A DNA stretch of 64,000 nt. It comes from a virus. A model generated the notes under the pieces. It saw nothing but the letters and a program-made list of their open reading frames with translations. It did no database searches and had not been told where the DNA came from. Positions 1 through 64,000 of this stretch are shown in pieces. The stretch covers positions 1-64,000 of IMG/VR virus record IMGVR_UViG_3300049491_000357, one strand, 5' to 3'. Positions within the stretch are counted from its first letter, which is position 1. Every line of letters begins with the position of its first letter. Made by a program: the position numbers and the translations under genes.

Positions 1-569
1 AGCCCCTTGACATAGACTTTCTTCTTCGCGTTCTTCGGGTCTGGTTGCATACCACCCCCAAAGTCCCAATCTCGAACAAGAATGGCGTAGTTAAGAATGA
101 GTATGACCTTTTCTGGGCCCCCGTAGCCAGCCCAGGTTCGGTAGATTTCCTCCCGTTCCGCAGCAGAGCCGGAAACCACGAAGACCTTGATGCCCTCAGT
201 GAACCTCTCAGTCTCACTCTCCCACTGTCTGATGGCAGCCTTTGGGGCCACTACAATGACCTTGTTGTCTGGCTCTTTACCCCAACAATGACAGAGAGCC
301 GCCAATGCCTGAACAGTCTTCCCCAAACCCGTCCCATCACCAAGAATCAAACGCTTCATGAGCATCATATGCGCGATGCCCTGGCTTTGGTAGTACCTGG
401 GTCTGAAGGGCGAGAGCTTTTTATCCGGCCCCAAGACCTCCTTACGGAGCAATGGGGTATCCTTCAACGATATCGTTTTTGAAGCCCGGATCTCAAGCAG
501 TCTAGGGTAGAGTGCTTGAATCTCTGGGGCGTAGACTACACGAATCTCATCCGTCTCAGACGCCGTCAT
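1..569 (-). CDS. SNF2-family DNA-dependent helicase/ATPase, 3' part outside window
   Basis: This frame is open from an ATG at 569 to the left edge, giving 189 residues; a TAG lies four codons upstream, so 569 is the first possible ATG. A Q-motif-like stretch near residues 56-69 (RPRYYQSQG) is followed by a clear Walker A, GDGTGLGKT, at 77-85, the form typical of SNF2-type superfamily 2 enzymes. Next comes a motif Ia-like strand VIVVAPKAAIRQW and then LNYAIL, the usual layout of the first RecA lobe. The DEAH box and second lobe must lie beyond the window. Such enzymes couple ATP hydrolysis to movement on double-stranded DNA; in phages they are linked to replication, recombination or transcription. 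No strong Shine-Dalgarno is visible. The family assignment is firm; the role in this phage is unknown. Confidence 0.88.
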   Translation of the reverse strand, partial: MTASETDEIRVVYAPEIQALYPRLLEIRASKTISLKDTPLLRKEVLGPDKKLSPFRPRYYQSQGIAHMMLMKRLILGDGTGLGKTVQALAALCHCWGKEPDNKVIVVAPKAAIRQWESETERFTEGIKVFVVSGSAAEREEIYRTWAGYGGPEKVILILNYAILVRDWDFGGGMQPDPKNAKKKVYVKG

Positions 570-604
570 CCCAGGATGCTACACCAAAGAACTGGAAGCG
601 GCTC

Positions 605-1135
605 TCAAATTTTGCAGGACTTTGGTGGAGTGGGATCAGGCACGCCTTTCCAAAACGTAGAGATCAGAGTGACGGTGCCATTCCCTATGCTCTGAAACAC
701 AATCTTCAGCTTAGACTTACGATCCACCCATTCGATCTTGTGCCCGTCTTCGAGCATGCTCCCCATGTTCTCGAAAGCCTTGTTTTGGGCAGCCTTCCAA
801 GCTTCCATCTGCTTCAAGAAGTCCGCTAGGCAAGACCGCACATCATCTACCCGGATTGAACGAAGGTCCATTCTATACTGAGCATGGCTAGTGATCTGCA
901 CTTGCTTGATGGGCCCCACTCCTGGTTCACGGCCAACCACATAGACCTTGGCGGCATCAGGGTTTGAGAGGTCTTCCCCCTTCTCAACGTCTTGAATGAG
1001 GTCTTGCCTCAAGTTGGGGTTACGTACCGACTTATCAATGCGCTGGACCACCTGACAGGGCCCTCCAGGTTTTCCCAGCGGAGGGCTCAGGTCAGCTTGC
1101 AGATAACGCGAGACGATACGTTCTAGGTTGGCCAT
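605..1135 (-). CDS. DUF4258-like small protein of unknown role
   Basis: A 176-residue protein. The ATG at 1135 forms a TGATG junction with the J-domain gene upstream; a GTG one codon earlier is the alternative. The C-terminal half has the pattern SHAQYRM..RSI..DDV (about residues 85-105), then a long charged helix, then KLKIVF and GTVTLISTFW. This resembles the order of elements in DUF4258 proteins: a helix with His-Ala-x-x-Arg-Met, followed by paired strands ending in a Thr-Val-Ile type strand. That family is thought to share a fold with RelE/BrnT-like toxins, but no antitoxin-like partner is seen here. The N-terminal 80 residues are unrecognised. It sits between a J-domain gene and a helicase gene, outside the structural block. 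Family match is tentative and no activity is claimed. Confidence 0.6.
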   Translation of the reverse strand: MANLERIVSRYLQADLSPPLGKPGGPCQVVQRIDKSVRNPNLRQDLIQDVEKGEDLSNPDAAKVYVVGREPGVGPIKQVQITSHAQYRMDLRSIRVDDVRSCLADFLKQMEAWKAAQNKAFENMGSMLEDGHKIEWVDRKSKLKIVFQSIGNGTVTLISTFWKGVPDPTPPKSCKI

Positions 1136-2241
1136 CACTTCATCTGAGCCGCTGCCGCTTCAAGTGTCTTCTGGACATCAGCCGGGAGACTCGACAGATG
1201 CTTGGCCATTTCGGTCAGGAATTTCTTCCCGTCTTTCGAACGAGTCAGATTCTTTTTGGTGCCATCATACAGGCGGTCCCCGAAGATAGCCCGCTTGAAC
1301 CCGCTTCGAAGAAACTTGCTTGTGTCTTTCTCGTCAAGCCAGTGAGCCTTGCCGTTGACAATCACTTCCACCCCTTCGAAGTCACTGGAGAACTCGTAAG
1401 GAGGCTTCCCGTACACGATCTTGTAGTGATTGGGCGCCTCATTCCACCCCCGAGTGTACTTGACCTCGATGACGTGTTTGCGTCCTTGCACCCGAGCATC
1501 GTCCTCAGAAACGGCACCAGAGCTGGCCAACCAGTGCTTGATGCTTGTCTCCCCCCCACGAGGGAACTTGTCAGAAAAGGTCCACCCCTTCGCGTCCGTT
1601 ACCTTGGAGTTGAAACGAGCTTCTGACCCTACCAGTTTCAGAACCTTAACCACATTCCCAAAAAGCCACGCTGGCTCCAGCCCCTCCTCCCCCTTGATAG
1701 GGAAGTCGAGCGATTTCATTGACCACAAGTCTTTCCCGCCAGCCCCCCCAACAAAGTACTCTTCCTTCACGAAGTGCCGGACGCCAACGAACACATGGGC
1801 ATGCTCTGTCTTACCGTAGACCACCCAAGCGATATCTGAACGATGGAACTCGTCAGAGGAGTACCCGACCCCTCTTTGTGCTGAGGTCACGAACTGCCAC
1901 TCCACCCCACTCGGGATGCCCGCCTTCGATTTAGCCTCGTCAAAAGAGACCTCCTCCTTTTTGGGGGGCTCCCACCTGGTTTGAGGTTGGGGGCTTGGAG
2001 ACGAAGGAGCATCAGAACGATCGTACGTGGGACGTTGCTTACCAAGAAGTACATCCTGAGCAACGTTTAGTTCCACCATTTTCTCTGAAGAGCCCCCTTG
2101 GTCAGGGTGCACCTTCATCACCTTATCCCGCAACGCTTTTCTAACTTCAGAGTCTGAAGGAGACTCATTAGGGGCAAACCCCAAAAGAGCCTTGGCTTCC
2201 TGAAGACTCATCGAGAGCAGGAGAAAAGAGTAATGGTCCAT
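1135..2241 (-). CDS. J-domain (DnaJ-like) protein
   Basis: Starting at ATG 2241 (368 residues) places it 2 bases after the preceding stop. The same frame is open further upstream to 2382, but that would overlap the previous gene by more than 130 bases. Residues 12-70 form a compact J-domain: EAKALLGF, a short loop, a basic helix KALRDKVMKV, the diagnostic HPD at 45-47 followed by QGG, and then a third helix. A Ser/Pro-rich linker (about 75-95) leads to a 270-residue C-terminal region that I do not recognise and that lacks the DnaJ zinc-finger CxxCxGxG repeats. J-domains stimulate the ATPase of host Hsp70 (DnaK). A phage copy could recruit DnaK to virion assembly or replication; that is inference. 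Confidence 0.85.
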   Translation of the reverse strand: MDHYSFLLLSMSLQEAKALLGFAPNESPSDSEVRKALRDKVMKVHPDQGGSSEKMVELNVAQDVLLGKQRPTYDRSDAPSSPSPQPQTRWEPPKKEEVSFDEAKSKAGIPSGVEWQFVTSAQRGVGYSSDEFHRSDIAWVVYGKTEHAHVFVGVRHFVKEEYFVGGAGGKDLWSMKSLDFPIKGEEGLEPAWLFGNVVKVLKLVGSEARFNSKVTDAKGWTFSDKFPRGGETSIKHWLASSGAVSEDDARVQGRKHVIEVKYTRGWNEAPNHYKIVYGKPPYEFSSDFEGVEVIVNGKAHWLDEKDTSKFLRSGFKRAIFGDRLYDGTKKNLTRSKDGKKFLTEMAKHLSSLPADVQKTLEAAAAQMK

Positions 2242-2243
2242 GA

Positions 2244-2519
2244 TCAAGTCCCAGGGATGAAGGAGGCGGCGACGATTACGTTTGTGAGCGGTGATACCCC
2301 ACACCGGGCCCCGGTGTACTGAGTTGCCAGATAATCTGGTGCACCAGTCACTTGCCATGTTCTGTACACAACCCCACCGCAATCGGGGTCACGACCAACC
2401 ATGATGAAAACTGTGGCTTGGGCAACACCTTCAGCACCCGGCGTCAAAAGGAAAGAGCGCTGTGTTGATACGGCAGGGGTATACGACCAGGCTCTCAAAG
2501 TGCCATTCGTGTTTGCCAT
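2244..2519 (-). CDS. Small protein at the end of the fibre-like cluster, unknown
   Basis: A 91-residue frame starting MANTNGTLRAW. I chose ATG 2519 because a GGAGTGG purine run lies upstream; ATG 2543 in the same frame is an alternative. Either start overlaps the 3' end of the 391-residue gene (25 or 49 bases). The protein is beta-rich, with Thr and Val on alternating positions and two Cys (DPDCGG and ARCGV), and has no membrane segment or recognised motif. Its position directly behind a virion-like gene suggests a small structural or fibre-associated protein, but nothing in the sequence proves it. Confidence 0.65.
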   Translation of the reverse strand: MANTNGTLRAWSYTPAVSTQRSFLLTPGAEGVAQATVFIMVGRDPDCGGVVYRTWQVTGAPDYLATQYTGARCGVSPLTNVIVAASFIPGT

Positions 2520-3670
2520 AACGATGGAACCACTCCGCTCCATTTAATGGCGAAAATCTCACCGGTTGAACAGACCATGTAATCTCTGGTGTTTGTTCCT
2601 GTAGTACTAATGGTATCTTTCTTGTTCCGACTCACCATGATGAGTTTGAAGAACGTGCTTGTCCCCTTCCAGCCTCTGGGTGCAGTTGCGCTGGCTATAC
2701 GAGCCCAGTTCATTCCGATGGCAACGTCATACCCAGAATAGGCGTCAACGCCAAAGAACGCTTGTGTTCCCGCCCCACCTTGACAGTACGGGCCGACAAC
2801 ACCAATAGTCACAAATCCTTCACCACCGAGTCCCTTTTTGTGGTATCCCTTGGTGAAGGATGTCGTGGTCGTGACTCCCATGTTACCCGATTCGTAGATA
2901 CCGAAACCAGCCCCGAAAACATAAGGGTCTACGTCGGCTGAATCGAATGTACCAGAGACCATGGGGTCCATGAAGACCCCGTCTCCGGCAGTCCCAGTCC
3001 CGTTTGCAATGAGGGCAAACCCATAGGGGGTCGCGTTATCACACGCCACTAGAGCGGTCATACTTGTAGCATCAACAAACAGCAGCGTCCCGGCTGCCGT
3101 TCCGTCAAGGATAACCTGACTACCGGTCGCTGTCGGAACTGCCGTGGTCGAACCGCCAGTGGAGAACGCAGTCGAGTACGAGTAACGGATATTCCAGTAT
3201 TGGTCGCCCGTTGTTCCGCGCTGAAAGACCAACTCACGATTTACGCTGTTGGCGGTAGGCATTTGGAGTCTGATCCAGGCACCAGAAGTTCCTGCAATAC
3301 CAGTCGTCGTCCACCAGTCATATGAAACGACACCACCGGTCGCAAGGGTGCCGGTTCCGCCTGAGCAGCCGGTAAACGTCGTAGCAGTCTTTCCTGTGTA
3401 GGTAATGGTCTGTGCTGCGTTGGCGTTATTGTAGATCGTGATTGTCCCAGATGTAGGGAAATTCGTGGTGCTGACCACATTGATTGTGGCCTGAGGAAGG
3501 GCTGCACCGTTTGAACCGGCAGCAATGGTCGTTGATTGTGTGAACGAACCACCTGACCCACTGCTAGAACCCATGAGCTTCCACCCGTTGGCCACCAGGG
3601 TGTCCTTCAGGAGCTTCATGATCGTGCCTGGGTCGGCCGCCGAAATGTTTGAAGAGTATTGAATAGCCAC
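2495..3670 (-). CDS. Probable virion structural protein, fibre or decoration-like
   Basis: A 391-residue protein from a GTG at 3670 with a GAGG run about 8 bases upstream. The N-terminus (MAIQYSS, then a helix DPGTIMKLLKDTLVANGW) resembles the short capping segment seen on several phage virion proteins. Residues about 50-115 contain a NFPTSGTITIYN...TITYTGKT..TFTGC segment, a beta motif that also appears in looser form in the 1441-residue fibre gene (QIGDEQLQYQSI). The remainder is Gly/Thr/Ser-rich beta sequence with a GFVTIGVVGPYCQGG patch. It is followed by the 91-residue gene with a short overlap. No enzymatic motif is seen. Structural role is inferred from composition and location. Confidence 0.72.
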   Translation of the reverse strand: MAIQYSSNISAADPGTIMKLLKDTLVANGWKLMGSSSGSGGSFTQSTTIAAGSNGAALPQATINVVSTTNFPTSGTITIYNNANAAQTITYTGKTATTFTGCSGGTGTLATGGVVSYDWWTTTGIAGTSGAWIRLQMPTANSVNRELVFQRGTTGDQYWNIRYSYSTAFSTGGSTTAVPTATGSQVILDGTAAGTLLFVDATSMTALVACDNATPYGFALIANGTGTAGDGVFMDPMVSGTFDSADVDPYVFGAGFGIYESGNMGVTTTTSFTKGYHKKGLGGEGFVTIGVVGPYCQGGAGTQAFFGVDAYSGYDVAIGMNWARIASATAPRGWKGTSTFFKLIMVSRNKKDTISTTGTNTRDYMVCSTGEIFAIKWSGVVPSLWQTRMAL

Positions 3671-3677
3671 GATTACC

Positions 3678-4163
3678 TCACGAGTAGACTACTTTGAGTC
3701 CAGCCCATCGAATAACTGCGGCATCCGTGGGGCCAGGGGTTCCAGATGAAATTCGATATCTGACGTCGTATAGTATGGAACTGTTGGGGAGGGACGTGGG
3801 CACAACCAGGTTCGAGGTCACCAAAGACACAATTGAGTTCGTCGAAGTAGTCAGAGTGGCAGCAGAAACGACTGCCCCATCTGTTACGTTGAAAAGGGTA
3901 AACTCTGCTGTCATCCCAGAGGTCGCAAAGCCCAGGACCATGAAAGTGATGCCTCTGGTTGTGTTGCCTTGTGAAGTTGGGAAAGAAGCAGGATTGAACA
4001 GAATGCTGCCTGCCGAAACGTTGGAGGTTGAGTTTGTCGCTTGTGTCCCAGATACGGCAGGAAGGTCTTGAGAGGTCCCCAATGGCGACACATACAGAGT
4101 ATCTGTATCGGGTACAGCAGTCACCACGCCAGAAATTACAGCGACAGGTCGACGAGCTGTCAT
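3678..4163 (-). CDS. Small beta-rich virion-like protein
   Basis: A 161-residue protein with ATG at 4163 and AAAGGTG about 6 bases upstream, a good ribosome binding site. The sequence is almost entirely Ser/Thr/Val-rich beta strand, with LYVSPLGTS near residue 23 and a final WAGLKVVYS strand, consistent with a jelly-roll or Ig-like fold. A similar-length open frame on the same strand (3673-4182) is a different reading of the same DNA, has a composition unlike a folded protein, and is rejected. The gene ends 8 bases before the 391-residue gene, so they probably form a translational pair. Function is unknown; a fibre or decoration role is likely from context. Confidence 0.7.
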   Translation of the reverse strand: MTARRPVAVISGVVTAVPDTDTLYVSPLGTSQDLPAVSGTQATNSTSNVSAGSILFNPASFPTSQGNTTRGITFMVLGFATSGMTAEFTLFNVTDGAVVSAATLTTSTNSIVSLVTSNLVVPTSLPNSSILYDVRYRISSGTPGPTDAAVIRWAGLKVVYS

Positions 4164-4200
4164 TGTACACCTTTAAGTTCAAGCTGCGTCATCTTCTTCC

Positions 4201-4800
4201 TCACCACAAAGCAAAAGATATAGCACCGTGGGGGTTATGCTGCCAAGAGCCCCAAGTCACAGCATAACCAAGGTACAAACCCATGTTTTTTGTGATATCG
4301 AAGCCAATTCCTGCTCCCCCAGCACGAAAACCGATATAGGCGTTTAGATTAGACCAAGAGAGGAAAAAAGGTTCGACCAGGACTCCAGCATCAAGTCCCG
4401 CGTACCCGTCTTTCTTGTCTAGGGCAACCAGCGGAAGATGCCCTATTGCAGCTTTGGGGCGAAAACGAAACCCATAGCTAGGCTCAACTCGTTGGGCAGC
4501 CTGCAAGGTCACCTGACCTTTGGCCTCAACCTCATAGTTACACCACTTCAGCTTGACTGTGTATGGCTTTGGGGCACTACCTGAGCCATAGATACGGCCA
4601 TCACGGTCGACCACGATGGTGATAGGATCAAGCTGAAGTGTTGGCGGAGTCTCATCTCGGCACTTGAAGTCTCTGGCTAGTCGTAGGAAGGTCTGCAAGT
4701 CCTCCTTTGCGACACACGTTGCCCCATCAGAGCACTCTTGTCCCCGAGCCTCAGAAGCGAACAGAAGAAGTCCTACGCACACCAAAGAACTAGGTTTCAT
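4201..4800 (-). CDS. Exported protein with outer-membrane beta-barrel-like C-terminus
   Basis: A 199-residue protein from ATG 4800, overlapping the upstream stop as ATGA. The first 21 residues are a classic Sec signal peptide: Lys2, hydrophobic core LVCVGLLLF, and a small-residue cleavage zone ending ARG-Q. The mature N-terminal half has four Cys (about 23, 29, 47 and 87), which could form two disulfides in the periplasm. The C-terminal 80 residues are alternating strands (GLDAGVLVEPFF, AYIGFRAGGAGIGFD, GLYLGYAVTW), and the protein ends FALW. A terminal aromatic residue on the last strand is the recognition signature for outer-membrane beta-barrel assembly. It could act in lysis, envelope modification or superinfection exclusion. 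It lies after two small cytosolic proteins and two membrane proteins. Confidence 0.75.
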   Translation of the reverse strand: MKPSSLVCVGLLLFASEARGQECSDGATCVAKEDLQTFLRLARDFKCRDETPPTLQLDPITIVVDRDGRIYGSGSAPKPYTVKLKWCNYEVEAKGQVTLQAAQRVEPSYGFRFRPKAAIGHLPLVALDKKDGYAGLDAGVLVEPFFLSWSNLNAYIGFRAGGAGIGFDITKNMGLYLGYAVTWGSWQHNPHGAISFALW

Positions 4801-5078
4801 CCTTGGTAGTCCTTTGATCCGAGGTCAAACTCTGACGCAAGAGCTTTCGCCTCTTTGTGGAACTTCTCGAATCGTTCCTTCAGGGCGGTAACTCTCTTGA
4901 AGTTGTCCTGTACATGCCTGTCGTGGGTTGATCGGGCCATCATCGCAAGCTGACTGTGGAGCCCCTTCACGGCTGCCTCCGCACGAACTAGATCGTGGTC
5001 CACTGTATGAAGAGCCCGAGCGGTGTTCTTCAGAACGTTTGCGGGAGAGTCCGCAGCTTGTCGACGATCGTAGGTCAT
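4797..5078 (-). CDS. Small helical protein with MTYDRR N-terminus
   Basis: A 93-residue protein. ATG 5078 is preferred over GTG 5084: GGGGTGTGAGG precedes it and it begins right after the upstream TGA. After the MTYDRRQ start the rest is almost entirely alpha-helical and charged: two long helices with regular hydrophobic spacing (VLKNTARALHTVDHDL.. and FKRVTALKERFEKF..), likely a helical hairpin or coiled coil. The stop overlaps the start of the exported protein (ATGA). The first 6 residues match those of the gene immediately upstream. Function unknown. Confidence 0.7.
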   Translation of the reverse strand: MTYDRRQAADSPANVLKNTARALHTVDHDLVRAEAAVKGLHSQLAMMARSTHDRHVQDNFKRVTALKERFEKFHKEAKALASEFDLGSKDYQG

Positions 5079-5080
5079 CC

Positions 5081-5359
5081 TCACACCCCTACGGCAATAC
5101 TTCCATCACTGTCCGCTTCGAGCCAACGAAAGACCGACAAGTTGATGAGATCCTTCAGTACGGCCTTGGACATACGAGGGTTACGTCCGATACCCTTGAA
5201 CTCAATGACGTACCCATGGTTTCCATCCCAGGCCACGTAAGGTCTGAACCCATTGGGGGAGAGAATGTCGATGACTTTTTGTTGTTCCTTGGGGATGTCT
5301 TTCAGATCAATCTTAGACGCACCTTGAGCACTGAATCCAGCTCGTCGATCGTAGGTCAT
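5081..5359 (-). CDS. Small protein with MTYDRR N-terminus, unknown
   Basis: A 92-residue protein starting at ATG 5359, one base after the upstream TGA, with GGGGA about 7 bases before it; an ATG at 5371 in frame would overlap the previous gene. The N-terminus MTYDRRA repeats that of its downstream neighbour. The body is mixed alpha/beta, with an IDILSPNGFRPYVAWDG segment and a helix MSKAVLKDLINLSVFRWL. No enzymatic motif is visible. The two MTYDRR genes look like a pair that share only a start tag, since the remainder does not align by eye. Confidence 0.68.
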   Translation of the reverse strand: MTYDRRAGFSAQGASKIDLKDIPKEQQKVIDILSPNGFRPYVAWDGNHGYVIEFKGIGRNPRMSKAVLKDLINLSVFRWLEADSDGSIAVGV

Positions 5360-5360
5360 T

Positions 5361-5888
5361 TCATTCCCCATACTTTTTCAGAAGGTCATCGACCTTCGAG
5401 GCCACTACACCAGAGGTATCTTTCACCGTGACAACGAATTTGTCTGGCTGAACGATGACCACCTTATCCACGTCTTTGGCTTGCACCCCGTCAGGAAGTT
5501 GCACCTCAATGAGCTTATCCGCCCCAGGAGGCGTGAACTCGACAGTAGTTGGATTTGAGAACAAACCAGGGTCCTTGATTGGGACTACTACAACTTGGGT
5601 AACCCCTTTCGAATCTGGGGTCCCGGGAAGAATGAGGTTCCCGTTCTTGTCCACACGGTCTGGGTCAACTGAGTTCGCAACATCCGCTTTGTGTTCCGGG
5701 TCTTTCTTCCCAAACAGCTTAGCCAAAAGACCCCCAATCTGTAGTTCCTTGGCCCCCATCGAGACAAGGAGGATGGCACCAAGGACCAACAGCAAAGCTG
5801 CCCCAGGAGCAAGAAGATTCAGGCCAATCCAACGAAAGACCATCTTCATCCGCTCCCAGAACTGGGTCCAGAATGAGGGTTTTTTCAT
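5361..5888 (-). CDS. Single-pass membrane protein
   Basis: A 175-residue protein with ATG 5888 in a TGATG junction with the upstream gene (a GTG one codon earlier is possible). An amphipathic basic N-terminus (MKKPSFWTQFWERMKMVFRW) leads into one strongly hydrophobic segment, LLAPGAALLLVLGAILLV at about residues 25-43. The remaining 130 residues are soluble, with a Val-rich pattern (VTQVVVVPI, VDKVVIVQPDKFVVTV) consistent with a small beta domain. The positive N-terminus predicts an inner-membrane anchor with the beta domain in the periplasm. It follows a three-helix membrane protein, so a shared lysis or envelope function is plausible; I cannot identify a known spanin or endolysin motif. Confidence 0.7.
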   Translation of the reverse strand: MKKPSFWTQFWERMKMVFRWIGLNLLAPGAALLLVLGAILLVSMGAKELQIGGLLAKLFGKKDPEHKADVANSVDPDRVDKNGNLILPGTPDSKGVTQVVVVPIKDPGLFSNPTTVEFTPPGADKLIEVQLPDGVQAKDVDKVVIVQPDKFVVTVKDTSGVVASKVDDLLKKYGE

Positions 5889-6328
5889 CACGCCGCTGGG
5901 GGAAGTTCAGGAGGCGGAAGTTCGGGATTTGCTTCTGGTTCAGTAGGCTTTGGGGCTGGGGGGAGAACCTTGACCACAGACTCAGGGACTTGGTCGTTCG
6001 TTGCCATCGCTTTCAAGACTGATCGGAATCGGTTGTACACCCACCCCGAGGCCAACCCACAAGATGCCCCATAGAAAACCTTTGCCCACAGGTTGTCTGC
6101 CACCGGCATAGGCCAAGGGTAGGATTTGGCGAAGTACCCAAGGATGGCTCCCGTTCCAATGGGACCCATCGGAAGAAGTACTTCGGTCCACCACTTGTTG
6201 GTCTTTGATCCGCTCCAAGCAGTCTCGACAACTCGGCGGATACCATACGTGCCCAAGAAGATTCCCAAACACAGCAAAAGAGTCTGCCAGTTTGCGAAAA
6301 CCTCAAATCCCTTGTCGAACTGTTCCAT
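5888..6328 (-). CDS. Multi-pass membrane protein, holin-like candidate
   Basis: A 146-residue protein from ATG 6328 with a GAGGT purine run upstream. Three hydrophobic segments can be read: WQTLLLCLGIFLGTYGI (about 14-30), LLPMGPIGTGAILGYFA (51-67) and a weaker AKVFYGASCGLASGWVY (82-98). A Pro-rich charged tail (PPAPKPTEPEANPELPPPELPP) fills the last 30 residues. Small size, three membrane spans and a hydrophilic tail are compatible with a class I holin, but these traits are not specific. The next gene encodes another membrane protein. No named family recognised. Confidence 0.62.
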   Translation of the reverse strand: MEQFDKGFEVFANWQTLLLCLGIFLGTYGIRRVVETAWSGSKTNKWWTEVLLPMGPIGTGAILGYFAKSYPWPMPVADNLWAKVFYGASCGLASGWVYNRFRSVLKAMATNDQVPESVVKVLPPAPKPTEPEANPELPPPELPPAA

Positions 6329-6372
6329 GGAGTTACCTCACCCCATGGAAAACGATAAAAGGACCCGCTATC

Positions 6373-6678
6373 TCAGTCCGACTCTGCCACCGTCAACGAC
6401 TCAACAATAGTCACCTGATGGGCAACAGGGGCTTGCGCTGGGGCAGCAGAGGGTGGTGCCGGAAGAGCCTTCACGACAACGGGCTTTGCCTGTGTTTCAG
6501 GCAAAGCACCCTTTTCCCACAAGTCCAAGTTGAGCATAGCCTTGAGGGTATCGTTTTTTTGTTCGGCTGTTGCGAACGGATGGCTCAACAGTGCGGAAAG
6601 TCGGTGGCGAGCCTCGGCAGCCCCCTTTTTCCGCATGTCAGGGGGCAAGTCCTTGTAACTGATGTGTTTAACAGCCAT
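6373..6678 (-). CDS. Small protein ending in an ESLTVAES motif
   Basis: A 101-residue protein, ATG 6678, 3 bases after the 1441-residue fibre gene. Residues 1-60 are charged and helical (MRKKGAAEARHRLSALLSHPF, then a second helix); residues 65-90 are an Ala/Pro-rich linker; the end is TIVESLTVAESD. The last motif closely matches the ESLTITE repeat of the 1875-residue fibre more than 24 kb away. I do not recognise the family. Position suggests a fibre-associated or linker protein. Confidence 0.62.
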   Translation of the reverse strand: MAVKHISYKDLPPDMRKKGAAEARHRLSALLSHPFATAEQKNDTLKAMLNLDLWEKGALPETQAKPVVVKALPAPPSAAPAQAPVAHQVTIVESLTVAESD

Positions 6679-6681
6679 GGT

Positions 6682-9600
6682 TCAAGGCCGAAGCGGCGGG
6701 AGAATTCGCCGCGTGAGGGTGATGTTGGACGGGTCAATCGTGACCTTTCGGAAGTCGTTCACGATGGGTTTCCCCTCGATGTGATACAGATCTGCGGCGG
6801 AGTTACCTTCTGCCGTACCGTTTGTGCTGACCACCGTGTACCACCCCTGAGGGTCTACAGGGCTTGTCAGATAGTATGCCGTCGTTTGAATGAGCATCAT
6901 CAGCTCGTTTCCGGCCGAAACCTCAGCAAGCCCAAGGTTCGTCACGGTGTTTCGAACGAGGTAAGCCCGTCCAACAAGTACGGTGACTCGTGTGTCAGCC
7001 CCTCCAGGAGGAGCATGCAAGGCACGTGGATAGACAGCAGCCACCTCACCTCCAGGGTAAGGACCAGAAGCCGCGAAAAGAGAGCCTCCGCGGTTTACAC
7101 GGTAGTTGGTAAGGAGCGAGTAGTTACCCTGGTTGCCGTCAACGTGGGCCACAAAAGTCCCAGTCGCTCCCCCAATGTCGGAGTTCCCCAATGGAATTTG
7201 GGTCTCCTCGACATTCGACTGTCGTTGGATCGAAGTGAACAAAGCCTTGAAGGTATCGTTGTGGTACCTGAATCCGGTTGCTGCATCCGGCATGTACGAG
7301 TTTCCACGGAAGTCCTTGTCGCGGAAGAGAGCCCCCAACGGAAGGCGTTCTGTGCACCCGAGATAGGATTGACCTGGAGGGAAACCTTCATCACCCTGAA
7401 GAGCATCCAGTTTGATGGGGGGACGTGGGGATACGGGGTTTGCAGGAGGCCAAGGTGCTGCATCCTTGGCCTCAAACCCGACTTGGCCTGGATTTGGGTC
7501 AATGCTGTACGACGCAACGGGCAGTCGGCCAGTACCCAAAGTTGTGGTGAACCCTGTCTCAGCCAACACCTCAAGCACTTTTTGATTGGGTCGGGTGAGT
7601 GCGTCCTGATTGAGACCTTGACTCATAAGAGCCACAACCTCTCCCGATTGAAGTGGGCCAGGCGCATATCCAATGTCTTGATACACCGTCTGGCTCCCCC
7701 ATGCATCGCCTTGGTAAGGCGTTCTGGAGAAGTTGATCAAGACCTCATCGGAGTTGGTCACAGGTGACGGGACAATCAACTCAGGGGCATCGATAGATGC
7801 CGTGATGTTTGACGCTCGAACTGGCGAAACCGCTTCCGAACGCTGGCGGCTGAGCACCAACCGGAATTCCTTGCTGTTATTGAAAGCGTCACGATCAAAG
7901 CCGTAGATTGAAGCCTCGATGACGTAGTTCCCAGCCGCAAAGTTCGCGATGGGATTCACGGTGGACTTCGTAAGGTCCAGTGCCTCCGCATTCAGGATGA
8001 ACGTCGAGTCCCCATCGTCATCAAGCTCAATCCAGAAGAGGGGGACGTCGCAGTTTTGACGAAGTAGGTTCTTGGCAGCCGAGAGTGATCCCGTTGGGGC
8101 TCGGTCTCCAGCCCCGAAGGCAGAACCATTGATCTTGTAGTCATTGGCTTCGTAGACCGCCCAAAGACGAGCGGGCCCATAGAACGGAGGTAGCTCCAGT
8201 CCCTGTCGCCCCAACCCACGAGGGTCTGTGAACTTTCGGATGCCCGCGTACTGCTTGCCTCCAAATGTGAAGGTCCCGTTGTAAGGGGCAGGGTTGGTGC
8301 CGGGCGGAGTGAGGTCTAGGGTCGAGAAGCTGGCGTAGCTAAATGCCCCATAGCTGAACGGGATGTAGTTCTTTTCGGCATTCGCGAATGGACCAGCCCC
8401 CGAAGGTACGTTCAGGAGGTAGTTCATACCCTGGCTGAACGGTACCTGGTCCTGCCAAAGGAGAGGCAGGTCGTACTCTCCCCAACTCGGGACAAGCCCA
8501 CGTGGGAAAGTGATGTAGATGTTCTTTGTGGCTGGCGTGGGATCTGTCGTTCCCGAAAAGATACCCAGCGGGTCTGTCGTCGTGTACTTGGGGGTTACGC
8601 CATCTACTTTGAATAGAGGCATGAGCCCCTGTCCCTTAAAGACCGCGAAGTTGGCTCCCACAAAAGTCGGTACTGGGCGATCCAATCCCACTGTGTCGTT
8701 TGGGACGCCAGTGGTAAAGATACTCGTGATCACATACCGTCCAGGCTGAGGACCACCCGAGATAACGATCGAGTCTCCGACAGCTGCACCTGCTGTGACA
8801 AAGTTGACGCCAGCACCCTGGAACTGAGATGCCGAAGCATTTCCAGTTCCCGTAGCGAACGAGGTAGGACGCTGATTTGGAGAAGTCCCATCGAATGTGA
8901 TAACGCTGTCTGGAAGGTCAATTCTCCGAAGTGGTTGGAGAACAAGCGTCTTTGACCCCAGATCTGTGTACGCTTCTGAGGTGACAGGGATGCGAGGGGC
9001 ATCTCCGTTAGCGTACTTACCCCAAAATGGTACCCAGGTCGTTCGAAGACTGAAGCTGTTCGTTGCAACTTGTTGCTGGTTCAACAGCAAGTCGGCAGAA
9101 GGGAACAGCAAAGAGACCGAGTGAAAACTATCTGGGCGGCGTGAGAGCCCTCGTCCTGCACCATAGATGCAGTGGACGACAAGATAGAGCCGTTGTGCTG
9201 TCGTTGGGAAAGAGGGGCCAAACGTAACGACAAGGTCATCCGAAGAGGTCGGATTCGTTGGGGTGATCGTGTAGCAAGAAGGATCAAGCGGAGACGTCTC
9301 CCCGTCAACACGGAGCGAGAAGTTTACTGCTTGGCCGTCGAACATCCAACGTACCTGGTCCGCATCGCCTCCAGGAAGCCCAGCCTTCAACTGGTTCACG
9401 GGGATGGTGAGTACGTCTCCGGCCCCAAAAACGTTACCTACGGACACCTTGGTGGTGAGGTTCACCTGAAGCGCCAAGGACCACGACTCGTTAACCGGGA
9501 CAGGAGCGGCAGCAGCCGTTGGCTTGACAATCACCTCAATTCGTTGAGGGCAAGCGGCATCCGAAAAGATCGACCTGATGTTATCAGGGCCGTCAAGTTT

Positions 9601-11007
9601 GGTGATGCCTGTTGCAGCCGAACCGTTCGTGATCTTGTCTTGGTAGAAGACAAACTTCCCTTGAGTCCCACTACCCGAACGCTTCCAGTTTGTTCGAAGC
9701 TGACCCTGAAGTAGACGGTCCAGGTTCTCCGACAAGAGAGCGTTGTAATCGAACCCATTGCCGCTCACAACGTGCCGCAAATCAAGCACATCATTGAGAG
9801 CTACTTGGTCCGAGAACAGCCCATCAGGTCGGCCAGAAATCACCTTCACTGGAGTCCCAGCTTTGTGTGCTTCTGCACGAGACCCGTTCACACCACGAGC
9901 CAGGATGGTCATGACCCCACCCCCAGTGATGCTCTGGTACTGAAGCTGCTCATCTCCAATCTGGATGAGCACAGGAGTCAGCGGGGTCAGCGGCAACGGG
10001 ATGTTGGACGCAGAGGCCAACGTTGCCGACAGAGATGTTGCCGACAGGTCCACAGAAAGAGCAGGGTCTGTCGAGAACGTGGTAACTCCCGTACGATCCA
10101 CCGCAGTAGGGTTACGGTCGAATCCACCATTGAGGTTCTGGCTAGGGTCACCTGTCCAGACAATCGAGTTTCGACGGAAAACGGCAGCGATGGGGATCGC
10201 ATACACATACCCATCAACCGTCCCAAGACCGTTGGTCGTGCCGTCCCCTGCCCGCCAAAGTCCTGCATCCCCAAGCGCCTGACGCATGTTCTGAAACGTG
10301 AATGAGGTGGGGGTCGAGGCAGCACCCTGTGCCTTGACGGTAGCGGGGTCGAATCCGTCAGGGTTCGACGTGAGACCCACAAGCCCCTTCACAACTCGGA
10401 TGCGGTACTGAATTTGAACCCGCTGTGACGTCTCGAACCCTAGAGCAGGGTCCACCAAGTCATCAGGGAGGAACGAGTATCCTCCTTCAACGTTGCCGTA
10501 ACGGTAGACGGCAGAAGCAGAGGGCTTGTTGGTGCTCGAAGGGTTTGGCGGGATACGAGCTTGCCAAACCTCAAGAAACACGTAGTCGATACGAAAGTCA
10601 CCCGCATTGCTCGGAGGAGGGTCGAGAGCAATCTTGTTCCAGGTGTCAGCGTCGTCAGGACTTCCAGGAGGCGTACCCGTTCGGGTGCCCGTCACAGGAA
10701 TCAACCAACCATTCACTGCCGCCCAGAGAACCGGCTTTTGTTCCGCTGGACGCTGCTTACCAAACTTGAACCAGTTAGACCACCTGGCATTCGTGTCGTA
10801 AACAGCGCTGGAGTTCGTGTCGTTACCCAGCCACCCTGAAGGCATGCCACGCAGGGTGGCCTTCCGGGTGTAGTTGACCCCTAGTTCTTGGAGCAGATTG
10901 AATTCTGCGTCCATCGGGGGTTTACCCTGTTGAAGGATGACCTCAACGTACTCTGTCGCGTCGGGGTTCAGAACACGAGAGACACCTGGACCAAGGTTGT
11001 TCGCCAT
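6682..11007 (-). CDS. Large tail fibre or virion protein, paralogue of the 886-residue gene
   Basis: A 1441-residue protein. The N-terminus NLGPGVSRVLNPD...QQGKPPMDAEFNLLQE matches that of the 886-residue protein at 21136-23796, and further blocks align in order: MPSGWL, YVFLEVW, RVQIQYRIRV, GDAGLWRAGDG, LGTVDGYVYAIPIA, VFRRNS. The GKP-x-x-D-x-E-x-N pattern resembles the 'QGRV-LDADWNE' motif of DUF6519-type tail proteins from memory. Central beta sequence includes one dispersed module (AGAAVGDSIVISGG, about residues 750-800). A closing region with FRDKDFRGNSY matches the paralogue's DTDIEGRSY. The leader has only AGAAAGA-like purines. Probably a receptor-contacting or fibre-adaptor protein; no glycosidase motif seen. 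Confidence 0.78.
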   Translation of the reverse strand: MANNLGPGVSRVLNPDATEYVEVILQQGKPPMDAEFNLLQELGVNYTRKATLRGMPSGWLGNDTNSSAVYDTNARWSNWFKFGKQRPAEQKPVLWAAVNGWLIPVTGTRTGTPPGSPDDADTWNKIALDPPPSNAGDFRIDYVFLEVWQARIPPNPSSTNKPSASAVYRYGNVEGGYSFLPDDLVDPALGFETSQRVQIQYRIRVVKGLVGLTSNPDGFDPATVKAQGAASTPTSFTFQNMRQALGDAGLWRAGDGTTNGLGTVDGYVYAIPIAAVFRRNSIVWTGDPSQNLNGGFDRNPTAVDRTGVTTFSTDPALSVDLSATSLSATLASASNIPLPLTPLTPVLIQIGDEQLQYQSITGGGVMTILARGVNGSRAEAHKAGTPVKVISGRPDGLFSDQVALNDVLDLRHVVSGNGFDYNALLSENLDRLLQGQLRTNWKRSGSGTQGKFVFYQDKITNGSAATGITKLDGPDNIRSIFSDAACPQRIEVIVKPTAAAAPVPVNESWSLALQVNLTTKVSVGNVFGAGDVLTIPVNQLKAGLPGGDADQVRWMFDGQAVNFSLRVDGETSPLDPSCYTITPTNPTSSDDLVVTFGPSFPTTAQRLYLVVHCIYGAGRGLSRRPDSFHSVSLLFPSADLLLNQQQVATNSFSLRTTWVPFWGKYANGDAPRIPVTSEAYTDLGSKTLVLQPLRRIDLPDSVITFDGTSPNQRPTSFATGTGNASASQFQGAGVNFVTAGAAVGDSIVISGGPQPGRYVITSIFTTGVPNDTVGLDRPVPTFVGANFAVFKGQGLMPLFKVDGVTPKYTTTDPLGIFSGTTDPTPATKNIYITFPRGLVPSWGEYDLPLLWQDQVPFSQGMNYLLNVPSGAGPFANAEKNYIPFSYGAFSYASFSTLDLTPPGTNPAPYNGTFTFGGKQYAGIRKFTDPRGLGRQGLELPPFYGPARLWAVYEANDYKINGSAFGAGDRAPTGSLSAAKNLLRQNCDVPLFWIELDDDGDSTFILNAEALDLTKSTVNPIANFAAGNYVIEASIYGFDRDAFNNSKEFRLVLSRQRSEAVSPVRASNITASIDAPELIVPSPVTNSDEVLINFSRTPYQGDAWGSQTVYQDIGYAPGPLQSGEVVALMSQGLNQDALTRPNQKVLEVLAETGFTTTLGTGRLPVASYSIDPNPGQVGFEAKDAAPWPPANPVSPRPPIKLDALQGDEGFPPGQSYLGCTERLPLGALFRDKDFRGNSYMPDAATGFRYHNDTFKALFTSIQRQSNVEETQIPLGNSDIGGATGTFVAHVDGNQGNYSLLTNYRVNRGGSLFAASGPYPGGEVAAVYPRALHAPPGGADTRVTVLVGRAYLVRNTVTNLGLAEVSAGNELMMLIQTTAYYLTSPVDPQGWYTVVSTNGTAEGNSAADLYHIEGKPIVNDFRKVTIDPSNITLTRRILPPLRP

Positions 11008-11067
11008 CGAGCTATCTTTCTGATCTGATTAGTAGGTTCTCATTCTTCTTAGCTGGTTTGACACAAG
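11008..11067 (-). other. Intergenic leader of the 1441-residue gene, no assigned element
   Basis: Sixty bases between the 214-residue and 1441-residue genes. It is AT-richer than its surroundings on reading. I could not find a convincing hairpin or a well-spaced sigma-70 promoter on the minus strand; the start at 11007 has only a weak purine run. It is listed because it is one of the longer gaps in an otherwise compact block. Confidence 0.4.
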
Positions 11068-11712
11068 TCACCCCAAATCTAAGTAAAGAAGAGCCCAAGA
11101 AGCTACACGCAGTGGACGAGTCGGCAACGTGGTGACGTTGGTGAGACGTATGATGAACTGATTCCCCTGTCCAATCAAGGGGATATTGAGCATCCCCCCA
11201 TCCGTGGTAGGGTAGAAGTGGCCCCCGTTATCAAAGCTCACGTCACACGTGAAGTTCGACGGGCTACTCGCCTCCTCGATATACGTAGCCCCTACCCTAG
11301 AAAGTGAACTGTCGTTGTAGGCTAGGGAGAAGGTTTCAAAGGTTACCACGGCTTGACCGGGAGAGGCCAAAAGAGGAACTACCGTCGACTGGAACGTTGC
11401 CCCAGGGAAAATGTTGACAATGTTTCGGTCCCCAAAAGACCCGCTCACATTTGGAGCCCCTAGGTCCACGTCGATGAGATCAAGAAGATCATCAAAAACG
11501 ATGTTTGGGTATCCGGCATTGTAGGCCAAGAGCGCTTGGTGCTTCTTGGTAAGCAAATTGGACAAGTCGGCTGGATTTTGCACCGACAAATAGTCGGGGA
11601 CCCGGACAACGATGTTCCCGTTGGTTGTGGCATCAGGCCCCGACCGCACATCGAGAATCTTTGCTGTGGGGATCGGGTTACCAAACAGGTCAACCATGTA
11701 CAAGGTGCTCAT
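11068..11712 (-). CDS. Fibre-associated virion protein, unknown family
   Basis: A 214-residue protein from ATG 11712 with an AGGATGA ribosome binding site; the upstream stop and this start share one base (TGATG). The N-terminal 70 residues (FGNPIPTAKILDVRSG.., then a helix with LLTKKHQALLAYNAGYP) are mixed; the remainder is beta, with FTCDVSFDNGGHFYP and a final VASWALLYLDLG strand. No signal peptide or membrane segment. The gene lies between two giant fibre genes, so it may be a fibre tip, collar or chaperone-like partner. No homologue recognised. Confidence 0.66.
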   Translation of the reverse strand: MSTLYMVDLFGNPIPTAKILDVRSGPDATTNGNIVVRVPDYLSVQNPADLSNLLTKKHQALLAYNAGYPNIVFDDLLDLIDVDLGAPNVSGSFGDRNIVNIFPGATFQSTVVPLLASPGQAVVTFETFSLAYNDSSLSRVGATYIEEASSPSNFTCDVSFDNGGHFYPTTDGGMLNIPLIGQGNQFIIRLTNVTTLPTRPLRVASWALLYLDLG

Positions 11713-12446
11713 CAGCTCATCCTATGTCGGAGGTTGTCTCTCACGTAACCAGCTCCTGGTTGAGCCTTCCTACCATAGGGATGATGCCCAGAGGAAGTCA
11801 CATTTGCATACGAAGGCAAACTTACCTTCCCGGCTGGCGTCATGAGACGGTGATTGTACTGCGGCAAACGTGTTTGGGCGCCTACATTCGAGTAGGTGAC
11901 GTTCGTTGGGTCACCCCACGTTTGACCCGCAGCTTGCCAGATTGGCCGCCCCATATTGGGCCACGATTCCTCGATGTCCGTAGCACCTCCACCGATGACA
12001 ACGTTCTCGATATGCACGTTGTCTGCGTCTTCGATGATGAGGCCCGTCGCAGTCTGACCCACCGTCCAACAGACCACGTCTTCTCGTGCAACCGCAAAGA
12101 CCGAGTCACCCACGACGAACGATGGGATATCTGTGTCTGTGGCGTCAACGATGAGGGTGTTGTAGGTCGGCCCTGGCCCGGACAGGCTCAAGATGGTGAC
12201 CACAGCTTTAGGTACACCACCAGCACTCACGATCATGATCTTCATCCCCGGCTGCCATGCTTGCGAGGCAACCGAAAGCTGAAGGGTACGACCAATCCAA
12301 GAAGCGATAGTCGACGGACCGCTCAGGAACACGCCTTGTGCTGGGTAGACCCCTGGAGAGGAGGAGTTGCTGTCGTACCAGAGGATAGAGGCAGCAACGA
12401 GCCAACGGCTCAGGCGAGGGTTCCACCGAACCTTCATCTGAGACAC
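11712..12446 (-). CDS. Fibre-like ORF in frame behind a TAA stop; start uncertain
   Basis: From the first standard start, GTG 12446, this is 244 residues; ATG 12437 is next. Neither has a visible ribosome binding site. The frame is open back to the TAA at 12576-12578 that ends the 2119-residue fibre, so it is an in-frame continuation of that gene. The early segment MKVRWNPRLSRWLVA resembles the W-N-x-x-x-x-LVV blade motif at the end of the upstream protein (VAWNGSHYLVV). A segment resembling the dispersed beta module follows (WQPGMKIMIVSAGG), then VHIENVVIGGG, which looks like a beta-helix coil. The C-terminus is basic and unstructured. Likely a C-terminal fibre domain made by readthrough, by a rare start, or as a relic of a split gene. 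Confidence 0.6.
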   Translation of the reverse strand: MSQMKVRWNPRLSRWLVAASILWYDSNSSSPGVYPAQGVFLSGPSTIASWIGRTLQLSVASQAWQPGMKIMIVSAGGVPKAVVTILSLSGPGPTYNTLIVDATDTDIPSFVVGDSVFAVAREDVVCWTVGQTATGLIIEDADNVHIENVVIGGGATDIEESWPNMGRPIWQAAGQTWGDPTNVTYSNVGAQTRLPQYNHRLMTPAGKVSLPSYANVTSSGHHPYGRKAQPGAGYVRDNLRHRMS

Positions 12447-12578
12447 GAAGGGGGCAACCGGTTGTGTACCCGTCCCATTGCTCTTGGCCCCATACCCTGT
12501 CGGGTATGACCCGTAACCTGGGCCAGGAATCTGTCCAACGGCATTTCCGAAAAGGAAATCTCCACTGGGAGGGTTTTA
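12447..12578 (-). other. Open, protein-like stretch following an in-frame TAA
   Basis: Between the TAA at 12576-12578 and the first GTG at 12446 lie 43 sense codons in the same frame. They encode a Gly/Pro/Tyr-rich stretch (GQIPGPGYGSYPTGYGAKS) that looks like real protein. The only near-start codon in it is an ATT; no ATG, GTG or TTG occurs in frame before 12446. This is the only TAA among the 40 readable stop codons. The base after the stop is A, not the C typical of strong bacterial readthrough sites. Confidence 0.6.
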
Positions 12579-15500
12579 CGTGTTTGGGTGCAAGACCGCT
12601 GAGCCTACCTCGCCAAAACGGCTGTTCAACAGCTTGGCTTGAAGTTGCGCCTTGGACGTACCCAACTGAAGCATGGGCATAACAACCAAGTAATGTGAGC
12701 CATTCCAGGCAACATCTCCACGCTGGAACGGTACCTCAACAGGAGGGTAGTTCAAAACCACTTCTGGGGTCGTGGCTCGGACACTTGGCTTGAACCCGTA
12801 AAGAGCTAGCTGAGAACCACCATTCGTAACTAGAACAGCGAACTCATCCTCTACCTCATTGTAGGTAACACCATGCAGGATACTGGTCTGTGGCGAAGAG
12901 CTGTTTGCCCACGTAGGGTTTTGAATGAGAGCCCCTCGCGTAGTAACCCCAGCTTTGGTGGATTCCAAAGACCCGGCATTGTCGTAATCCGACATACCAC
13001 CGCCACGGATTTCACCGTAGATGGCCTTACCCCCCAGCACATTGATGTCCCCAGAGTTAAAGAGACCCTGAACGATAAGCTGGTGCCGCCGTGGGTCGTA
13101 GTTGATGACGGGGTACACCCCATTCGAGTCGACGGAAGTCACCAGGGTGTTGGTGTCCATGACCCTGGTAACCACAAGCTGGTCACCAGGCTGAACGTTT
13201 GCCTGCTGGTAGCGGAGCACGACGTAATTGACACCAGCAGTTCCTGTTCCGAACGTGCTGCTGGACGCTGCGATATTGATGTCTGTCGCAGTCACAACAT
13301 CAATCATGTAGATGCCCTGATCAGCACCGCTGGTGACTACCAGGTAGTCTCCTGGGCGAACACCGCGAGTCAAGAAAGTTGCAGCACCATCCGTGAACAG
13401 GGATGAACCTACGTTTGTGACGCCAGTTGCTCCTGATGCCACGAACGGGCTGACTTGATTCCCGAAAAGCTGGATGACCGTGTAGGCAGCACTATAGAAA
13501 GGCGCAGCCCCTGTCGCCAAAGTCCCCGACTGACAGGCATACCCGAGTGAGTGCACCCCACCCCCAGAGCCCAACGTTGTGGTTGAGAAGGGCCCATTCG
13601 ACCCAGGGTAGGACGTCGGATACCCAGCTCCAGTTTGAAGCCCCTCACTCGACATCTGACGAGTAGGTTGCGGCCTTGCCCCACCGTCCTCAGGCATTGT
13701 CGTGAAAAAGACAGTACTGGACAAGGTAGGTGGGCTAGCGGTATCCGTCGGAACCACTACTTCGTAGAAAACCGTGAACCGGCTGCCATCCCAAAGGACC
13801 TTTGGGTTCTGGAAAGCCCCAGGTTCCGTCGACTGGTCAATCACGTAGGTGGTTCCACCTCCACCAAAACCAGGGAATGGGCCACTTCCAGGGAACTGCC
13901 CTGCCGATGCAGCAGCATCCATGTTGAAGAGAGTCACCCCGATGGTGGACCCTCGCATGCTTGGGGCCGTCGAGTCATACTGAGGAACCATACCGGCCGC
14001 CCAGACAACTGCATAGACTTTGCCCGAAAATGCAGCCTCACAGACAGAGACGGTGTTGTTTTCGTTTGGGGTCGGGGCTTGGCCGCCCTCTCCAGAGAAC
14101 CCGGTACCATCTGAGATGTGGACGGCCGAGAGCGGGAACTGAGCCATCAGCCCCCCAAAGGATGATGCAGCCTCGTACGGGTCAACCAACTCACCCGTCT
14201 GCATGTGAGTATCCTCACTGCCCGGCAAGTAGCTCATACACAGATAGTAACCTACAGCTGCATCCGACGACCCCACCAAGAGCGTGGTAGCATTGGCCTT
14301 CTCCACCCAGAAGATCACGAACCTTTGGCCGTCCCAGATGACCTTTGGCCCTACCCCTGGTGCCAAATAACGAGGAGGGTTATTGGCAATATTCTCGTAA
14401 GAGGGGTCAGTTGGCCACGACGATAGATCGCCACGAGCGAGCGTAGGCCCATCTACATAGACAGGGTTGTTACCCTTTGCATCTGTGTACACAGCCCCGA
14501 TGATGCTCGTTTCAGGGACCAACGTAGGGGCGTACGGAGCATAGATACGAGACGTTGGGAAAACGAAGACGTTTCTGAATCCGTCTGTATCGAAGGACAG
14601 AGTGGATGCAGTAGGGGCCAAGTGCCTTGTGTAGACATGTGCCTTACTGAGCATCTCAACACTGCTTGAAGGGGTAGCCTCAACAGCTAGGTTTCTCAAC
14701 GTGACGTTGTACGGACCAAACGTCTGCCGGAAAAACTCTACGGAGTTGGATGGAGACGACTCGTCCCCTGCCATGCGGTCAACAAGTCCGTAGAAGCTTT
14801 CGCCCCAAGCAATAGCTACCGTAGAGCTTTCGCCCAACGCCCTTCGTCCAATCCCTTTCGGACGACCTGGGGCAACGCCCCGGAAGCCGACGTTTGCCTT
14901 GTATCGGCTTGTAGGCTGAAGACGATCAGCACTTTGCCCAGCAAGTGTACCCGATACTTGAGAGGGGTAATTGCCGCCCTGTGCTTGAGGACGCCGCATC
15001 AGTTCGACTTCACGAGGCACACTCGAAAGGTCGCTCGGTTGATCCGCCCACGTGATGAAGTCCGTGGAGGTGATGACCTGGCCATCAGAGCTGATACGGA
15101 AGCCCTGATTCTTGGCTCCTGCCGCCAAGGGGTACTCAGGAAGCAGAAGGTACCACTCTTTGCCCGTGATTGCGGCGGCACCAAGAGGTTGCCCCGTCAG
15201 GTTTACCGTGTGTTCGTCAGCCACAGACACAATCGGCAACGTGAGTGCTACCGGAACTCCAGGTTGCACAGGAACGTAGATGGCGGCCCCTGTTGGGATC
15301 GTCTGTCGGAGAGTCCAACCGAAGTTTGCAGTCCCCGCTGCATCCGAACCAAAGTAAAAGAGAGGGTCGGTGAACCACGAATTAAGCCCGTTGACCTGGT
15401 AGTTACCCGTGAAGCTGTGGATGCTGTTCTTGGAAGGGCTAACAGCAACCCAATCTTGTCCCGTCCAGGTCACGTCAGGGATACAAGACTCCACTCCCGC

Positions 15501-18500
15501 CATGGTCCAACGGTAGGAGAAGTTCAAGAAACTGACCTCACGAGCGTGATTGTACGGGATACGTACGCCACGCTGATGGTTAGGTCGTTCCGTAATGGGA
15601 GTCCTGGTCCCAAGGCTCTTCAGCGAGACTTCAAGGTCACGAGAGATACGCCCAGGGAACTGAGGGTCTACCTGGCTGGTAAGAACCCCAGTCCATTCGT
15701 TACCAGCACCTGCGGGGAGATAGTTCTTTTGAGTTGGATAAACCTGCTGCCCATCGTCCCGAAGAACAACAGAACAGGTAGAGACATGTTCGCGGTACAC
15801 AGCGGAAATGTCGTTCGAAGGGATATCCCCACCTGGGAAAGCGCTTCCAGACCACGTGGGACCGCTTGCTGTGACTCCATTGTCGAAGTTCTTGACTCGT
15901 GGGTACGACGGAACGCAGTGGGTATTGAACCCTTGGAAAACCACACACCAGTTGGAGGCACCTCGTGAGATACGAACATAGTCCGGCTCACGCATCTCCA
16001 TTTGGTATAGGCTGACTTGATTTGCAGCTACCACCCCAACATCCAACCCTGCCTCAGTGATGACTCCAGCAGACTGACGTACACGACGACCCCGGATGAC
16101 GCTCGAAGGCGAAACCGCCCACGTCACTCCAGCTTCAGCAAGGAAGTCTGATGCTCCCTCCCATTTGATGAAGAGGTTTGCACCTGCGATGCTGGTTACG
16201 ACCCCAGAAAGGCCCTGCTGGACCGTGGGGAACGTTGGGCTCACCAGGACATGAACCTTCGACCCCACCTTAACCCCAGAGGTTGCCCAAGCTGGATAAC
16301 CAGGGTCCGTCAGGAAGCTGGTTGCTCCGACGGTGATGGTGCCCCCAGCGTCCAGGTAAAGAGGGTGATTCTGGATCGACCAAACAGCCATGAATCCGCC
16401 CAGCTCATCAGCTTCAACCGAGGTCGAAGAGACGATGGCAGTAGACGGGATACCTGCTGTTGAAGAAGTGGAGGTGAATACCGCCCCCGCTTTGATGTAC
16501 CTACGATCCACCTGAGAGGCTGTAGGAGTGTTGCCCGTGTAGTTGTATGTCCAGTACACGAGGCAAGCAATGTAGTCCCCAGTCGCCGAGTAGTTCTCAG
16601 ACGCAATACTAGGGTGATCCGAGAAGTTGTTCGTCGTGACAGGATAAAGGGTGGCGTCCGTATAGATAATCTCCCACCCTTCTTGAGACGTGTCGGTGTT
16701 CAGCTGAAACTGCCGAAAAGCAACCCGACCACCAGAATTGGGTCCTACGGTGTGCTCCTCTACCCAACAGATGGTGTACTCGTTTGCGTGCTCACTGTAC
16801 GCCAATCTAGGATAGTGCCCCCCAGAATGCCACTGCCCTCCAGTAGAAAGGCGTCCAAACAGCGGATTTGCATTGTCCTTGATGTTGACCCCAATCCCAG
16901 GGAAAACCTTAGACCCATCCTCTCGAATCTCGTTGAAGAGGATCTCGCCCGTCGTCAACGACCCGTAAACGGTTGCCCATACTCGACGTACTGGGTTCCA
17001 AACCGTATCTGTGCCTTCGACTTTTTCGAAAGCCGCCAACGTGGTCACGGTGGGAGAGATGTTGGTCCCCATCCAAGCCAAAGGATCAGGCCAAGAAGAG
17101 GCGTCATACACACCCCAAGTTGTGTTGGGGCCGACCTTAATCGGACCTGACACAGACGCAACCATAGAGCCGACAGTCGAGTCGAAGTTCCTGTAGATGA
17201 GCCGAGTCCCAGCGCCTTCACCTTCGATGGTCGTGCCAGGCGGGACCATGATGGCGTTCTGGATGTAGTAACGACCCTTCTTGAGATGAACGGTCCCAAA
17301 AGGGGTGGTCGTGAGTTGAGCATGTAGGGTGGTCGTGAGCCCTGCATCCAAGTGTGACCGAATGCCCCTCGCATCACCCCCGAACGTGCTCAGAGGGTTC
17401 ATGTTTGCAGCCGCGTTTGCAGGACCGCCTGCATCCGAAACTGTAAAGGCAGTCTTATCTGCCACAAACATCTCTGTGTCGGGGTACCCAAATGTAGCAA
17501 AGAACTCAGAGGTCTTTGCTAGGAACCGCCATTGCTGAGAGTCTTGACGATACGAGAAGTACCGCAAACCCCTTGTGGAGAGAGAACTCGTAACCTCCGT
17601 GGTCCCAAATTCCGCAGAAGCTCTCCGCCATGGGGGCAGGAACGGATAAGAAGTTGGGCTAGAAACCTGAACGTCCGGAGCACCAAGAGCCTTCACATAG
17701 GCATCATCACCTAGTGCGGTTGCTCCAATTTGGAACCCCTTATACACAGAGTTGTTGGCGATAACACCCGAGTTGTTAAACTGGATCTTCCCTGCCGCGA
17801 ACGATTGGAAGTCGTCACTACGAGGAAAGTACACTCCCCGAGAGCTGCCTTTGGTCAAAGACAAGTCGATAGACCAGAAAACAGCATAGAGCTGGATGCG
17901 CCCCGTCGTTACGTTGACACCTCCAGCAACTTTGATGTTGCCCCCAAGTTGAGGAGCACAAGAGAATCTTACCGTTCCAGCACGGTAATCGATGGTCATC
18001 CGCTGATCTGTAGCGGGGATAGCCGGGTCAATTACCGGATTGAGGGTTGTGATGGGCTTGGTGTAATCGGGCCCAGTGCCTGCACCATTCGAGGGGTAGA
18101 GAACAACGCGATACCCCAAAGTATCAAGACTAGAACGCAAGACAGAACGAAGAGTCCCGTTATCAAAAACGAAATCCGCCCTATCGTTGGCAGACTCTTG
18201 TGGTCGTACAATGTTTTGAACACGTTGAGCATTGATGGCGGCAAGTGACGGGTTGAGCTGGTTGTGGATGGCACCTGGCCCCACCATCAGAAACGTCTGT
18301 TCGTGTCCCTTGGGGCCAGACCCCGGGACAGCAAAAAGCTGCATCGCCTGAGGACGCACGATGACGTAGGAGAAAAGATCTCCTGCTCCAAAATCGAAGG
18401 CGTTCGTCACCGTACCTGGATTCCAGATATCCGATACTGTGAGGGTGTTCGGAGCCACCACCGTAATGGTGCCTACTACGTTAGCATTCAGCTCTCCAAC

Positions 18501-18935
18501 ACCACTGGAAGGCTTGATGCAGAGAATATCTCCGGGCTGAACCCCAAGAACAACAAAATTGGTGACCAGGGTATTGTCTTGCCAAGTCCCAGCTGCTGTA
18601 GCAAAGCCAGACAGATGAGAGTCGAAAACCCCCAGAGGGCCCCACCATTTCACGGTCTCTGAGATCAACGCCCCAAGAGCGGTCTTTGTTGTAAGGCCAG
18701 ACCCAGGAAGTTGAGGCGGGGTGATCGGATAAACGTCATCGAGATTGACCGTCGGCCCAGAGTAGAAAGGCTCCGTCTGAACGTTGCCCGGCCCCACCAC
18801 GCCCTCAGGGGGCAAAGCAGAATCCCCTACAGTGAGAGCCTTACCACCCGCCTCGAAATCCGCTCGGCGAAGCTGCTCTAGCTCCAGACGAGTGAGGTTC
18901 GAGTATGTACCCGTTGACGTGTAGGCTCCAGCCAT
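12576..18935 (-). CDS. Giant tail spike or fibre with beta-helix and propeller-like repeats
   Basis: A 2119-residue protein. ATG 18935 is preferred because CAGGAAC lies upstream and the gap to the previous stop is 53 bases; the frame is open 23 codons further. Near residues 520-590 a segment FGTVHLKKGRYYIQ..I.VPPGTTIEGEGAG has the form of a pectate-lyase-like beta-helix entry, common in tail spikes. Repeats of the type V-x-W-D/N-G-x-x-F/Y-x-V/I (VIWDGQRFVIFW, VLWDGSRFTVFY, VAWNGSHYLVVM, VTWTGQDWVAVS) resemble beta-propeller blades found in secreted bacterial proteins. At least one dispersed module is present (GVRPGDYLVVTSG). Probably host-receptor binding, perhaps with glycan-degrading activity; no catalytic residues identified. 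Confidence 0.8.
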   Translation of the reverse strand: MAGAYTSTGTYSNLTRLELEQLRRADFEAGGKALTVGDSALPPEGVVGPGNVQTEPFYSGPTVNLDDVYPITPPQLPGSGLTTKTALGALISETVKWWGPLGVFDSHLSGFATAAGTWQDNTLVTNFVVLGVQPGDILCIKPSSGVGELNANVVGTITVVAPNTLTVSDIWNPGTVTNAFDFGAGDLFSYVIVRPQAMQLFAVPGSGPKGHEQTFLMVGPGAIHNQLNPSLAAINAQRVQNIVRPQESANDRADFVFDNGTLRSVLRSSLDTLGYRVVLYPSNGAGTGPDYTKPITTLNPVIDPAIPATDQRMTIDYRAGTVRFSCAPQLGGNIKVAGGVNVTTGRIQLYAVFWSIDLSLTKGSSRGVYFPRSDDFQSFAAGKIQFNNSGVIANNSVYKGFQIGATALGDDAYVKALGAPDVQVSSPTSYPFLPPWRRASAEFGTTEVTSSLSTRGLRYFSYRQDSQQWRFLAKTSEFFATFGYPDTEMFVADKTAFTVSDAGGPANAAANMNPLSTFGGDARGIRSHLDAGLTTTLHAQLTTTPFGTVHLKKGRYYIQNAIMVPPGTTIEGEGAGTRLIYRNFDSTVGSMVASVSGPIKVGPNTTWGVYDASSWPDPLAWMGTNISPTVTTLAAFEKVEGTDTVWNPVRRVWATVYGSLTTGEILFNEIREDGSKVFPGIGVNIKDNANPLFGRLSTGGQWHSGGHYPRLAYSEHANEYTICWVEEHTVGPNSGGRVAFRQFQLNTDTSQEGWEIIYTDATLYPVTTNNFSDHPSIASENYSATGDYIACLVYWTYNYTGNTPTASQVDRRYIKAGAVFTSTSSTAGIPSTAIVSSTSVEADELGGFMAVWSIQNHPLYLDAGGTITVGATSFLTDPGYPAWATSGVKVGSKVHVLVSPTFPTVQQGLSGVVTSIAGANLFIKWEGASDFLAEAGVTWAVSPSSVIRGRRVRQSAGVITEAGLDVGVVAANQVSLYQMEMREPDYVRISRGASNWCVVFQGFNTHCVPSYPRVKNFDNGVTASGPTWSGSAFPGGDIPSNDISAVYREHVSTCSVVLRDDGQQVYPTQKNYLPAGAGNEWTGVLTSQVDPQFPGRISRDLEVSLKSLGTRTPITERPNHQRGVRIPYNHAREVSFLNFSYRWTMAGVESCIPDVTWTGQDWVAVSPSKNSIHSFTGNYQVNGLNSWFTDPLFYFGSDAAGTANFGWTLRQTIPTGAAIYVPVQPGVPVALTLPIVSVADEHTVNLTGQPLGAAAITGKEWYLLLPEYPLAAGAKNQGFRISSDGQVITSTDFITWADQPSDLSSVPREVELMRRPQAQGGNYPSQVSGTLAGQSADRLQPTSRYKANVGFRGVAPGRPKGIGRRALGESSTVAIAWGESFYGLVDRMAGDESSPSNSVEFFRQTFGPYNVTLRNLAVEATPSSSVEMLSKAHVYTRHLAPTASTLSFDTDGFRNVFVFPTSRIYAPYAPTLVPETSIIGAVYTDAKGNNPVYVDGPTLARGDLSSWPTDPSYENIANNPPRYLAPGVGPKVIWDGQRFVIFWVEKANATTLLVGSSDAAVGYYLCMSYLPGSEDTHMQTGELVDPYEAASSFGGLMAQFPLSAVHISDGTGFSGEGGQAPTPNENNTVSVCEAAFSGKVYAVVWAAGMVPQYDSTAPSMRGSTIGVTLFNMDAAASAGQFPGSGPFPGFGGGGTTYVIDQSTEPGAFQNPKVLWDGSRFTVFYEVVVPTDTASPPTLSSTVFFTTMPEDGGARPQPTRQMSSEGLQTGAGYPTSYPGSNGPFSTTTLGSGGGVHSLGYACQSGTLATGAAPFYSAAYTVIQLFGNQVSPFVASGATGVTNVGSSLFTDGAATFLTRGVRPGDYLVVTSGADQGIYMIDVVTATDINIAASSSTFGTGTAGVNYVVLRYQQANVQPGDQLVVTRVMDTNTLVTSVDSNGVYPVINYDPRRHQLIVQGLFNSGDINVLGGKAIYGEIRGGGMSDYDNAGSLESTKAGVTTRGALIQNPTWANSSSPQTSILHGVTYNEVEDEFAVLVTNGGSQLALYGFKPSVRATTPEVVLNYPPVEVPFQRGDVAWNGSHYLVVMPMLQLGTSKAQLQAKLLNSRFGEVGSAVLHPNT

Positions 18936-18988
18936 CTGATTTAGTTCCTGTCTACGTGAGCCCGATAAAAGCCAAAGCGAATAAGCGC

Positions 18989-21202
18989 TCAGGCAGGAAG
19001 CCACTCGACTTCATCGATGAAGGCGTTCAAGGGGACCGCCCCAGCGTTGATGAAGCCTACCGCAAGGAATATAGGGTATTCACCAGCACCATTGTCTGCG
19101 GTGTAAGCACCCATGTCGTACGTCACGAAAACGTCAGGCCCAACCGTTGTGATACTGGTCTGACACCCATACCCATCAACGTTGTTTGCAAGCACTGGAT
19201 TTCCAAGAGGACGGCCAAGATCGAGCCTGCTTGTTATCCCAGGGATGGCGATTTGAAGTACAACCCCATTGGGGTGATCCGTAACGGTGTTACCCGCAAA
19301 CGGGACGATACTCTCAAAGAATGTTGCAGCCAGCCCTCGAATACGGAATTTGCCTGTACTACGAGCTGCCCCTGTATCGAACGCCCTAAAGTAAACTCGA
19401 ATCCAGTTGACCCCATCCCCGGCCAAAACTGCTGCATAGTCGGGCTGACCAACAGGTTTGGCGATCGTGTAATCAGTTTGCGGGTAAACGAGGCGATCCC
19501 CCGCAACCTGAAGATGATCGGCAGTAGGGCCAGGGAAAGAAGTCAAAACAGCAGTCGAGTCATACTTATTGATGGGAGTGGGCTCAACCGTAAGAGTGGG
19601 GTTAAGCGCCACCAGCTTGTAGCGAAACCGCTCGTCACGGAAAGGCTCATATGTACTGGTTGAGGATCCTGCTACACCAGGGGCTGTCTGAGGCCACGAG
19701 TTGAAGATCCATCGATCTCCTTGAGCATCAGAGTCCGAAGACCAAGGCCGATTTGAGTTGACCCTGATACGAGAACGCCCAAAATCACCGGGGAACGTGT
19801 ATGGGGTTGGGGAGGTGATCGCCAAAACAGGAGTCAGGTCTTGTACCTGATGCCCAGGAAGGGGGGCCGCAGCTGCTGTGTAGAGGGCTCCCCCTGTTGG
19901 TCGGAGCTGGTAGTAAGCCCTACCTGCCTTGCCTCCACCAAAGTCGACAAAGTCGAATTCAATGGGGTCTTCAGTCGTTACAAAGTCCGCTGGGAGATTG
20001 GGTCCTGAAATCTTTCCAGGCAACCACCCATTACCCACCAAGCCGTTAACCCGAAGGTCACTGTTCCACTGAAGGTCTACAGCCCCATTGCTGTAGTGAG
20101 CGACGCCTGAGATCAGCACCGTTGAGGGTACGCCAACCGGAGTGGCTGTCCAAGACGCGACAGCAGGAACCGTCGCCGACAAGATATCTTGAAAGATATA
20201 ACGACGATTGAGGGCGCTAAGTCCAGGGTCGTCTGTTGGAACAGCATCGTACGAAGTCGTTGTCGGGTCTGCCGAATACACATTTGCTGCCGTAAAGTTA
20301 ACGGCCAAAGCAGCAGATGCGATGGACGCATCAGACACCACATACGTTTCCCGCCAGTGCACAATCAGATAGGACCCATTGGAACCGGCTGAGATACCAG
20401 GTAGGGTAATAACGTACCGTGCGATTTGGTAAGCAAAGAAGTCTGACGAGAAGTCGACGTAGCTGTAGGCCGTGAGATCCCGTTGGTACCCAGTTCGATC
20501 CGACAAGCTAATCTGGTCCAAACCAACGTTAGCCGAGGTGTATGCAGGTTGGGCTGTTGTTCGTAGCAGATCACTGAAATCCGCTGAAGGGCAGGTCAGG
20601 GCTCCCGGACGATTTACCGTAGACCCCAACCAAAGGGCGGCGTAGAGACTTGTCGTACCAGCGTTGGCGAAATCCCCATCGGTGGAGAAGTAAACAGCCA
20701 AAACGCCACGATCAGCTGGATACAGAAATGCCTCGAATCCCGTAGGAGGAGTTGCTCCAACGGGCCAGATGAAGTGTGAGAAAACAGCGGCTGCTCCAGA
20801 TGTCCAAGCTCCACCTTGCACGGAAGGAGTCGTCAACGTGTCCCAGTATGGGACTCCCGAGTTCGGGATGACAAATGGAGTCGTCTGATTGAACCCTGCC
20901 CGATTAGGCCGAATCGGGAACAAATCCTTAGCCTGAACGATGAAGTCCAGAACAGACTCTCCGTCTACTGTCCCCCCAACAGAGGACAACACAAGCTGCC
21001 CTGTTGTGGCGTCCGTCGGGTTAACCCCAATCGCTGACGCCATGTGGGCATCAACAGGGTCGTTGATGTGCGCCAAAAGGGCTGCATTGCTTCCACCCCC
21101 ACCACCGCCAGGGATGATGAAAGCTGATGCGTTTACTACCCCGGCAGGAAGCTTACCAGGACCAGGATTGACAGAAGTGAGAGGGTCTTTGGAGGACGGC
21201 AT
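18989..21202 (-). CDS. Tail fibre-like virion protein, unknown family
   Basis: A 737-residue protein from ATG 21202, which overlaps the 3' end of the 886-residue gene by 67 bases; an AAGG run lies about 12 bases upstream. The N-terminus contains a Gly6 run (IIPGGGGGGSNAALLAH) followed by INDPVDAHMASAIG, a segment of the kind that begins trimeric fibre shafts. The rest is long beta sequence with Tyr/Asp-rich turns, including DSDAQGDRWIFNSWPQ and a final VTYDMGAYTADNG..FLAVGF region. I see no coiled coil, protease or glycosidase motif. Its place between two fibre genes argues for a fibre subunit. Confidence 0.7.
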   Translation of the reverse strand: MPSSKDPLTSVNPGPGKLPAGVVNASAFIIPGGGGGGSNAALLAHINDPVDAHMASAIGVNPTDATTGQLVLSSVGGTVDGESVLDFIVQAKDLFPIRPNRAGFNQTTPFVIPNSGVPYWDTLTTPSVQGGAWTSGAAAVFSHFIWPVGATPPTGFEAFLYPADRGVLAVYFSTDGDFANAGTTSLYAALWLGSTVNRPGALTCPSADFSDLLRTTAQPAYTSANVGLDQISLSDRTGYQRDLTAYSYVDFSSDFFAYQIARYVITLPGISAGSNGSYLIVHWRETYVVSDASIASAALAVNFTAANVYSADPTTTSYDAVPTDDPGLSALNRRYIFQDILSATVPAVASWTATPVGVPSTVLISGVAHYSNGAVDLQWNSDLRVNGLVGNGWLPGKISGPNLPADFVTTEDPIEFDFVDFGGGKAGRAYYQLRPTGGALYTAAAAPLPGHQVQDLTPVLAITSPTPYTFPGDFGRSRIRVNSNRPWSSDSDAQGDRWIFNSWPQTAPGVAGSSTSTYEPFRDERFRYKLVALNPTLTVEPTPINKYDSTAVLTSFPGPTADHLQVAGDRLVYPQTDYTIAKPVGQPDYAAVLAGDGVNWIRVYFRAFDTGAARSTGKFRIRGLAATFFESIVPFAGNTVTDHPNGVVLQIAIPGITSRLDLGRPLGNPVLANNVDGYGCQTSITTVGPDVFVTYDMGAYTADNGAGEYPIFLAVGFINAGAVPLNAFIDEVEWLPA

Positions 21203-23796
21203 TTTAACACGCCCTTGTTGAGAAGGCGCCCTTTGATATTGAAGACTGCCGCAGTGGTCGTATTGATGAGCAAGGGCTCAAAGGAGACCCCATTATTGGG
21301 GTCAAAGAATGCTTCACGAAGCAGCAACACAAGAACAAGTTGGCCTGCATGCCCAAAAGTCGAACTTGGGATCAGTTCCGCAATCATCGGAACGATATTT
21401 CGGTGTCTCTTGGCGTCGGAGAGCTGCTGAGCAAAAGCATTGGGGATATACCCCACAGGGACCGACTTGAAGTACGAACGTCCTTCAATGTCAGTGTCCC
21501 CGAGTCCTCGATCAAAGGTCACTTCCTCTGGGGCAGGAGTGTACCCTACGAAGGCCGGAAGACGCAAGAGGCCGTTGGTAGAACTGAAGTCCGTCACAGC
21601 CAAGTCGGCCGAAGCTGAGAGTTCATGGTCTCCGTTGAACGTACCTACCGACGAAGGGTAGATCCCACCCATCTGCACGTAGTTCACAGGGAACGGGTAG
21701 GCTTCGTTTTCAGAACCTGACCCTACCGCAAGGCAATAGACCGCATCCCCAACAAATCGAGGGATGACCGTCAAGGTCGTTCCTAGAGAACTAGACCGAA
21801 TGGTTTGAGGGGCTCGTGCCTCGTAGTAGATCGTCATCTGCTCATTGTTTTGAGGCAAAGGACGGATCGCCGTATACGTGACCTGTAGGGTATCCCCAGG
21901 CACCGTAAAGTCGAGAGGATTGGTAAAGGTGACGTATCTCCCCGAGGGGTCGAGAAGCGTGCCTCCGATGATGGGCACAGCATTTTTGAGCACGGCGACA
22001 ATCGTGTCGACTCGCTCAGGCAACATGAAAAAGTCGTAAGGCCCTGGAGCCTCCGAGTTCGACTCAAAAACAGCCGTTGTGATGTTGGTCGTCACATACT
22101 GAAGCTGAACTTCTCTGTGCGGAGCGTCGATGGTATTGCTTGGGGCCAGGGCAGAAAAGCTGACTGGTGCCGCCGCAGGTAGTTGGCCCGGGTTGTTGAC
22201 AAAGAAGGAGCCCGCAAACGTGTCTGTGGGGGTTCGGGTAAGACCTTCGCCTCGCGGATAAGCCACCACCAAAGTCAAGTACAGGGGTTCGGTCGAGAGA
22301 CCAAACCCTACAATGTTGCCAACGGTTACGGTCAGAGGAGCAAGGGGCACCGTCCCAAAGCCCGTCACGCTGGTCAGCAGCATCTGACGGGTTACCTGAC
22401 CCGGTGTACCAACCCACCACCCATCAACCAGGTCAACGAACTGTACTCCAGCAGAGTTGTAGGCAGCCCAGTTAAAGGGGGCAAAGGGGGAGATCTCCAG
22501 CGCTGTAGGCTGCACAGTCACCACTGACCCGGGTAGCCAACCACCACCTGGGGCATTGATTTTGACTACGACCGTCTCATACACACACCGGTCTGAGAAG
22601 AACCGCCGGGTTGCATCAAACTGCCCGATCAACGTCCCACCAGGGGTATCCCCCGTGATGATCCCGTCTCCGCCGTTTGCGTTCGAGATACCAATCTCAT
22701 CCGCTGCAAAGACCGAGTGCCCGTCGTAGCCCCCGCCTTGTAGGGCGTTCGTCCACTCAGTACGGATCTTGTTGTCGAAAAGGAAGTTGAGATTCTTGGT
22801 TAGAATCTCGCTAAAATCCCACCCGTTCGGGGTCACACCCGTTCGGAGGTCAGCGATATCCCGAGGCACAAAGATGTCGTAGAACAAGCTATCTGGTCGA
22901 TCACTCGGACCAGGGGAAGCTACGCCGCCGTTTTGATTGGTGTTGCGATCAAAGGCATTGGAGTTACGTCGAAACACGACCGCCAAAGGGATCGCGTACA
23001 TGTACCCATCTACCGTACCAAGAGCGTTCGTAGGGATACCATCCCCTGCCCGCCAAAGACCTGCGTCCCCGGCTGCATCCTGGCTAACATAGGGGAAGAT
23101 GGTTGCAACTCCATCCGGGGTTGCAGCGTTCGGAGGAACCGAGTTAGCCACCACCGTAGGGTCATTGATGACCAGAGGGAACGCGAAAGGATCGACTCCC
23201 TGGATGACTCGAAGTCGATATTGAATCTGTACTCGTTTGGTAGACTCCGATCCCAACGTCGCATCTTTGATGTCATCAGGGAAATTCAGGAGGGCATCAT
23301 CTGCGGGGGAGATCTTAACGTTACCGTCTCGCCAAATACGACCTGACGGGCTCTTACCGTCAAGAGAAGGAGCTGCCGTAAGCAGCCGTCGCCAAACCTC
23401 CAACACGACGAAGTCAGCTCGCTTAGCCCCGGGGCCAACAGGGGCAAGCCCCATATCGATCGTGTTCGTCCCGTCGTTTTTGCCTGTGTTTTGGACAGGG
23501 ATGATCCACCCATTCACATGGGACAGAAGCGTAGGTGAGGCGTAAAAATTCGCAGTGGGGGACGGAAGGAAGATGGCCTCCGACATGTCACTGGAGGCCA
23601 AAAAGTCCGCCGACAGCCACCCAGAGGGCATGGCCACACGAAGAGCTAGTTGTCCTGCACCCCCATCAACATCCTGCTGAAGGTTTAGCTCTGTGTCGAG
23701 AACTGGCTTTCCGGCCTGAAATACAGTCGTCTCCCACGCACGACCATCCGGGTTCAGGTAGCCGCTTACACCAGGTCCGAAGTTTTTGGATCCCAT
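21136..23796 (-). CDS. Tail fibre or virion protein, shorter paralogue of the 1441-residue gene
   Basis: An 886-residue protein, ATG 23796, with AGGGTG upstream. The opening NFGPGVSGYLNPDG...QAGKPVLDTELNLQQD and later blocks (MPSGWL, FVVLEVW, RVQIQYRLRV, GDAGLWRAGDG, LGTVDGYMYAIPLA, VFRRNS) align with the 1441-residue protein. It lacks roughly 550 residues that the longer copy carries in the middle and end. It ends in TAG, one of only two in the window, inside the start of the next gene. A structured leader precedes it. An adaptor or fibre role is likely, with the shared N-terminus serving as a virion attachment domain. Confidence 0.77.
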   Translation of the reverse strand: MGSKNFGPGVSGYLNPDGRAWETTVFQAGKPVLDTELNLQQDVDGGAGQLALRVAMPSGWLSADFLASSDMSEAIFLPSPTANFYASPTLLSHVNGWIIPVQNTGKNDGTNTIDMGLAPVGPGAKRADFVVLEVWRRLLTAAPSLDGKSPSGRIWRDGNVKISPADDALLNFPDDIKDATLGSESTKRVQIQYRLRVIQGVDPFAFPLVINDPTVVANSVPPNAATPDGVATIFPYVSQDAAGDAGLWRAGDGIPTNALGTVDGYMYAIPLAVVFRRNSNAFDRNTNQNGGVASPGPSDRPDSLFYDIFVPRDIADLRTGVTPNGWDFSEILTKNLNFLFDNKIRTEWTNALQGGGYDGHSVFAADEIGISNANGGDGIITGDTPGGTLIGQFDATRRFFSDRCVYETVVVKINAPGGGWLPGSVVTVQPTALEISPFAPFNWAAYNSAGVQFVDLVDGWWVGTPGQVTRQMLLTSVTGFGTVPLAPLTVTVGNIVGFGLSTEPLYLTLVVAYPRGEGLTRTPTDTFAGSFFVNNPGQLPAAAPVSFSALAPSNTIDAPHREVQLQYVTTNITTAVFESNSEAPGPYDFFMLPERVDTIVAVLKNAVPIIGGTLLDPSGRYVTFTNPLDFTVPGDTLQVTYTAIRPLPQNNEQMTIYYEARAPQTIRSSSLGTTLTVIPRFVGDAVYCLAVGSGSENEAYPFPVNYVQMGGIYPSSVGTFNGDHELSASADLAVTDFSSTNGLLRLPAFVGYTPAPEEVTFDRGLGDTDIEGRSYFKSVPVGYIPNAFAQQLSDAKRHRNIVPMIAELIPSSTFGHAGQLVLVLLLREAFFDPNNGVSFEPLLINTTTAAVFNIKGRLLNKGVLKCRPPKTLSLLSILVLVSFLPG

Positions 23797-23810
23797 GTTT
23801 TACACCCTGG

Positions 23811-23857
23811 CTTCTGTAACAGAAGACCTTCGATGATGGTCGATGCATACGGTCTTC
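23811..23857 (-). promoter_or_regulatory. Overlapping, mutually exclusive hairpins in the leader of the 886-residue gene
   Basis: On the transcript, GAAGACC pairs perfectly with GGTCTTC (arms 23851-23857 and 23822-23828, 22-base loop). CTTCTG pairs with CAGAAG (arms 23820-23825 and 23811-23816, 3-base loop). The two stems share the bases at 23822-23825, so they cannot form together. No U-run follows, so a simple terminator is unlikely. The arrangement could modulate translation or mRNA processing ahead of ATG 23796. Only the base pairing is observed; function is inference. Confidence 0.45.
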
Positions 23858-24515
23858 ATACGACGCCGACTAAGAAGGAAAGCCGCCAGACGATCGTGAG
23901 CGTCGAAGTTGCAGGCTTGTTGATGACAGGAAACGTCAAGTAGTTGACCAACGTCTCTTTGGTGGTGAGGTCTACGGTAGGGTTGTACGGACCGTTTGGA
24001 GGAGAAACGGGGTTCTTGATCGACAGGTTCGTAGAGACGTTACCCCCGATGATCCCCATCTCAACCAAAGGTCCAACCGCCTCGGCTTCCGTGAACGTTG
24101 TTTGGAAGTCGACGACATTGGTCGGGATGGCTACCGGAAGCCCACCCCCGTCGATGAACTGAGTATTCGAGAAGGTTTTTCGAGTGATCTCAGCGTACAG
24201 GGCTCGTTGGGTGTTCGTTGGAGCCGGAGGAGCCATGGGGTTCCACCCGGTATCTCCTGTACCCACAGCCAAGCAAAAACACCCGTGAGGGGGTTCCTGC
24301 GAGTCCTTCATCAGACGTGCGATCAGGATCGAAGCATCCTTGACGACAAGATTCCGCTTCTCCCACTCATGTTGAAGCTCACCTGTAGCCCCGTCATGCA
24401 TCTTGATGAAAACGTCTCCCCGAATGTAGAATCGGGCGTTTTCATCGTACTTTGGAGATAGGACTACCCCCAAGTTACCTTCAGTGGTTGGAGAAAAAGC
24501 CTCGACATTTTTCAT
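23856..24515 (-). CDS. Virion protein related in layout to the 186-residue gene
   Basis: A 219-residue protein from ATG 24515, with GAGGG about 9 bases upstream. The frame is open to 24803, but that would overlap the neighbouring gene by about 240 bases. It has the order KRNLVV.DASILIARLM, CFCLAVGTG, PT.TQRALYAEITRK, a beta region, GIIGGN, and a final STLTIVWRLSF strand. The 186-residue protein at 31372 follows the same plan (DNLVTNAGL, NYIGLSND, a T-x-L-x-x-E element, late TLSVTYTSTI). This plan is familiar from small phage fibre-associated proteins that accompany large fibres. Probably fibre-associated. Confidence 0.7.
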   Translation of the reverse strand: MKNVEAFSPTTEGNLGVVLSPKYDENARFYIRGDVFIKMHDGATGELQHEWEKRNLVVKDASILIARLMKDSQEPPHGCFCLAVGTGDTGWNPMAPPAPTNTQRALYAEITRKTFSNTQFIDGGGLPVAIPTNVVDFQTTFTEAEAVGPLVEMGIIGGNVSTNLSIKNPVSPPNGPYNPTVDLTTKETLVNYLTFPVINKPATSTLTIVWRLSFLVGVV

Positions 24516-24564
24516 CTGTATTTCCCTCTGTGCATCTGAAGGGTCCGATAAGAGGAACCGCGGT

Positions 24565-25743
24565 TCAGGGCTGTAGAATGATGGTTGTGGTGGGTCCTGG
24601 GGGGATAGGCCCCAGATTGTTGGCGCAGATGAAGACAGGAGGCGTGGCCATACTCGTGTTGTCAAACAATAGCCAGGCTGAATTGTTGAGCAGTGATACA
24701 AAAGATGGGTCCCAAGGCTCGGTAAACGTAGCTGTGCATGGCCCATCCACAGCTTGAGGGCCAACATCCACATGTTGAACCTGAAGGTTTGTCCGCGCCT
24801 CAACCAACCTGGGGAAGGCAGCCCACAGCACAGTCTGGCTGTTCAGAGAGCCTGCCAGAGCTGCGGAAGTCCCGAATGTGTAGAGGACCGGGGGGTCCGC
24901 CATCACGGGAAACGCGTAAACATCAAACGCCTTCGTACAGACCTCAACCGAGTCGACCTGGATGATCGAGTCGCTGACCGCAGCATCCAGAGCGGGGCTG
25001 AAGTAAACGAGACCTGCGTGATCCGTCAGAAGGCCGCTTTGAACTTCGCCCGAAAACTTGGCAATTGGGATGGATGTTGCCAGCGTAGGCTCAATCCACT
25101 GAAGCTTCTGGGTCGCAGGCACGACCGTCAGACCAGAGATTGCCGAAACAATCCCGGGACCGACCGTCGTGACGTACCACTCAGCCGCCGTCATGTCTGT
25201 CCCCAAGAGGAGCACAACCGCCCGAGGGTTAGAAGCCCCCTGTTCGGACGTAACCGACGTAACGGGGACCACGTTGCCTTGGATATCCGTGACCAGGTAC
25301 GAGGCAGGGTCAAGAATCGCAACGTTCAACAACATCGGTTCCGAGAACACCAGACGAAGGCGAGTTTTTCGAACGCCGACCGGCAAGTACTGGGGAATCG
25401 ATGGGACGCCTGTAAACGTGGCAGTTTTGAAGAGCGGGTTGAGAATGGCACCCGACTGGCTCAAAGCCGCCGTTACGGTAACCGTGTACACCCCGAACAG
25501 CTGAACCGACGTTATCAGCCTGATGGTTGTCGCATTGTAGACCTGTACGGCAACAACCGTTAGACCAGGGATTGAGTAATTCGCAGAGTCTAGGATTGGA
25601 GGGAACCCTAGATTCAGAGGGAGAGAGAATTGAACAAGGACCGTCGTGGGGTCTAGCGCCAAGGCCCCAATAACACGAAACGAATCTGCGGCACTCCCAT
25701 AGGGGCTTGACCCGTACTCGTCTTGTCCAAAAGCTCCAGCCAT
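24565..25743 (-). CDS. Virion protein with Ig-like beta domains
   Basis: A 392-residue protein from ATG 25743, 16 bases after the 1875-residue gene. The N-terminus is Gly/Tyr/Ser-rich (FGQDEYGSSPYGSA), like the segment that follows the in-frame TAA near 12500. At least two Ig-like or SwmB-like strand sets follow: DPTTVLVQFSLPL..LDSANYSI..LTVVAVQVYNATTIRL, then TRLRLVFSEPMLLNVAILDPASYLV. The 'F-S-x-P-M/L ... D-x-x-N/S-Y' layout is the common pattern of Big-type domains that space out surface proteins, and it also occurs in the 1875-residue fibre (VTFDQPM, DPAEYTI). A fibre shaft or spacer role is likely. Confidence 0.7.
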   Translation of the reverse strand: MAGAFGQDEYGSSPYGSAADSFRVIGALALDPTTVLVQFSLPLNLGFPPILDSANYSIPGLTVVAVQVYNATTIRLITSVQLFGVYTVTVTAALSQSGAILNPLFKTATFTGVPSIPQYLPVGVRKTRLRLVFSEPMLLNVAILDPASYLVTDIQGNVVPVTSVTSEQGASNPRAVVLLLGTDMTAAEWYVTTVGPGIVSAISGLTVVPATQKLQWIEPTLATSIPIAKFSGEVQSGLLTDHAGLVYFSPALDAAVSDSIIQVDSVEVCTKAFDVYAFPVMADPPVLYTFGTSAALAGSLNSQTVLWAAFPRLVEARTNLQVQHVDVGPQAVDGPCTATFTEPWDPSFVSLLNNSAWLLFDNTSMATPPVFICANNLGPIPPGPTTTIILQP

Positions 25744-25759
25744 AAGTCCATGTCCGATG

Positions 25760-28700
25760 TCATGAGTCGATGGAGATTAGCACAGAAGCCGTTGCTGGGT
25801 CACGAGTTAGTTTGTAGTCGTGGAACGCTCCGTCGTACCAATCGAAGGGGATGCCACCCAACACTGCGAGAGTATTTTGGTCGACGAGCAACACATACCG
25901 TTCGCCTAGCGGAGTCGTCACGAAAGCAAGGCTCAACGTGAATCCAGCGGAAGACGAGAAACCAAGACGTACCTGAGAGTCCCCAAGGCCCAACGTGGTG
26001 TCCTGAAGAACCCGCATCCGGAATTTCACCTCTGTCACCAGAGACAGAGAGTCCGGCAAAGACGTTGGGTTACGGTAAACCGTTCGAGTAGGGCCCGTTG
26101 TTGCGTAGGTCAGCACCCCAGAGAACGGAGTTGCTGACACGTTGGCGGGAACATCAGAGACGAGCTGCCATGCAGGCGTGTTTCCCGAGTTCTCAGGAAG
26201 AACAGCCCCGTCGTAAACCAGGCAGACCTCTTTCGTCCAGTACAACGTACCCCAGTCGGGGGTCTCACAAGAGTCACAGAATGGGGTGATGAGATTCTGT
26301 TCGCCGACACTCTTTTCGGTGACTACCAGGCTCGTATAGAGCACATCATCAGGGATTTTGAGGGTGTGTCGAACAGACCCGTCGTTGAACTTGAAGTCCC
26401 CGTCAAAGTTCATCAAGTCTTCGATGCTATTGAACGAAGAGACGAACTCAGTGGTAGGTGTTGGGACCTGTACATCAGTCGATTGCGTCGAGGGAACCAG
26501 CGGCGTCCCCTCATTCAAAAGCGTGTAGGCAACCAGAAGAGGGTTCTGGAAAAAGTCGGGAGTTGTTTGGGGAGGGATCCCCGTTGAGCTGCTCCAATAG
26601 TCGGTATGGCTGTGAGGGATGCTCGTGTAGAGGTGTTCCGGGGAAGCCATCACATTCCGCTGGTTAAGAATCTGATGGTGCGGGGCAATCCTCAGCTCAG
26701 ACGGAGAACGGGTGATGCCATACCGGACGAAGTCCCAAAGAGTTGAGGACAAGTTCGTTGGGTCAAACGCTCCCCAAGCGATACAGGGGAGGCCCCCAGA
26801 CAAGACTGTGGGTACACCAGCGCTTGACGGCGGGACTTCGAGTTCGTTGTACCCAATGGTGATGAGAGGCTGTGGCGTCGAGTCCAGAATAAGGGTGAGA
26901 TTCCCATCAGGCACTCTTGCAATGCGGTACTTGTGGGGTACCGTCCAATCAACCTCCTGGGGGACTCGGTAGTTAACGATCGAGGGCTGCACCGGAAAGG
27001 TTATAACCGAGGAGACCGTGAGAGTTGTCGGGGTCACCGATCCAATCGTGTAGACCCCCTTGTTTGAGCCGTTGTCAATAACAAGTTGGTCTCCGACCAA
27101 CACCCCTGCGACAACGAAATCAGCAAGGGGGTCATTCAGAACGTTCCCAACAACGGCTGCTCCAACTCCGTTTGCTGTCAGCGGGAGATGGTACCCAATC
27201 AGCGAGTCTGAGTCGGTTCCTTTCCAGAAACCTACCCACTTTTGGGTGCTAGGCAGGACACGCCAGATGTTGGCGTAAAACCAATCTACGTTCGACGTTG
27301 CGCCCATAGAGATGGGTGTAGATGAACCCCAAGAGATAATACCGGTGGCAGGCCCCACCACACCAGAGAAGTTGACGTAAGGTACTGTCCCCAGGAGTGC
27401 ACCATCTGCCATGACGGTGATGGTGCCCCCAGTCTTGACCATTCGGAGGATGTGGGGTTCATCGTCATCCCACTCAAATGGGAACTGCACCGGACCAGGG
27501 AGAAGGCTACCCTCAGAGTGGGGGGCAACGTATCTCACTCCCGCGATGTCGAGGAACAAGAGCCCAAGATCTCGGCTTCCGTCGTAGACACTGCACTGAA
27601 CCCCAGAAAAGCCGCCCGGATCAGGGGTGTGGGATCGGACATGGCACTTGAACTCAAACATCCAGTCCGTGGTGGCGTCCACGATTCTAGCGTCAGTGCC
27701 GACACCAGCCACATCGTCTCGGAAGTACACCCGACCATCCGTCAACGACGTGTCGTTGATACGCAGGGTCCGTCCAATCATCTCTACCGCTGAGCCACCA
27801 AGAGGGGTCCAGGGGGTGGGCAGGAAGTCTTGAGGGAAGCTTCGACCCCCATAGGAGAATTTCGGAGCTGCTTTTCCTGGGAAAAAACAGAGTTGGAGAA
27901 GGCGTTTACCGTCATCGATGGCAGCCATCACAGCATTGGGAGTAATCCCATGCGTCTCCGTAAGGAGCTGAACATTTACGTCCAGGATGACATCGCTGGA
28001 TACCGCCAAAAGAGGCTCAATCCTTAGGAATCCTCTGAAGTCACCCCCTACCAACCCAACTGCTGCCTCCGTGGCTAGGTCCGTGGCGGAAGTGGAATCC
28101 ACCTGGAGGGCGCTCGACGTTACAATGGACTCGTTTCCGTGGTAGCCCACTGGAGTCCATGGAGGGGTAGCCGTCTCGGGGAAGTCGTTGCCCTCGTAGG
28201 ATACGAAAACACTGGGAGCGGTTTGGTAGGGGTTCGTCGGGAGAATGAGGTACCGGACGAAGTCCCACGTGCTCTGGTTGACTGCGGGCCGAGAAAGGCT
28301 TCCGAAGTATACGTTTTGAACTTGATTGAAGGGGTCGTTTAGCTCCTCCAGGAAGGGGAGTTCATCCTCCAATACGCGTAGATTCTCGACGATTTCCCCG
28401 TCAAAATAGACCCTAACTACCCCGTTGGCCTGGAAGATGCGGAAACTGTGGAGAAGGGTCCAGTCTAGGTCCGCCGGAAGGCCAGTTGAGGTGTTACCCG
28501 AAAGCCCACCAGTCCAGGCAGTTACCTGAGACGGGTCGTTACCGAAGCCCCTCTTCAAGATACCAACCTGTTTGACGCCAGCCACCTCGACATAGCCAAC
28601 GACGATTGCTTTTTTAGAGTCCGAGAATCCAACAGCCAAGCCCGACCATACACCCTCAAATACCGTCACTGCATTGATTTGGACTTGCCAAGTAGCTGCA

Positions 28701-31387
28701 AAAACGGCTGGGAAGGTGAGGTCGATGGGCCGCGCCCAGTAAAGGGGTTCACCACTGGGGAAGGGTCCTGTGGTGGTGTCCCCAACGACCAGTTGGTCGA
28801 AAACAATATTCGCTGTACCTGCCCCTTTTCGCTCCCAAGGTGCAGGAGATGCCTCAGGGAGCACAGTTGGCAGATAATTGATGAACGACGATTCAACCGT
28901 ACGCTCCAAAGGAGGGTACGCAATGTGGTGGTAGGGCGAGTTGAAAAGCAGGAGGTTGGGGTCGTTCCAAAGAGCACTGTAGGCTCTCTCGTAGGCCCTG
29001 TACTTCAAGTCACGTTGGAGAGGCTGAGCCAACGTGGCCTGCATGTCATCAGCCGTGTAGTTGCTCGGCGTAATGAGCACGTTGTTGAACCGATAGTGGT
29101 GCCCCGCCACATCGTGGGGGTACCCTTGATCTCGATTCCAAGCGTTGAGTCGAAATTCCTTTGAATTGAGTCGACGAACTTCAACCGTAGGATTACAGAG
29201 GTAGGAGTAGTCCACCTTCACGTCGTCGGTAGACGACGGAGGGGCCGCCAAGACAATCTGCCCCAGAAGCCCGATAACGGCCAAAACTGGGGTGATGACG
29301 TTATTGATCCGAACCACTACATCTGCGGGGTCATCGGCAATTTCCCCGTTCCGTGGGTCGTAAACCTCCCAAGTTGTAGCGGCCTGCATTCCATCAGGGG
29401 AGTGCAGGTTGGCCTTTACTCGGATCTGCGTCGGAGAGAGCCACGCTGAGATCTGGAACGTCCCAGAGTTAGCTGCGCTGACCCCCAATATGATGTAGAG
29501 CCCGACCACAGTCGGAGAAAGAGAACCCCCCGTCAACGTCAACGTCGTAGGGTCATTGATGACCACCCCAAGACCCGTCTGAATCGTCAAGGGTGGCTTC
29601 GAGATGGGCCCACGATCAACGAAGATAGATCGTATGGTTAGAGGTACACTCGTCGTGAAAGCCGCTGCGTTATACGAGGGATCGAGCGGGTTGCCTGCAA
29701 TGTCCTTCGGCGTACCTGAGGCATTGACGAAAACCTCGTAGAAGCCAACCCCAAAGCCGATCGTCTTCAAAAAGACAGAAGAGTCGTCCAGGGTCTCCAC
29801 CGATTGAACGGTGACTGAGGTAGGACCAGAGATGGTGTACTCAGCCGGATCTGTGAGAGCAAAGTCCGCCCTCATTGGCTGATCGAACGTAACAACAACC
29901 CCACCCTCCTCAGGTTCGAACTCGATCCCCAGTACCCTAGGCTGAGAGGATACGGCAGCGAACTCCGTGTGGAACGAGAGGGTCCCAGTCTGCTTTTTAC
30001 GGAGGTCGTCCGCAGCCAGCTCATACCTCTTCCCATTCGTTGGCTTGCTAATGGTGAGGATGACGGCCTGAACTGCTCCCGACAATACCCACGTAAGTTG
30101 CCCATTTCGAGGGTCAGACGTGAAGAAGGGGAGGTCTACAGCTAGACGAGTCGGAGTGAGGACGTCCTCAACCCGAGCCAGGACATTGGGGTTGTACTCA
30201 GAGTCCTCGAAAAATACGTAGTCCCCCACTTCCACAAAGCCCAAGGGAAGATCCCTGAGTTCTAGAAACTGAGAGTGGATTGGAAGTGACGGTGACTCAG
30301 CATCCGTAATCGTCAGAAGGTCTCGACGATGGATGATGGCCAAAGATTCATGTACGGTAAGACGCTCTCCAAGCGTGACTCCCGTCCCAGTGACGGGGGG
30401 AGCATCATCAATGACCCCCTGAACCCCCTTGACCTTTGCACGCTGGATGGGGGTTACACGGTCAATACGAATCGGGACACCCCCATCCACGGGCCGGAGA
30501 CGATAACGAAGAAGATCAAGCGCATCTTCGATTCGAATTTCAGTCGGGAATGTGAGGCGAAGCGTGAAGTCGTCCAAGGACTCCACGAAGATGGCCTCCA
30601 ATGCCACCACTTCAGCGATCGAAAGACTTTCCTGGGGCCCTACCGTAAGGGATGCCACAGGGGTTGCCCCCTCTGTTACGACAAGGGACTCTGCGATCTG
30701 AACGACATTCTCAACCAGCAGCATCTCTGTGATGCTGAGGGTCTCTGAGACCACTACCTCGCCACCTTCTGTGGCATCAGAAAGTTCGGTGATGGTCAGA
30801 GACTCTGACAATGGAACAAGGAATGTCCCACCTGTCGGAACCATCGCTTCCGTGATGGTCAAAGACTCCGCAAGCCCAACAGGCGGAGCACCCTTCGTGC
30901 CTGTAACCCCCTCAGTGATCGTCAGAGACTCAGAGAAGTTATGTACGTTCGGGAAGAACGCCTTCTGGGTCTCCGTGATGGTAAGAGACTCGAAGATGTT
31001 GACCGGAGGATGAACGACTGGGGGGATAACTACACCCCCAATATCGAGCGTAAACGCCCCCAGCTTACCCGCAGAGAAGCTTGTGGCTTCAATCGTGTAC
31101 GACCCAGGAGGCAGATGCGGAATCTGGATAAGAGCTTGAAATCCAGGCCCTGAGTCATCGTCTTCGTAAAGAACCGTTCCCGTGAAGCTGGTCCCCTGAA
31201 GCAGGTACAGGTAGGTGTCCGTGAACCCCGTACCCGTCATCTGAATAACTACATCAGTGGCCCCATTGGTGACCGTGAACGTGTAGAACTTGGCGTATGC
31301 TGCCCTGTGCGTCGAGGAACAAGTTGCCGTCAACGCATCCGAAATCGGACCGCCATTGACAGAAATAGGAGTCAGAGCACACGCCAC
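25760..31387 (-). CDS. Giant tail fibre with PPC-like, ESLTITE-repeat and lectin-like domains
   Basis: A 1875-residue protein from GTG 31387 with GAGG about 8 bases upstream; it overlaps the previous gene by 16 bases. Residues 5-118 resemble a bacterial pre-peptidase C-terminal (PPC) beta sandwich (YTFTV..ATDVVIQMTG, TYLYLLQG, GSYTIEATSF). Residues about 130-260 hold seven ESLTITE-type repeats spaced about 15-22 residues apart. Ig-like units follow (VTFDQPM.., DPAEYTI). Four ConA/laminin-G-like cores of the form H-x-F/Y-R/K, then two strands, lie near residues 995 (FRIFQANGVVRVYFDG), 1315, 1500 and at the C-terminus. A dispersed module (GVLVGDQLVIDNG) sits near 1420. Glycan binding by the lectin-like parts is plausible. 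Confidence 0.8.
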   Translation of the reverse strand: MACALTPISVNGGPISDALTATCSSTHRAAYAKFYTFTVTNGATDVVIQMTGTGFTDTYLYLLQGTSFTGTVLYEDDDSGPGFQALIQIPHLPPGSYTIEATSFSAGKLGAFTLDIGGVVIPPVVHPPVNIFESLTITETQKAFFPNVHNFSESLTITEGVTGTKGAPPVGLAESLTITEAMVPTGGTFLVPLSESLTITELSDATEGGEVVVSETLSITEMLLVENVVQIAESLVVTEGATPVASLTVGPQESLSIAEVVALEAIFVESLDDFTLRLTFPTEIRIEDALDLLRYRLRPVDGGVPIRIDRVTPIQRAKVKGVQGVIDDAPPVTGTGVTLGERLTVHESLAIIHRRDLLTITDAESPSLPIHSQFLELRDLPLGFVEVGDYVFFEDSEYNPNVLARVEDVLTPTRLAVDLPFFTSDPRNGQLTWVLSGAVQAVILTISKPTNGKRYELAADDLRKKQTGTLSFHTEFAAVSSQPRVLGIEFEPEEGGVVVTFDQPMRADFALTDPAEYTISGPTSVTVQSVETLDDSSVFLKTIGFGVGFYEVFVNASGTPKDIAGNPLDPSYNAAAFTTSVPLTIRSIFVDRGPISKPPLTIQTGLGVVINDPTTLTLTGGSLSPTVVGLYIILGVSAANSGTFQISAWLSPTQIRVKANLHSPDGMQAATTWEVYDPRNGEIADDPADVVVRINNVITPVLAVIGLLGQIVLAAPPSSTDDVKVDYSYLCNPTVEVRRLNSKEFRLNAWNRDQGYPHDVAGHHYRFNNVLITPSNYTADDMQATLAQPLQRDLKYRAYERAYSALWNDPNLLLFNSPYHHIAYPPLERTVESSFINYLPTVLPEASPAPWERKGAGTANIVFDQLVVGDTTTGPFPSGEPLYWARPIDLTFPAVFAATWQVQINAVTVFEGVWSGLAVGFSDSKKAIVVGYVEVAGVKQVGILKRGFGNDPSQVTAWTGGLSGNTSTGLPADLDWTLLHSFRIFQANGVVRVYFDGEIVENLRVLEDELPFLEELNDPFNQVQNVYFGSLSRPAVNQSTWDFVRYLILPTNPYQTAPSVFVSYEGNDFPETATPPWTPVGYHGNESIVTSSALQVDSTSATDLATEAAVGLVGGDFRGFLRIEPLLAVSSDVILDVNVQLLTETHGITPNAVMAAIDDGKRLLQLCFFPGKAAPKFSYGGRSFPQDFLPTPWTPLGGSAVEMIGRTLRINDTSLTDGRVYFRDDVAGVGTDARIVDATTDWMFEFKCHVRSHTPDPGGFSGVQCSVYDGSRDLGLLFLDIAGVRYVAPHSEGSLLPGPVQFPFEWDDDEPHILRMVKTGGTITVMADGALLGTVPYVNFSGVVGPATGIISWGSSTPISMGATSNVDWFYANIWRVLPSTQKWVGFWKGTDSDSLIGYHLPLTANGVGAAVVGNVLNDPLADFVVAGVLVGDQLVIDNGSNKGVYTIGSVTPTTLTVSSVITFPVQPSIVNYRVPQEVDWTVPHKYRIARVPDGNLTLILDSTPQPLITIGYNELEVPPSSAGVPTVLSGGLPCIAWGAFDPTNLSSTLWDFVRYGITRSPSELRIAPHHQILNQRNVMASPEHLYTSIPHSHTDYWSSSTGIPPQTTPDFFQNPLLVAYTLLNEGTPLVPSTQSTDVQVPTPTTEFVSSFNSIEDLMNFDGDFKFNDGSVRHTLKIPDDVLYTSLVVTEKSVGEQNLITPFCDSCETPDWGTLYWTKEVCLVYDGAVLPENSGNTPAWQLVSDVPANVSATPFSGVLTYATTGPTRTVYRNPTSLPDSLSLVTEVKFRMRVLQDTTLGLGDSQVRLGFSSSAGFTLSLAFVTTPLGERYVLLVDQNTLAVLGGIPFDWYDGAFHDYKLTRDPATASVLISIDS
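30610..30998 (-). repeat. Tandem ESLTITE coding repeats in the 1875-residue fibre
   Basis: Seven copies read, in protein order, as ESLTITE (four times), ETLSITE, ESLVVTE and ESLSIAE. They are spaced about 65, 65, 65, 60, 46 and 60 bases apart. Each core is followed by a variable, Gly/Pro/Val-rich spacer. Two more degenerate versions (DLLTITDAE and ESLAII) occur further on, near 30300-30345. The codons vary at third positions, so selection has acted on the protein rather than on the DNA. Confidence 0.8.
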
Positions 31388-31932
31388 CTAGCGGCCTCAG
31401 CTAACGTGATGGTCGAAGTGTACGTCACAGACAAGGTGTCGTTCGTGTTGAGCGTCCTTGTTGCAAACTGGACCTCATGAGCCATGACCCCGCCGACATT
31501 CGCATCGAAAACAGCGGACTTCTGTACGCCTTGTGGGGGGATACCGAGGTACGTGAACATGTAGGCGATCGTCGTCTGATTCGCAGGGACGATAGGCAGC
31601 GTCACCGTAGCCAGGGCTCGGGTCAACCCGCTACCCGCCAGCTCTGCGGGCAAACTCGTGTCTGTCGCCAGAGGAGCCGCAGCATCGTTCGACAGACCGA
31701 TGTAGTTGAACCCACCTCCAAGTGAACCACGGGTCGGAACCGAAGCTGCCGTGGCATAAATGTAGGCGTGGATTCGAACGAGTCCCGCATTGGTGACGAG
31801 GTTGTCAACCACCTGATCTTCATCCACCTGACGGTACACGTACAGCCCACGCTTCTCGTCGAAGTCGTATGCCTGCTCATGGTGGATTCGAACACGGGCC
31901 CTTGGACGAAGCGTTTCAGTGACGATATGCAT
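31372..31932 (-). CDS. Small fibre-associated virion protein
   Basis: A 186-residue protein. I chose ATG 31932 because a perfect AGGAGG lies 5 bases upstream. An ATG at 32136 in the same frame would overlap the previous gene by about 150 bases and adds a sequence that does not look like protein. The layout VVDNLVTNAGLVRI, FNYIGLSND, a T-x-L-x-x-E element and a final TLSVTYTSTITL matches the plan of the 219-residue protein. It lies directly before the giant 1875-residue fibre and overlaps its start by 16 bases, so they are probably translated together. Its ribosome binding site is inside a predicted hairpin. Confidence 0.74.
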   Translation of the reverse strand: MHIVTETLRPRARVRIHHEQAYDFDEKRGLYVYRQVDEDQVVDNLVTNAGLVRIHAYIYATAASVPTRGSLGGGFNYIGLSNDAAAPLATDTSLPAELAGSGLTRALATVTLPIVPANQTTIAYMFTYLGIPPQGVQKSAVFDANVGGVMAHEVQFATRTLNTNDTLSVTYTSTITLAEAARWRVL

Positions 31933-31937
31933 AGCTG

Positions 31938-31957
31938 CCTCCTCCTTAGGAGGTGAT
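31938..31957 (-). promoter_or_regulatory. Hairpin that hides the AGGAGG ribosome binding site
   Basis: On the transcript the order is AUCACCUCCU, AAGG, AGGAGG. CCUCCU (31953-31948) pairs with AGGAGG (31943-31938) around a 4-base loop, burying the Shine-Dalgarno 5 bases before ATG 31932. The 10 bases AUCACCUCCU equal the anti-Shine-Dalgarno end of 16S rRNA. This could repress translation until the upstream gene is translated through the region, or it could be chance within a purine-rich leader. Confidence 0.55.
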
Positions 31958-31984
31958 GAAAGGGTTAGGGGTAGACGGCAAAGG

Positions 31985-32800
31985 TCAGAAGTCAAAAGAG
32001 TGATCTTCAGCCGAAACTGTCTTGTTGACCTTTGTGCCCAAACGGTCACGATCCCGAATACCCTGACAGTACATGCGGAAATCGTCGTAGTAGTACGACG
32101 ACATGTACCAACGCATGGCATCAAGAATTTTCCCAAGGGGATCGTTGGGGATGTACTTGTCTTGGAAGAGGTACCTTAGACGATACAGGGTATGGGCAGG
32201 CCGGACAATGTCGAGAATTGCTCTGGTGGCAGAGTCGGCGGCGAAAAGATCCGGGGGGAACCCCCCGCCTATCGGGATAACCACGTCGACGTCAAAGCCG
32301 AACTGGTCGGAAATATCCAGCCCAGAAGCACCCTTTCGGATGAGGATGAAGTTCTCTCGGACAAGGATATCCCCCTTGATGAAGAGGCTGGCCACATCCC
32401 CCATAGACTTGGGGATTGAACCCTGGAAGTAGATGCGGATGAGGTTGATGAGTACGTCCCGGAACTGATCGTCGGACCATTGAAGGTTGGGGATAGCCCC
32501 ATTTTGGAAGAGGAAGTACCCGATGATCGAGTACAGGAAGTCCGACCGAGTGGTGTCTACGGTACGGTCCCAATCAACATCCTCAAGGGCCAGCTCTAGC
32601 CGTGCCAGTTCGACCGCTACCGCCTTCAACTCGTTCGTATAGTTTGGGCCCTGGACAGCCGAGATATAGTTGCTGGCAAGCAAGTTGAGCAACGTGGTGA
32701 AAATTGGTTGGGCTCGCTGGAGAAGTCTGAGATTGTACTCTTTTCCAGTTTGGGAGACGGTGTAATTGATCCGAGATGGGTCACGAACGAAACGAGCCAT
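31985..32800 (-). CDS. Baseplate-associated protein, unknown family
   Basis: A 271-residue protein from ATG 32800, 4 bases after a small zinc-ribbon-like gene, with GGTGA upstream. It is mostly alpha-helical: an N-terminal basic segment, long helices (LLQRAQPIFTTLLNLLASNYI, AVAVELARLELALEDV, FRDVLINLIRIYFQGS) and a Tyr-rich stretch RWYMSSYYYDDFRMYC near residue 240. A short insert VVIPIGGGFPPDLF interrupts. It lies directly after the Baseplate_J-like wedge and before the fibres, the position where baseplate I (P2-like) or gp7/gp8-type linking proteins occur, but I do not recognise a specific family. Confidence 0.7.
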   Translation of the reverse strand: MARFVRDPSRINYTVSQTGKEYNLRLLQRAQPIFTTLLNLLASNYISAVQGPNYTNELKAVAVELARLELALEDVDWDRTVDTTRSDFLYSIIGYFLFQNGAIPNLQWSDDQFRDVLINLIRIYFQGSIPKSMGDVASLFIKGDILVRENFILIRKGASGLDISDQFGFDVDVVIPIGGGFPPDLFAADSATRAILDIVRPAHTLYRLRYLFQDKYIPNDPLGKILDAMRWYMSSYYYDDFRMYCQGIRDRDRLGTKVNKTVSAEDHSFDF

Positions 32801-32804
32801 CAGA

Positions 32805-32981
32805 TCACCCGCACTTCCTGATGGGGTTCACCATCGATGCTGCCAGGCACTGCACGCACACGCGACGGTGCTTCTCGACGTCCTTTGGCCACTCAGTCCA
32901 TGGAGTCCCGACGACCCCGTTGATGACAGGGAGAGCCCTCTGATTCTGCCCATGCTTTTCGCAATCAATCGTGAGATTCAT
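32805..32981 (-). CDS. 58-residue zinc-ribbon-like protein
   Basis: This small frame fills the gap between the Baseplate_J-like gene (stop at 32985) and the 271-residue gene (start at 32800). ATG 32981 begins 3 bases after the upstream stop and TGA 32805 ends 4 bases before the next start. The protein starts MNLTIDCEKHGQ and has Cys7 and His10, then CVQC at 42-45 and Cys57. A Cys-x2-His plus Cys-x2-Cys pattern about 30 residues apart is a typical zinc-binding layout. The middle contains GTPWTEWPKDVEKHRR. The exact fit in the gap, standard start and motif support a real gene. Function unknown; perhaps a baseplate assembly factor. Confidence 0.72.
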   Translation of the reverse strand: MNLTIDCEKHGQNQRALPVINGVVGTPWTEWPKDVEKHRRVCVQCLAASMVNPIRKCG

Positions 32982-32984
32982 GGG

Positions 32985-35900
32985 TCAGTCCACTTCAGAG
33001 TAAGTGATCGTCAATTCCCCTAGGCTCAAGAACTCGACTGCTGCTGCTGCGAAGTCCTTTGCCCCCTTGTCTCCACGAACGACATAGGAACACGCATAGC
33101 TGTGGTTGCCCGGGTCATCTGGGGGAAGAACGGTAGCCACCAAGGCCACAACGATGTGATTGGCGGTTCGACGAAGCCTTTCAGCCGCTCTGGCTTCAGG
33201 GGTCGTAAATCCAGCAGCCGTGAGGGTTGCATCGTCTGAGTAGCCATTGATGACCGCACCATCAGCTCCAATGATGTATGCCTGATTTGGCCCCGATGCC
33301 ACGGACGTAAGAACCGAGGCCATCGTCATAGCCACATCGTCTTGGAAGACCCCGTGGTGCTCAGTTGGGAGCCCACCCCCATCTGTCGTTGGGCTAGTCA
33401 ATGGGTTGGTAAGGATGTACGCCCTTTGAGCCCCAATATCAAGCGTTGCAAGACGAACGTGAGTCGAAAGGATCCCCTCTCGGATACGACGACTCCCATC
33501 AGAGTAGGCCATCTTAGCCAGGGGCACAATCTCGAAATCAACTCCTGCGGAGGAGTCCACAGCGTTGATCACATCAGACTGGGCGGCACCCTGACCAATG
33601 AGTCTCTTGTCGAGATCGATCGAGACATTTGAACGAATCCCAGGGTCTGTGCGGTCTTTCGTTGCCCCCTTCAAAAGCTGAACGGTGGTTTCAATGTCAA
33701 TCGGATTGTCGATTGTTTGCTTCACCAAAACATCAGCCGTGACGTGACGTCGGACATTGACGACCTGCTGAAGCTGCTGGAGAAGGTCGTTGATGACGTA
33801 CGTGACGTTGAAGTTTTCGTCGTGTACGTAGTCCACCGACACTAGCTGACCGTTGGCGATAACAGAGCTAGCCGTTCGAACAATCTTGGCAGGCTTGGTG
33901 GCCGTTCCCTCCACGATGTCGAAGTCCGGGAGAGTCGTTTCTGGGCCGTTGTACTCAACCGTACGTGCCTGATTGAAGACCCTGATGGTCTTCGTGTTGA
34001 TGCCGATCGAGTCAAGAGGCTCCTGGACGAAGCCAATCAACACGTGTTGTTCGTCGTTGACCGTAAACTGAGAACCCGAAGGCTTCCCAGCAAATTGCGT
34101 CACCTGGAGGTAGTCTTTGGCGATTGTGCTCTCACCCTCAAGAAGCGGGTCTTCTGTCTTGTACAGCAGATAGTTCGAGTTTGGGACGAGAGGGCCAGAA
34201 ACAGCCCCCACCACAGAGACAACCCTGCGTACTGGTTGGAAGGTGAAGAAGAACTTGTTGATAGACCGGAAACGGTAGTCCGCCAATATGACGTCATCGA
34301 TGAACGTCACCGGTTGGGGGATAGCCGTGTTTATCCTGAAGGTGTTGTAGTCAAGGATGATCACACCTGTCAGGTCGTAATCTGCCCCAAGTGTTGCGTT
34401 TCTGACCCCAAGACCTTGAGCCGGGTTGTTCAAGATCTCGATGATCGGATTCTGCGGCGTCACCCGAGAGTCGAGTACTCGGAATGTCAACGTCAACAGA
34501 TCGATAACCTGACACAGGATGTCGCGAGCGATCTCGAACTGGAAAGCAAAGTTCTCCGTGATTGTGCGTTCTCGGAGGCCCTGCACCCACAGGTCAACCT
34601 TGCCCCCAATGTGCTTCTTTCGAATCGGGTCCCAGTCACGCATCATGAGCGAGTCCCCAGACTTCACGACTTTGGCCTTGATGATGCCACTCTGCTCAGC
34701 AGCCGTTTGGTAGTACCCACCTTCAGTGCCCGTGTCGACCGAGGCAAAAGAAAGGATACACCATGCCGCTAGTTCGGCATTGGACTGGATGTCCGTACCA
34801 AAGACTGTGGCTTCGGTGTTCTTGACCAGCACCCCAGGGATGTTGATCGACTTGATCGATCCTGCTGGGCGGTTGCCGTTTTCTCCGATGGCTTCTGCCG
34901 ATATGTCGACAGTCAGCTCATACAACTTGGTGTTGAAGTTGTAGTACGCATCCGCGTTAGCGGCGGAGATGATGTAGGACCCCCCGATGCGAAAGCGAAC
35001 CGCTGGGAGGTTGTTTACTGTGTCGGTCTCGGTCGATACGAACGAGCCCGCGGGGATAGGGATGTCAGCAGTCGGTCGGGTAGGGGTGTAAACAACTGCT
35101 TGCCCTACAGCAGCCCGTCCGGGGAGTCTGTCCTTGTTGACGTTTTTGGCCAGCTTGTCAAATTGCTGGTTGATGAGGTTTTGCGTTGCCTCATCGCTCG
35201 TGTACCCGACCGCAGCTCGAAGAGCGGTCTTGTAGGACGACGCCGAAACAGGGTCCGAAATACCATCCCCATTGGCATCATCAATCTGAAGGAGAGTCAG
35301 GAAGCTCTGGCTACGATGGATGAAGTCAAGCAAGAACCAAAGACGATCCGCCTCCGACGAGAAAGGATCGATCGAGACATCACGCGTGGTCGAACCTGGG
35401 TTCAACGTGATAGCCTGATTGACTCTCACGATCGCGGTCACATAGTCCGTGACGATCTGAAGTCGTTGACGACTTGGAAGGTCTCGGATGCTGGTATCCA
35501 GCGTGAGAGGGGTCCCCAACACCTCTTGTGAGTAAGGGGTCTCTATCTCCTGTGATGTCGAGGGGTCGAAGTAAACCCCGGTGAAGACATAGTAGAGAGG
35601 GAGGGCAGAGTTGACGTTGACGAATTGATCGGAGTTGATGATCCCAGCCCCGCCAGCACGATCATGCACAAACTTCGAAAACTTGGTGATGACGTAACTC
35701 TCGACAGTCGAGGTGAAACGAATGCTGTCGAAATAGGCGCTCACATCCTCGACAACATCGAGACGTGTGCCGAGGACATTTTCGAACTCGTCCTCTTCCT
35801 GCACCACAATACGAAGGTTTTGGAGCTTACCGTCACTCCAAGTGGTCTTCTCTGTGGTCGTGGAGAGAACATCCTCTTCAAAGGTAGAGTCCGCCTCCGT

Positions 35901-36434
35901 GATGAGGCTCTCGTTGATCCGGAAGTACCCCGTTGTCCCACCAGGCGAGGACGACGCGTAGAGGTTGAACCCTAGAAAGTCAGGGGTCGCAGTGATATTG
36001 CCCGAAGACCCACGGATTGGGAGAGGGATGGCGGAAAGCAGCGTGACGGTATTGCGGTTCCTACGAGCCCTAATCCCGCTAGGAATCTGAACCCCTACAA
36101 GCGAGATCTCCCGGACACGGGTAACGTTTACCGTAGCCGCAGGTGAGATCTTGCCAAGGATGTCAATGACCCGAAACTGAATGGTATTAACCCCAAGATC
36201 AAGGAGTTGCCCCTCAGGGTAGACGTTGGGGTTAGGGAAAGTGAACTTGTCGAGGTCCAGTTTGATGAGGTTAGGGTCTGTGACAAAGGCGCCCCCATTA
36301 ACACTCACCTGGATGGTAGCGATGTTCAGCTCGACTTTACCGTAGACAAAGATTGCCTCCTGGTTCGTCGAAAAGACGAGATTTGTAGTATAGCCGGAGC
36401 TATCGCGAAATTGGATTTGCGGTGTAGTGGCCAT
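32985..36434 (-). CDS. Baseplate wedge protein, Baseplate_J/gp6-like
   Basis: A 1149-residue protein from ATG 36434. Near residues 440-600 it has the Baseplate_J pattern: PIPAGSFVST, a strand of the form VRFRIGGSYII, ELTVDISAEAIGENGNRPAGSIKSI, then NTEATVFGTDIQSNAELAAW. In gp6 of T4 and gpJ of P2 this domain forms the ring of wedges around the hub. The N-terminal 400 residues add Ig-like strands (VNGGAFVTD..) and a helical segment LWFLLDFIHRSQSFLTLLQI; the C-terminal 350 residues are mixed, ending in FAAAAVEFLSLGELTITYSEVD. The family length is usually 300-660 residues, so this is a strongly enlarged version. It follows the gp25-like gene by 3 bases, the usual gp25-gp6 order. Confidence 0.84.
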   Translation of the reverse strand: MATTPQIQFRDSSGYTTNLVFSTNQEAIFVYGKVELNIATIQVSVNGGAFVTDPNLIKLDLDKFTFPNPNVYPEGQLLDLGVNTIQFRVIDILGKISPAATVNVTRVREISLVGVQIPSGIRARRNRNTVTLLSAIPLPIRGSSGNITATPDFLGFNLYASSSPGGTTGYFRINESLITEADSTFEEDVLSTTTEKTTWSDGKLQNLRIVVQEEDEFENVLGTRLDVVEDVSAYFDSIRFTSTVESYVITKFSKFVHDRAGGAGIINSDQFVNVNSALPLYYVFTGVYFDPSTSQEIETPYSQEVLGTPLTLDTSIRDLPSRQRLQIVTDYVTAIVRVNQAITLNPGSTTRDVSIDPFSSEADRLWFLLDFIHRSQSFLTLLQIDDANGDGISDPVSASSYKTALRAAVGYTSDEATQNLINQQFDKLAKNVNKDRLPGRAAVGQAVVYTPTRPTADIPIPAGSFVSTETDTVNNLPAVRFRIGGSYIISAANADAYYNFNTKLYELTVDISAEAIGENGNRPAGSIKSINIPGVLVKNTEATVFGTDIQSNAELAAWCILSFASVDTGTEGGYYQTAAEQSGIIKAKVVKSGDSLMMRDWDPIRKKHIGGKVDLWVQGLRERTITENFAFQFEIARDILCQVIDLLTLTFRVLDSRVTPQNPIIEILNNPAQGLGVRNATLGADYDLTGVIILDYNTFRINTAIPQPVTFIDDVILADYRFRSINKFFFTFQPVRRVVSVVGAVSGPLVPNSNYLLYKTEDPLLEGESTIAKDYLQVTQFAGKPSGSQFTVNDEQHVLIGFVQEPLDSIGINTKTIRVFNQARTVEYNGPETTLPDFDIVEGTATKPAKIVRTASSVIANGQLVSVDYVHDENFNVTYVINDLLQQLQQVVNVRRHVTADVLVKQTIDNPIDIETTVQLLKGATKDRTDPGIRSNVSIDLDKRLIGQGAAQSDVINAVDSSAGVDFEIVPLAKMAYSDGSRRIREGILSTHVRLATLDIGAQRAYILTNPLTSPTTDGGGLPTEHHGVFQDDVAMTMASVLTSVASGPNQAYIIGADGAVINGYSDDATLTAAGFTTPEARAAERLRRTANHIVVALVATVLPPDDPGNHSYACSYVVRGDKGAKDFAAAAVEFLSLGELTITYSEVD

Positions 36435-36437
36435 ACA

Positions 36438-37577
36438 TCATCCAGTGAGTGCGTACTTCTGAAGGGATTCTCGGAAAATCCCTTGAGCCTGGGTGGACCC
36501 AAGAAGGTCGTGGGGCAGAGGGACCCTGACCCCGCGATCAATCTGAACGGGCTTCTGGGACCTGTTCTGTACAGTGGTATTGATGAAAATGACCGTGGGG
36601 TCTTGCTGGCTTTGTTGTAGGTCAACCGCCAGCAGACGAAAGGGAAACTCTTCGTCTGTAACGATTTGGCCCACAGCATCTTCCTGCTGCCGCTTGATGC
36701 TTTGCCACCGATTGAAAGCTGTGTAGATATCCGACACGATGGTGTTCTGAAGGATGCCCCCCATCGTGAGCTTCTTACCGATTGACTCGGAAATGATCGT
36801 CCCATACCAGGTGTAGAATGGGTTCGTGCCTCGGACTGTGTAGAAAAGTTTGAGGTGCTCTTGGATGAGGAGCGCTTCGTCCGTTACCTGGATAACCTCC
36901 CCTGTAGTCCCGTAAACCCAGTCGTTCTCAACCCCCAGCCCACCACAACGACGGCACTCCTGCTGAAGTGTCACGTAGTTGATCTCAGCGTAGTCCCCAA
37001 ACCCCTTCAAGGGCTCGTCAAATACAATGAGGCGTGTGGGTCGATCAAGGAGCGTGTTGGGGTCGTTAATCAACGTCCACCCCGGTACTACCTGCTTACC
37101 TCGCCAGTGTCTGGTGGTGGGGATCCCCAGAACAGACGCCAAAGGGGAGTCGGAGGGGATAAAAGCCGTTGCTTGTTTCCCCTCGCGGTCGGTTTGGAAT
37201 CCTACCCTACGTTCATCGACGAAGAACTGGGCCCCACGAATCTGAGCTGAAAGTTGGGCCACAATCAGCTCGGGGGTGATCTTCAAACCCCCGTTGATGA
37301 CCGCCACCTGCATCGGACCCTCATTGACCTGAATCCGGAATGTATCCGAGACCCCTGTTTGAACCTTGTAGGGGCCCTCTTTCGATCCCACCGTACGGGC
37401 TGGCGTAGCAACCCCCGGAGAAGGCACAGTGATCGCGCTGTTCAACCGAACCTCAACCGAGTTGGAAGAGGAAATCGGTCGTAGAGGTTGCACCACAGTA
37501 CCTGAGGCATCGAGGTAGATTGCTTCCTCGACAACCCGATGAGGGCAGACCTGGTCCAGCTTTCGATCGTAGCTCAT
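36438..37577 (-). CDS. Baseplate wedge candidate with gp25-like C-terminal domain
   Basis: A 379-residue protein from ATG 37577 with an AGGAGAG ribosome binding site. The last 140 residues (LKLFYTVRGTNPFYTWYGTIISESIG.., a helix with DIYTAFNRW, then EEFPFRLLAVDLQQ and VIFINTTVQNRS) follow the gp25/gpW plan: Pro-Phe turn, glycine-rich loop, helix, two strands. The adjacent downstream Baseplate_J-like gene supports this. The N-terminal 230 residues are unusual and beta-rich. C11-x-H13 and CRRC (208-211) could form a zinc site. The start MSYDRK resembles the MTYDRR start of two small genes near 5 kb. gp25 assignment is tentative. Confidence 0.66.
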   Translation of the reverse strand: MSYDRKLDQVCPHRVVEEAIYLDASGTVVQPLRPISSSNSVEVRLNSAITVPSPGVATPARTVGSKEGPYKVQTGVSDTFRIQVNEGPMQVAVINGGLKITPELIVAQLSAQIRGAQFFVDERRVGFQTDREGKQATAFIPSDSPLASVLGIPTTRHWRGKQVVPGWTLINDPNTLLDRPTRLIVFDEPLKGFGDYAEINYVTLQQECRRCGGLGVENDWVYGTTGEVIQVTDEALLIQEHLKLFYTVRGTNPFYTWYGTIISESIGKKLTMGGILQNTIVSDIYTAFNRWQSIKRQQEDAVGQIVTDEEFPFRLLAVDLQQSQQDPTVIFINTTVQNRSQKPVQIDRGVRVPLPHDLLGSTQAQGIFRESLQKYALTG

Positions 37578-38314
37578 ACAGTCTCTCCTGGATCAATCGC
37601 CCCTGTGGTGCCTGTGTCTCTACCGTAAAGGTCATCTGGAGCACGATCAGGTCCAGCAGCATATGGTTTGAAGGGAGCGTAGATTTTCTTCCCCATCGCA
37701 TCCTTGCCCTTGTCATCGTAGATGGCCCGATAGACAGGATCGTTGATAAGGTCGGTGATAAGCTTGAAAACGTTTTCAAACGACCCCTCTACATCGCCTG
37801 CCGAAGCAACAAGAGTCAAGTAGTTGATCTCATCCTCAAGTTGCTCAGCATAGTCGACCGCCTTTCGGATCTTGTGTTCTAGGTAGTCCCTGCGAAAGTC
37901 GATCGTGTCATCCAGCCAAGCTCTTGCGTTTTCCATCAGCTCAGCAGACTTAGCGTCAGCCAGACCAGGCTTAGGCAAAACCTCCCCATTGGAGAGGAGC
38001 TGAGCAGGCGTCCCTTCGTCCCCAGCAAGCAGGTAGACCGCTTGTGCTTTTGACCTGATGTTGAGGTCAAAGAACGGGTCACCCCCCAGGACTTCGTATG
38101 CCGCCACCAGTTTTCCGATGTAGCTGGTGTCGTCAGGAACATATGTGGTGGGGACACCCCCTGAATCGAAGGCAAAGGCAAGAGAACCCACCCGAGTCTG
38201 CTCAAAAGCCAAGTGGTTGATCCTACCCGCCAAATCGGCCTTCTGGGCACGTGCGAACGCCACAAACCGTGTGAACAGGCTCGAATTGAACGTTCCCTTA
38301 AAATCCCAAGCCAA
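37574..38314 (-). CDS. Baseplate-region protein, helical, unknown family
   Basis: A 246-residue protein that begins at TTG 38314 with a GAGGAG ribosome binding site 7-8 bases upstream; no ATG lies nearby in frame, so the TTG start is well supported. Its stop overlaps the next start (ATGA). The N-terminal 50 residues (SSLFTRFVAFARAQKADLAGRINHLAFEQ) and residues 110-200 are helical, including a charged helix FRRDYLEHKIRKAVDYAEQLEDEINYL with coiled-coil spacing. The C-terminus is Gly/Pro/Asp-rich. No known baseplate family recognised; position between a large virion protein and a wedge gene suggests a structural or assembly role. Confidence 0.7.
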   Translation of the reverse strand: MAWDFKGTFNSSLFTRFVAFARAQKADLAGRINHLAFEQTRVGSLAFAFDSGGVPTTYVPDDTSYIGKLVAAYEVLGGDPFFDLNIRSKAQAVYLLAGDEGTPAQLLSNGEVLPKPGLADAKSAELMENARAWLDDTIDFRRDYLEHKIRKAVDYAEQLEDEINYLTLVASAGDVEGSFENVFKLITDLINDPVYRAIYDDKGKDAMGKKIYAPFKPYAAGPDRAPDDLYGRDTGTTGAIDPGETV

Positions 38315-38355
38315 GGCTGAACTCCTCGGTAATAGTAAGCGTACAAGTGGGATCG

Positions 38356-40695
38356 TCAGAATATCGCCGAAAAGGCAGCCTCAAATGCAGCGACATCGAC
38401 AGCTAGGTAAGCCAACGTGATGCTGGCTGTGTAGCCGCTTGGCCCAGAGGGGGGCTCGTTTTGAGCCACGTCCAGTGCATCGAACCACTGCCCCACATCT
38501 CCGGTGAGCCCCGTCACAGACAAGAAGTAAAAGCCAGCGGAAAGGCTCTCGATGTAGTTCAGGATTTCAATGAGGAACTGAATGAACCGCTCAAGCACAT
38601 CAATTTTGCGGATCAACAACTCAATAAACGCCTTCAGCTCCTCAATGACCCCCTTGAAGGCATCATACAGGGCTTGGATTTTGGCCAATAGGTCATAGAG
38701 CAGTTGGCCTGACCAAGGCAAGATATCCCGAAGAAGGCTGAGCTGGATCCAGTTGGGAGGGACACCCTGGTACCCCAGAGCCAACAGGTAGTTTACAGCT
38801 CGTAGGACATTCTTACGGACGATGGGGTCACTGAAGGCTGACCCATAGGTTGCTGCGGTGTTTTGGTCTACTGTTGAAGTCCCAAACACATCGGTTGAGA
38901 ACACATCCGTCTCAAGTGCTGCTGAAGCGGCCTTTCCAACAGCGCTCTGTTCGAAGTCAACCTTCGTCAAAGCAAAGACAACTTGCTCCAAGGTAGTCAG
39001 ACCAGTGAGCGTTCCTCCTGTGGTCGGCACACCGGCAGGCAGATTATTCTGCATGAGTTGCCGGAAATTCTCCGCGAGGGTCGAGTCCACCTCAAGGAAG
39101 ACTCCCGCGAACTTCACCGCAAGACGTGCCGCTGCGTACCGAACTCTTTTCAACTGCCAAGGCATCTGGGGTAGTTGACCCGTTGCCGGGTTCGCAACGT
39201 ACTGTACAGACCCCAACTGGCCATCCAGGTCAATGACGGGCACCGAGGTGTAAGATCCAAGGGCCCCCGCCAAAGTGGTCAGGGAGTTCCGGCCGATGTC
39301 CGTAGTGGTCAGCGGAGGGAGAGGATCACCGTTGGCCGCAAACTGCGGCTTATACACAGTGTACCCCTGGGCATCCAAAACGTCATGCCCCAAAGCGTCC
39401 TTCAAAGGTGTTGCTGGGGGGAGAGGGAGATGGAAGTTGAGACTGAACGCGGTCAAGAAGAGGCGCCGAAGGACCTCAACCACATCGAACTTGGGATTGA
39501 ACTTGGGTACCTTACCCCTGACGATCGGGGAAGGTCGACCAACAATGACGGGATCATTGGGGTCTTTGGACGGCCACTCAAAGTACAACGTACCCCCATC
39601 GTTCATATTGGGGGTGATAGCGGTCAAGGGGTAAGAAAGACTCCCAATCGAAGCATTTTCAGCGAAAGACAAATTACCGCTGTATGCCCTGACACGATAG
39701 AAGTAGGTCTTGTCCACTTCGACATTGGTGTCGATGAAGCGGAATGTCCCGAGTTGACCCAAGAAGAACGAAGCAGGGTTGTTTCCAGGGGAGATAACAG
39801 CATACGCCTGGAATTTAATGAAGGGGTCCCCGTTTTGGTCCTTGACTTTGACCTTCCTTGGGATCTGTTTGTTGGCAGGCACCCCAGGAGCTGGACGAGG
39901 ATTGATGAACCCCGTCATCACAGTCCCAGTGACTTGGCCCGCCTCAGCCGGGTCTCCAATCTGATCTGAACGAACCTCGTTGTTAAGAGGGATCGCCGAA
40001 CGTTCAATGAGCCACTTAGGGGGAAAGAATTCTTGAGATAGTTCTGTGGCCAACCCCTGGAAGGCAGGGTCAGCGGACGGTAGATTCGTCGGCAAAGACC
40101 ACTCAATCGCCAGAGCCTTTACCTGATTCTTGAAGACCTTGGTGACGGCCAAGATTGGGTCACCCTTCTCCCCAACTGGAACCACCCTGACATTCGAGGG
40201 TGGTTGGTACTTGGGCTTCAAGAACTCCTGCCCGAAGAAGCGGAGGAGGATTTTAACCAGGGCAATCAGCTTAGCAGGGCCGTTAGCATCCGCGACGATG
40301 ACAACGTATCCGCCCTTGAGTGCCCCCGCGATGGGTTGCGGGCGGTTAAAGTCCTGAGCATCAACCAACGACCCCTTCCATCGGAGTTTGAACCGTTGGA
40401 AACCACCTGCATGCCGAAGAAGCTTGGGGTCGAGAAACAGGTCTGGGGTATCGAACAGAGCGTAGATGCCTGTCCGCTTCAAGGCTTCGATGAGCGTGTT
40501 GATCAGATTGAGGAGAGCCTCAAGAAGGGTCTTGAGAGGATTCCCAAAGTCCTTCAAAAACGCCTTGACCGTCTCTAGAAACGTTTTGATGACCTCCAGG
40601 TAGACCAAGAGGGTCTCAAGGATATTCCTAGCCTTTTTGAGCAGATCCTTCCCAGGGACCTGAATCGCTAGAGACTTCCAAGCGGGACCAGCCAT
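38356..40695 (-). CDS. Virion protein flanked by long amphipathic helices
   Basis: A 779-residue protein from ATG 40695, overlapping the previous gene by 28 bases. Residues about 18-75 form a long helix with Leu/Ile/Phe every three to four positions (LETLLVYLEVIKTFLETVKAFLKDF, LLEALLNLINTLIEAL). Residues about 670-725 repeat this style (LLYDLLAKIQALYDAFKGVIEELKAFIELLIRKI). The middle is beta-rich and includes an FN3-like strand pair (TYFYRVRAYSG near 340) and a proline-rich stretch. Such ends could form a helical bundle joining virion subunits or insert in a membrane edge. Lies in the baseplate block. Family not recognised. Confidence 0.72.
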   Translation of the reverse strand: MAGPAWKSLAIQVPGKDLLKKARNILETLLVYLEVIKTFLETVKAFLKDFGNPLKTLLEALLNLINTLIEALKRTGIYALFDTPDLFLDPKLLRHAGGFQRFKLRWKGSLVDAQDFNRPQPIAGALKGGYVVIVADANGPAKLIALVKILLRFFGQEFLKPKYQPPSNVRVVPVGEKGDPILAVTKVFKNQVKALAIEWSLPTNLPSADPAFQGLATELSQEFFPPKWLIERSAIPLNNEVRSDQIGDPAEAGQVTGTVMTGFINPRPAPGVPANKQIPRKVKVKDQNGDPFIKFQAYAVISPGNNPASFFLGQLGTFRFIDTNVEVDKTYFYRVRAYSGNLSFAENASIGSLSYPLTAITPNMNDGGTLYFEWPSKDPNDPVIVGRPSPIVRGKVPKFNPKFDVVEVLRRLFLTAFSLNFHLPLPPATPLKDALGHDVLDAQGYTVYKPQFAANGDPLPPLTTTDIGRNSLTTLAGALGSYTSVPVIDLDGQLGSVQYVANPATGQLPQMPWQLKRVRYAAARLAVKFAGVFLEVDSTLAENFRQLMQNNLPAGVPTTGGTLTGLTTLEQVVFALTKVDFEQSAVGKAASAALETDVFSTDVFGTSTVDQNTAATYGSAFSDPIVRKNVLRAVNYLLALGYQGVPPNWIQLSLLRDILPWSGQLLYDLLAKIQALYDAFKGVIEELKAFIELLIRKIDVLERFIQFLIEILNYIESLSAGFYFLSVTGLTGDVGQWFDALDVAQNEPPSGPSGYTASITLAYLAVDVAAFEAAFSAIF

Positions 40696-40946
40696 ATCAG
40701 TAAGGACCCATACGTGAGCTTGTCCAGTTTCCGACGGAGAAGGTCAAGCTCTGCATTCGAGACCTCGATCGTGCCCCGAACCACTTCCTTCAGTTTCGTG
40801 TGGATGCCAAATTCGTTCTTGAACTGCCATTGAGCCCGTGGGGGGTCGGCATTTTCTTCCGAGCCCGATCCCTCCTCCGTTACGGGAGGGATCTTTTCGG
40901 TGTCTGGAGACTCGTCCTCCAATGTGGGATCTTCTGGGCCACTCAT
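40668..40946 (-). CDS. Small acidic protein with hydrophobic C-terminal helix
   Basis: A 92-residue protein from ATG 40946 (a GTG at 40952 overlapping the upstream stop is the alternative). The first 40 residues are very acidic and Pro/Glu-rich (LEDESPDTEKIPPVTEEG), the middle has a helix KLKEVVRGTIEVSNAELDLLRRKLDKL, and the end YGSLLIWLVPLGSL is hydrophobic. It stops with TAG inside the next gene. A disordered acidic tail plus hydrophobic helix suggests an assembly factor or membrane-associated linker; no family recognised. Confidence 0.62.
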   Translation of the reverse strand: MSGPEDPTLEDESPDTEKIPPVTEEGSGSEENADPPRAQWQFKNEFGIHTKLKEVVRGTIEVSNAELDLLRRKLDKLTYGSLLIWLVPLGSL

Positions 40947-40948
40947 CG

Positions 40949-43900
40949 TCACACCGTTGTCTGCACTGAAAGGATCTTCAAAAGGTCGTTGTACAGTTTG
41001 GTTGTAGCCGCAATGCGGTTAGCCACAGCGCGCTGGATGACATACAAACTGCCTGTTTCAAGATTCGTTCTCGCGTCAATCCAAGCATACCTCTTGTCGT
41101 AGAGCTTGTCTCTAGTTTTCACGATGGCTTCAACTTTGACGACAGGAGAGGCTGTGGGGCTGGTTACCACTGCGGTTCGGGCCGCCACCGCTGCCGCCCG
41201 TACGGGCAAGGTAGTCGAAGACAAGGGGTTTGCGTAAATGAAGGGGTCGATAACCCCAGGAGGGACGAAGACATTGGTTGTAGCAGTGATGATCCCCAAA
41301 AAGCTCTGTGTGTCAGACGAAAAAGACTGAGCATCCGCTCGGATTTGGAAGAGGTCTTGAAGGGCCAACAGGCCCACCCCAAGAGTCTGCACGATGCGGT
41401 AGGTCACAGGACCAACGACAGGGAACGGGGTCGTTATGGTGAGCTGGGTGGGAGAAACGACAGAGTCCACCTGATAGAAGCCTGCATCAGCCCCCGTCTC
41501 AACGTAGACGAAGTGAGAAGCATTGACCCCAGCCGCGATGAAGTCCTGAGAGAGATCCGTTAGCGTCGATCCGGCCACATTACCGGGATTGAGGGTCGGA
41601 GTAAGAAGATCCGTTAGCACCCCGTACGTTGTTGGAGGTAGAGGGTGCCCCTCAAAGAATCGGTCAATCGCGATGCTGACCGCATCTACAACAGACGGAG
41701 TGATGTCGTGGTCATTCACGGTGAGCACGTTAACCTCGGTCAACGTAGCCCCAGAAACCGCACTCCAGTTGGAGTAGGTGCACAGATGGTTCGACACACG
41801 ATAATTCGTAGCCACCAAAAATGGCACGGGGTGGTCAAGCTGGAGTTGGGTGGGGGACAACCGAGCTACTACCTGACGGCGCACTCCGGCATTTGCTCCC
41901 GTCGTCAAAACCACCGTATGTCCAACCTGAATGGCAACGCTCAACCCAGGGTCATCCAAGGTCGTGGCCGACGGAAACGTTGCCGTACCTGTAGCGAGGT
42001 TGGTGGTTGCTGTGATGACTGCATTTCCTACCGAGCTAGGATTCGGGAAAGCTGAGTCCACCGTGACGGTAGTGGGACCTACAGCCGTGATTCTACGGAA
42101 ACCAGACCCTGCGTTTGGTCCGGTGATGAACTCCACCAGATCGAACACTTGAGGCAAGGGGGCCGGGAAGACACCCGTATAGGTCAAGACAGTGCCCGTC
42201 ACCCCCACCGTAACACCCACAAGCGTAGTTGGAGTGGTAGTGTCCGACAGTACCGACGCGATTGCAGTGGCCTCTAGGGTGAGAGCAGAGACCTCTTGGG
42301 TAGGAGCGGGGCTCAGGATTGGGATGCTTTGATCATTGCAGTCAGATCCAGTCCCCCCATACAAGGCCGGGAATTTGTACGGGGTCTTCGCAACCTGAAG
42401 GATCCCCACAGAGTCCATCTCTAGAAACTCGCCTGCGTTGGGAGTTTGGATCTGCAAAGGGGCAGGAACCAACGGGGTAGACCCGTCAAATGGCGGGTAT
42501 GGCTTCACATAGATGAGCTGCCCCTCATTTGAGTCCACCGCGATATCAAACCCCTGTCGATAGAGCTTCCAGTACACCGTGTCGGGGGTTAGTCCCGTAT
42601 TGCAGAGGTAAACCGTTGCCCCACGAGGGATGGGGATAGGAAGAGGCCCTACCTGAATCCGTTCCGGGGAAGCTAGTACAGCAGTCACCGTCAGAGGGGT
42701 AGCATCGGAAATCAAGACGACCCCGTCACGATTCGTGATGACCACCTTCATCCCGACAGCAAAGGAAGGCCGGAAGAACGTTGAGGTTCCTTGAGCGTTA
42801 TCGACAAATAGCGTGGTGTCGCCCGTTGCAGCGTCAGACGTGATGTGTGCTCTGGGGAGTCGTCGGTAGATCGTATCGGAAAGAGAAGTCAGAGACTTCT
42901 GGGCCAAGTCCTCGATCCTGTCTCCCGTGTTAGCTCCCGTGTTGGCCCCACCCGTAGTCACCCCAAAAAGATGGGCTTTGGCTGTTGGGTACAGACGAGA
43001 AAACCCGGAGGGCTGGTACAACGCGAGGTACGTGCCCACATACGTTAGAGCCAGGGGCGGAAAGGTAAACGTGACTGGATAATCCGAGATTTTGAAGACG
43101 TCATCAATCTCGTTCGTCACCGTTGCGTAGGAGGTCCTAACCGGATTGGTGACGCTCCCATCAAAACGAAAACGACCATTCACATCCCCAATGATCCGAC
43201 CGTCTTCGTCTTCGAGAACATCCTCAAGTCGATTCGTGTTGTCGTTGAAGAACTTGAGATATGACCGGCTCACATAGTCGACGTTAGCCATGTGTCCCTC
43301 AGTAAAGAACAGAGACTCTCGTCCTTGTTGGTACAACGTAGGGGTAGAGGCATTTGAGGTTGTAGGTCCACCAGAAGGGGAACTTCCTTGTGCACTCTGT
43401 TGCAACTCTTGCAGAACCTCCCCAGAGAAGTTCGTCAGAGTCTCAACCCGATAGTAGAAAGAGTCCTCTGAGACCAAGGAATAGTCAGCTTTGAGTATCT
43501 GTCCTTCCAGCCCGTTTGAACTAGAAGGTGTGATCAAAGCCACATAGCTTGCCCGCAAACGAACACCAGCTTGTACGATGCGGTACCCGGTGTACAGAAT
43601 GCTCAAAGACTCGTTTACCCGAAGCGTCTGAGCATAGGTCAGCGTTCCGCTGGCATCGAGTTTGTACTCTGACGGGCTGGACAGGATTTCCCCTGGCTGC
43701 CCTTCAGTCCGCCTGAAGACCGTCACCACCTCAGACCCCAAGGGGACGTTCTTCGTGAAGGCTTGGGTCACCCCATCCTCAATGATGGGCCGCACAGACC
43801 GCTTCAAAATCATCGAGTTTGGCGTGTACTGCCGCAGTGCATTCTGAGTGAAAACGACCGTGGTTACGCCATCTTTGAACGTTGCCCCAGACACGTAGTA

Positions 43901-46900
43901 GAAGTCATACGTGGTAGCATTGTCCGTGAATAGTATGATTGTCCCTGTCGGGTAGTTGAGCGTTTGGTCTCCGGCCAGAAGCACGCGAGGCATACCCCTA
44001 GGCACTGTCTGGACCGAAGACATTTCGATCACGAAGTAACTAGGGAACGAAGGCGAAGGCGAAGTTCGGACAAGCCCAGAAGACAGGTAAAGCCGCGGGT
44101 TCACAAAATCGTCCGCAAATGTCGCCCCAAAAGCCAACGTGATCGTTGTCTGATCTGACCCCGGGTCGTAAACAGAGGACCCGATGAGGTAAACCTGTTC
44201 CTTCTCGATGCGAAGCAGGTAGTTGGGGGGGAATGTTGCCGTCTGATCCCCAACGAGTACGAATCCAGGAGCGCCACTAGAGATAGACACCTGAGCGGCA
44301 AAAATCGGAGGCTGAAGAACCGTGAAGGTCTTCTCTCCCCCAACCGCCTCGTACACGTAGTAGTCCACCAGGATGCGCTCATCGACTTCGACAACGTTCC
44401 CTGACGGGAGAGCGTTGGTCATGAACCCGACATTAGCTAGGAACTGAATCGTCGAGGTGGCACTGTGGATCGTGATCTGAGAGCTATCCTGCGGTCTGCC
44501 CCCACGAAAAACAGCAGGAGCAGGGTTGTCAGCTACGGTTCGTCCCGCAGGGTTGAACTGCACTGTGTCTGTGACCGCAAGACGAGGGTAGGGAAGAGTC
44601 AACTCTTTTCGGATGAGAAATCGGACGCGCTCTTCAACTGGAGGCAAAACGCCAGTTGAAGTCACAGGTCGATAGGTGATGAACATCTCATCGTTCGTAA
44701 GCAAACGTTCGGTCAGCTCAACGAAACCAAGGTCTTTGCTGACCCTGTAGTCAATCTGTAGTTTTAGCGCACGCGCCCAAAAGACCGTCACCCCACTCGT
44801 GATATCAACCGTAGAGAAGTTTAGATCCCCCGTCTCCAGGGATACCTCAACCGTACCCGCAGGCAGCAGACCAGGAGCAGTGAAGACAGAGTTGGTAGCT
44901 ACCTGTACAAGAGAGGCGAAAATCAAACCGAGCCGGATTCTCGTCGTTGCGATGTAGTTCACCGGTACACGTAGCCGCCGTTCGATCTGGTAGTTAGCGC
45001 TAGGATAGGACGTAAACGCTCTATCGACCGTCAGCGTACTAGCCTCGACAATCGTAACCGTACGATAGCTGTTGCTATCTGGCCCAGAGGTCAGCCGTAC
45101 CGTATCCCCAGGGAGAACTCCATCCACAACAAAGTCTGTGGAGGTGTCAGTCATCGTTGTGGGGGTGTCAAAAACGCCTGGATTCACCCCAGTAAACACC
45201 ACGACACTATTGACGATGGGCCCCAAACTACGGACTTTTTCGATCTTAGTGTTGGGATCGACCGGAACCGTCTCTTGGAAGAAACGATCGGCAATGACCT
45301 CACTGCCAGATCGAACTTCGTAAGGGGTTGCCCCAACAGGGATAGGAGAAGGTACGTCGGTCGTAAGGGTGGTGGCAGTGACAGTCGTAACACCATAGAC
45401 CCCAGCCGCCGATCCAGTTGCGATGACCAGAAGGGCTCCTGGGGTCACCCCAGAGGTGATGAAGTTGACCGAAGTATCAGTCAGGGTACTGCCAACGAAT
45501 GCTGTTGCAGTACTGTCGACAACAAGCGTCCCGAACTGATCCGTGAGAGTCACGATCGCAGTAGCAGGGTCAAAAAACGCAGTCGACCCAAGACCCAAAG
45601 GGTTAAAGATCCCCGTCCCAGGGCCCGTCTCCAACTCAAGAAGTAGATTCTCTGGCCGAACAGGTACATCCTGTAGTTGGATTGTGCCGCCCGGCTCTTG
45701 GAACGGTACTAGTTGATTGACCTTCCGCTGAGCGAAAAGAAGCTGTTTTGCCTCATAGTCGAGGATATACCCAAGGCCAACAGGGGGAGCCGGGACCCCA
45801 AGATCTGGGAGAACGCCCGTGAAGCTCCCTGTTCCTTGCTCCACATAAATGGAGATAGGGTACCCAGGATCTTGCAAGGGGGTAGCGGGAAGAAGGACGT
45901 AGGGTACCTGAATGATGGGAGAGGCAAAGACAGCCCCTTGTGTCGTGTACAGAAGAGATACGTCTTTGACGGAGGGGTCCGTGCCGTCCAGATTGACAGG
46001 AGAGCGAAAGAACCGCATCGCTACGCCACGTTCAATGGGCAGGTCACCTCTTGTGACAGTAACCGTCGTTGCTCCGTATTGAGCTTGGTCTGCGGCTGAG
46101 AACTGCACCGCCCCATCGGTTCGAAGCTGCACCTCTCCGGCCGTCCCAACGTCAAAAACCGTGACCCGTCGAACGGAGGGGAACTGGTACCCTGAGGGCA
46201 ACCGGAATATGAGATCTCCCCCAGGTGCGGGAACGGGTAGAACCGGAAGTGGTACGAGTACTGTTCCGCCAGGTGCGGAGGGGAGAGGGATCTTCCATCC
46301 GAAAAGCGTACCATCGTAGTACACAGGCTTCCCAGCGTTAGCCAGTACATCCCCAGAGTTGAGCTTGATGCGCCCCGTATTAAGCGCCCACTCAACGGTT
46401 CCGGCCACAGGATCTGGGGAGAACCCTCCCTCTGTTGCCACCTGGATAGGCGTCAGGTGAAATCCAAACCCAAGTCGGATGAGCGGGAACTGCCCAGCTC
46501 CCGGCAAAGGGTTCAGGATCAGAATGGTATCCTGAGTCAACCCAATGCGGCCAGAAGAATCCGTATAGTCGAAGTAGCTTTGCTGTTGGAACCTGACTTG
46601 TTGCCCAAGATAGGTAACCAAGTCAGCTGCCGCCCAGTTGAGATTCCCCGTTGCTTGAGACAGCTCAACTGATCCTGGGACTGGAGCACCGAAGGCCCCG
46701 TCATTGGGGACCAGAAGAACGTTAAACGTCGTCCCAGATCCAGCCCCTACGGCCAACCTGAATGGGTCATCCACTAGTACCCCAATCGGGGGTAGTACCC
46801 TCAACCTGGCTGTATTGGCGTCAGACTGCAATTCCCCAACGAGTGTCGGGCCAGATCCCGGTAGAGGCTTAAAGAGTCCGTCAGACCCATTATAGTCGAA

Positions 46901-47146
46901 GCGGCGGACCACCGCAGTCGTGGTCCCCTCATTTTTAGTCCACCCAAAGGTGGCCTGAACAAGAAGGCCCTCCGTTTGAACCACTACGAGGTAGTCCGTT
47001 CGAGAGACGCCTTCTACCCCTGGAGTGTAGTAGGCGTCAAAAGCCCCCTGGTCCTCAATGAAATCGTTAGGGGTGAAAGTAAACGGAGAGTTCGACGCCC
47101 CAACACGAGGGGGCTCCAAACAGTAACCCTTGTTGGAAAGTCCCAC
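40949..47146 (-). CDS. Giant baseplate or virion protein with repeated beta modules
   Basis: A 2065-residue protein from GTG 47146. Nearly the whole length is beta strand with Val/Thr/Pro turns. At least five copies of a roughly 55-residue unit can be read: near 45340-45500 (GSTLTDTSVNFITSGVTPG), 45010-45170 (MTDTSTDFVVDGVLPGDTV), 42020-42220, 41800-41960 and 41390-41580 (GSTLTDLSQDFIAAGVNA). The consensus is short strand, Asp, Phe, Gly-Val-x-x-Gly-Asp, hydrophobic strand, Gly-x-x-x-Gly-x-Tyr, then a Thr-Val strand. A helix-rich C-terminus (VRAAAVAARTAVV, KTRDKLYDKRYAWIDAR) could be the attachment point. No enzyme motif is seen. It follows the spike and an 80-residue gene, so a baseplate-edge or fibre-connector role is likely. 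Confidence 0.76.
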   Translation of the reverse strand: MGLSNKGYCLEPPRVGASNSPFTFTPNDFIEDQGAFDAYYTPGVEGVSRTDYLVVVQTEGLLVQATFGWTKNEGTTTAVVRRFDYNGSDGLFKPLPGSGPTLVGELQSDANTARLRVLPPIGVLVDDPFRLAVGAGSGTTFNVLLVPNDGAFGAPVPGSVELSQATGNLNWAAADLVTYLGQQVRFQQQSYFDYTDSSGRIGLTQDTILILNPLPGAGQFPLIRLGFGFHLTPIQVATEGGFSPDPVAGTVEWALNTGRIKLNSGDVLANAGKPVYYDGTLFGWKIPLPSAPGGTVLVPLPVLPVPAPGGDLIFRLPSGYQFPSVRRVTVFDVGTAGEVQLRTDGAVQFSAADQAQYGATTVTVTRGDLPIERGVAMRFFRSPVNLDGTDPSVKDVSLLYTTQGAVFASPIIQVPYVLLPATPLQDPGYPISIYVEQGTGSFTGVLPDLGVPAPPVGLGYILDYEAKQLLFAQRKVNQLVPFQEPGGTIQLQDVPVRPENLLLELETGPGTGIFNPLGLGSTAFFDPATAIVTLTDQFGTLVVDSTATAFVGSTLTDTSVNFITSGVTPGALLVIATGSAAGVYGVTTVTATTLTTDVPSPIPVGATPYEVRSGSEVIADRFFQETVPVDPNTKIEKVRSLGPIVNSVVVFTGVNPGVFDTPTTMTDTSTDFVVDGVLPGDTVRLTSGPDSNSYRTVTIVEASTLTVDRAFTSYPSANYQIERRLRVPVNYIATTRIRLGLIFASLVQVATNSVFTAPGLLPAGTVEVSLETGDLNFSTVDITSGVTVFWARALKLQIDYRVSKDLGFVELTERLLTNDEMFITYRPVTSTGVLPPVEERVRFLIRKELTLPYPRLAVTDTVQFNPAGRTVADNPAPAVFRGGRPQDSSQITIHSATSTIQFLANVGFMTNALPSGNVVEVDERILVDYYVYEAVGGEKTFTVLQPPIFAAQVSISSGAPGFVLVGDQTATFPPNYLLRIEKEQVYLIGSSVYDPGSDQTTITLAFGATFADDFVNPRLYLSSGLVRTSPSPSFPSYFVIEMSSVQTVPRGMPRVLLAGDQTLNYPTGTIILFTDNATTYDFYYVSGATFKDGVTTVVFTQNALRQYTPNSMILKRSVRPIIEDGVTQAFTKNVPLGSEVVTVFRRTEGQPGEILSSPSEYKLDASGTLTYAQTLRVNESLSILYTGYRIVQAGVRLRASYVALITPSSSNGLEGQILKADYSLVSEDSFYYRVETLTNFSGEVLQELQQSAQGSSPSGGPTTSNASTPTLYQQGRESLFFTEGHMANVDYVSRSYLKFFNDNTNRLEDVLEDEDGRIIGDVNGRFRFDGSVTNPVRTSYATVTNEIDDVFKISDYPVTFTFPPLALTYVGTYLALYQPSGFSRLYPTAKAHLFGVTTGGANTGANTGDRIEDLAQKSLTSLSDTIYRRLPRAHITSDAATGDTTLFVDNAQGTSTFFRPSFAVGMKVVITNRDGVVLISDATPLTVTAVLASPERIQVGPLPIPIPRGATVYLCNTGLTPDTVYWKLYRQGFDIAVDSNEGQLIYVKPYPPFDGSTPLVPAPLQIQTPNAGEFLEMDSVGILQVAKTPYKFPALYGGTGSDCNDQSIPILSPAPTQEVSALTLEATAIASVLSDTTTPTTLVGVTVGVTGTVLTYTGVFPAPLPQVFDLVEFITGPNAGSGFRRITAVGPTTVTVDSAFPNPSSVGNAVITATTNLATGTATFPSATTLDDPGLSVAIQVGHTVVLTTGANAGVRRQVVARLSPTQLQLDHPVPFLVATNYRVSNHLCTYSNWSAVSGATLTEVNVLTVNDHDITPSVVDAVSIAIDRFFEGHPLPPTTYGVLTDLLTPTLNPGNVAGSTLTDLSQDFIAAGVNASHFVYVETGADAGFYQVDSVVSPTQLTITTPFPVVGPVTYRIVQTLGVGLLALQDLFQIRADAQSFSSDTQSFLGIITATTNVFVPPGVIDPFIYANPLSSTTLPVRAAAVAARTAVVTSPTASPVVKVEAIVKTRDKLYDKRYAWIDARTNLETGSLYVIQRAVANRIAATTKLYNDLLKILSVQTTV

Positions 47147-47149
47147 AGC

Positions 47150-47392
47150 TCACGCCCCAAAAGGACCAGAAGAAGCCTGAAGATCGATCCCATTCGCATC
47201 ACACGTAAGGCGAACCAAGGCATCAAAGGTTTCCTCGGATACTTGCACCTCGTGTGGAGATCCCCCCAAGTCGAAGACAGCAAATCGACGATGTTCACCT
47301 GGTACCAGGTCCCCATCAATGAGCTTTATGTCCCGAGACTCTCTCAGGTCAGTTACTGGAACAAGCAAGGAGGTTACTTTGATGTCGTTCAT
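47150..47392 (-). CDS. Small protein of the baseplate block, unknown
   Basis: An 80-residue protein from ATG 47392 with GGAAAG about 8 bases upstream; it overlaps the 189-residue gene by 4 bases (ATGA) and ends 3 bases before the giant gene. The sequence has two strand pairs (TSLLVPVTDL, RRFAVFDLGGSPHEVQV) and a helix SEETFDALVRLTCDANGI. No motif recognised. The tight spacing on both sides supports expression. Confidence 0.66.
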   Translation of the reverse strand: MNDIKVTSLLVPVTDLRESRDIKLIDGDLVPGEHRRFAVFDLGGSPHEVQVSEETFDALVRLTCDANGIDLQASSGPFGA

Positions 47393-47958
47393 ACGATCTT
47401 TCCGGTGCCGGAACCAGCACCAGGGGAAGGGCCAGAAGGTCCTACGATTGGTATCGGAGAAGTAAAAGCTGCAAAAGTCTTATCGAAAGCCAGCCCCAAA
47501 GCCAAGGCCATTTGAGCTGAGGTAGGACCGACCATACCCAACGTCGCAAAAGCCTGCTGAAAACTCGTGTATGCGGGAGGAGATGTAACACGTACTACAC
47601 CGGATCCGGACCCTACTCCGACAACAGTGGCCAACAAAATGCCTTGTACGAGGGCTGCCGATAGACCGTTAGCCAACCCGAGAGCCGTAAGGGGACTGAA
47701 AGGACCGTGTATACCAAACGACAAGAAGCTGGTCTGAAGATTGGCCAAAAGAAGGGGCTGAGGCACCAGAAGAGGCAAGGTAGCTACTCCGGTCCCGTTC
47801 GTTCCAGCTCCTGTGACGCTGACGGTTGCTTTAGTAGACCAAATCGATACCCCCAGAGCTACCCCCTGGGCAAACTTTGGCATGACCACCCCTATGTGCC
47901 CAGTCGCAACCAAGTTTGTGCCCAAAATAATGGCTACCGCAGGTGGAGCGAGCGGCAT
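47389..47958 (-). CDS. Hydrophobic Gly-rich protein with an internal two-fold repeat
   Basis: A 189-residue protein, ATG 47958, in a TGATG junction with the spike gene. It is unusually rich in Gly, Ala, Val and Leu, yet has no clear transmembrane span apart from short Leu runs. Two halves match: FLSFGIHGPFSPLTALGLAN near residue 78 and FATLGMVGPTSAQMALALGL near 140, each followed by a short helix and a Gly-Ser-Gly stretch (VGVGSGSGVV; GAGSGTGKIV). A gene this close behind the spike may encode a spike tip, spike chaperone or a small baseplate plug. Family not recognised. Confidence 0.66.
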   Translation of the reverse strand: MPLAPPAVAIILGTNLVATGHIGVVMPKFAQGVALGVSIWSTKATVSVTGAGTNGTGVATLPLLVPQPLLLANLQTSFLSFGIHGPFSPLTALGLANGLSAALVQGILLATVVGVGSGSGVVRVTSPPAYTSFQQAFATLGMVGPTSAQMALALGLAFDKTFAAFTSPIPIVGPSGPSPGAGSGTGKIV

Positions 47959-50153
47959 CAGTTAGACATGACCGTGAGAGAGCCAAGTAGTGGCGTACCT
48001 GTGATGGGGTCCAACGTTGGAGTGCCAGGAGGAAGGGAGGGTATTCCTCGACAGACGCCCAGAACAGCCGAGGGTCCCCCAAGCTGAATGAGAGGAGCCA
48101 CCATCGAAACGAGAGCCCCTGAGGTCAAGGTGATGGCCAAGCCAGCCGTCAACGTGAGTGCAGCTCCGGCCGTTATTGATACCGCTCCAGCACCCGCCGT
48201 GATTGCTACAGCACCTGCTGCAGCGGTCATCGTCAAAGCCCCACCCCCAACGTTGACGAGGTACCCACCCGCTCCGATGTTCGTTACCTGTCCACCCACT
48301 CCGATGTTCGTTACCTGTCCACCCGCAGCGATGGTTTCGATCAAACCACCAGCTAGAATGGTAGACACTTTACCCCCAGCGATGATCGTCTCCAGTACAA
48401 CCAGAGCATGATTGTACTGGGTCTTACCCGCAACAAGGATGTCCATGCTGCTGAGCATCGCTGAGTAACCTTGCAGAGCGTTTACGTTGATTCGATCTGC
48501 CTGGAGAGCATACCCACCATTGACCGTCGTGCTCTTAGCCCCATTGATCGTTTCAATGAAGTCCCCAGAGGTGGCCAGCCCATAGTTGCCCTGAATGTCT
48601 TCGCTTTTAGCGAAGCCGTCTTCGTTAGCCACTCCAGATTGGTAGTTGACCGCAACACCAGAGTGGAACGTAATATCGATGGCGTTACCGGTGTCCTTGT
48701 TGTGTCCAACTTCGGCTTTGATACCGCCTTGCAGAAATGCCTGGATACTCGTGTTGTTTTTGTCTGAACCCCCGATGAACATCTTGAGGGCCCCCAACAA
48801 GTTCATCTCCACAGAGATACCAGAGTCGTCAGGATACCTTTCGACTGTAGGCTTGGGAACGTTGATGTATACTTTGCCTTGTTTTTCAACAGACACCGCG
48901 AAAGGATTGTCGTCCGTAGCTCCGTAAGGGCACCAAATGCGAAAGAGGTATGCTGCTGCTGACGTGAGAGTATTGGTGTCCCCTTTTGCTGCCCGCTCTA
49001 CCTCGGACAGCAAGAATTTCCCCGGGCCATCCGTCGAAAAACTCTGCCACAGTTCTGGCTGAAGAACTTTGCCGTATTGCTTAAGCCCTTGAGTTCCAGT
49101 CGTGTCGTTACCTACGACAGTCCCGTAGACCCGCTCGATGAACGGGCGTCGTTTCACGATCGCAAAACCATCAACCTCAGACAGCACCTCTTGCACGAGA
49201 TCCGTGTCGTGGGCCATCTCCATACGGTCTTCTGTAAAGGCGTTCCCAGGACCTGCTTCCCCATCCTCGATCCCCGTAGCGTAAACAGTTGAGGGGTAGA
49301 AGACCCTCTTACCATTGGAGTATGTTGTTGGGGGGTAAGTGGCGGTATCATTGAAAAAGTCGAGCACGACCCCAGACGAGTTTGCGTACTTCGTTGGGGA
49401 ATCAGGGATGCCAGGCCCAAGAGCTTTAAGCTCATCCGAACCAAAGTAACGATCTGCTTCTCCCTTGAGCTGACGACCCGTTTTGAAGATGTCCTGAGGG
49501 AGAAAGTTCTCAATACGACGAGCCGGACCCGAAGTGTACTTGATGCCCGAGGTAGAGTCGAAGCGATGGATAGCTTGCGTGACAAGCGTTCGCTCAGCAT
49601 CTCGAAGTTCAATGAGGTCACCTGCCCGGTTACTCATCCGAACATCTTTAGCTAGGACAAACTCAGCACCATCAGAGGACATGCCCCCCACATTACCGGA
49701 CCGGAGCTTTAGACGCTTGTGTCGAACCGTTCGGCCGATGAACTGGTCGTAGATGCTCTTTTCAGCGGGATCTGTAGGGACATCTGAAGGGTTCGTAGGC
49801 GAGAAAGGGTCATAACGAAGCCCGCTTTTGTTGCCCACGGGGATGAACCCAAGGATCACGGGCTCCCACACCTGTTTGTGCTTCATCCGATAGGCCAAGA
49901 CAACAAGGGAGTTGACCTCGGGAACCCCTCCCCAAAAAGACCTTGGGCCACACATCGCCTGAGTGAGATCAACCTCCGGGACTGTTTGTCCACCGCGAGT
50001 GATGACCTTGACATCACCCTTCATGTTGATCTCGTCGATCCGCGTAAGAATTCCTACATGGAGCCCTTGGGGGAAACCATTGTCTCCGAATCCCTTTCCA
50101 GGCGTATGCCCAGTGGGGTACTTTTTTCGGAAGTCTCCTACACGGATAGTCAT
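47958..50153 (-). CDS. Baseplate central spike, OB-fold and beta-helix (gp5/gpV-like)
   Basis: A 731-residue protein. Residues about 30-125 form an OB-like domain (GILTRIDEINMKGDVKVIT.., then FWGGVPEVNSLVVLAYR and WEPVILGFIPVG), the typical entry of gpV/gp5/VgrG spikes. A long central section follows. The last 150 residues are a repetitive strand series: IIAGGKVSTILAGGLIETIAAGG, then QVTNIG units, then AITAGAGAVSITAGAALTLTAG, the pattern of a triple-stranded beta-helix needle. This protein tips the tail tube and pierces the outer envelope. It is followed by a small partner gene and preceded by the hub, the usual order. No separate lysozyme domain is present in it. Confidence 0.85.
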   Translation of the reverse strand: MTIRVGDFRKKYPTGHTPGKGFGDNGFPQGLHVGILTRIDEINMKGDVKVITRGGQTVPEVDLTQAMCGPRSFWGGVPEVNSLVVLAYRMKHKQVWEPVILGFIPVGNKSGLRYDPFSPTNPSDVPTDPAEKSIYDQFIGRTVRHKRLKLRSGNVGGMSSDGAEFVLAKDVRMSNRAGDLIELRDAERTLVTQAIHRFDSTSGIKYTSGPARRIENFLPQDIFKTGRQLKGEADRYFGSDELKALGPGIPDSPTKYANSSGVVLDFFNDTATYPPTTYSNGKRVFYPSTVYATGIEDGEAGPGNAFTEDRMEMAHDTDLVQEVLSEVDGFAIVKRRPFIERVYGTVVGNDTTGTQGLKQYGKVLQPELWQSFSTDGPGKFLLSEVERAAKGDTNTLTSAAAYLFRIWCPYGATDDNPFAVSVEKQGKVYINVPKPTVERYPDDSGISVEMNLLGALKMFIGGSDKNNTSIQAFLQGGIKAEVGHNKDTGNAIDITFHSGVAVNYQSGVANEDGFAKSEDIQGNYGLATSGDFIETINGAKSTTVNGGYALQADRINVNALQGYSAMLSSMDILVAGKTQYNHALVVLETIIAGGKVSTILAGGLIETIAAGGQVTNIGVGGQVTNIGAGGYLVNVGGGALTMTAAAGAVAITAGAGAVSITAGAALTLTAGLAITLTSGALVSMVAPLIQLGGPSAVLGVCRGIPSLPPGTPTLDPITGTPLLGSLTVMSN
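48272..48325 (-). repeat. Two tandem 27-base repeats in the spike needle
   Basis: Bases 48272-48298 and 48299-48325 are identical except for the last base. They encode the 9-residue units GGQVTNIGV and GGQVTNIGA. The units look like recent duplicates of one beta-helix coil, since third positions match too; neighbouring coils with similar spacing have diverged. Confidence 0.85.
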
Positions 50154-50171
50154 AAAAGGTACGGCTTTAGG

Positions 50172-53100
50172 TCAAAGCTGTTGGAGTTTGAATTTGTCGT
50201 CTGTGATCTGCTGGATGAGCTTCGCTTGGGAAGCTTGGGCGTTAGCCAACTGCGTTTGCAACGAAGGGGAGGTGATGATCTGTGCTCCACCTTTTTGGGA
50301 CTCAATGTCCTTTTGCAGTCGCTGGATCTCTGTGTTGGTGGCACCCAGTTCTTTCTCTGCCATTTTGATCTGGCCCTCTATTAGGGCTCGATCCGTGTTT
50401 TTCTTGAGATTGGTCCCGAAGTCTGACCACTGCTTAACGAGGTCAGACTTCGCAGAGTTTGCTTGAGCCGCGAAGGCTGCCGGGTCCCCGACTGCCAACC
50501 GATTGGCTGGGTTGAAAGGGGGACTTAGTTCAGGGTCAGGGTTACCCGGTTGCCCGAATCGGACTTCCTCTGCGGAAGGAAATTTGATGTCCAGAGTTTC
50601 ACCCCTGAGGGCTGACTCTAGTGCTTCATGGGGGGTATCTAGGGCCTCATACAAACTGAAGAGGAACTGATCAATCTGGAGTAGAGCATTCTTCCCGCCA
50701 AAGGCTGCCCGGTATTGTTCGTCCGTAACGGGGGTACTCCCCCTGATGGCGTCCTGGATAAGCTGATTTCCTCCAATGACAGTTGGAGGAAGAACTCGTG
50801 CCGTCCCAGCTCCCCCAGGCAAGGTGCTGCTGTCAGGAGCTACACCGCCCATCGTATTTACGTTCAACGGTTTAAGCTGGTACCCAACATTCATGAAGGC
50901 CAAGTCGGACCGGCCTGAAAGACACGAACATTGTGAGTCTTGTTGCCCAGGGTCTCGTACAATGTTCAGTTCCGCGATCGTCAAGGCACGGCTTAGCTGA
51001 CCAGCTTCCACCGAGAGGGGCATGCCTTTTTGCTCTGGGGAGCCGAGCGGAGCAGAGTCCACAAAGTTGGTGCCTGCCCCGATGAACGACTGTTGAATGG
51101 ACCCAGCAGTTGGTTCGTTTTGCGTACCAGCTGTTTGAAGATCCTCAGGCTGAAGACGGGTGATGGCGTCAATGGGGTTGGCGTACGTCGTTGTGAGGGT
51201 AGTGATGCCCTGGGATTGGGCTGAAAGGCTTGCAAACAGGTCTCCCGCCAGAGCCACCTGAAGGTCTACCGAAGCCGCCTTGTTCTTCTGATTTGGGTCA
51301 TACACAAGACGCCCATCACGAAGAGCCAAACCACGCCCATATCGGAAGTGCCCTACAACCTCAAAGCCACGCTCGTCTGACACTGGGCGCAACATTCCGG
51401 TTGACCCACTGCCAAACAGATTTGCCGTAGTGGCACTCCCGTCGTACTGAACCGTGACGTTCTTGTTGGGGATGAACGTCACTTCTCCAAAAACCTTGCT
51501 TTGATCGTGGACGTAAATGAACACGCCAGCAGAGTTCAGCCCGTATTGGTACCGGTTGTTGAGTAGGCTATCTCGTGCCTTGTCCACCTCAGAGGCAACG
51601 TTCTTTTTTCCAATGTCCGCCTGAAGCTGTTGGAAAGCCTGTTTGGCTACAACTGGGGTGATCGTTTTCTTGATGTAGTTGCTGACGTTTTTCGCACTCT
51701 GCCCTGCGTTGGCCCCAAGTTGATCCTTGGGTGGCGCAAACGGGCGTGTGTAGATCATGTTGACGTTGGGGTACCCAACAACACGTCCAGTCTTAGGGTG
51801 CCGCAAAATCAGAGGGGCGTAAGGATTGTCCTTGGCGAAAGACTGGAGCTGATCAATCGTCGGAGGGGTGGTGGCCGCCAACCCAACGTTGACGGTAAAC
51901 TTTCCGCTTTGGGCGAGTTGCCTAGACGTGTACTTGAACGGGAGGAGGCTTGAAGGTGATGGAGTCGCCTTTTGATTGCTCTCAGCATTTTTTGTCCCAG
52001 GCTGAGGCTTTTTGGAAGCGGCCTCCTTCGCCGTGGGACCCGTATAGCTGGTCATGTAGATACGCCCAATACCTCGGGGGGCCAAGAACTTTTGCCTCTT
52101 TGCCGTCAAGGTCAAAGTAGTCGTAGCTCTGCCGCCAAACGCGAGATTGTGCGAGATCCCTTGGATGTACCAAATCTGATCAAGAGGGGCTACGTAGATA
52201 GGGAACCCCAACCGAAGCTCAGGACGCATCGGGATGGTGACTGTTGCTCTGTGCCGCTTCGAGTTGATGCGGTCTAGGATGTCCATCCCGTGGTAGAACA
52301 TGAGCTGTGTGTCGCCCATGAACTCGGAGTTGAACGTGTGCGTTCGCCATCCGTACTTCCGAAGAAGATGGTAGTCCGTAACTGAGGTAAACGGCGTGAC
52401 ATCCTCTGGGAACCCATAGTCTACGTTGCCCCCAAACGAACCCTGCATCGTAAGCTGGGTGACTACCTCAGCCTCAGACTCCGAGAAGTCCCAGTTGATT
52501 ACATCAATGTCCTGGATCCAGGACACCGGCTTGTTGGAGAGAATGTCTAGGTTGTAGAATGGGGGCTTAAAGACAATGTCCCCCGTCACATCCATGAAGA
52601 ACTCGTACCCGATGGCCTCTTTTGCGGCGTTAGCAAGTTCCAACTTGGTCTGGAATTCGCTGGACCAAAAGTTGACCTGCCCTGCCTGGCTAAACTGAGT
52701 TCGAAACGCCACAACTGACTTGTCGGTCGGGTCAAACACCATTTGACCGGCGTTAGGTCCTCCGTTGGCGTTACGAACCGCAGTAGAGGCAAAGGGCTTT
52801 GAGAACTCCCCTTTCTTCTGCTTATTGAACGACTCGTAGAGGGTATCCCCACGGACAGCAACGCCGTTCGTGCCGTACAGAAGTAGGTTCGAGCGGACAC
52901 GAGAGAACCTTTGCTCCCAGTACGCCATGATGTCACCAAGAGCTTCAGTGAACACCTGTCGTTGACCGTTCTCTTTGACCAAGCTGACGAGCGATCCAGA
53001 CCCTACAACAACGTCCCCGAATGCCTGTTGGGCACAAGACCAAATCACATCGAACGGATTCATACCAAAGAACACGTTCCCGAAGATGTTTCGGCCTTCC

Positions 53101-53579
53101 TGCCCGGCTGCGGCTGTAAGGGCAGGGTTGACACTCATCTTGCACAACTCCCACCACTTTAGGATGTCGTTGGCTTGGATACTTACTGTGTGCTCACCGT
53201 TGTCGTAGGAGTTACCCACCTCAGTGACAATACCCCAAAAGACCGGATAATATTGAGGGACACCTTCAACTAGGTAGAACCCTTTGGCAAAGACCTCAAT
53301 CTCCATCATGGGAGAGATGAGGGGATTCCCTTCAAAGTAGAAGTCGTCCACGGAGTGTCGTGGGATCGCCATGCTGACCGAAGCCGATCCAGGAGCGGAC
53401 TCAACTGAAAGGTCGATCGTGACGTTGGTGATGTAGGAGTTGAAGTCAAACTTACGTCGACAACTAGGGCAACCAATAACATCCGACTCCCCATTGATGT
53501 AGACAAGCACATCCGGCCCATGGACAATGGTTGGCCGAATGTTCGGCTGGTATGTACCCTGAAAAGGTCCGCGAGGCAT
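50172..53579 (-). CDS. Baseplate hub protein, gp27/gpD-like, enlarged
   Basis: An 1135-residue protein from ATG 53579 with GGGAAA upstream. Residues 45-150 fit the hub pattern: ITNVTIDLSVESAPGSASVSMAI, a turn, MMEIEVFAKG, then PVFWGIVTEVG and HTVSIQANDILKWW. A Cys pair GCPSC at 37-40 is an odd addition. A central region (about 380-470) has HGMDILDRINSKRHRATVTI and TTTLTLTAKRQKFL, typical of the tube-like second barrel. The last 300 residues are longer than usual and end in a predicted coiled coil (IEGQIKMAEKELGATNTEIQR..QLANAQASQAKL). The hub forms the trimer that joins tube and spike. Its order between lysozyme-like and spike genes supports the call. Confidence 0.82.
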   Translation of the reverse strand: MPRGPFQGTYQPNIRPTIVHGPDVLVYINGESDVIGCPSCRRKFDFNSYITNVTIDLSVESAPGSASVSMAIPRHSVDDFYFEGNPLISPMMEIEVFAKGFYLVEGVPQYYPVFWGIVTEVGNSYDNGEHTVSIQANDILKWWELCKMSVNPALTAAAGQEGRNIFGNVFFGMNPFDVIWSCAQQAFGDVVVGSGSLVSLVKENGQRQVFTEALGDIMAYWEQRFSRVRSNLLLYGTNGVAVRGDTLYESFNKQKKGEFSKPFASTAVRNANGGPNAGQMVFDPTDKSVVAFRTQFSQAGQVNFWSSEFQTKLELANAAKEAIGYEFFMDVTGDIVFKPPFYNLDILSNKPVSWIQDIDVINWDFSESEAEVVTQLTMQGSFGGNVDYGFPEDVTPFTSVTDYHLLRKYGWRTHTFNSEFMGDTQLMFYHGMDILDRINSKRHRATVTIPMRPELRLGFPIYVAPLDQIWYIQGISHNLAFGGRATTTLTLTAKRQKFLAPRGIGRIYMTSYTGPTAKEAASKKPQPGTKNAESNQKATPSPSSLLPFKYTSRQLAQSGKFTVNVGLAATTPPTIDQLQSFAKDNPYAPLILRHPKTGRVVGYPNVNMIYTRPFAPPKDQLGANAGQSAKNVSNYIKKTITPVVAKQAFQQLQADIGKKNVASEVDKARDSLLNNRYQYGLNSAGVFIYVHDQSKVFGEVTFIPNKNVTVQYDGSATTANLFGSGSTGMLRPVSDERGFEVVGHFRYGRGLALRDGRLVYDPNQKNKAASVDLQVALAGDLFASLSAQSQGITTLTTTYANPIDAITRLQPEDLQTAGTQNEPTAGSIQQSFIGAGTNFVDSAPLGSPEQKGMPLSVEAGQLSRALTIAELNIVRDPGQQDSQCSCLSGRSDLAFMNVGYQLKPLNVNTMGGVAPDSSTLPGGAGTARVLPPTVIGGNQLIQDAIRGSTPVTDEQYRAAFGGKNALLQIDQFLFSLYEALDTPHEALESALRGETLDIKFPSAEEVRFGQPGNPDPELSPPFNPANRLAVGDPAAFAAQANSAKSDLVKQWSDFGTNLKKNTDRALIEGQIKMAEKELGATNTEIQRLQKDIESQKGGAQIITSPSLQTQLANAQASQAKLIQQITDDKFKLQQL

Positions 53580-53582
53580 CAG

Positions 53583-55775
53583 TCATTTCCCAGGAGGGGC
53601 TTTGGGCCCAGAGGTTTTCGGCTTACCTAGAGTGGTGGAGATGAACTCGCCCTTCTCAGGTTGCTTGGATAGCCCAAAACTGGACTCCGTTTCTGCGGCG
53701 GCAAAAGGCGAAAATGGGGTCCCAGTCAGGTCTGTTTTCTCCAAGAGTTTCTGCCTGTACGCCAATTCCACATCAGAGAGCGGCCGAGAAGGAGTACCTG
53801 AAGCGCTAAGCGTCGCGGAGTCCGTTGGGATAGTATTTTGACCACGTTGGAAATTCGTCGCGAAGAGCGAAGAGGCCCCGTAGTTTTCTTTGGGGTCAGG
53901 GATTCGGTCTAGTTCGAACTTGGCTCGCACGGTGAAGGAGTAGTCATACTCCAACGAGAACGGTTTGTCGTCGGTCTCGTTGACATTTAGCGAGTCAAAC
54001 GAACCGATGTACAACACGTTGTCGTAGTAGATGTACACGGAGCCTACAAGGGCCAAATTGTTGGCTGTAGGGTCCTTACGGGCAAAGTCCTCCAACCAGA
54101 TCGTTCCGTTGTTACGGTAGATCAAATAGAGGGAGAGGAAGTTTTGGTAGGAGGCAGAGAAGTTTCTCGCCATCCGGGTTAGCCCTGGGGACGTCCCAGA
54201 GGCCCCATTGGGAGACCCCCCGATGTCTAGGGAGAAGAATCCGGCCAACTTACCAGATGCCGTCAACTTTGCCTGAGCCTCTCCCCAGTGCTCAACAAGG
54301 GGGCCAGGACCATTTCGACCGTAGCTACCGTCAGCTATGATCTTCTCTTCCGATACTTTGAAGCTGGTTGGATTGACCAACATTCGTAGTGGGGGTGTAC
54401 GACGCATCTGCTCAATGGCAATCTGAAGGGCCAAGATGTAGTCCTTCTGAGCACCCTGAAGCTGTTGCCCTAGCTCAGATAGGTTAAGGTCTCGGTCTGC
54501 TGCCTTATCGGCGTCCTTAGCTGCCTTGCTGGCCGCATCTGACCCTTTCCCCGCCCATGACGTCGGAGAACCATTCGGGTCGACAGGTGGGGCCTGCACG
54601 CTCAAAGAACAGGCATCATTGTAGTACGAGTACTTGGTGAATCTGTTGGTGGAAGCGGTGTACGCCGCCTGATTTGTTTTTGGTGTGATACCCTGTTCAG
54701 TTATAAAGGCAGGGGGACTAGCCTTTCCAGAAAGGGCTGCCTTCGTCCACCCTACCCGATTTCGGTAGTCCACAGAGTACTCACGAAATGCACACGAATC
54801 TGGGGCATTGGTCGGAAGGCCACTAACATCCCACGAAGGGCCGCCCGCCTTCTTGACCCCCGCCGACGCCTCCTTCAACAGGGCTGGGAAAAGACCCTCC
54901 TTCGGGGACTTACTGGTTCCATGATAGTAGATCTCAACGGACTCCCCGTAGTACCCGCCTTGGGCCAAAGACGTCATGTAACCCATGACGTCTCCCGACT
55001 GTGCCGCCGCCCTTGTGTTTGGGTTCCCGTATACGTGCCGGATCATTGCAACCGCCCCGGTGGCGGTACTTTCGTAGGTGTTGAAGTATGATCCGTTCTT
55101 ATTCAAGAACGTACCAGGTTTGGCTTTAGGGTAGTTCCCAATGAATCCAGGGTTATTGTTTGGCCACGCCCCACTGGTCTCACGCATCGACTGTGCTGTG
55201 ATGAAGAGCATTTCAGTGGGGGAAGGCTCGTGTCCAAATACCTTCACGTAAGCATCATGGAAAATGTGATACATCTCACCAGGCGAGTGTTTGGTGATCA
55301 CGGGCGGCCCCATGTCCTCACCCGTAGCTCCAGGTTGGATTGGGATACCCGTTGTATTAGCCCCCCCAGAGGGCTGGATCTGGTACCCCGGTACGGTAAC
55401 AATGTACCCCGCAGAGGCGGAGGATGCTGCGGATACCCCACTATTTTGAGGAAGCGGTTCTGAGACATCTACGTTCTGAGCAAGGCCGTTCCTGTTGGCA
55501 ACGGTAGCTGAACGGTCCAGTAGTCTCCCCGTAACATTGGCCGAAGGCGGCAAAAGACCAATGATGAATAGCTTAGTATCCCGTGAGCTTCGACGGGGTA
55601 CGTCAGTCAGGGGGATGAACTGGCTCGCCAGAGAGTCAGACTCTGCATTCCAGTTCGCACGCTGGAATGTCAGCAGGTCGTATAGTTCCGGAGGAAAGAA
55701 ATCAGCAAGCCCCTCGATCTGTTCGTAGGTTCGAGCGGAAGGGGGTGCTGGGGAGGGGGCTGTGTTGTCAGCCAC
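53583..55775 (-). CDS. Baseplate protein with embedded lysozyme-like domain
   Basis: A 730-residue protein from GTG 55775 with GGGAGG 8-9 bases upstream, overlapping the previous gene by 8 bases. Residues about 163-285 form a lysozyme-like fold: helix EMLFITAQSMRETSGAW with Glu199 as a candidate catalytic acid, NNNPGFIGNYP (206-216), then TYESTATGAVAMIRHVYG and QGGYYGESVEIYYHG. Such domains cut peptidoglycan during injection. The C-terminal 270 residues are tube-like (LRMLVNPTSFKVSEEKII, GTIWLEDFA, YIYYDNVLYIGSFDSLNVNETDDKPFSLEY) and align in plan with the 264-residue neighbour. A long linker holds a helix. A lysozyme domain in this position, not on the spike, is notable. Confidence 0.8.
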   Translation of the reverse strand: MADNTAPSPAPPSARTYEQIEGLADFFPPELYDLLTFQRANWNAESDSLASQFIPLTDVPRRSSRDTKLFIIGLLPPSANVTGRLLDRSATVANRNGLAQNVDVSEPLPQNSGVSAASSASAGYIVTVPGYQIQPSGGANTTGIPIQPGATGEDMGPPVITKHSPGEMYHIFHDAYVKVFGHEPSPTEMLFITAQSMRETSGAWPNNNPGFIGNYPKAKPGTFLNKNGSYFNTYESTATGAVAMIRHVYGNPNTRAAAQSGDVMGYMTSLAQGGYYGESVEIYYHGTSKSPKEGLFPALLKEASAGVKKAGGPSWDVSGLPTNAPDSCAFREYSVDYRNRVGWTKAALSGKASPPAFITEQGITPKTNQAAYTASTNRFTKYSYYNDACSLSVQAPPVDPNGSPTSWAGKGSDAASKAAKDADKAADRDLNLSELGQQLQGAQKDYILALQIAIEQMRRTPPLRMLVNPTSFKVSEEKIIADGSYGRNGPGPLVEHWGEAQAKLTASGKLAGFFSLDIGGSPNGASGTSPGLTRMARNFSASYQNFLSLYLIYRNNGTIWLEDFARKDPTANNLALVGSVYIYYDNVLYIGSFDSLNVNETDDKPFSLEYDYSFTVRAKFELDRIPDPKENYGASSLFATNFQRGQNTIPTDSATLSASGTPSRPLSDVELAYRQKLLEKTDLTGTPFSPFAAAETESSFGLSKQPEKGEFISTTLGKPKTSGPKAPPGK

Positions 55776-56562
55776 TTCTCGTTCCTCCCGTTGAAGCGTT
55801 GGCTACGCCGATAGTTGGACCCGCCGCCCCAGATCCAGTAGCGGACACAGGTACAGCTCCGTTGGGGTTTGTCCTGAGTGCGTTTTGCGTTTGAAACTGT
55901 GGGACTTGGATACCAGTAGGCACAAAGCTCCGACGGACCCCCTGCACATTCGCCTGATCCCTGGGGACTACCTGTCCAGGGATCTTCACCAACGTCTGTT
56001 TGACCTTGAAGCTCCAAGACAACTTGAAAGCGAACGGGCTCTCTTCCGTCTCCTCGTAGTCGAACGAACGGAAGTACCCAAGGAACGTTCCCCGATCGTA
56101 CATCAGCATCACATTGCCCTGGAGGACGATATTCCCGAACGGGTCGTATACGCTACCGTTATTGTGGAACACGTCATAGAGATCACGGAACCGATCCCAG
56201 GCAATCGTTCGTTGGCGCAACACAGAGGTCACCCCTGTGTAGATGTTCATAAACGCCCCTGTGGACCCATCCGCCGAGATCTCAGATAGGTCGTCGGGCC
56301 AATGCTGTTCGACGAAGCCACCACGCGTCTGAAATCGCTCAATCTTCTTGGTGTGAGTCTCTGAAAGAGACGAGGGGTTGACATGCATCACAAGAGCATG
56401 CGGAAGAAGAGCTTTGGTGCCGTCGAATGGACTGGTGATCTGGAACGCCATCGGGATGGGGCCCCGACGAGCCTCAGCCCCATGCTGGTACCTTGGAGGA
56501 CCAGGAGCATCCAACCGAGGACTGTTGGGGTTAGGCGAACGGATAATAGGAGTTCCAGCCAT
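55768..56562 (-). CDS. Baseplate tube-adaptor-like protein
   Basis: A 264-residue protein. The longest start, ATG 56562, overlaps the tape measure frame by 175 bases; ATG 56451 (MAFQITSPFDG) cuts this to 64 and is a good alternative. The core (LVMHVNPSSLSETHTKKIERFQTRGGFVEQHW, RDLYDVFHNNGSVYD, NVMLMYDRGTFLGYFRSFDYEETEESPFAFKLSWSF) has the pattern of LysM-less tail tube-adaptor proteins from contractile systems, with the E-S-P-F / K-P-F turn followed by paired aromatic strands. The same plan occurs in the C-terminal half of the 730-residue neighbour. It probably joins the tail tube to the hub. Confidence 0.76.
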   Translation of the reverse strand: MAGTPIIRSPNPNSPRLDAPGPPRYQHGAEARRGPIPMAFQITSPFDGTKALLPHALVMHVNPSSLSETHTKKIERFQTRGGFVEQHWPDDLSEISADGSTGAFMNIYTGVTSVLRQRTIAWDRFRDLYDVFHNNGSVYDPFGNIVLQGNVMLMYDRGTFLGYFRSFDYEETEESPFAFKLSWSFKVKQTLVKIPGQVVPRDQANVQGVRRSFVPTGIQVPQFQTQNALRTNPNGAVPVSATGSGAAGPTIGVANASTGGTRSG

Positions 56563-59500
56563 GGGTCTAATCTGTTCTTCATGGCAGCCATGTGCTCAAC
56601 CACGACATTTTGAGCTGTGGCTTCGACGAACTGCTTAAGATCCCCCTTCAAGGACAACTCCACTCGCACCTGACCACCTCCGCCCCCTCCTCCTCCGGCG
56701 GGAACGATACGTTCCCCCTTGCCAATGGACGTAAGACCCTCCCCTGGGGCAGGACTGATCTTAGCCAAACCTCCAGCCACAGACGATACCATACCTCCAG
56801 CTGCGTTGGCTTTAATGCCATACTCATCCTCATGTTTGCCCGCATACTCCCCAGCAAACTTCATAGCAGACTTGGGATCACTGACCCCACCTTCAGCGAA
56901 GTCATCCTTCCACCCCTTCACCTTGTCTGAGAAGGCGAGCATGGCGAATTCAAAGAGAGCCACTCGAAGAGAGTTGAGGGTTGATTCCTCAATCATCTTC
57001 GCCATTTGATTCTCCATGAAGGACTTGTTCAGTTTGATGCCCTTGTTCTTGAGGACGTTCTCAATCTCACCCAAAGTCCCCAGGGTTGCCTCCTGTGCTT
57101 CCACCCCAGTTTCCATGACTCCAGTCTGAGTTTCAGGAGCAGCGGTGCCTCCAAATGTGGCTTTGATGGCATCTTCGACATGAGTGTCGTGGGTGTATGC
57201 TGTAGAGTTTGTGGTTAGCGCCTTCCCAGCCTCTTCTGTGTTGGGGAGTGCCTTTGCAACACCATCTCCAACAGCGGCTGACTGTTCCTCTTTGGTGAGA
57301 GCAGAGGGGCCGCCCACTTTTGCTGTATCCCCCAATAGCTTAACAAGGTCTGTGGGCATCATTCCACCAAGAGCGGACTCACGCGCTTTGGCTCGATCAC
57401 CCCCAAAGTCAGAATCAATGTCTCCCTCCCCATAACGATCTTCAAGAGTCTTCTGAACCAATGCTTGTTTCTGATCTAGGGCGTCAGCTTCTTTCCTCAA
57501 CGCATCGCTTTTGGCTTTAGCTCTAGCTGCTTCAGGCCCAGTAGCCCCATATGCCTCTCGATCAACATCCTCAGCCTCAGCTCGTTTGGATGCCCCAGCT
57601 TCCCCCTTCGCCATCTTAGATAGCTTCTCAACCTCCTTGAAAGCATCCGTTTGCTTCAGCGCTTTATTTTGATCCCGCCAATCCTTGTTATCTTTAACGG
57701 CAGCAAGGATTGCAGGATCTTTTGTCTTTTGAGCCTCCATTTTTGTCTTAGAGGAAGAACTGGCCCCAGGCAATCCGGTAAGAGTTTCCCAGATACCAAT
57801 GATCGCTTCGTAGAAGGTGTGCATCATCCAGTCGATGAACACCTGAAGTTGCTCCATGATACTCTGGACCCGAGTGCCCATTCGCTTGTTAGCTTCCTCC
57901 TGGGCATCTTTCCCGTCGGCTGTATCTTTTGTGGCTTGGTCCATGGTGTCGTAGATCTTGGTCCAAGAAGCATCCTTCGCTTCTTGTGCCGACATCTTCC
58001 CCCGTTTGACCAACTCCTCTCGTTGCTCCGCAATCTGCTCTGCCATATTTTGGTATAGCTGACGCGTTTCATCATCTAGTCCAGCCAAGGAGTCACCGGC
58101 TATACTACCCAAATGTCCCTCATCGCTACCAAAACGTGTAGTTTCGGCATACTTGTGTTCAGCCGCAGCCACCACGCTAACTTTGGAGAGTGCTCTGGCA
58201 TTTCCTACCAAACCCCCCTTAGCCATTCTCTTCTCGGCGTTCAGGCTGGAGACGGCCTCCTTCAGGGTGCCTACCTTTGACTTATCCCCTGACTCAGCGA
58301 CCTTTTTGATCATATCTCGAACAGCGTCTTTACCCGCCGGGCCAGCTTCAAGAGCCTTCTTGACATCCTGGACAGTGCCCCCACCAGCATCTGCAATAGC
58401 CTTCGCGATGGAGCTGTTTTTTGATGCAATGTCCTCCGCAACAAGTTTGGCAGTCTTGGCAGGCCCTGCGAGTAGGGAGGACTTGACCTTGTCTTGGAAG
58501 CTAGCTCCCTTGTATGCATTCATAGCGGACTGCATGAATTTCTGAGCATTTCGTGGGCTCATCACCTTACCAAGCTTACCCAAAAGCTTGACCGCATCTT
58601 CAAGACGAGTGTTGTATAGACTAAGGTCAGCGGACACTCCTCGGATCATGGCGTAAAACTTATTGCTGGCGATCCCAGAATCTTCAGCACTTCTCGTAAT
58701 CATGCGAAACGAATCAACCGTCTGACCGAGACTTTGCCCCAGCTCAGTCATCATCTCAGCCTGGAAGCCCGTAACCTCCTGCAAAGAGATACCCATCGAG
58801 CGGGAGTATGCCACCGCTGCTTGAGTCACTGAGCCAAAATCCTTAGAAAACGCAGCGGACTTCTGGTTTAGTTGCCCAAACTGCTGCTCCAACGCCGTAA
58901 GCTGCACACCTTCCGCCTGAAGACTAGAAAGCACTTCTTTATGAGTGTCCGCAGAGATCCCCCAATCCAAGTTATTGGACGCATTGTAAGCTGACTCACG
59001 GATGTTTCTCAGTGAGTCATCCATCTTACTCAAGCCTTCCTCAACATTACCCATCGATCCCGAAAACCACTGAGCTGTTCCAGCAGAAGCCAAGATGTCC
59101 TTGTTGAACTCTTTGACCATGGCCTCGGCGTCAACGAACATCTTCACGAGCCCGAAGATCGAACCCCCCAAAGTGCCCAGAAGTGGCCCGAGTTTGGATA
59201 CGGTTGAAATGACCGGCCCCATCTTGCCTGCGATTGCCCCAAGCCCCTTAAGGGCTGCCCCCATCGCTGCTTCAGGTCCCCCACCCTTTGCTTGAAGTGC
59301 AGCACCCTTGGCGGACAACGACCCACCAACCTTGCTCAGCTTCCCACCAAGGTGTCCCCCGGCTGCCTTGAGGCCCCTGCCAGCAAGCTTAGCAAAGCTC
59401 TTCCCCGCCCCTTCAACATCCTTGTGCAACAAGGCTGAAAGCGGTTCAGCCAGCTCCTTACCAGCCTCAAGAGCGGCCTTCGTGAGTTCATTGCCACTGA

Positions 59501-59984
59501 ACTCGAACTTCAGGTCATTGACCTTGTCGGAGAGGTCTTCAGCCTTTCTTTGGATAGACTCGAAACTCTTTTGAGCTGCTTCAGTTCGCTTTTTATACGC
59601 CTCGACAGCCTTCTTCGACTCATCCAACGCAACTTGATGGGTTGCCTTCTCTGCCTCAGACAGCTTCTCAAAGTCTCTCGTCTGTTGGCGAAGGAGCTTC
59701 GACTTCTCCTTGAACAGACTCTCCTCTTGCTTGTATGCTTTTCGAGAAACAAGGAGCTGTGCGTTGTACAGCTTCAGAGACTTCTCGGCCTTCTTGACAA
59801 GTTTAGGAACCTTGTTGAAGCCGTCAGACATCTTGGACAAGAAGCCGCCAATAGCCCCCTGGCCCTCTTTTTGTGCCCTCTTGGCACTCTTTTCCATGTC
59901 GTGAAACGACTTCTCATACGACCGACGAAACTTGTCGGCCTTCATCTCTACGCTTAGAGATAGCGTAATGTCTTCGGTAGCCAT
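56388..59984 (-). CDS. Tail tape measure protein
   Basis: A 1198-residue protein from ATG 59984 in a TGATG junction (GTG one codon upstream is possible). The N-terminal 180 residues are charged coiled coil (VKMKADKFRRSY-like start, then KKAEKSLKLYNAQLL, KLLRQQTRDFEKLSEAEKATHQ). About residues 215-300 are Gly/Ala/Leu-rich with a hydrophobic segment (KLGPLLGTLGGSIFGLVKMFV), as usual for tape measures. Long helices continue to a Gly-rich GGGGGGGQVRVELSL. If about 0.15 nm per residue holds, the tail would be near 180 nm. The last 58 residues, overlapping the next gene, look unlike the rest. Longest gene in the tail core and flanked by chaperone-like and baseplate genes. Confidence 0.85.
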   Translation of the reverse strand: MATEDITLSLSVEMKADKFRRSYEKSFHDMEKSAKRAQKEGQGAIGGFLSKMSDGFNKVPKLVKKAEKSLKLYNAQLLVSRKAYKQEESLFKEKSKLLRQQTRDFEKLSEAEKATHQVALDESKKAVEAYKKRTEAAQKSFESIQRKAEDLSDKVNDLKFEFSGNELTKAALEAGKELAEPLSALLHKDVEGAGKSFAKLAGRGLKAAGGHLGGKLSKVGGSLSAKGAALQAKGGGPEAAMGAALKGLGAIAGKMGPVISTVSKLGPLLGTLGGSIFGLVKMFVDAEAMVKEFNKDILASAGTAQWFSGSMGNVEEGLSKMDDSLRNIRESAYNASNNLDWGISADTHKEVLSSLQAEGVQLTALEQQFGQLNQKSAAFSKDFGSVTQAAVAYSRSMGISLQEVTGFQAEMMTELGQSLGQTVDSFRMITRSAEDSGIASNKFYAMIRGVSADLSLYNTRLEDAVKLLGKLGKVMSPRNAQKFMQSAMNAYKGASFQDKVKSSLLAGPAKTAKLVAEDIASKNSSIAKAIADAGGGTVQDVKKALEAGPAGKDAVRDMIKKVAESGDKSKVGTLKEAVSSLNAEKRMAKGGLVGNARALSKVSVVAAAEHKYAETTRFGSDEGHLGSIAGDSLAGLDDETRQLYQNMAEQIAEQREELVKRGKMSAQEAKDASWTKIYDTMDQATKDTADGKDAQEEANKRMGTRVQSIMEQLQVFIDWMMHTFYEAIIGIWETLTGLPGASSSSKTKMEAQKTKDPAILAAVKDNKDWRDQNKALKQTDAFKEVEKLSKMAKGEAGASKRAEAEDVDREAYGATGPEAARAKAKSDALRKEADALDQKQALVQKTLEDRYGEGDIDSDFGGDRAKARESALGGMMPTDLVKLLGDTAKVGGPSALTKEEQSAAVGDGVAKALPNTEEAGKALTTNSTAYTHDTHVEDAIKATFGGTAAPETQTGVMETGVEAQEATLGTLGEIENVLKNKGIKLNKSFMENQMAKMIEESTLNSLRVALFEFAMLAFSDKVKGWKDDFAEGGVSDPKSAMKFAGEYAGKHEDEYGIKANAAGGMVSSVAGGLAKISPAPGEGLTSIGKGERIVPAGGGGGGGGQVRVELSLKGDLKQFVEATAQNVVVEHMAAMKNRLDPWLELLLSVRLTPTVLGWMLLVLQGTSMGLRLVGAPSRWRSRSPVHSTAPKLFFRMLL

Positions 59985-61267
59985 CACTGTCTCCAGGGCT
60001 TGCCCGGCGTTTTAACCGGAGGCAGGGGAATTGCGGTCTCAGGATCCTTGTCAGAGGTTCCCACAGTTGTCGACACACCAGGGGCAATACCCCAACGATC
60101 CATAAAGCGTTCCATCTTTTCGCTTTCCTCTGGCGTTGGCTGTACAAAACCCTGAGATACTCGTTGTGCTTCGATTTGCTTTTGGCGAGCAATTCTCTCT
60201 TGCACCTGTGCCCTGGTAAGCCCAATCGTATCAGACCCCCCATAGATAGTCTGACCACGGAATGACTCCTCAGAGGCTTTCGCTGCTGCAACAAGTTGTT
60301 CGCGTTGTGCCGCAACACGGTCTTTGATCCGCTGCTCATGAGCATCAACAACTTCATCGTGCCAGTCTTTTTCGCCCTTCAGGGACTTGGCCACCTGATC
60401 TGCAAGCTGCTCTGTTGTTTGAGCGAGAAGAACTACCTGCCCATCACGAAGAGTTGGCCCTTCGTCCAAAGAGATACCCTCATAGACATGCCGAAGAAGG
60501 CGATCTTTTCTAGCAATCTTGTCCTGCATCTCTTTGCGGTGGCGATCATGATCTCGGTTGTAGATCTTCTGAATGCCCTTGCCTGCCATACACGACCCAA
60601 CAAATTTCGCGTTTTCCCACTCCCGCTCTGCGGCAGCCGACGTGTCTTCAAAGTAGTTGATGGCTCGCCATGTAAGCTGAGCCCAGTTCAACCCCAGGTC
60701 AGCCGTCCCCGCTATACCAGTCACCGCCGCCAATGAGAGGTCCAACCCGTGAAGCTGAGCCCACCTGTAGCGAGAATAGTTTTCCATCGCATACGCCTCA
60801 ACAAGCACCGTAGCGTTTGAGGCTCGACGGTTTAGTTCCGACAAATGACGGATGACCTTGGCCCTGGCTGTGGGCTGCATGTCACGAAACATGTTGGCGA
60901 TTTTCGGCATCCACCTTTGCCGGTCCACGAGTACATTCTGACCATCCACCATGAATACACCAAACGCCAAAAAGAGGTCCCAAAACCTAGAGGTCACCCT
61001 ACCTTCGTTGGCGAATCCGCCCATCAGGCGAGTCAATTCAAACTCGTGCTGATTGAGGCTCTTGAACACAAAGAGGACGTCGTTGATTTCCGCGGTACTC
61101 GTCAAGAATCCGCGAAAGAGCACTGATGTAACATCCTTGTATACCTCAGGATTAACTTCTGGGGCCTGAGGGATGACCGTGCGAAGGTCGTCAGGGTCAT
61201 CCTCTCCCTCCGACTTGCGGCGGAGTTTTTCTTGTTCTTCTCCGTATTGCTCCGCAGTCTGAGTCAT
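59984..61267 (-). CDS. Tail assembly-region protein, possible chaperone
   Basis: A 427-residue protein, ATG 61267, with a TGAGGTGACC ribosome binding site, 8 bases after the 361-residue gene. It is largely helical: VYKDVTSVLFRGFLTS, FRFWDLFLAFGVFMVDG-like helix near residue 90, WRAINYFEDTSAAAEREWENAKF, then charged coiled coil (RKEMQDKIARKDRLLRHV, VQERIARQKQIEAQR) and a Pro-rich tail. It sits immediately before the tape measure, the classical position of a tail assembly chaperone. A TGA lies in its own frame just before its start, so it is not a frameshift extension of the previous gene. No firm family match. Confidence 0.66.
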   Translation of the reverse strand: MTQTAEQYGEEQEKLRRKSEGEDDPDDLRTVIPQAPEVNPEVYKDVTSVLFRGFLTSTAEINDVLFVFKSLNQHEFELTRLMGGFANEGRVTSRFWDLFLAFGVFMVDGQNVLVDRQRWMPKIANMFRDMQPTARAKVIRHLSELNRRASNATVLVEAYAMENYSRYRWAQLHGLDLSLAAVTGIAGTADLGLNWAQLTWRAINYFEDTSAAAEREWENAKFVGSCMAGKGIQKIYNRDHDRHRKEMQDKIARKDRLLRHVYEGISLDEGPTLRDGQVVLLAQTTEQLADQVAKSLKGEKDWHDEVVDAHEQRIKDRVAAQREQLVAAAKASEESFRGQTIYGGSDTIGLTRAQVQERIARQKQIEAQRVSQGFVQPTPEESEKMERFMDRWGIAPGVSTTVGTSDKDPETAIPLPPVKTPGKPWRQ

Positions 61268-61275
61268 AGGTCACC

Positions 61276-62361
61276 TCAGATTTTGGAGGGCGGGCGGAAC
61301 TTCGGATTCACACCACCCAAGGAACTTGGGTGGGAGTCCAAAATCCCAGAAAGTTGTTCGTTGGCTTGTTGTTCTGTGAGCAAAGCCATGGGGCGTAGTT
61401 CCACCGCTTCAGACCGAACCACAGGAACCCCATGCAACGTGTGATCTGCCAACACCCCTGCTACATCAGCATCCCCCTCTAGAGCCGCCAACTCAGCCGC
61501 TCTAGACGAGACGGACGTTTGCTTGGGGGCCTGATGAGTTGGGGTGGGCTGATGGGTTTGGGCAGGGGCCGGAAGAGGGGCTTTAGGGACAATACGCTCA
61601 GGCGGCGGAACAGGCACTTGTTGATGCAAGGGCTTGCGGTTGGCCATGATGCTGGCTGCTGATACCACCCCAGGCTCAGGCTCAGGCTCTGGGGGTGAAG
61701 CTTCTTTTGTCGGTTCCGGTTGAGCCGCTGCTTCCTCTTCTCGACGCACCTTGTCGAGAATCTCCTCAGCATGTTTCATCTCTGCCAAGGTAGACTTTCG
61801 AATCAAACCATAGTCGTCAAGAATCTTGGCAAAAAGAGTGGAGGGTAGGTCATCTTCCAACTCCACAGCTTCCCCTAGAAGGCGACGAATGCGCTCCTCC
61901 ACCGACTCCTCAGCTTGGGCAAACTGAATTCCCTCTCTGGCAGCAGTTGATGCCTTCAGGGTGCAGTCTCCAATTTTAAGGTACGTTAGGTGGATAGCGT
62001 CAGGACCCCAAGACGAAAGGATCTTGTCCATCAGCCACTTGTGGCGTTCGACTCGGACCTTGCGCGTTGACCCTGGTTTTTTGGGATCAGGCTCCTCATC
62101 ATCGATGAAGTCTACAGCTCTTAGATCCACACCATCAAACTCAACCAAACCTCGGGCCACATGTTCCCCTTGGTACACGTTGAGGTATGTGAGATCTTCA
62201 AGTCCCTTACAGGAAGCAAGAACTGCCTCTACTTCCGTTGGTCGAAGATTGCGAACTACAAGGCTGTGACCAAGAATTTCGAACGGCTCCTCGGTGACAC
62301 CCATATCGAGTGCCTTACCAAGGGAATTGATGAGGTCTCTCGCTGAAACACTGCTACCCAT
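61276..62361 (-). CDS. Tail assembly chaperone candidate, proline-rich C-terminus
   Basis: A 361-residue protein from ATG 62361 with a strong AAAGGAGA ribosome binding site. Residues 1-200 are globular and mixed: DLINSLGKALDMGVTEEPFEILGHSLVVRNLRPTEVEAVLASCKG, VERHKWLMDKILSSWG, and an acidic helix EERIRRLLGEAVELEDDL. Residues about 210-300 are a Pro/Glu/Ala-rich linker (PEPTKEASPPEPEPEPG, PVPPPERIVPKAPLPAPAQ). The tail holds a short helix. Globular N-terminal domains of this size between tube and tape measure genes are typical of tail assembly chaperones; the Pro-rich region may bridge to the tape measure. Family not proven. Confidence 0.66.
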   Translation of the reverse strand: MGSSVSARDLINSLGKALDMGVTEEPFEILGHSLVVRNLRPTEVEAVLASCKGLEDLTYLNVYQGEHVARGLVEFDGVDLRAVDFIDDEEPDPKKPGSTRKVRVERHKWLMDKILSSWGPDAIHLTYLKIGDCTLKASTAAREGIQFAQAEESVEERIRRLLGEAVELEDDLPSTLFAKILDDYGLIRKSTLAEMKHAEEILDKVRREEEAAAQPEPTKEASPPEPEPEPGVVSAASIMANRKPLHQQVPVPPPERIVPKAPLPAPAQTHQPTPTHQAPKQTSVSSRAAELAALEGDADVAGVLADHTLHGVPVVRSEAVELRPMALLTEQQANEQLSGILDSHPSSLGGVNPKFRPPSKI

Positions 62362-62387
62362 TTTGATCTCCTTTGATTTGATCTAAA

Positions 62388-62470
62388 TGGGGGTTCGGTA
62401 TTTCGTTTGAGACCTACACCTGCTCAAAAGAAGTGTATTGGTTTGATCTCATCTGAACTACCGACCCCCA
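62388..62470 (-). promoter_or_regulatory. Long-range inverted repeat between tail tube and chaperone genes
   Basis: Bases 62388-62400 (TGGGGGTTCGGTA) and 62459-62470 (TACCGACCCCCA) are complementary over 12 pairs with one bulge, separated by 58 bases. It begins 12 bases after the tail tube stop and ends 26 bases before the chaperone start. No U-run follows the second arm, so a classical intrinsic terminator is unlikely. It may stabilise the abundant tube message or reduce readthrough to the chaperone. Copies of TTTGATCT occur inside and just beyond the loop. Confidence 0.5.
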
Positions 62471-62482
62471 GTAAACGCCGAC

Positions 62483-63199
62483 TCAGAACGTAGGCGCCGC
62501 AGCACCACCAGAGCCGAACCGAACCGAGAAGCCCTTGCCCGCAGCACCATTGGCCGCAATCGGAGCCAACCCAGTATCGATGAACTCACCGTACTGACCA
62601 AGCCCATCGATGATGTCGGTCACAGTCACGGAGGAGTTCTCAGAGACCATCGCAGCATCCGACGTAAAGCTCGCCCCATACGAGTTGAACCAGCAACCCT
62701 CAAAGTACGTGAAGAGGGCTGTGATTGGAGTCAGAATGTTGTCCGCAGTACCAGAAGTACCACCCGAACCTGGCTGGATTGTGGCGCCCGGAGTCGAGTT
62801 GCCATCCAGCTTGCCCGCGATTTCCGAGAAGACCAGTTCCTGCTTGATGTCGAACGGCCAACGGTGGTGACGCAAAGACCGAACGAGTCCGTCAATGCCT
62901 CCCTTGTATCCAACCATCTGGAAGAGGTTGGCTGTGTATAGGAGCGTCTTGTTGAGAGTCAGGGTCATCGGTTCAGTGACGCCTGGCACCAACTCAGCGA
63001 TCATATCGCCAAAGCCAACACCACGAACTGGGTCAATCGTACGAGACTCGTCGAAGCCGAACTCGCTGATCGCTCCAAGCTGCTGAAAGCCCTTGGCCCC
63101 CGTGGAGTAGCCGAACACCTTGTTCTTTTGAGAGACAGCCGAACGAGTGTTCGGGGCCGTTCCCATCCTGTAAATGTAATTTTTGTTGTCGACAGGCAT
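62483..63199 (-). CDS. Tail tube protein
   Basis: A 238-residue protein, ATG 63199, with AGGGAGA upstream. It has the plan of phage tail tube proteins: a short N-terminal arm with aromatic residues (NKNYIYRMG), a strand MTLTLNKTLLYTANLFQMVGYKG, a middle helix, then FEGCWFNSYGASFTSDAAMVSENSSVTVTDIID with the SF and TV strands that form the inner barrel. The end is Gly/Ala-rich. Tube monomers stack as hexamers to form the DNA channel. The gene lies upstream of chaperone and tape measure genes and just after an unidentified gene at the window edge. Length fits (usually 140-250 residues). Confidence 0.82.
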   Translation of the reverse strand: MPVDNKNYIYRMGTAPNTRSAVSQKNKVFGYSTGAKGFQQLGAISEFGFDESRTIDPVRGVGFGDMIAELVPGVTEPMTLTLNKTLLYTANLFQMVGYKGGIDGLVRSLRHHRWPFDIKQELVFSEIAGKLDGNSTPGATIQPGSGGTSGTADNILTPITALFTYFEGCWFNSYGASFTSDAAMVSENSSVTVTDIIDGLGQYGEFIDTGLAPIAANGAAGKGFSVRFGSGGAAAPTF

Positions 63200-63217
63200 C
63201 TGATGTCTCCCTTGTTC

Positions 63218-64000
63218 TCAGAGCTTGGCATTGGCGAAGAGAGCGTAAAGACCCTCACACTTCTTCGCCAACTTTTGAAGGTCACCTGTGACCCACGGTT
63301 CAGCAATGTCCACCTGACGAAGTACGTCCTGGAGGTTTGCCGTAACAAGATGCAAGTCAGTGCGAGCTTTCGAAGCATTGAACTTCCTGCCAGCAGTCAC
63401 GAGTGCATCGATCTTGACATCCGTCTCAGCCACCTGGGAGATGATCTCCTCAGCTAGCTTGAGATTTGCCTGGAACGTAGCAAAACTCGCACTCTTACCA
63501 AGAGGGTGAGTGACTGCCGAAGGTGGGGTATACGCCCCGGGGTCCTCGACGGTGTCCACCTTTGGTGCACCCATACCGTAGAACGCATCGTTCTTCGATT
63601 GGTCCCCAACCTCAAGAAGCTTGATTGAGGCAACCGAGGTTTGCAGTGCTGTGGCGCCCTCTGGTGTGGGGTTGGACGCCAAGTTCTGAATGACTTGCTC
63701 AATCTCTGCGAGCTTGTTGACGAATGCAGCCTTGTCCATGTGGTATGTACCTCGAAGTGGAACGACGTCTCGATCAGTTGCCTCGATAAGTGAAGTAGTG
63801 GAAGGGAGGACGGCTGACCAACGAGACCTTTTCGGAGTCAGGAACTGGAAAAGGGCGTCCGTGTTCAGGACCACCATGACCTTCCCCTCCTTCAAAAACT
63901 CGTCAAGAGCATTTCGACGTGTTTGAAGACCAGGGATGAGTTTTGTGACCAGTTGAAGAATTGAGGTCGCACCAAGTGCGTAGCGAACTCCATCAGGGGT
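63218..64000 (-). CDS. Virion or tail-region protein, 5' part outside the window
   Basis: The frame is open through the right edge: 260 residues are visible, ending at TGA 63218. A TTG at 63895 would give 225 residues, but the reading upstream (ALGATSILQLVTKLIPGLQTRRNALDEFL) is clean protein, so the true start is outside. The visible part is mainly helical, with VNKLAEIEQVIQNLASNP, FATFQANLKLAEEIISQVAE and RTDLHLVTANLQDVLRQV, and a central Pro/Gly loop. No sheath motif was recognised. The gene directly precedes the tail tube, where a sheath, terminator or neck-region protein would be expected, but I cannot assign one. Confidence 0.72.
   Translation of the reverse strand, partial: TPDGVRYALGATSILQLVTKLIPGLQTRRNALDEFLKEGKVMVVLNTDALFQFLTPKRSRWSAVLPSTTSLIEATDRDVVPLRGTYHMDKAAFVNKLAEIEQVIQNLASNPTPEGATALQTSVASIKLLEVGDQSKNDAFYGMGAPKVDTVEDPGAYTPPSAVTHPLGKSASFATFQANLKLAEEIISQVAETDVKIDALVTAGRKFNASKARTDLHLVTANLQDVLRQVDIAEPWVTGDLQKLAKKCEGLYALFANAKL

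Follow-up and report, generated by a model that had tools for sequence, protein, structure and literature searches.

An in-frame ochre codon within a giant tail-fibre gene of a soil-type jumbo phage is probably a derived nonsense codon

Does a stop codon in the middle of a conserved virion protein mark the boundary between two genes, a site of recoding, or a broken gene? The question is raised by a soil-type giant phage represented by the 86,838-base virus record IMGVR_UViG_3300049491_000357, a genome fragment (86.8 kb) of which bases 1-64000 form the 64,000-nucleotide stretch analysed here (the window). On the minus strand a tail-fibre frame opens with an ATG at 18935, preceded by a weak-to-moderate ribosome-binding site (-4.3 kcal/mol), and reaches a TAA at 12578-12576, after which the same frame stays open for 287 codons to a TGA at 11714-11712. 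These coordinates agree with those of an earlier interpretation made from the letters alone (the sequence-only reading), which also correctly placed the first ATG, GTG or TTG 43 codons past the TAA (GTG 12446, without a clear ribosome-binding site) and gave the right length, 2407 residues, for a product read through from ATG 18935. The fibre and its neighbours are laid out as follows.

12579..18935, minus strand: pre-stop part of the giant tail-fibre frame, 2119 codons from the ATG at 18935; a conserved N-terminal attachment region is followed by propeller-like blades
12576..12578, minus strand: in-frame TAA; absent in 9/9 homologues and the sole internal stop in 45 comparable genes
12447..12575, minus strand: coding stretch of 43 codons in the fibre frame; lacks a standard start and carries the conserved motif FGNAVGQIPGPGYG
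11712..12575, minus strand: post-stop continuation of 287 codons plus TGA 11714-11712; last blade and conserved C-terminal domain
11068..11712, minus strand: 214-aa protein downstream of the fibre; conserved neighbour, fused to the fibre in locus L160
6682..11007, minus strand: conserved tail protein (1441 aa) belonging to the same module
18989-21202, minus strand: 737-aa conserved protein upstream of the fibre
21136-23796, minus strand: 886-aa conserved protein upstream of the fibre

The TAA had been described as the only one in the window, which is accurate once wrong frames are removed: the other listed TAA (3673) belongs to a wrong frame, the real gene there (3678-4163) ending in TGA, and the TAA-terminated frame of 79 codons at 23800 is apparently spurious. 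It does not extend to the record as a whole, in which six conserved genes located at 74 to 84 kb of the same 86.8 kb end in TAA, and a genome-wide reassignment of this codon was rejected on that ground.

The open run after the TAA is coding and not a product of chance. A codon-frequency score trained on the window's other genes remains above zero in the fibre frame across the stop, whereas both other frames score negative; a wrong frame or a hidden double frameshift was rejected since the scores hold one frame throughout. The 43-codon stretch between the TAA and the GTG scores +10.2 in frame, inside the middle half of the real coding range (for segments of this length, true coding sequence has a median of 12.0 and a 5-95% range of 5.4 to 18.6, and 95% of off-frame segments score below -0.9). 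Within this stretch lies a conserved Gly/Pro motif, FGNAVGQIPGPGYG, and an alignment of ten sequences shows G10, P17 and G18, numbered from the stop, to be invariant (10/10) and G14 to be shared by 8/10. Over the 43 residues this alignment has 79 matches; when the window residues were shuffled 5000 times the mean was 25 and the highest count 62, a lenient control because the alignment was optimised on the same residues. Both the score and the motif thus bear out the proposal that the skipped codons are protein-like.

Relatives were collected by a tail sheath search, which returned 60 loci in viral contigs, many of jumbo-phage size, one record among them having a frame of 2514 codons that matches the fibre on either side of the stop. 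Three profile scans then yielded nine distinct fibre homologues (L130, L128, L131, L135, L156, L157, L159, L160 and L164, the near-identical L129 being counted with L128). In all nine a single uninterrupted frame covers the TAA position and the C-terminal domain, and none has two genes in place of the fibre. Their homology extends along the pre-stop part of the fibre as well. Full-length homologues comprise 2279-2620 residues (2572 in L160, which includes the fused 214-aa neighbour); that of L135 is cut by the contig end, and its homologous segment starts at post-stop residue 9, within the supposed gap. Identity to the post-stop continuation is 26-32%, with a best E of 4e-38 (L135). Comparison of the junction in relatives, which the sequence-only reading had proposed, therefore favours its view of the downstream frame as fibre continuation: given nine single-frame homologues and 43 coding, conserved codons, the second open reading frame is the missing C-terminus and not a second gene. 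The record's fibre has two hallmarks of this giant family, the N-terminal attachment region and the slot between the 737-aa and 214-aa genes, and lacks a third, an uninterrupted frame through the C-terminal domain, which is present in the 9/9 others. The family is absent from the libraries searched: the junction, the fibre and the C-terminus had no match in the phage record collection, neither part of the fibre matched Pfam or PHROGs, a PDB sequence search and an Rfam search of the window were negative, and no match was found in the genome contigs searched. At the DNA level the junction had no match in viral contigs, among which no contig of the same species was found.

The likeness noted earlier between blade motifs on either side of the stop is real, with VIWDGQRFVIF, VLWDGSRFTVFY and VAWNGSHYLVV before it and VRWNPRLSRWLVAA after it. 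In a structure model of the last 1027 fibre residues, blade-like strand groups flank the stop and strand is nearly absent in its surroundings (residues 731-781); the mean pLDDT is 42.5 (44.1 in a second model), and neither model is strong enough to build on. The stop may therefore sit in a strand-free loop between the last two blades, as this low-confidence model would have it.

The gene order 886-737-fibre-214-1441 is conserved in related phages. The fibre slot itself is variable, many relatives being without this fibre or having a shorter one (1001, 1221 or 1239 residues) with the same N-terminus. In L160:6995-14713 the fibre and the 214-aa protein occupy one 2572-codon frame, suggesting that the two work together. 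Several other features of the record were observed in passing. The N-terminal ~300 residues of the 1441-aa (6682-11007) and 886-aa (21136-23796) proteins look paralogous, their homologues cross-matching at about 36-40% identity, and two adjoining genes at window positions 23856-25743 form one 618-codon frame in relative G035. Directly upstream of a 1875-aa gene, the frames 31372-32136 and 31985-32800 overlap and have shifted counterparts in relatives; we infer a resemblance to a tail-assembly-chaperone frameshift pair. The gene at 82142-83050 is whole in this record, and its homologue is broken in L144:7771-10028 (G039) and in L154 (~G035 129102-131667). The broken versions begin with an N-part of ~30 residues, which terminates at a stop of its own after ...LLRDN|C and is followed by an endonuclease-like frame and a second open reading frame whose C-part ends ...LLVSN|S. 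These breaks look like split inteins, with two such putative splits in the one gene in G035, and no Rfam intron was found in L144.

How unusual is the interrupted fibre within its own genome? When the record was compared with its own proteins and those of G039, 45 comparable genes yielded a single in-frame stop, the fibre TAA; in a mapping on G039 genes the fibre alone fell into two pieces, and about 50 of the record's other conserved genes mapped whole. Since none of the nine relatives has this stop, the RNA folds ordinarily, the candidate internal starts are weak and the in-frame stop is single, we regard the TAA as a derived break in an ancestrally single-gene fibre, either a recent allele or a consensus error, with a joint probability of roughly 0.75. 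This figure includes the sequence-error case, also weighed as a rival below, so that the estimates overlap; a real nonsense allele in the sampled population has by itself about an even chance. The homologues are intact and the stop is confined to one lineage, as a nonsense allele would entail, and the stop is probably recent. The ancestral gene would have encoded one tail fibre of ~2400 residues in a jumbo phage with a contractile tail, and the TAA would have arisen in the loop between the last two blades in the lineage of this record. Normal reading would then truncate the fibre to 2119 residues with loss of the last blade and the conserved C-terminal domain (287 residues), leaving the downstream 287 codons as an orphaned C-terminus. 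With the 287-codon frame intact and the record otherwise clean, a damaging break in a conserved virion gene calls for recency or compensation. A single substitution in this region creates a stop in only ~3.3% of cases, and up to roughly 88 neutral substitutions could accordingly pass unseen.

Among the explanations raised by the sequence-only reading, a nonsense mutation and a sequence error fit better than readthrough, while a rare ATT start is improbable as part of the split-gene reading below. Under a consensus or assembly base error the phage would lack the stop and make the 2407-residue fibre. The record is a metagenome assembly, a single base would be enough, and the stop is missing in all nine relatives; yet about 50 other conserved genes map whole and contain no other internal stop. 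One break among so many clean genes leans towards a true allele, and we consider an error possible, at clearly poorer odds than an allele. The least probable reading is a new split gene with restart at GTG 12446, ATG 12437 or the rare ATT 12530, in which a separately made C-terminal piece reassembles with the rest. The low-confidence model places the break in a loop between blades, and the GTG and the ATG lie where the last blade begins, a position that might tolerate a split. Against this, ribosome-binding sites are weak or absent at all three codons (-2.4, +0.6 and -3.5 kcal/mol), the two-gene arrangement occurs in no relative, and the gap codons keep a conserved protein motif, making a separate downstream gene with its own start unlikely.

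Readthrough or suppression, in which an amino acid is inserted at UAA in some or all fibres, perhaps via a phage tRNA with a UUA anticodon, would produce full-length and short fibres, and the intact, protein-like downstream frame is compatible with it. The stop is however unique to the record (0/9 homologues share it), which means that no recoding site is conserved; the least leaky stop is reported to be UAA (PMC5289835), here followed by A in RNA that is not unusually structured (folding z-score -1.18); and TAA ends six other genes of the record. Recoding would be expected to leave the same internal stop in many genes, and one was found in the 45 compared. The suggestion that a minority of virions carry an extended tip through readthrough thus has no positive support, and the uniqueness of the stop, the low leakiness of UAA, the ordinary RNA structure and the normal use of TAA elsewhere speak against it. 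Suppression is kept in play by the tRNA genes of relatives, where ARAGORN identified UUA (which reads UAA) and UCA tRNAs in G039, a UCA tRNA in both G029 and G033, and two CUA tRNAs in G042, at the following positions.

L174:12622-12713 and L244:2116-2187: stop-anticodon tRNA genes of G039
L229:2161-2233: stop-anticodon tRNA gene of G029
L241:1247-1319: stop-anticodon tRNA gene of G033
L236:11885-11962 and 13106-13182: stop-anticodon tRNA genes of G042

The UUA tRNA gene of G039 scores 53 bits against the Rfam tRNA family and, as we read it, has one A-C mismatch in the anticodon stem. No tRNA genes were found in the 86.8-kb record, a fragment without the region in which its relatives have tRNA arrays, and the existence of a UAA-reading tRNA in a relative together with this missing region leaves readthrough or suppression improbable rather than negligible. 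G029 and G042 have stop-anticodon tRNAs, for UGA and UAG respectively, yet no internal stop occurs in their tested conserved genes (own and G039 proteins against each record), and these genomes use all three stops normally. The in-frame stops of G039 and G035 fall close to the ends of the aligned open reading frames, with one exception, a TAG in G035 within its homologue of the overlapping 31372-32136 frame. The shorter fibre of G042 ends in TAG, and amber readthrough was considered there too; it was rejected, since the frame beyond that TAG closes after 23 codons and provides no extension. A large survey of jumbo phages covers recoding of TAG and TGA without mention of ochre (PMC13037316). 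The specific scenario in which a UAA-reading tRNA like that of G039, encoded outside the record, would allow full-length fibre to be made late in infection, giving short and long receptor-binding fibres, is more improbable still.

If the derived nonsense codon is a true allele, it would represent an early stage in the natural truncation of a receptor-binding fibre, showing which C-terminal part is dispensable; if it is suppressed, UAA recoding would here be confined to one virion gene, which would be rare. Gene callers will in any event annotate a false second gene at the post-stop frame of the fibre.

Closest to the interrupted fibre are those of related uncultured jumbo phages (among them IMGVR_UViG_3300036715_003906, 3300048599_000213 and 3300035182_002586), which share its N-terminus, blades, C-terminal domain and gene neighbourhood and, unlike it, have no internal stop. 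Tunturiibacter phage Tunturi_5, a 309-kb isolate (PMC11924767), and uncultured phage LR745208 are contractile-tail jumbo phages with a related tail sheath and module protein, although sheath identity is only 33-40% and neither matches the record's fibre. By fold, the best PDB matches are the phage endosialidase tailspikes 3gvk and 4hiz (Foldseek probability 1.00), which would suit a receptor-binding head built as a beta-propeller; TM-scores are only 0.15-0.25 on a model of mean pLDDT 42.5, and for that reason we claim no endosialidase membership, the matches being too weak for a functional claim. The nearest parallel for stops within such a gene comes from stop-recoding phages such as the crAss-like phages with genetic code 15 (PMC9523058), in which a virion fibre gene likewise contains in-frame stops and the clade includes suppressor tRNAs; in those phages peptides prove that TAG encodes glutamine, and does so in many genes, whereas here a single TAA interrupts a single gene and TAA is otherwise used normally.
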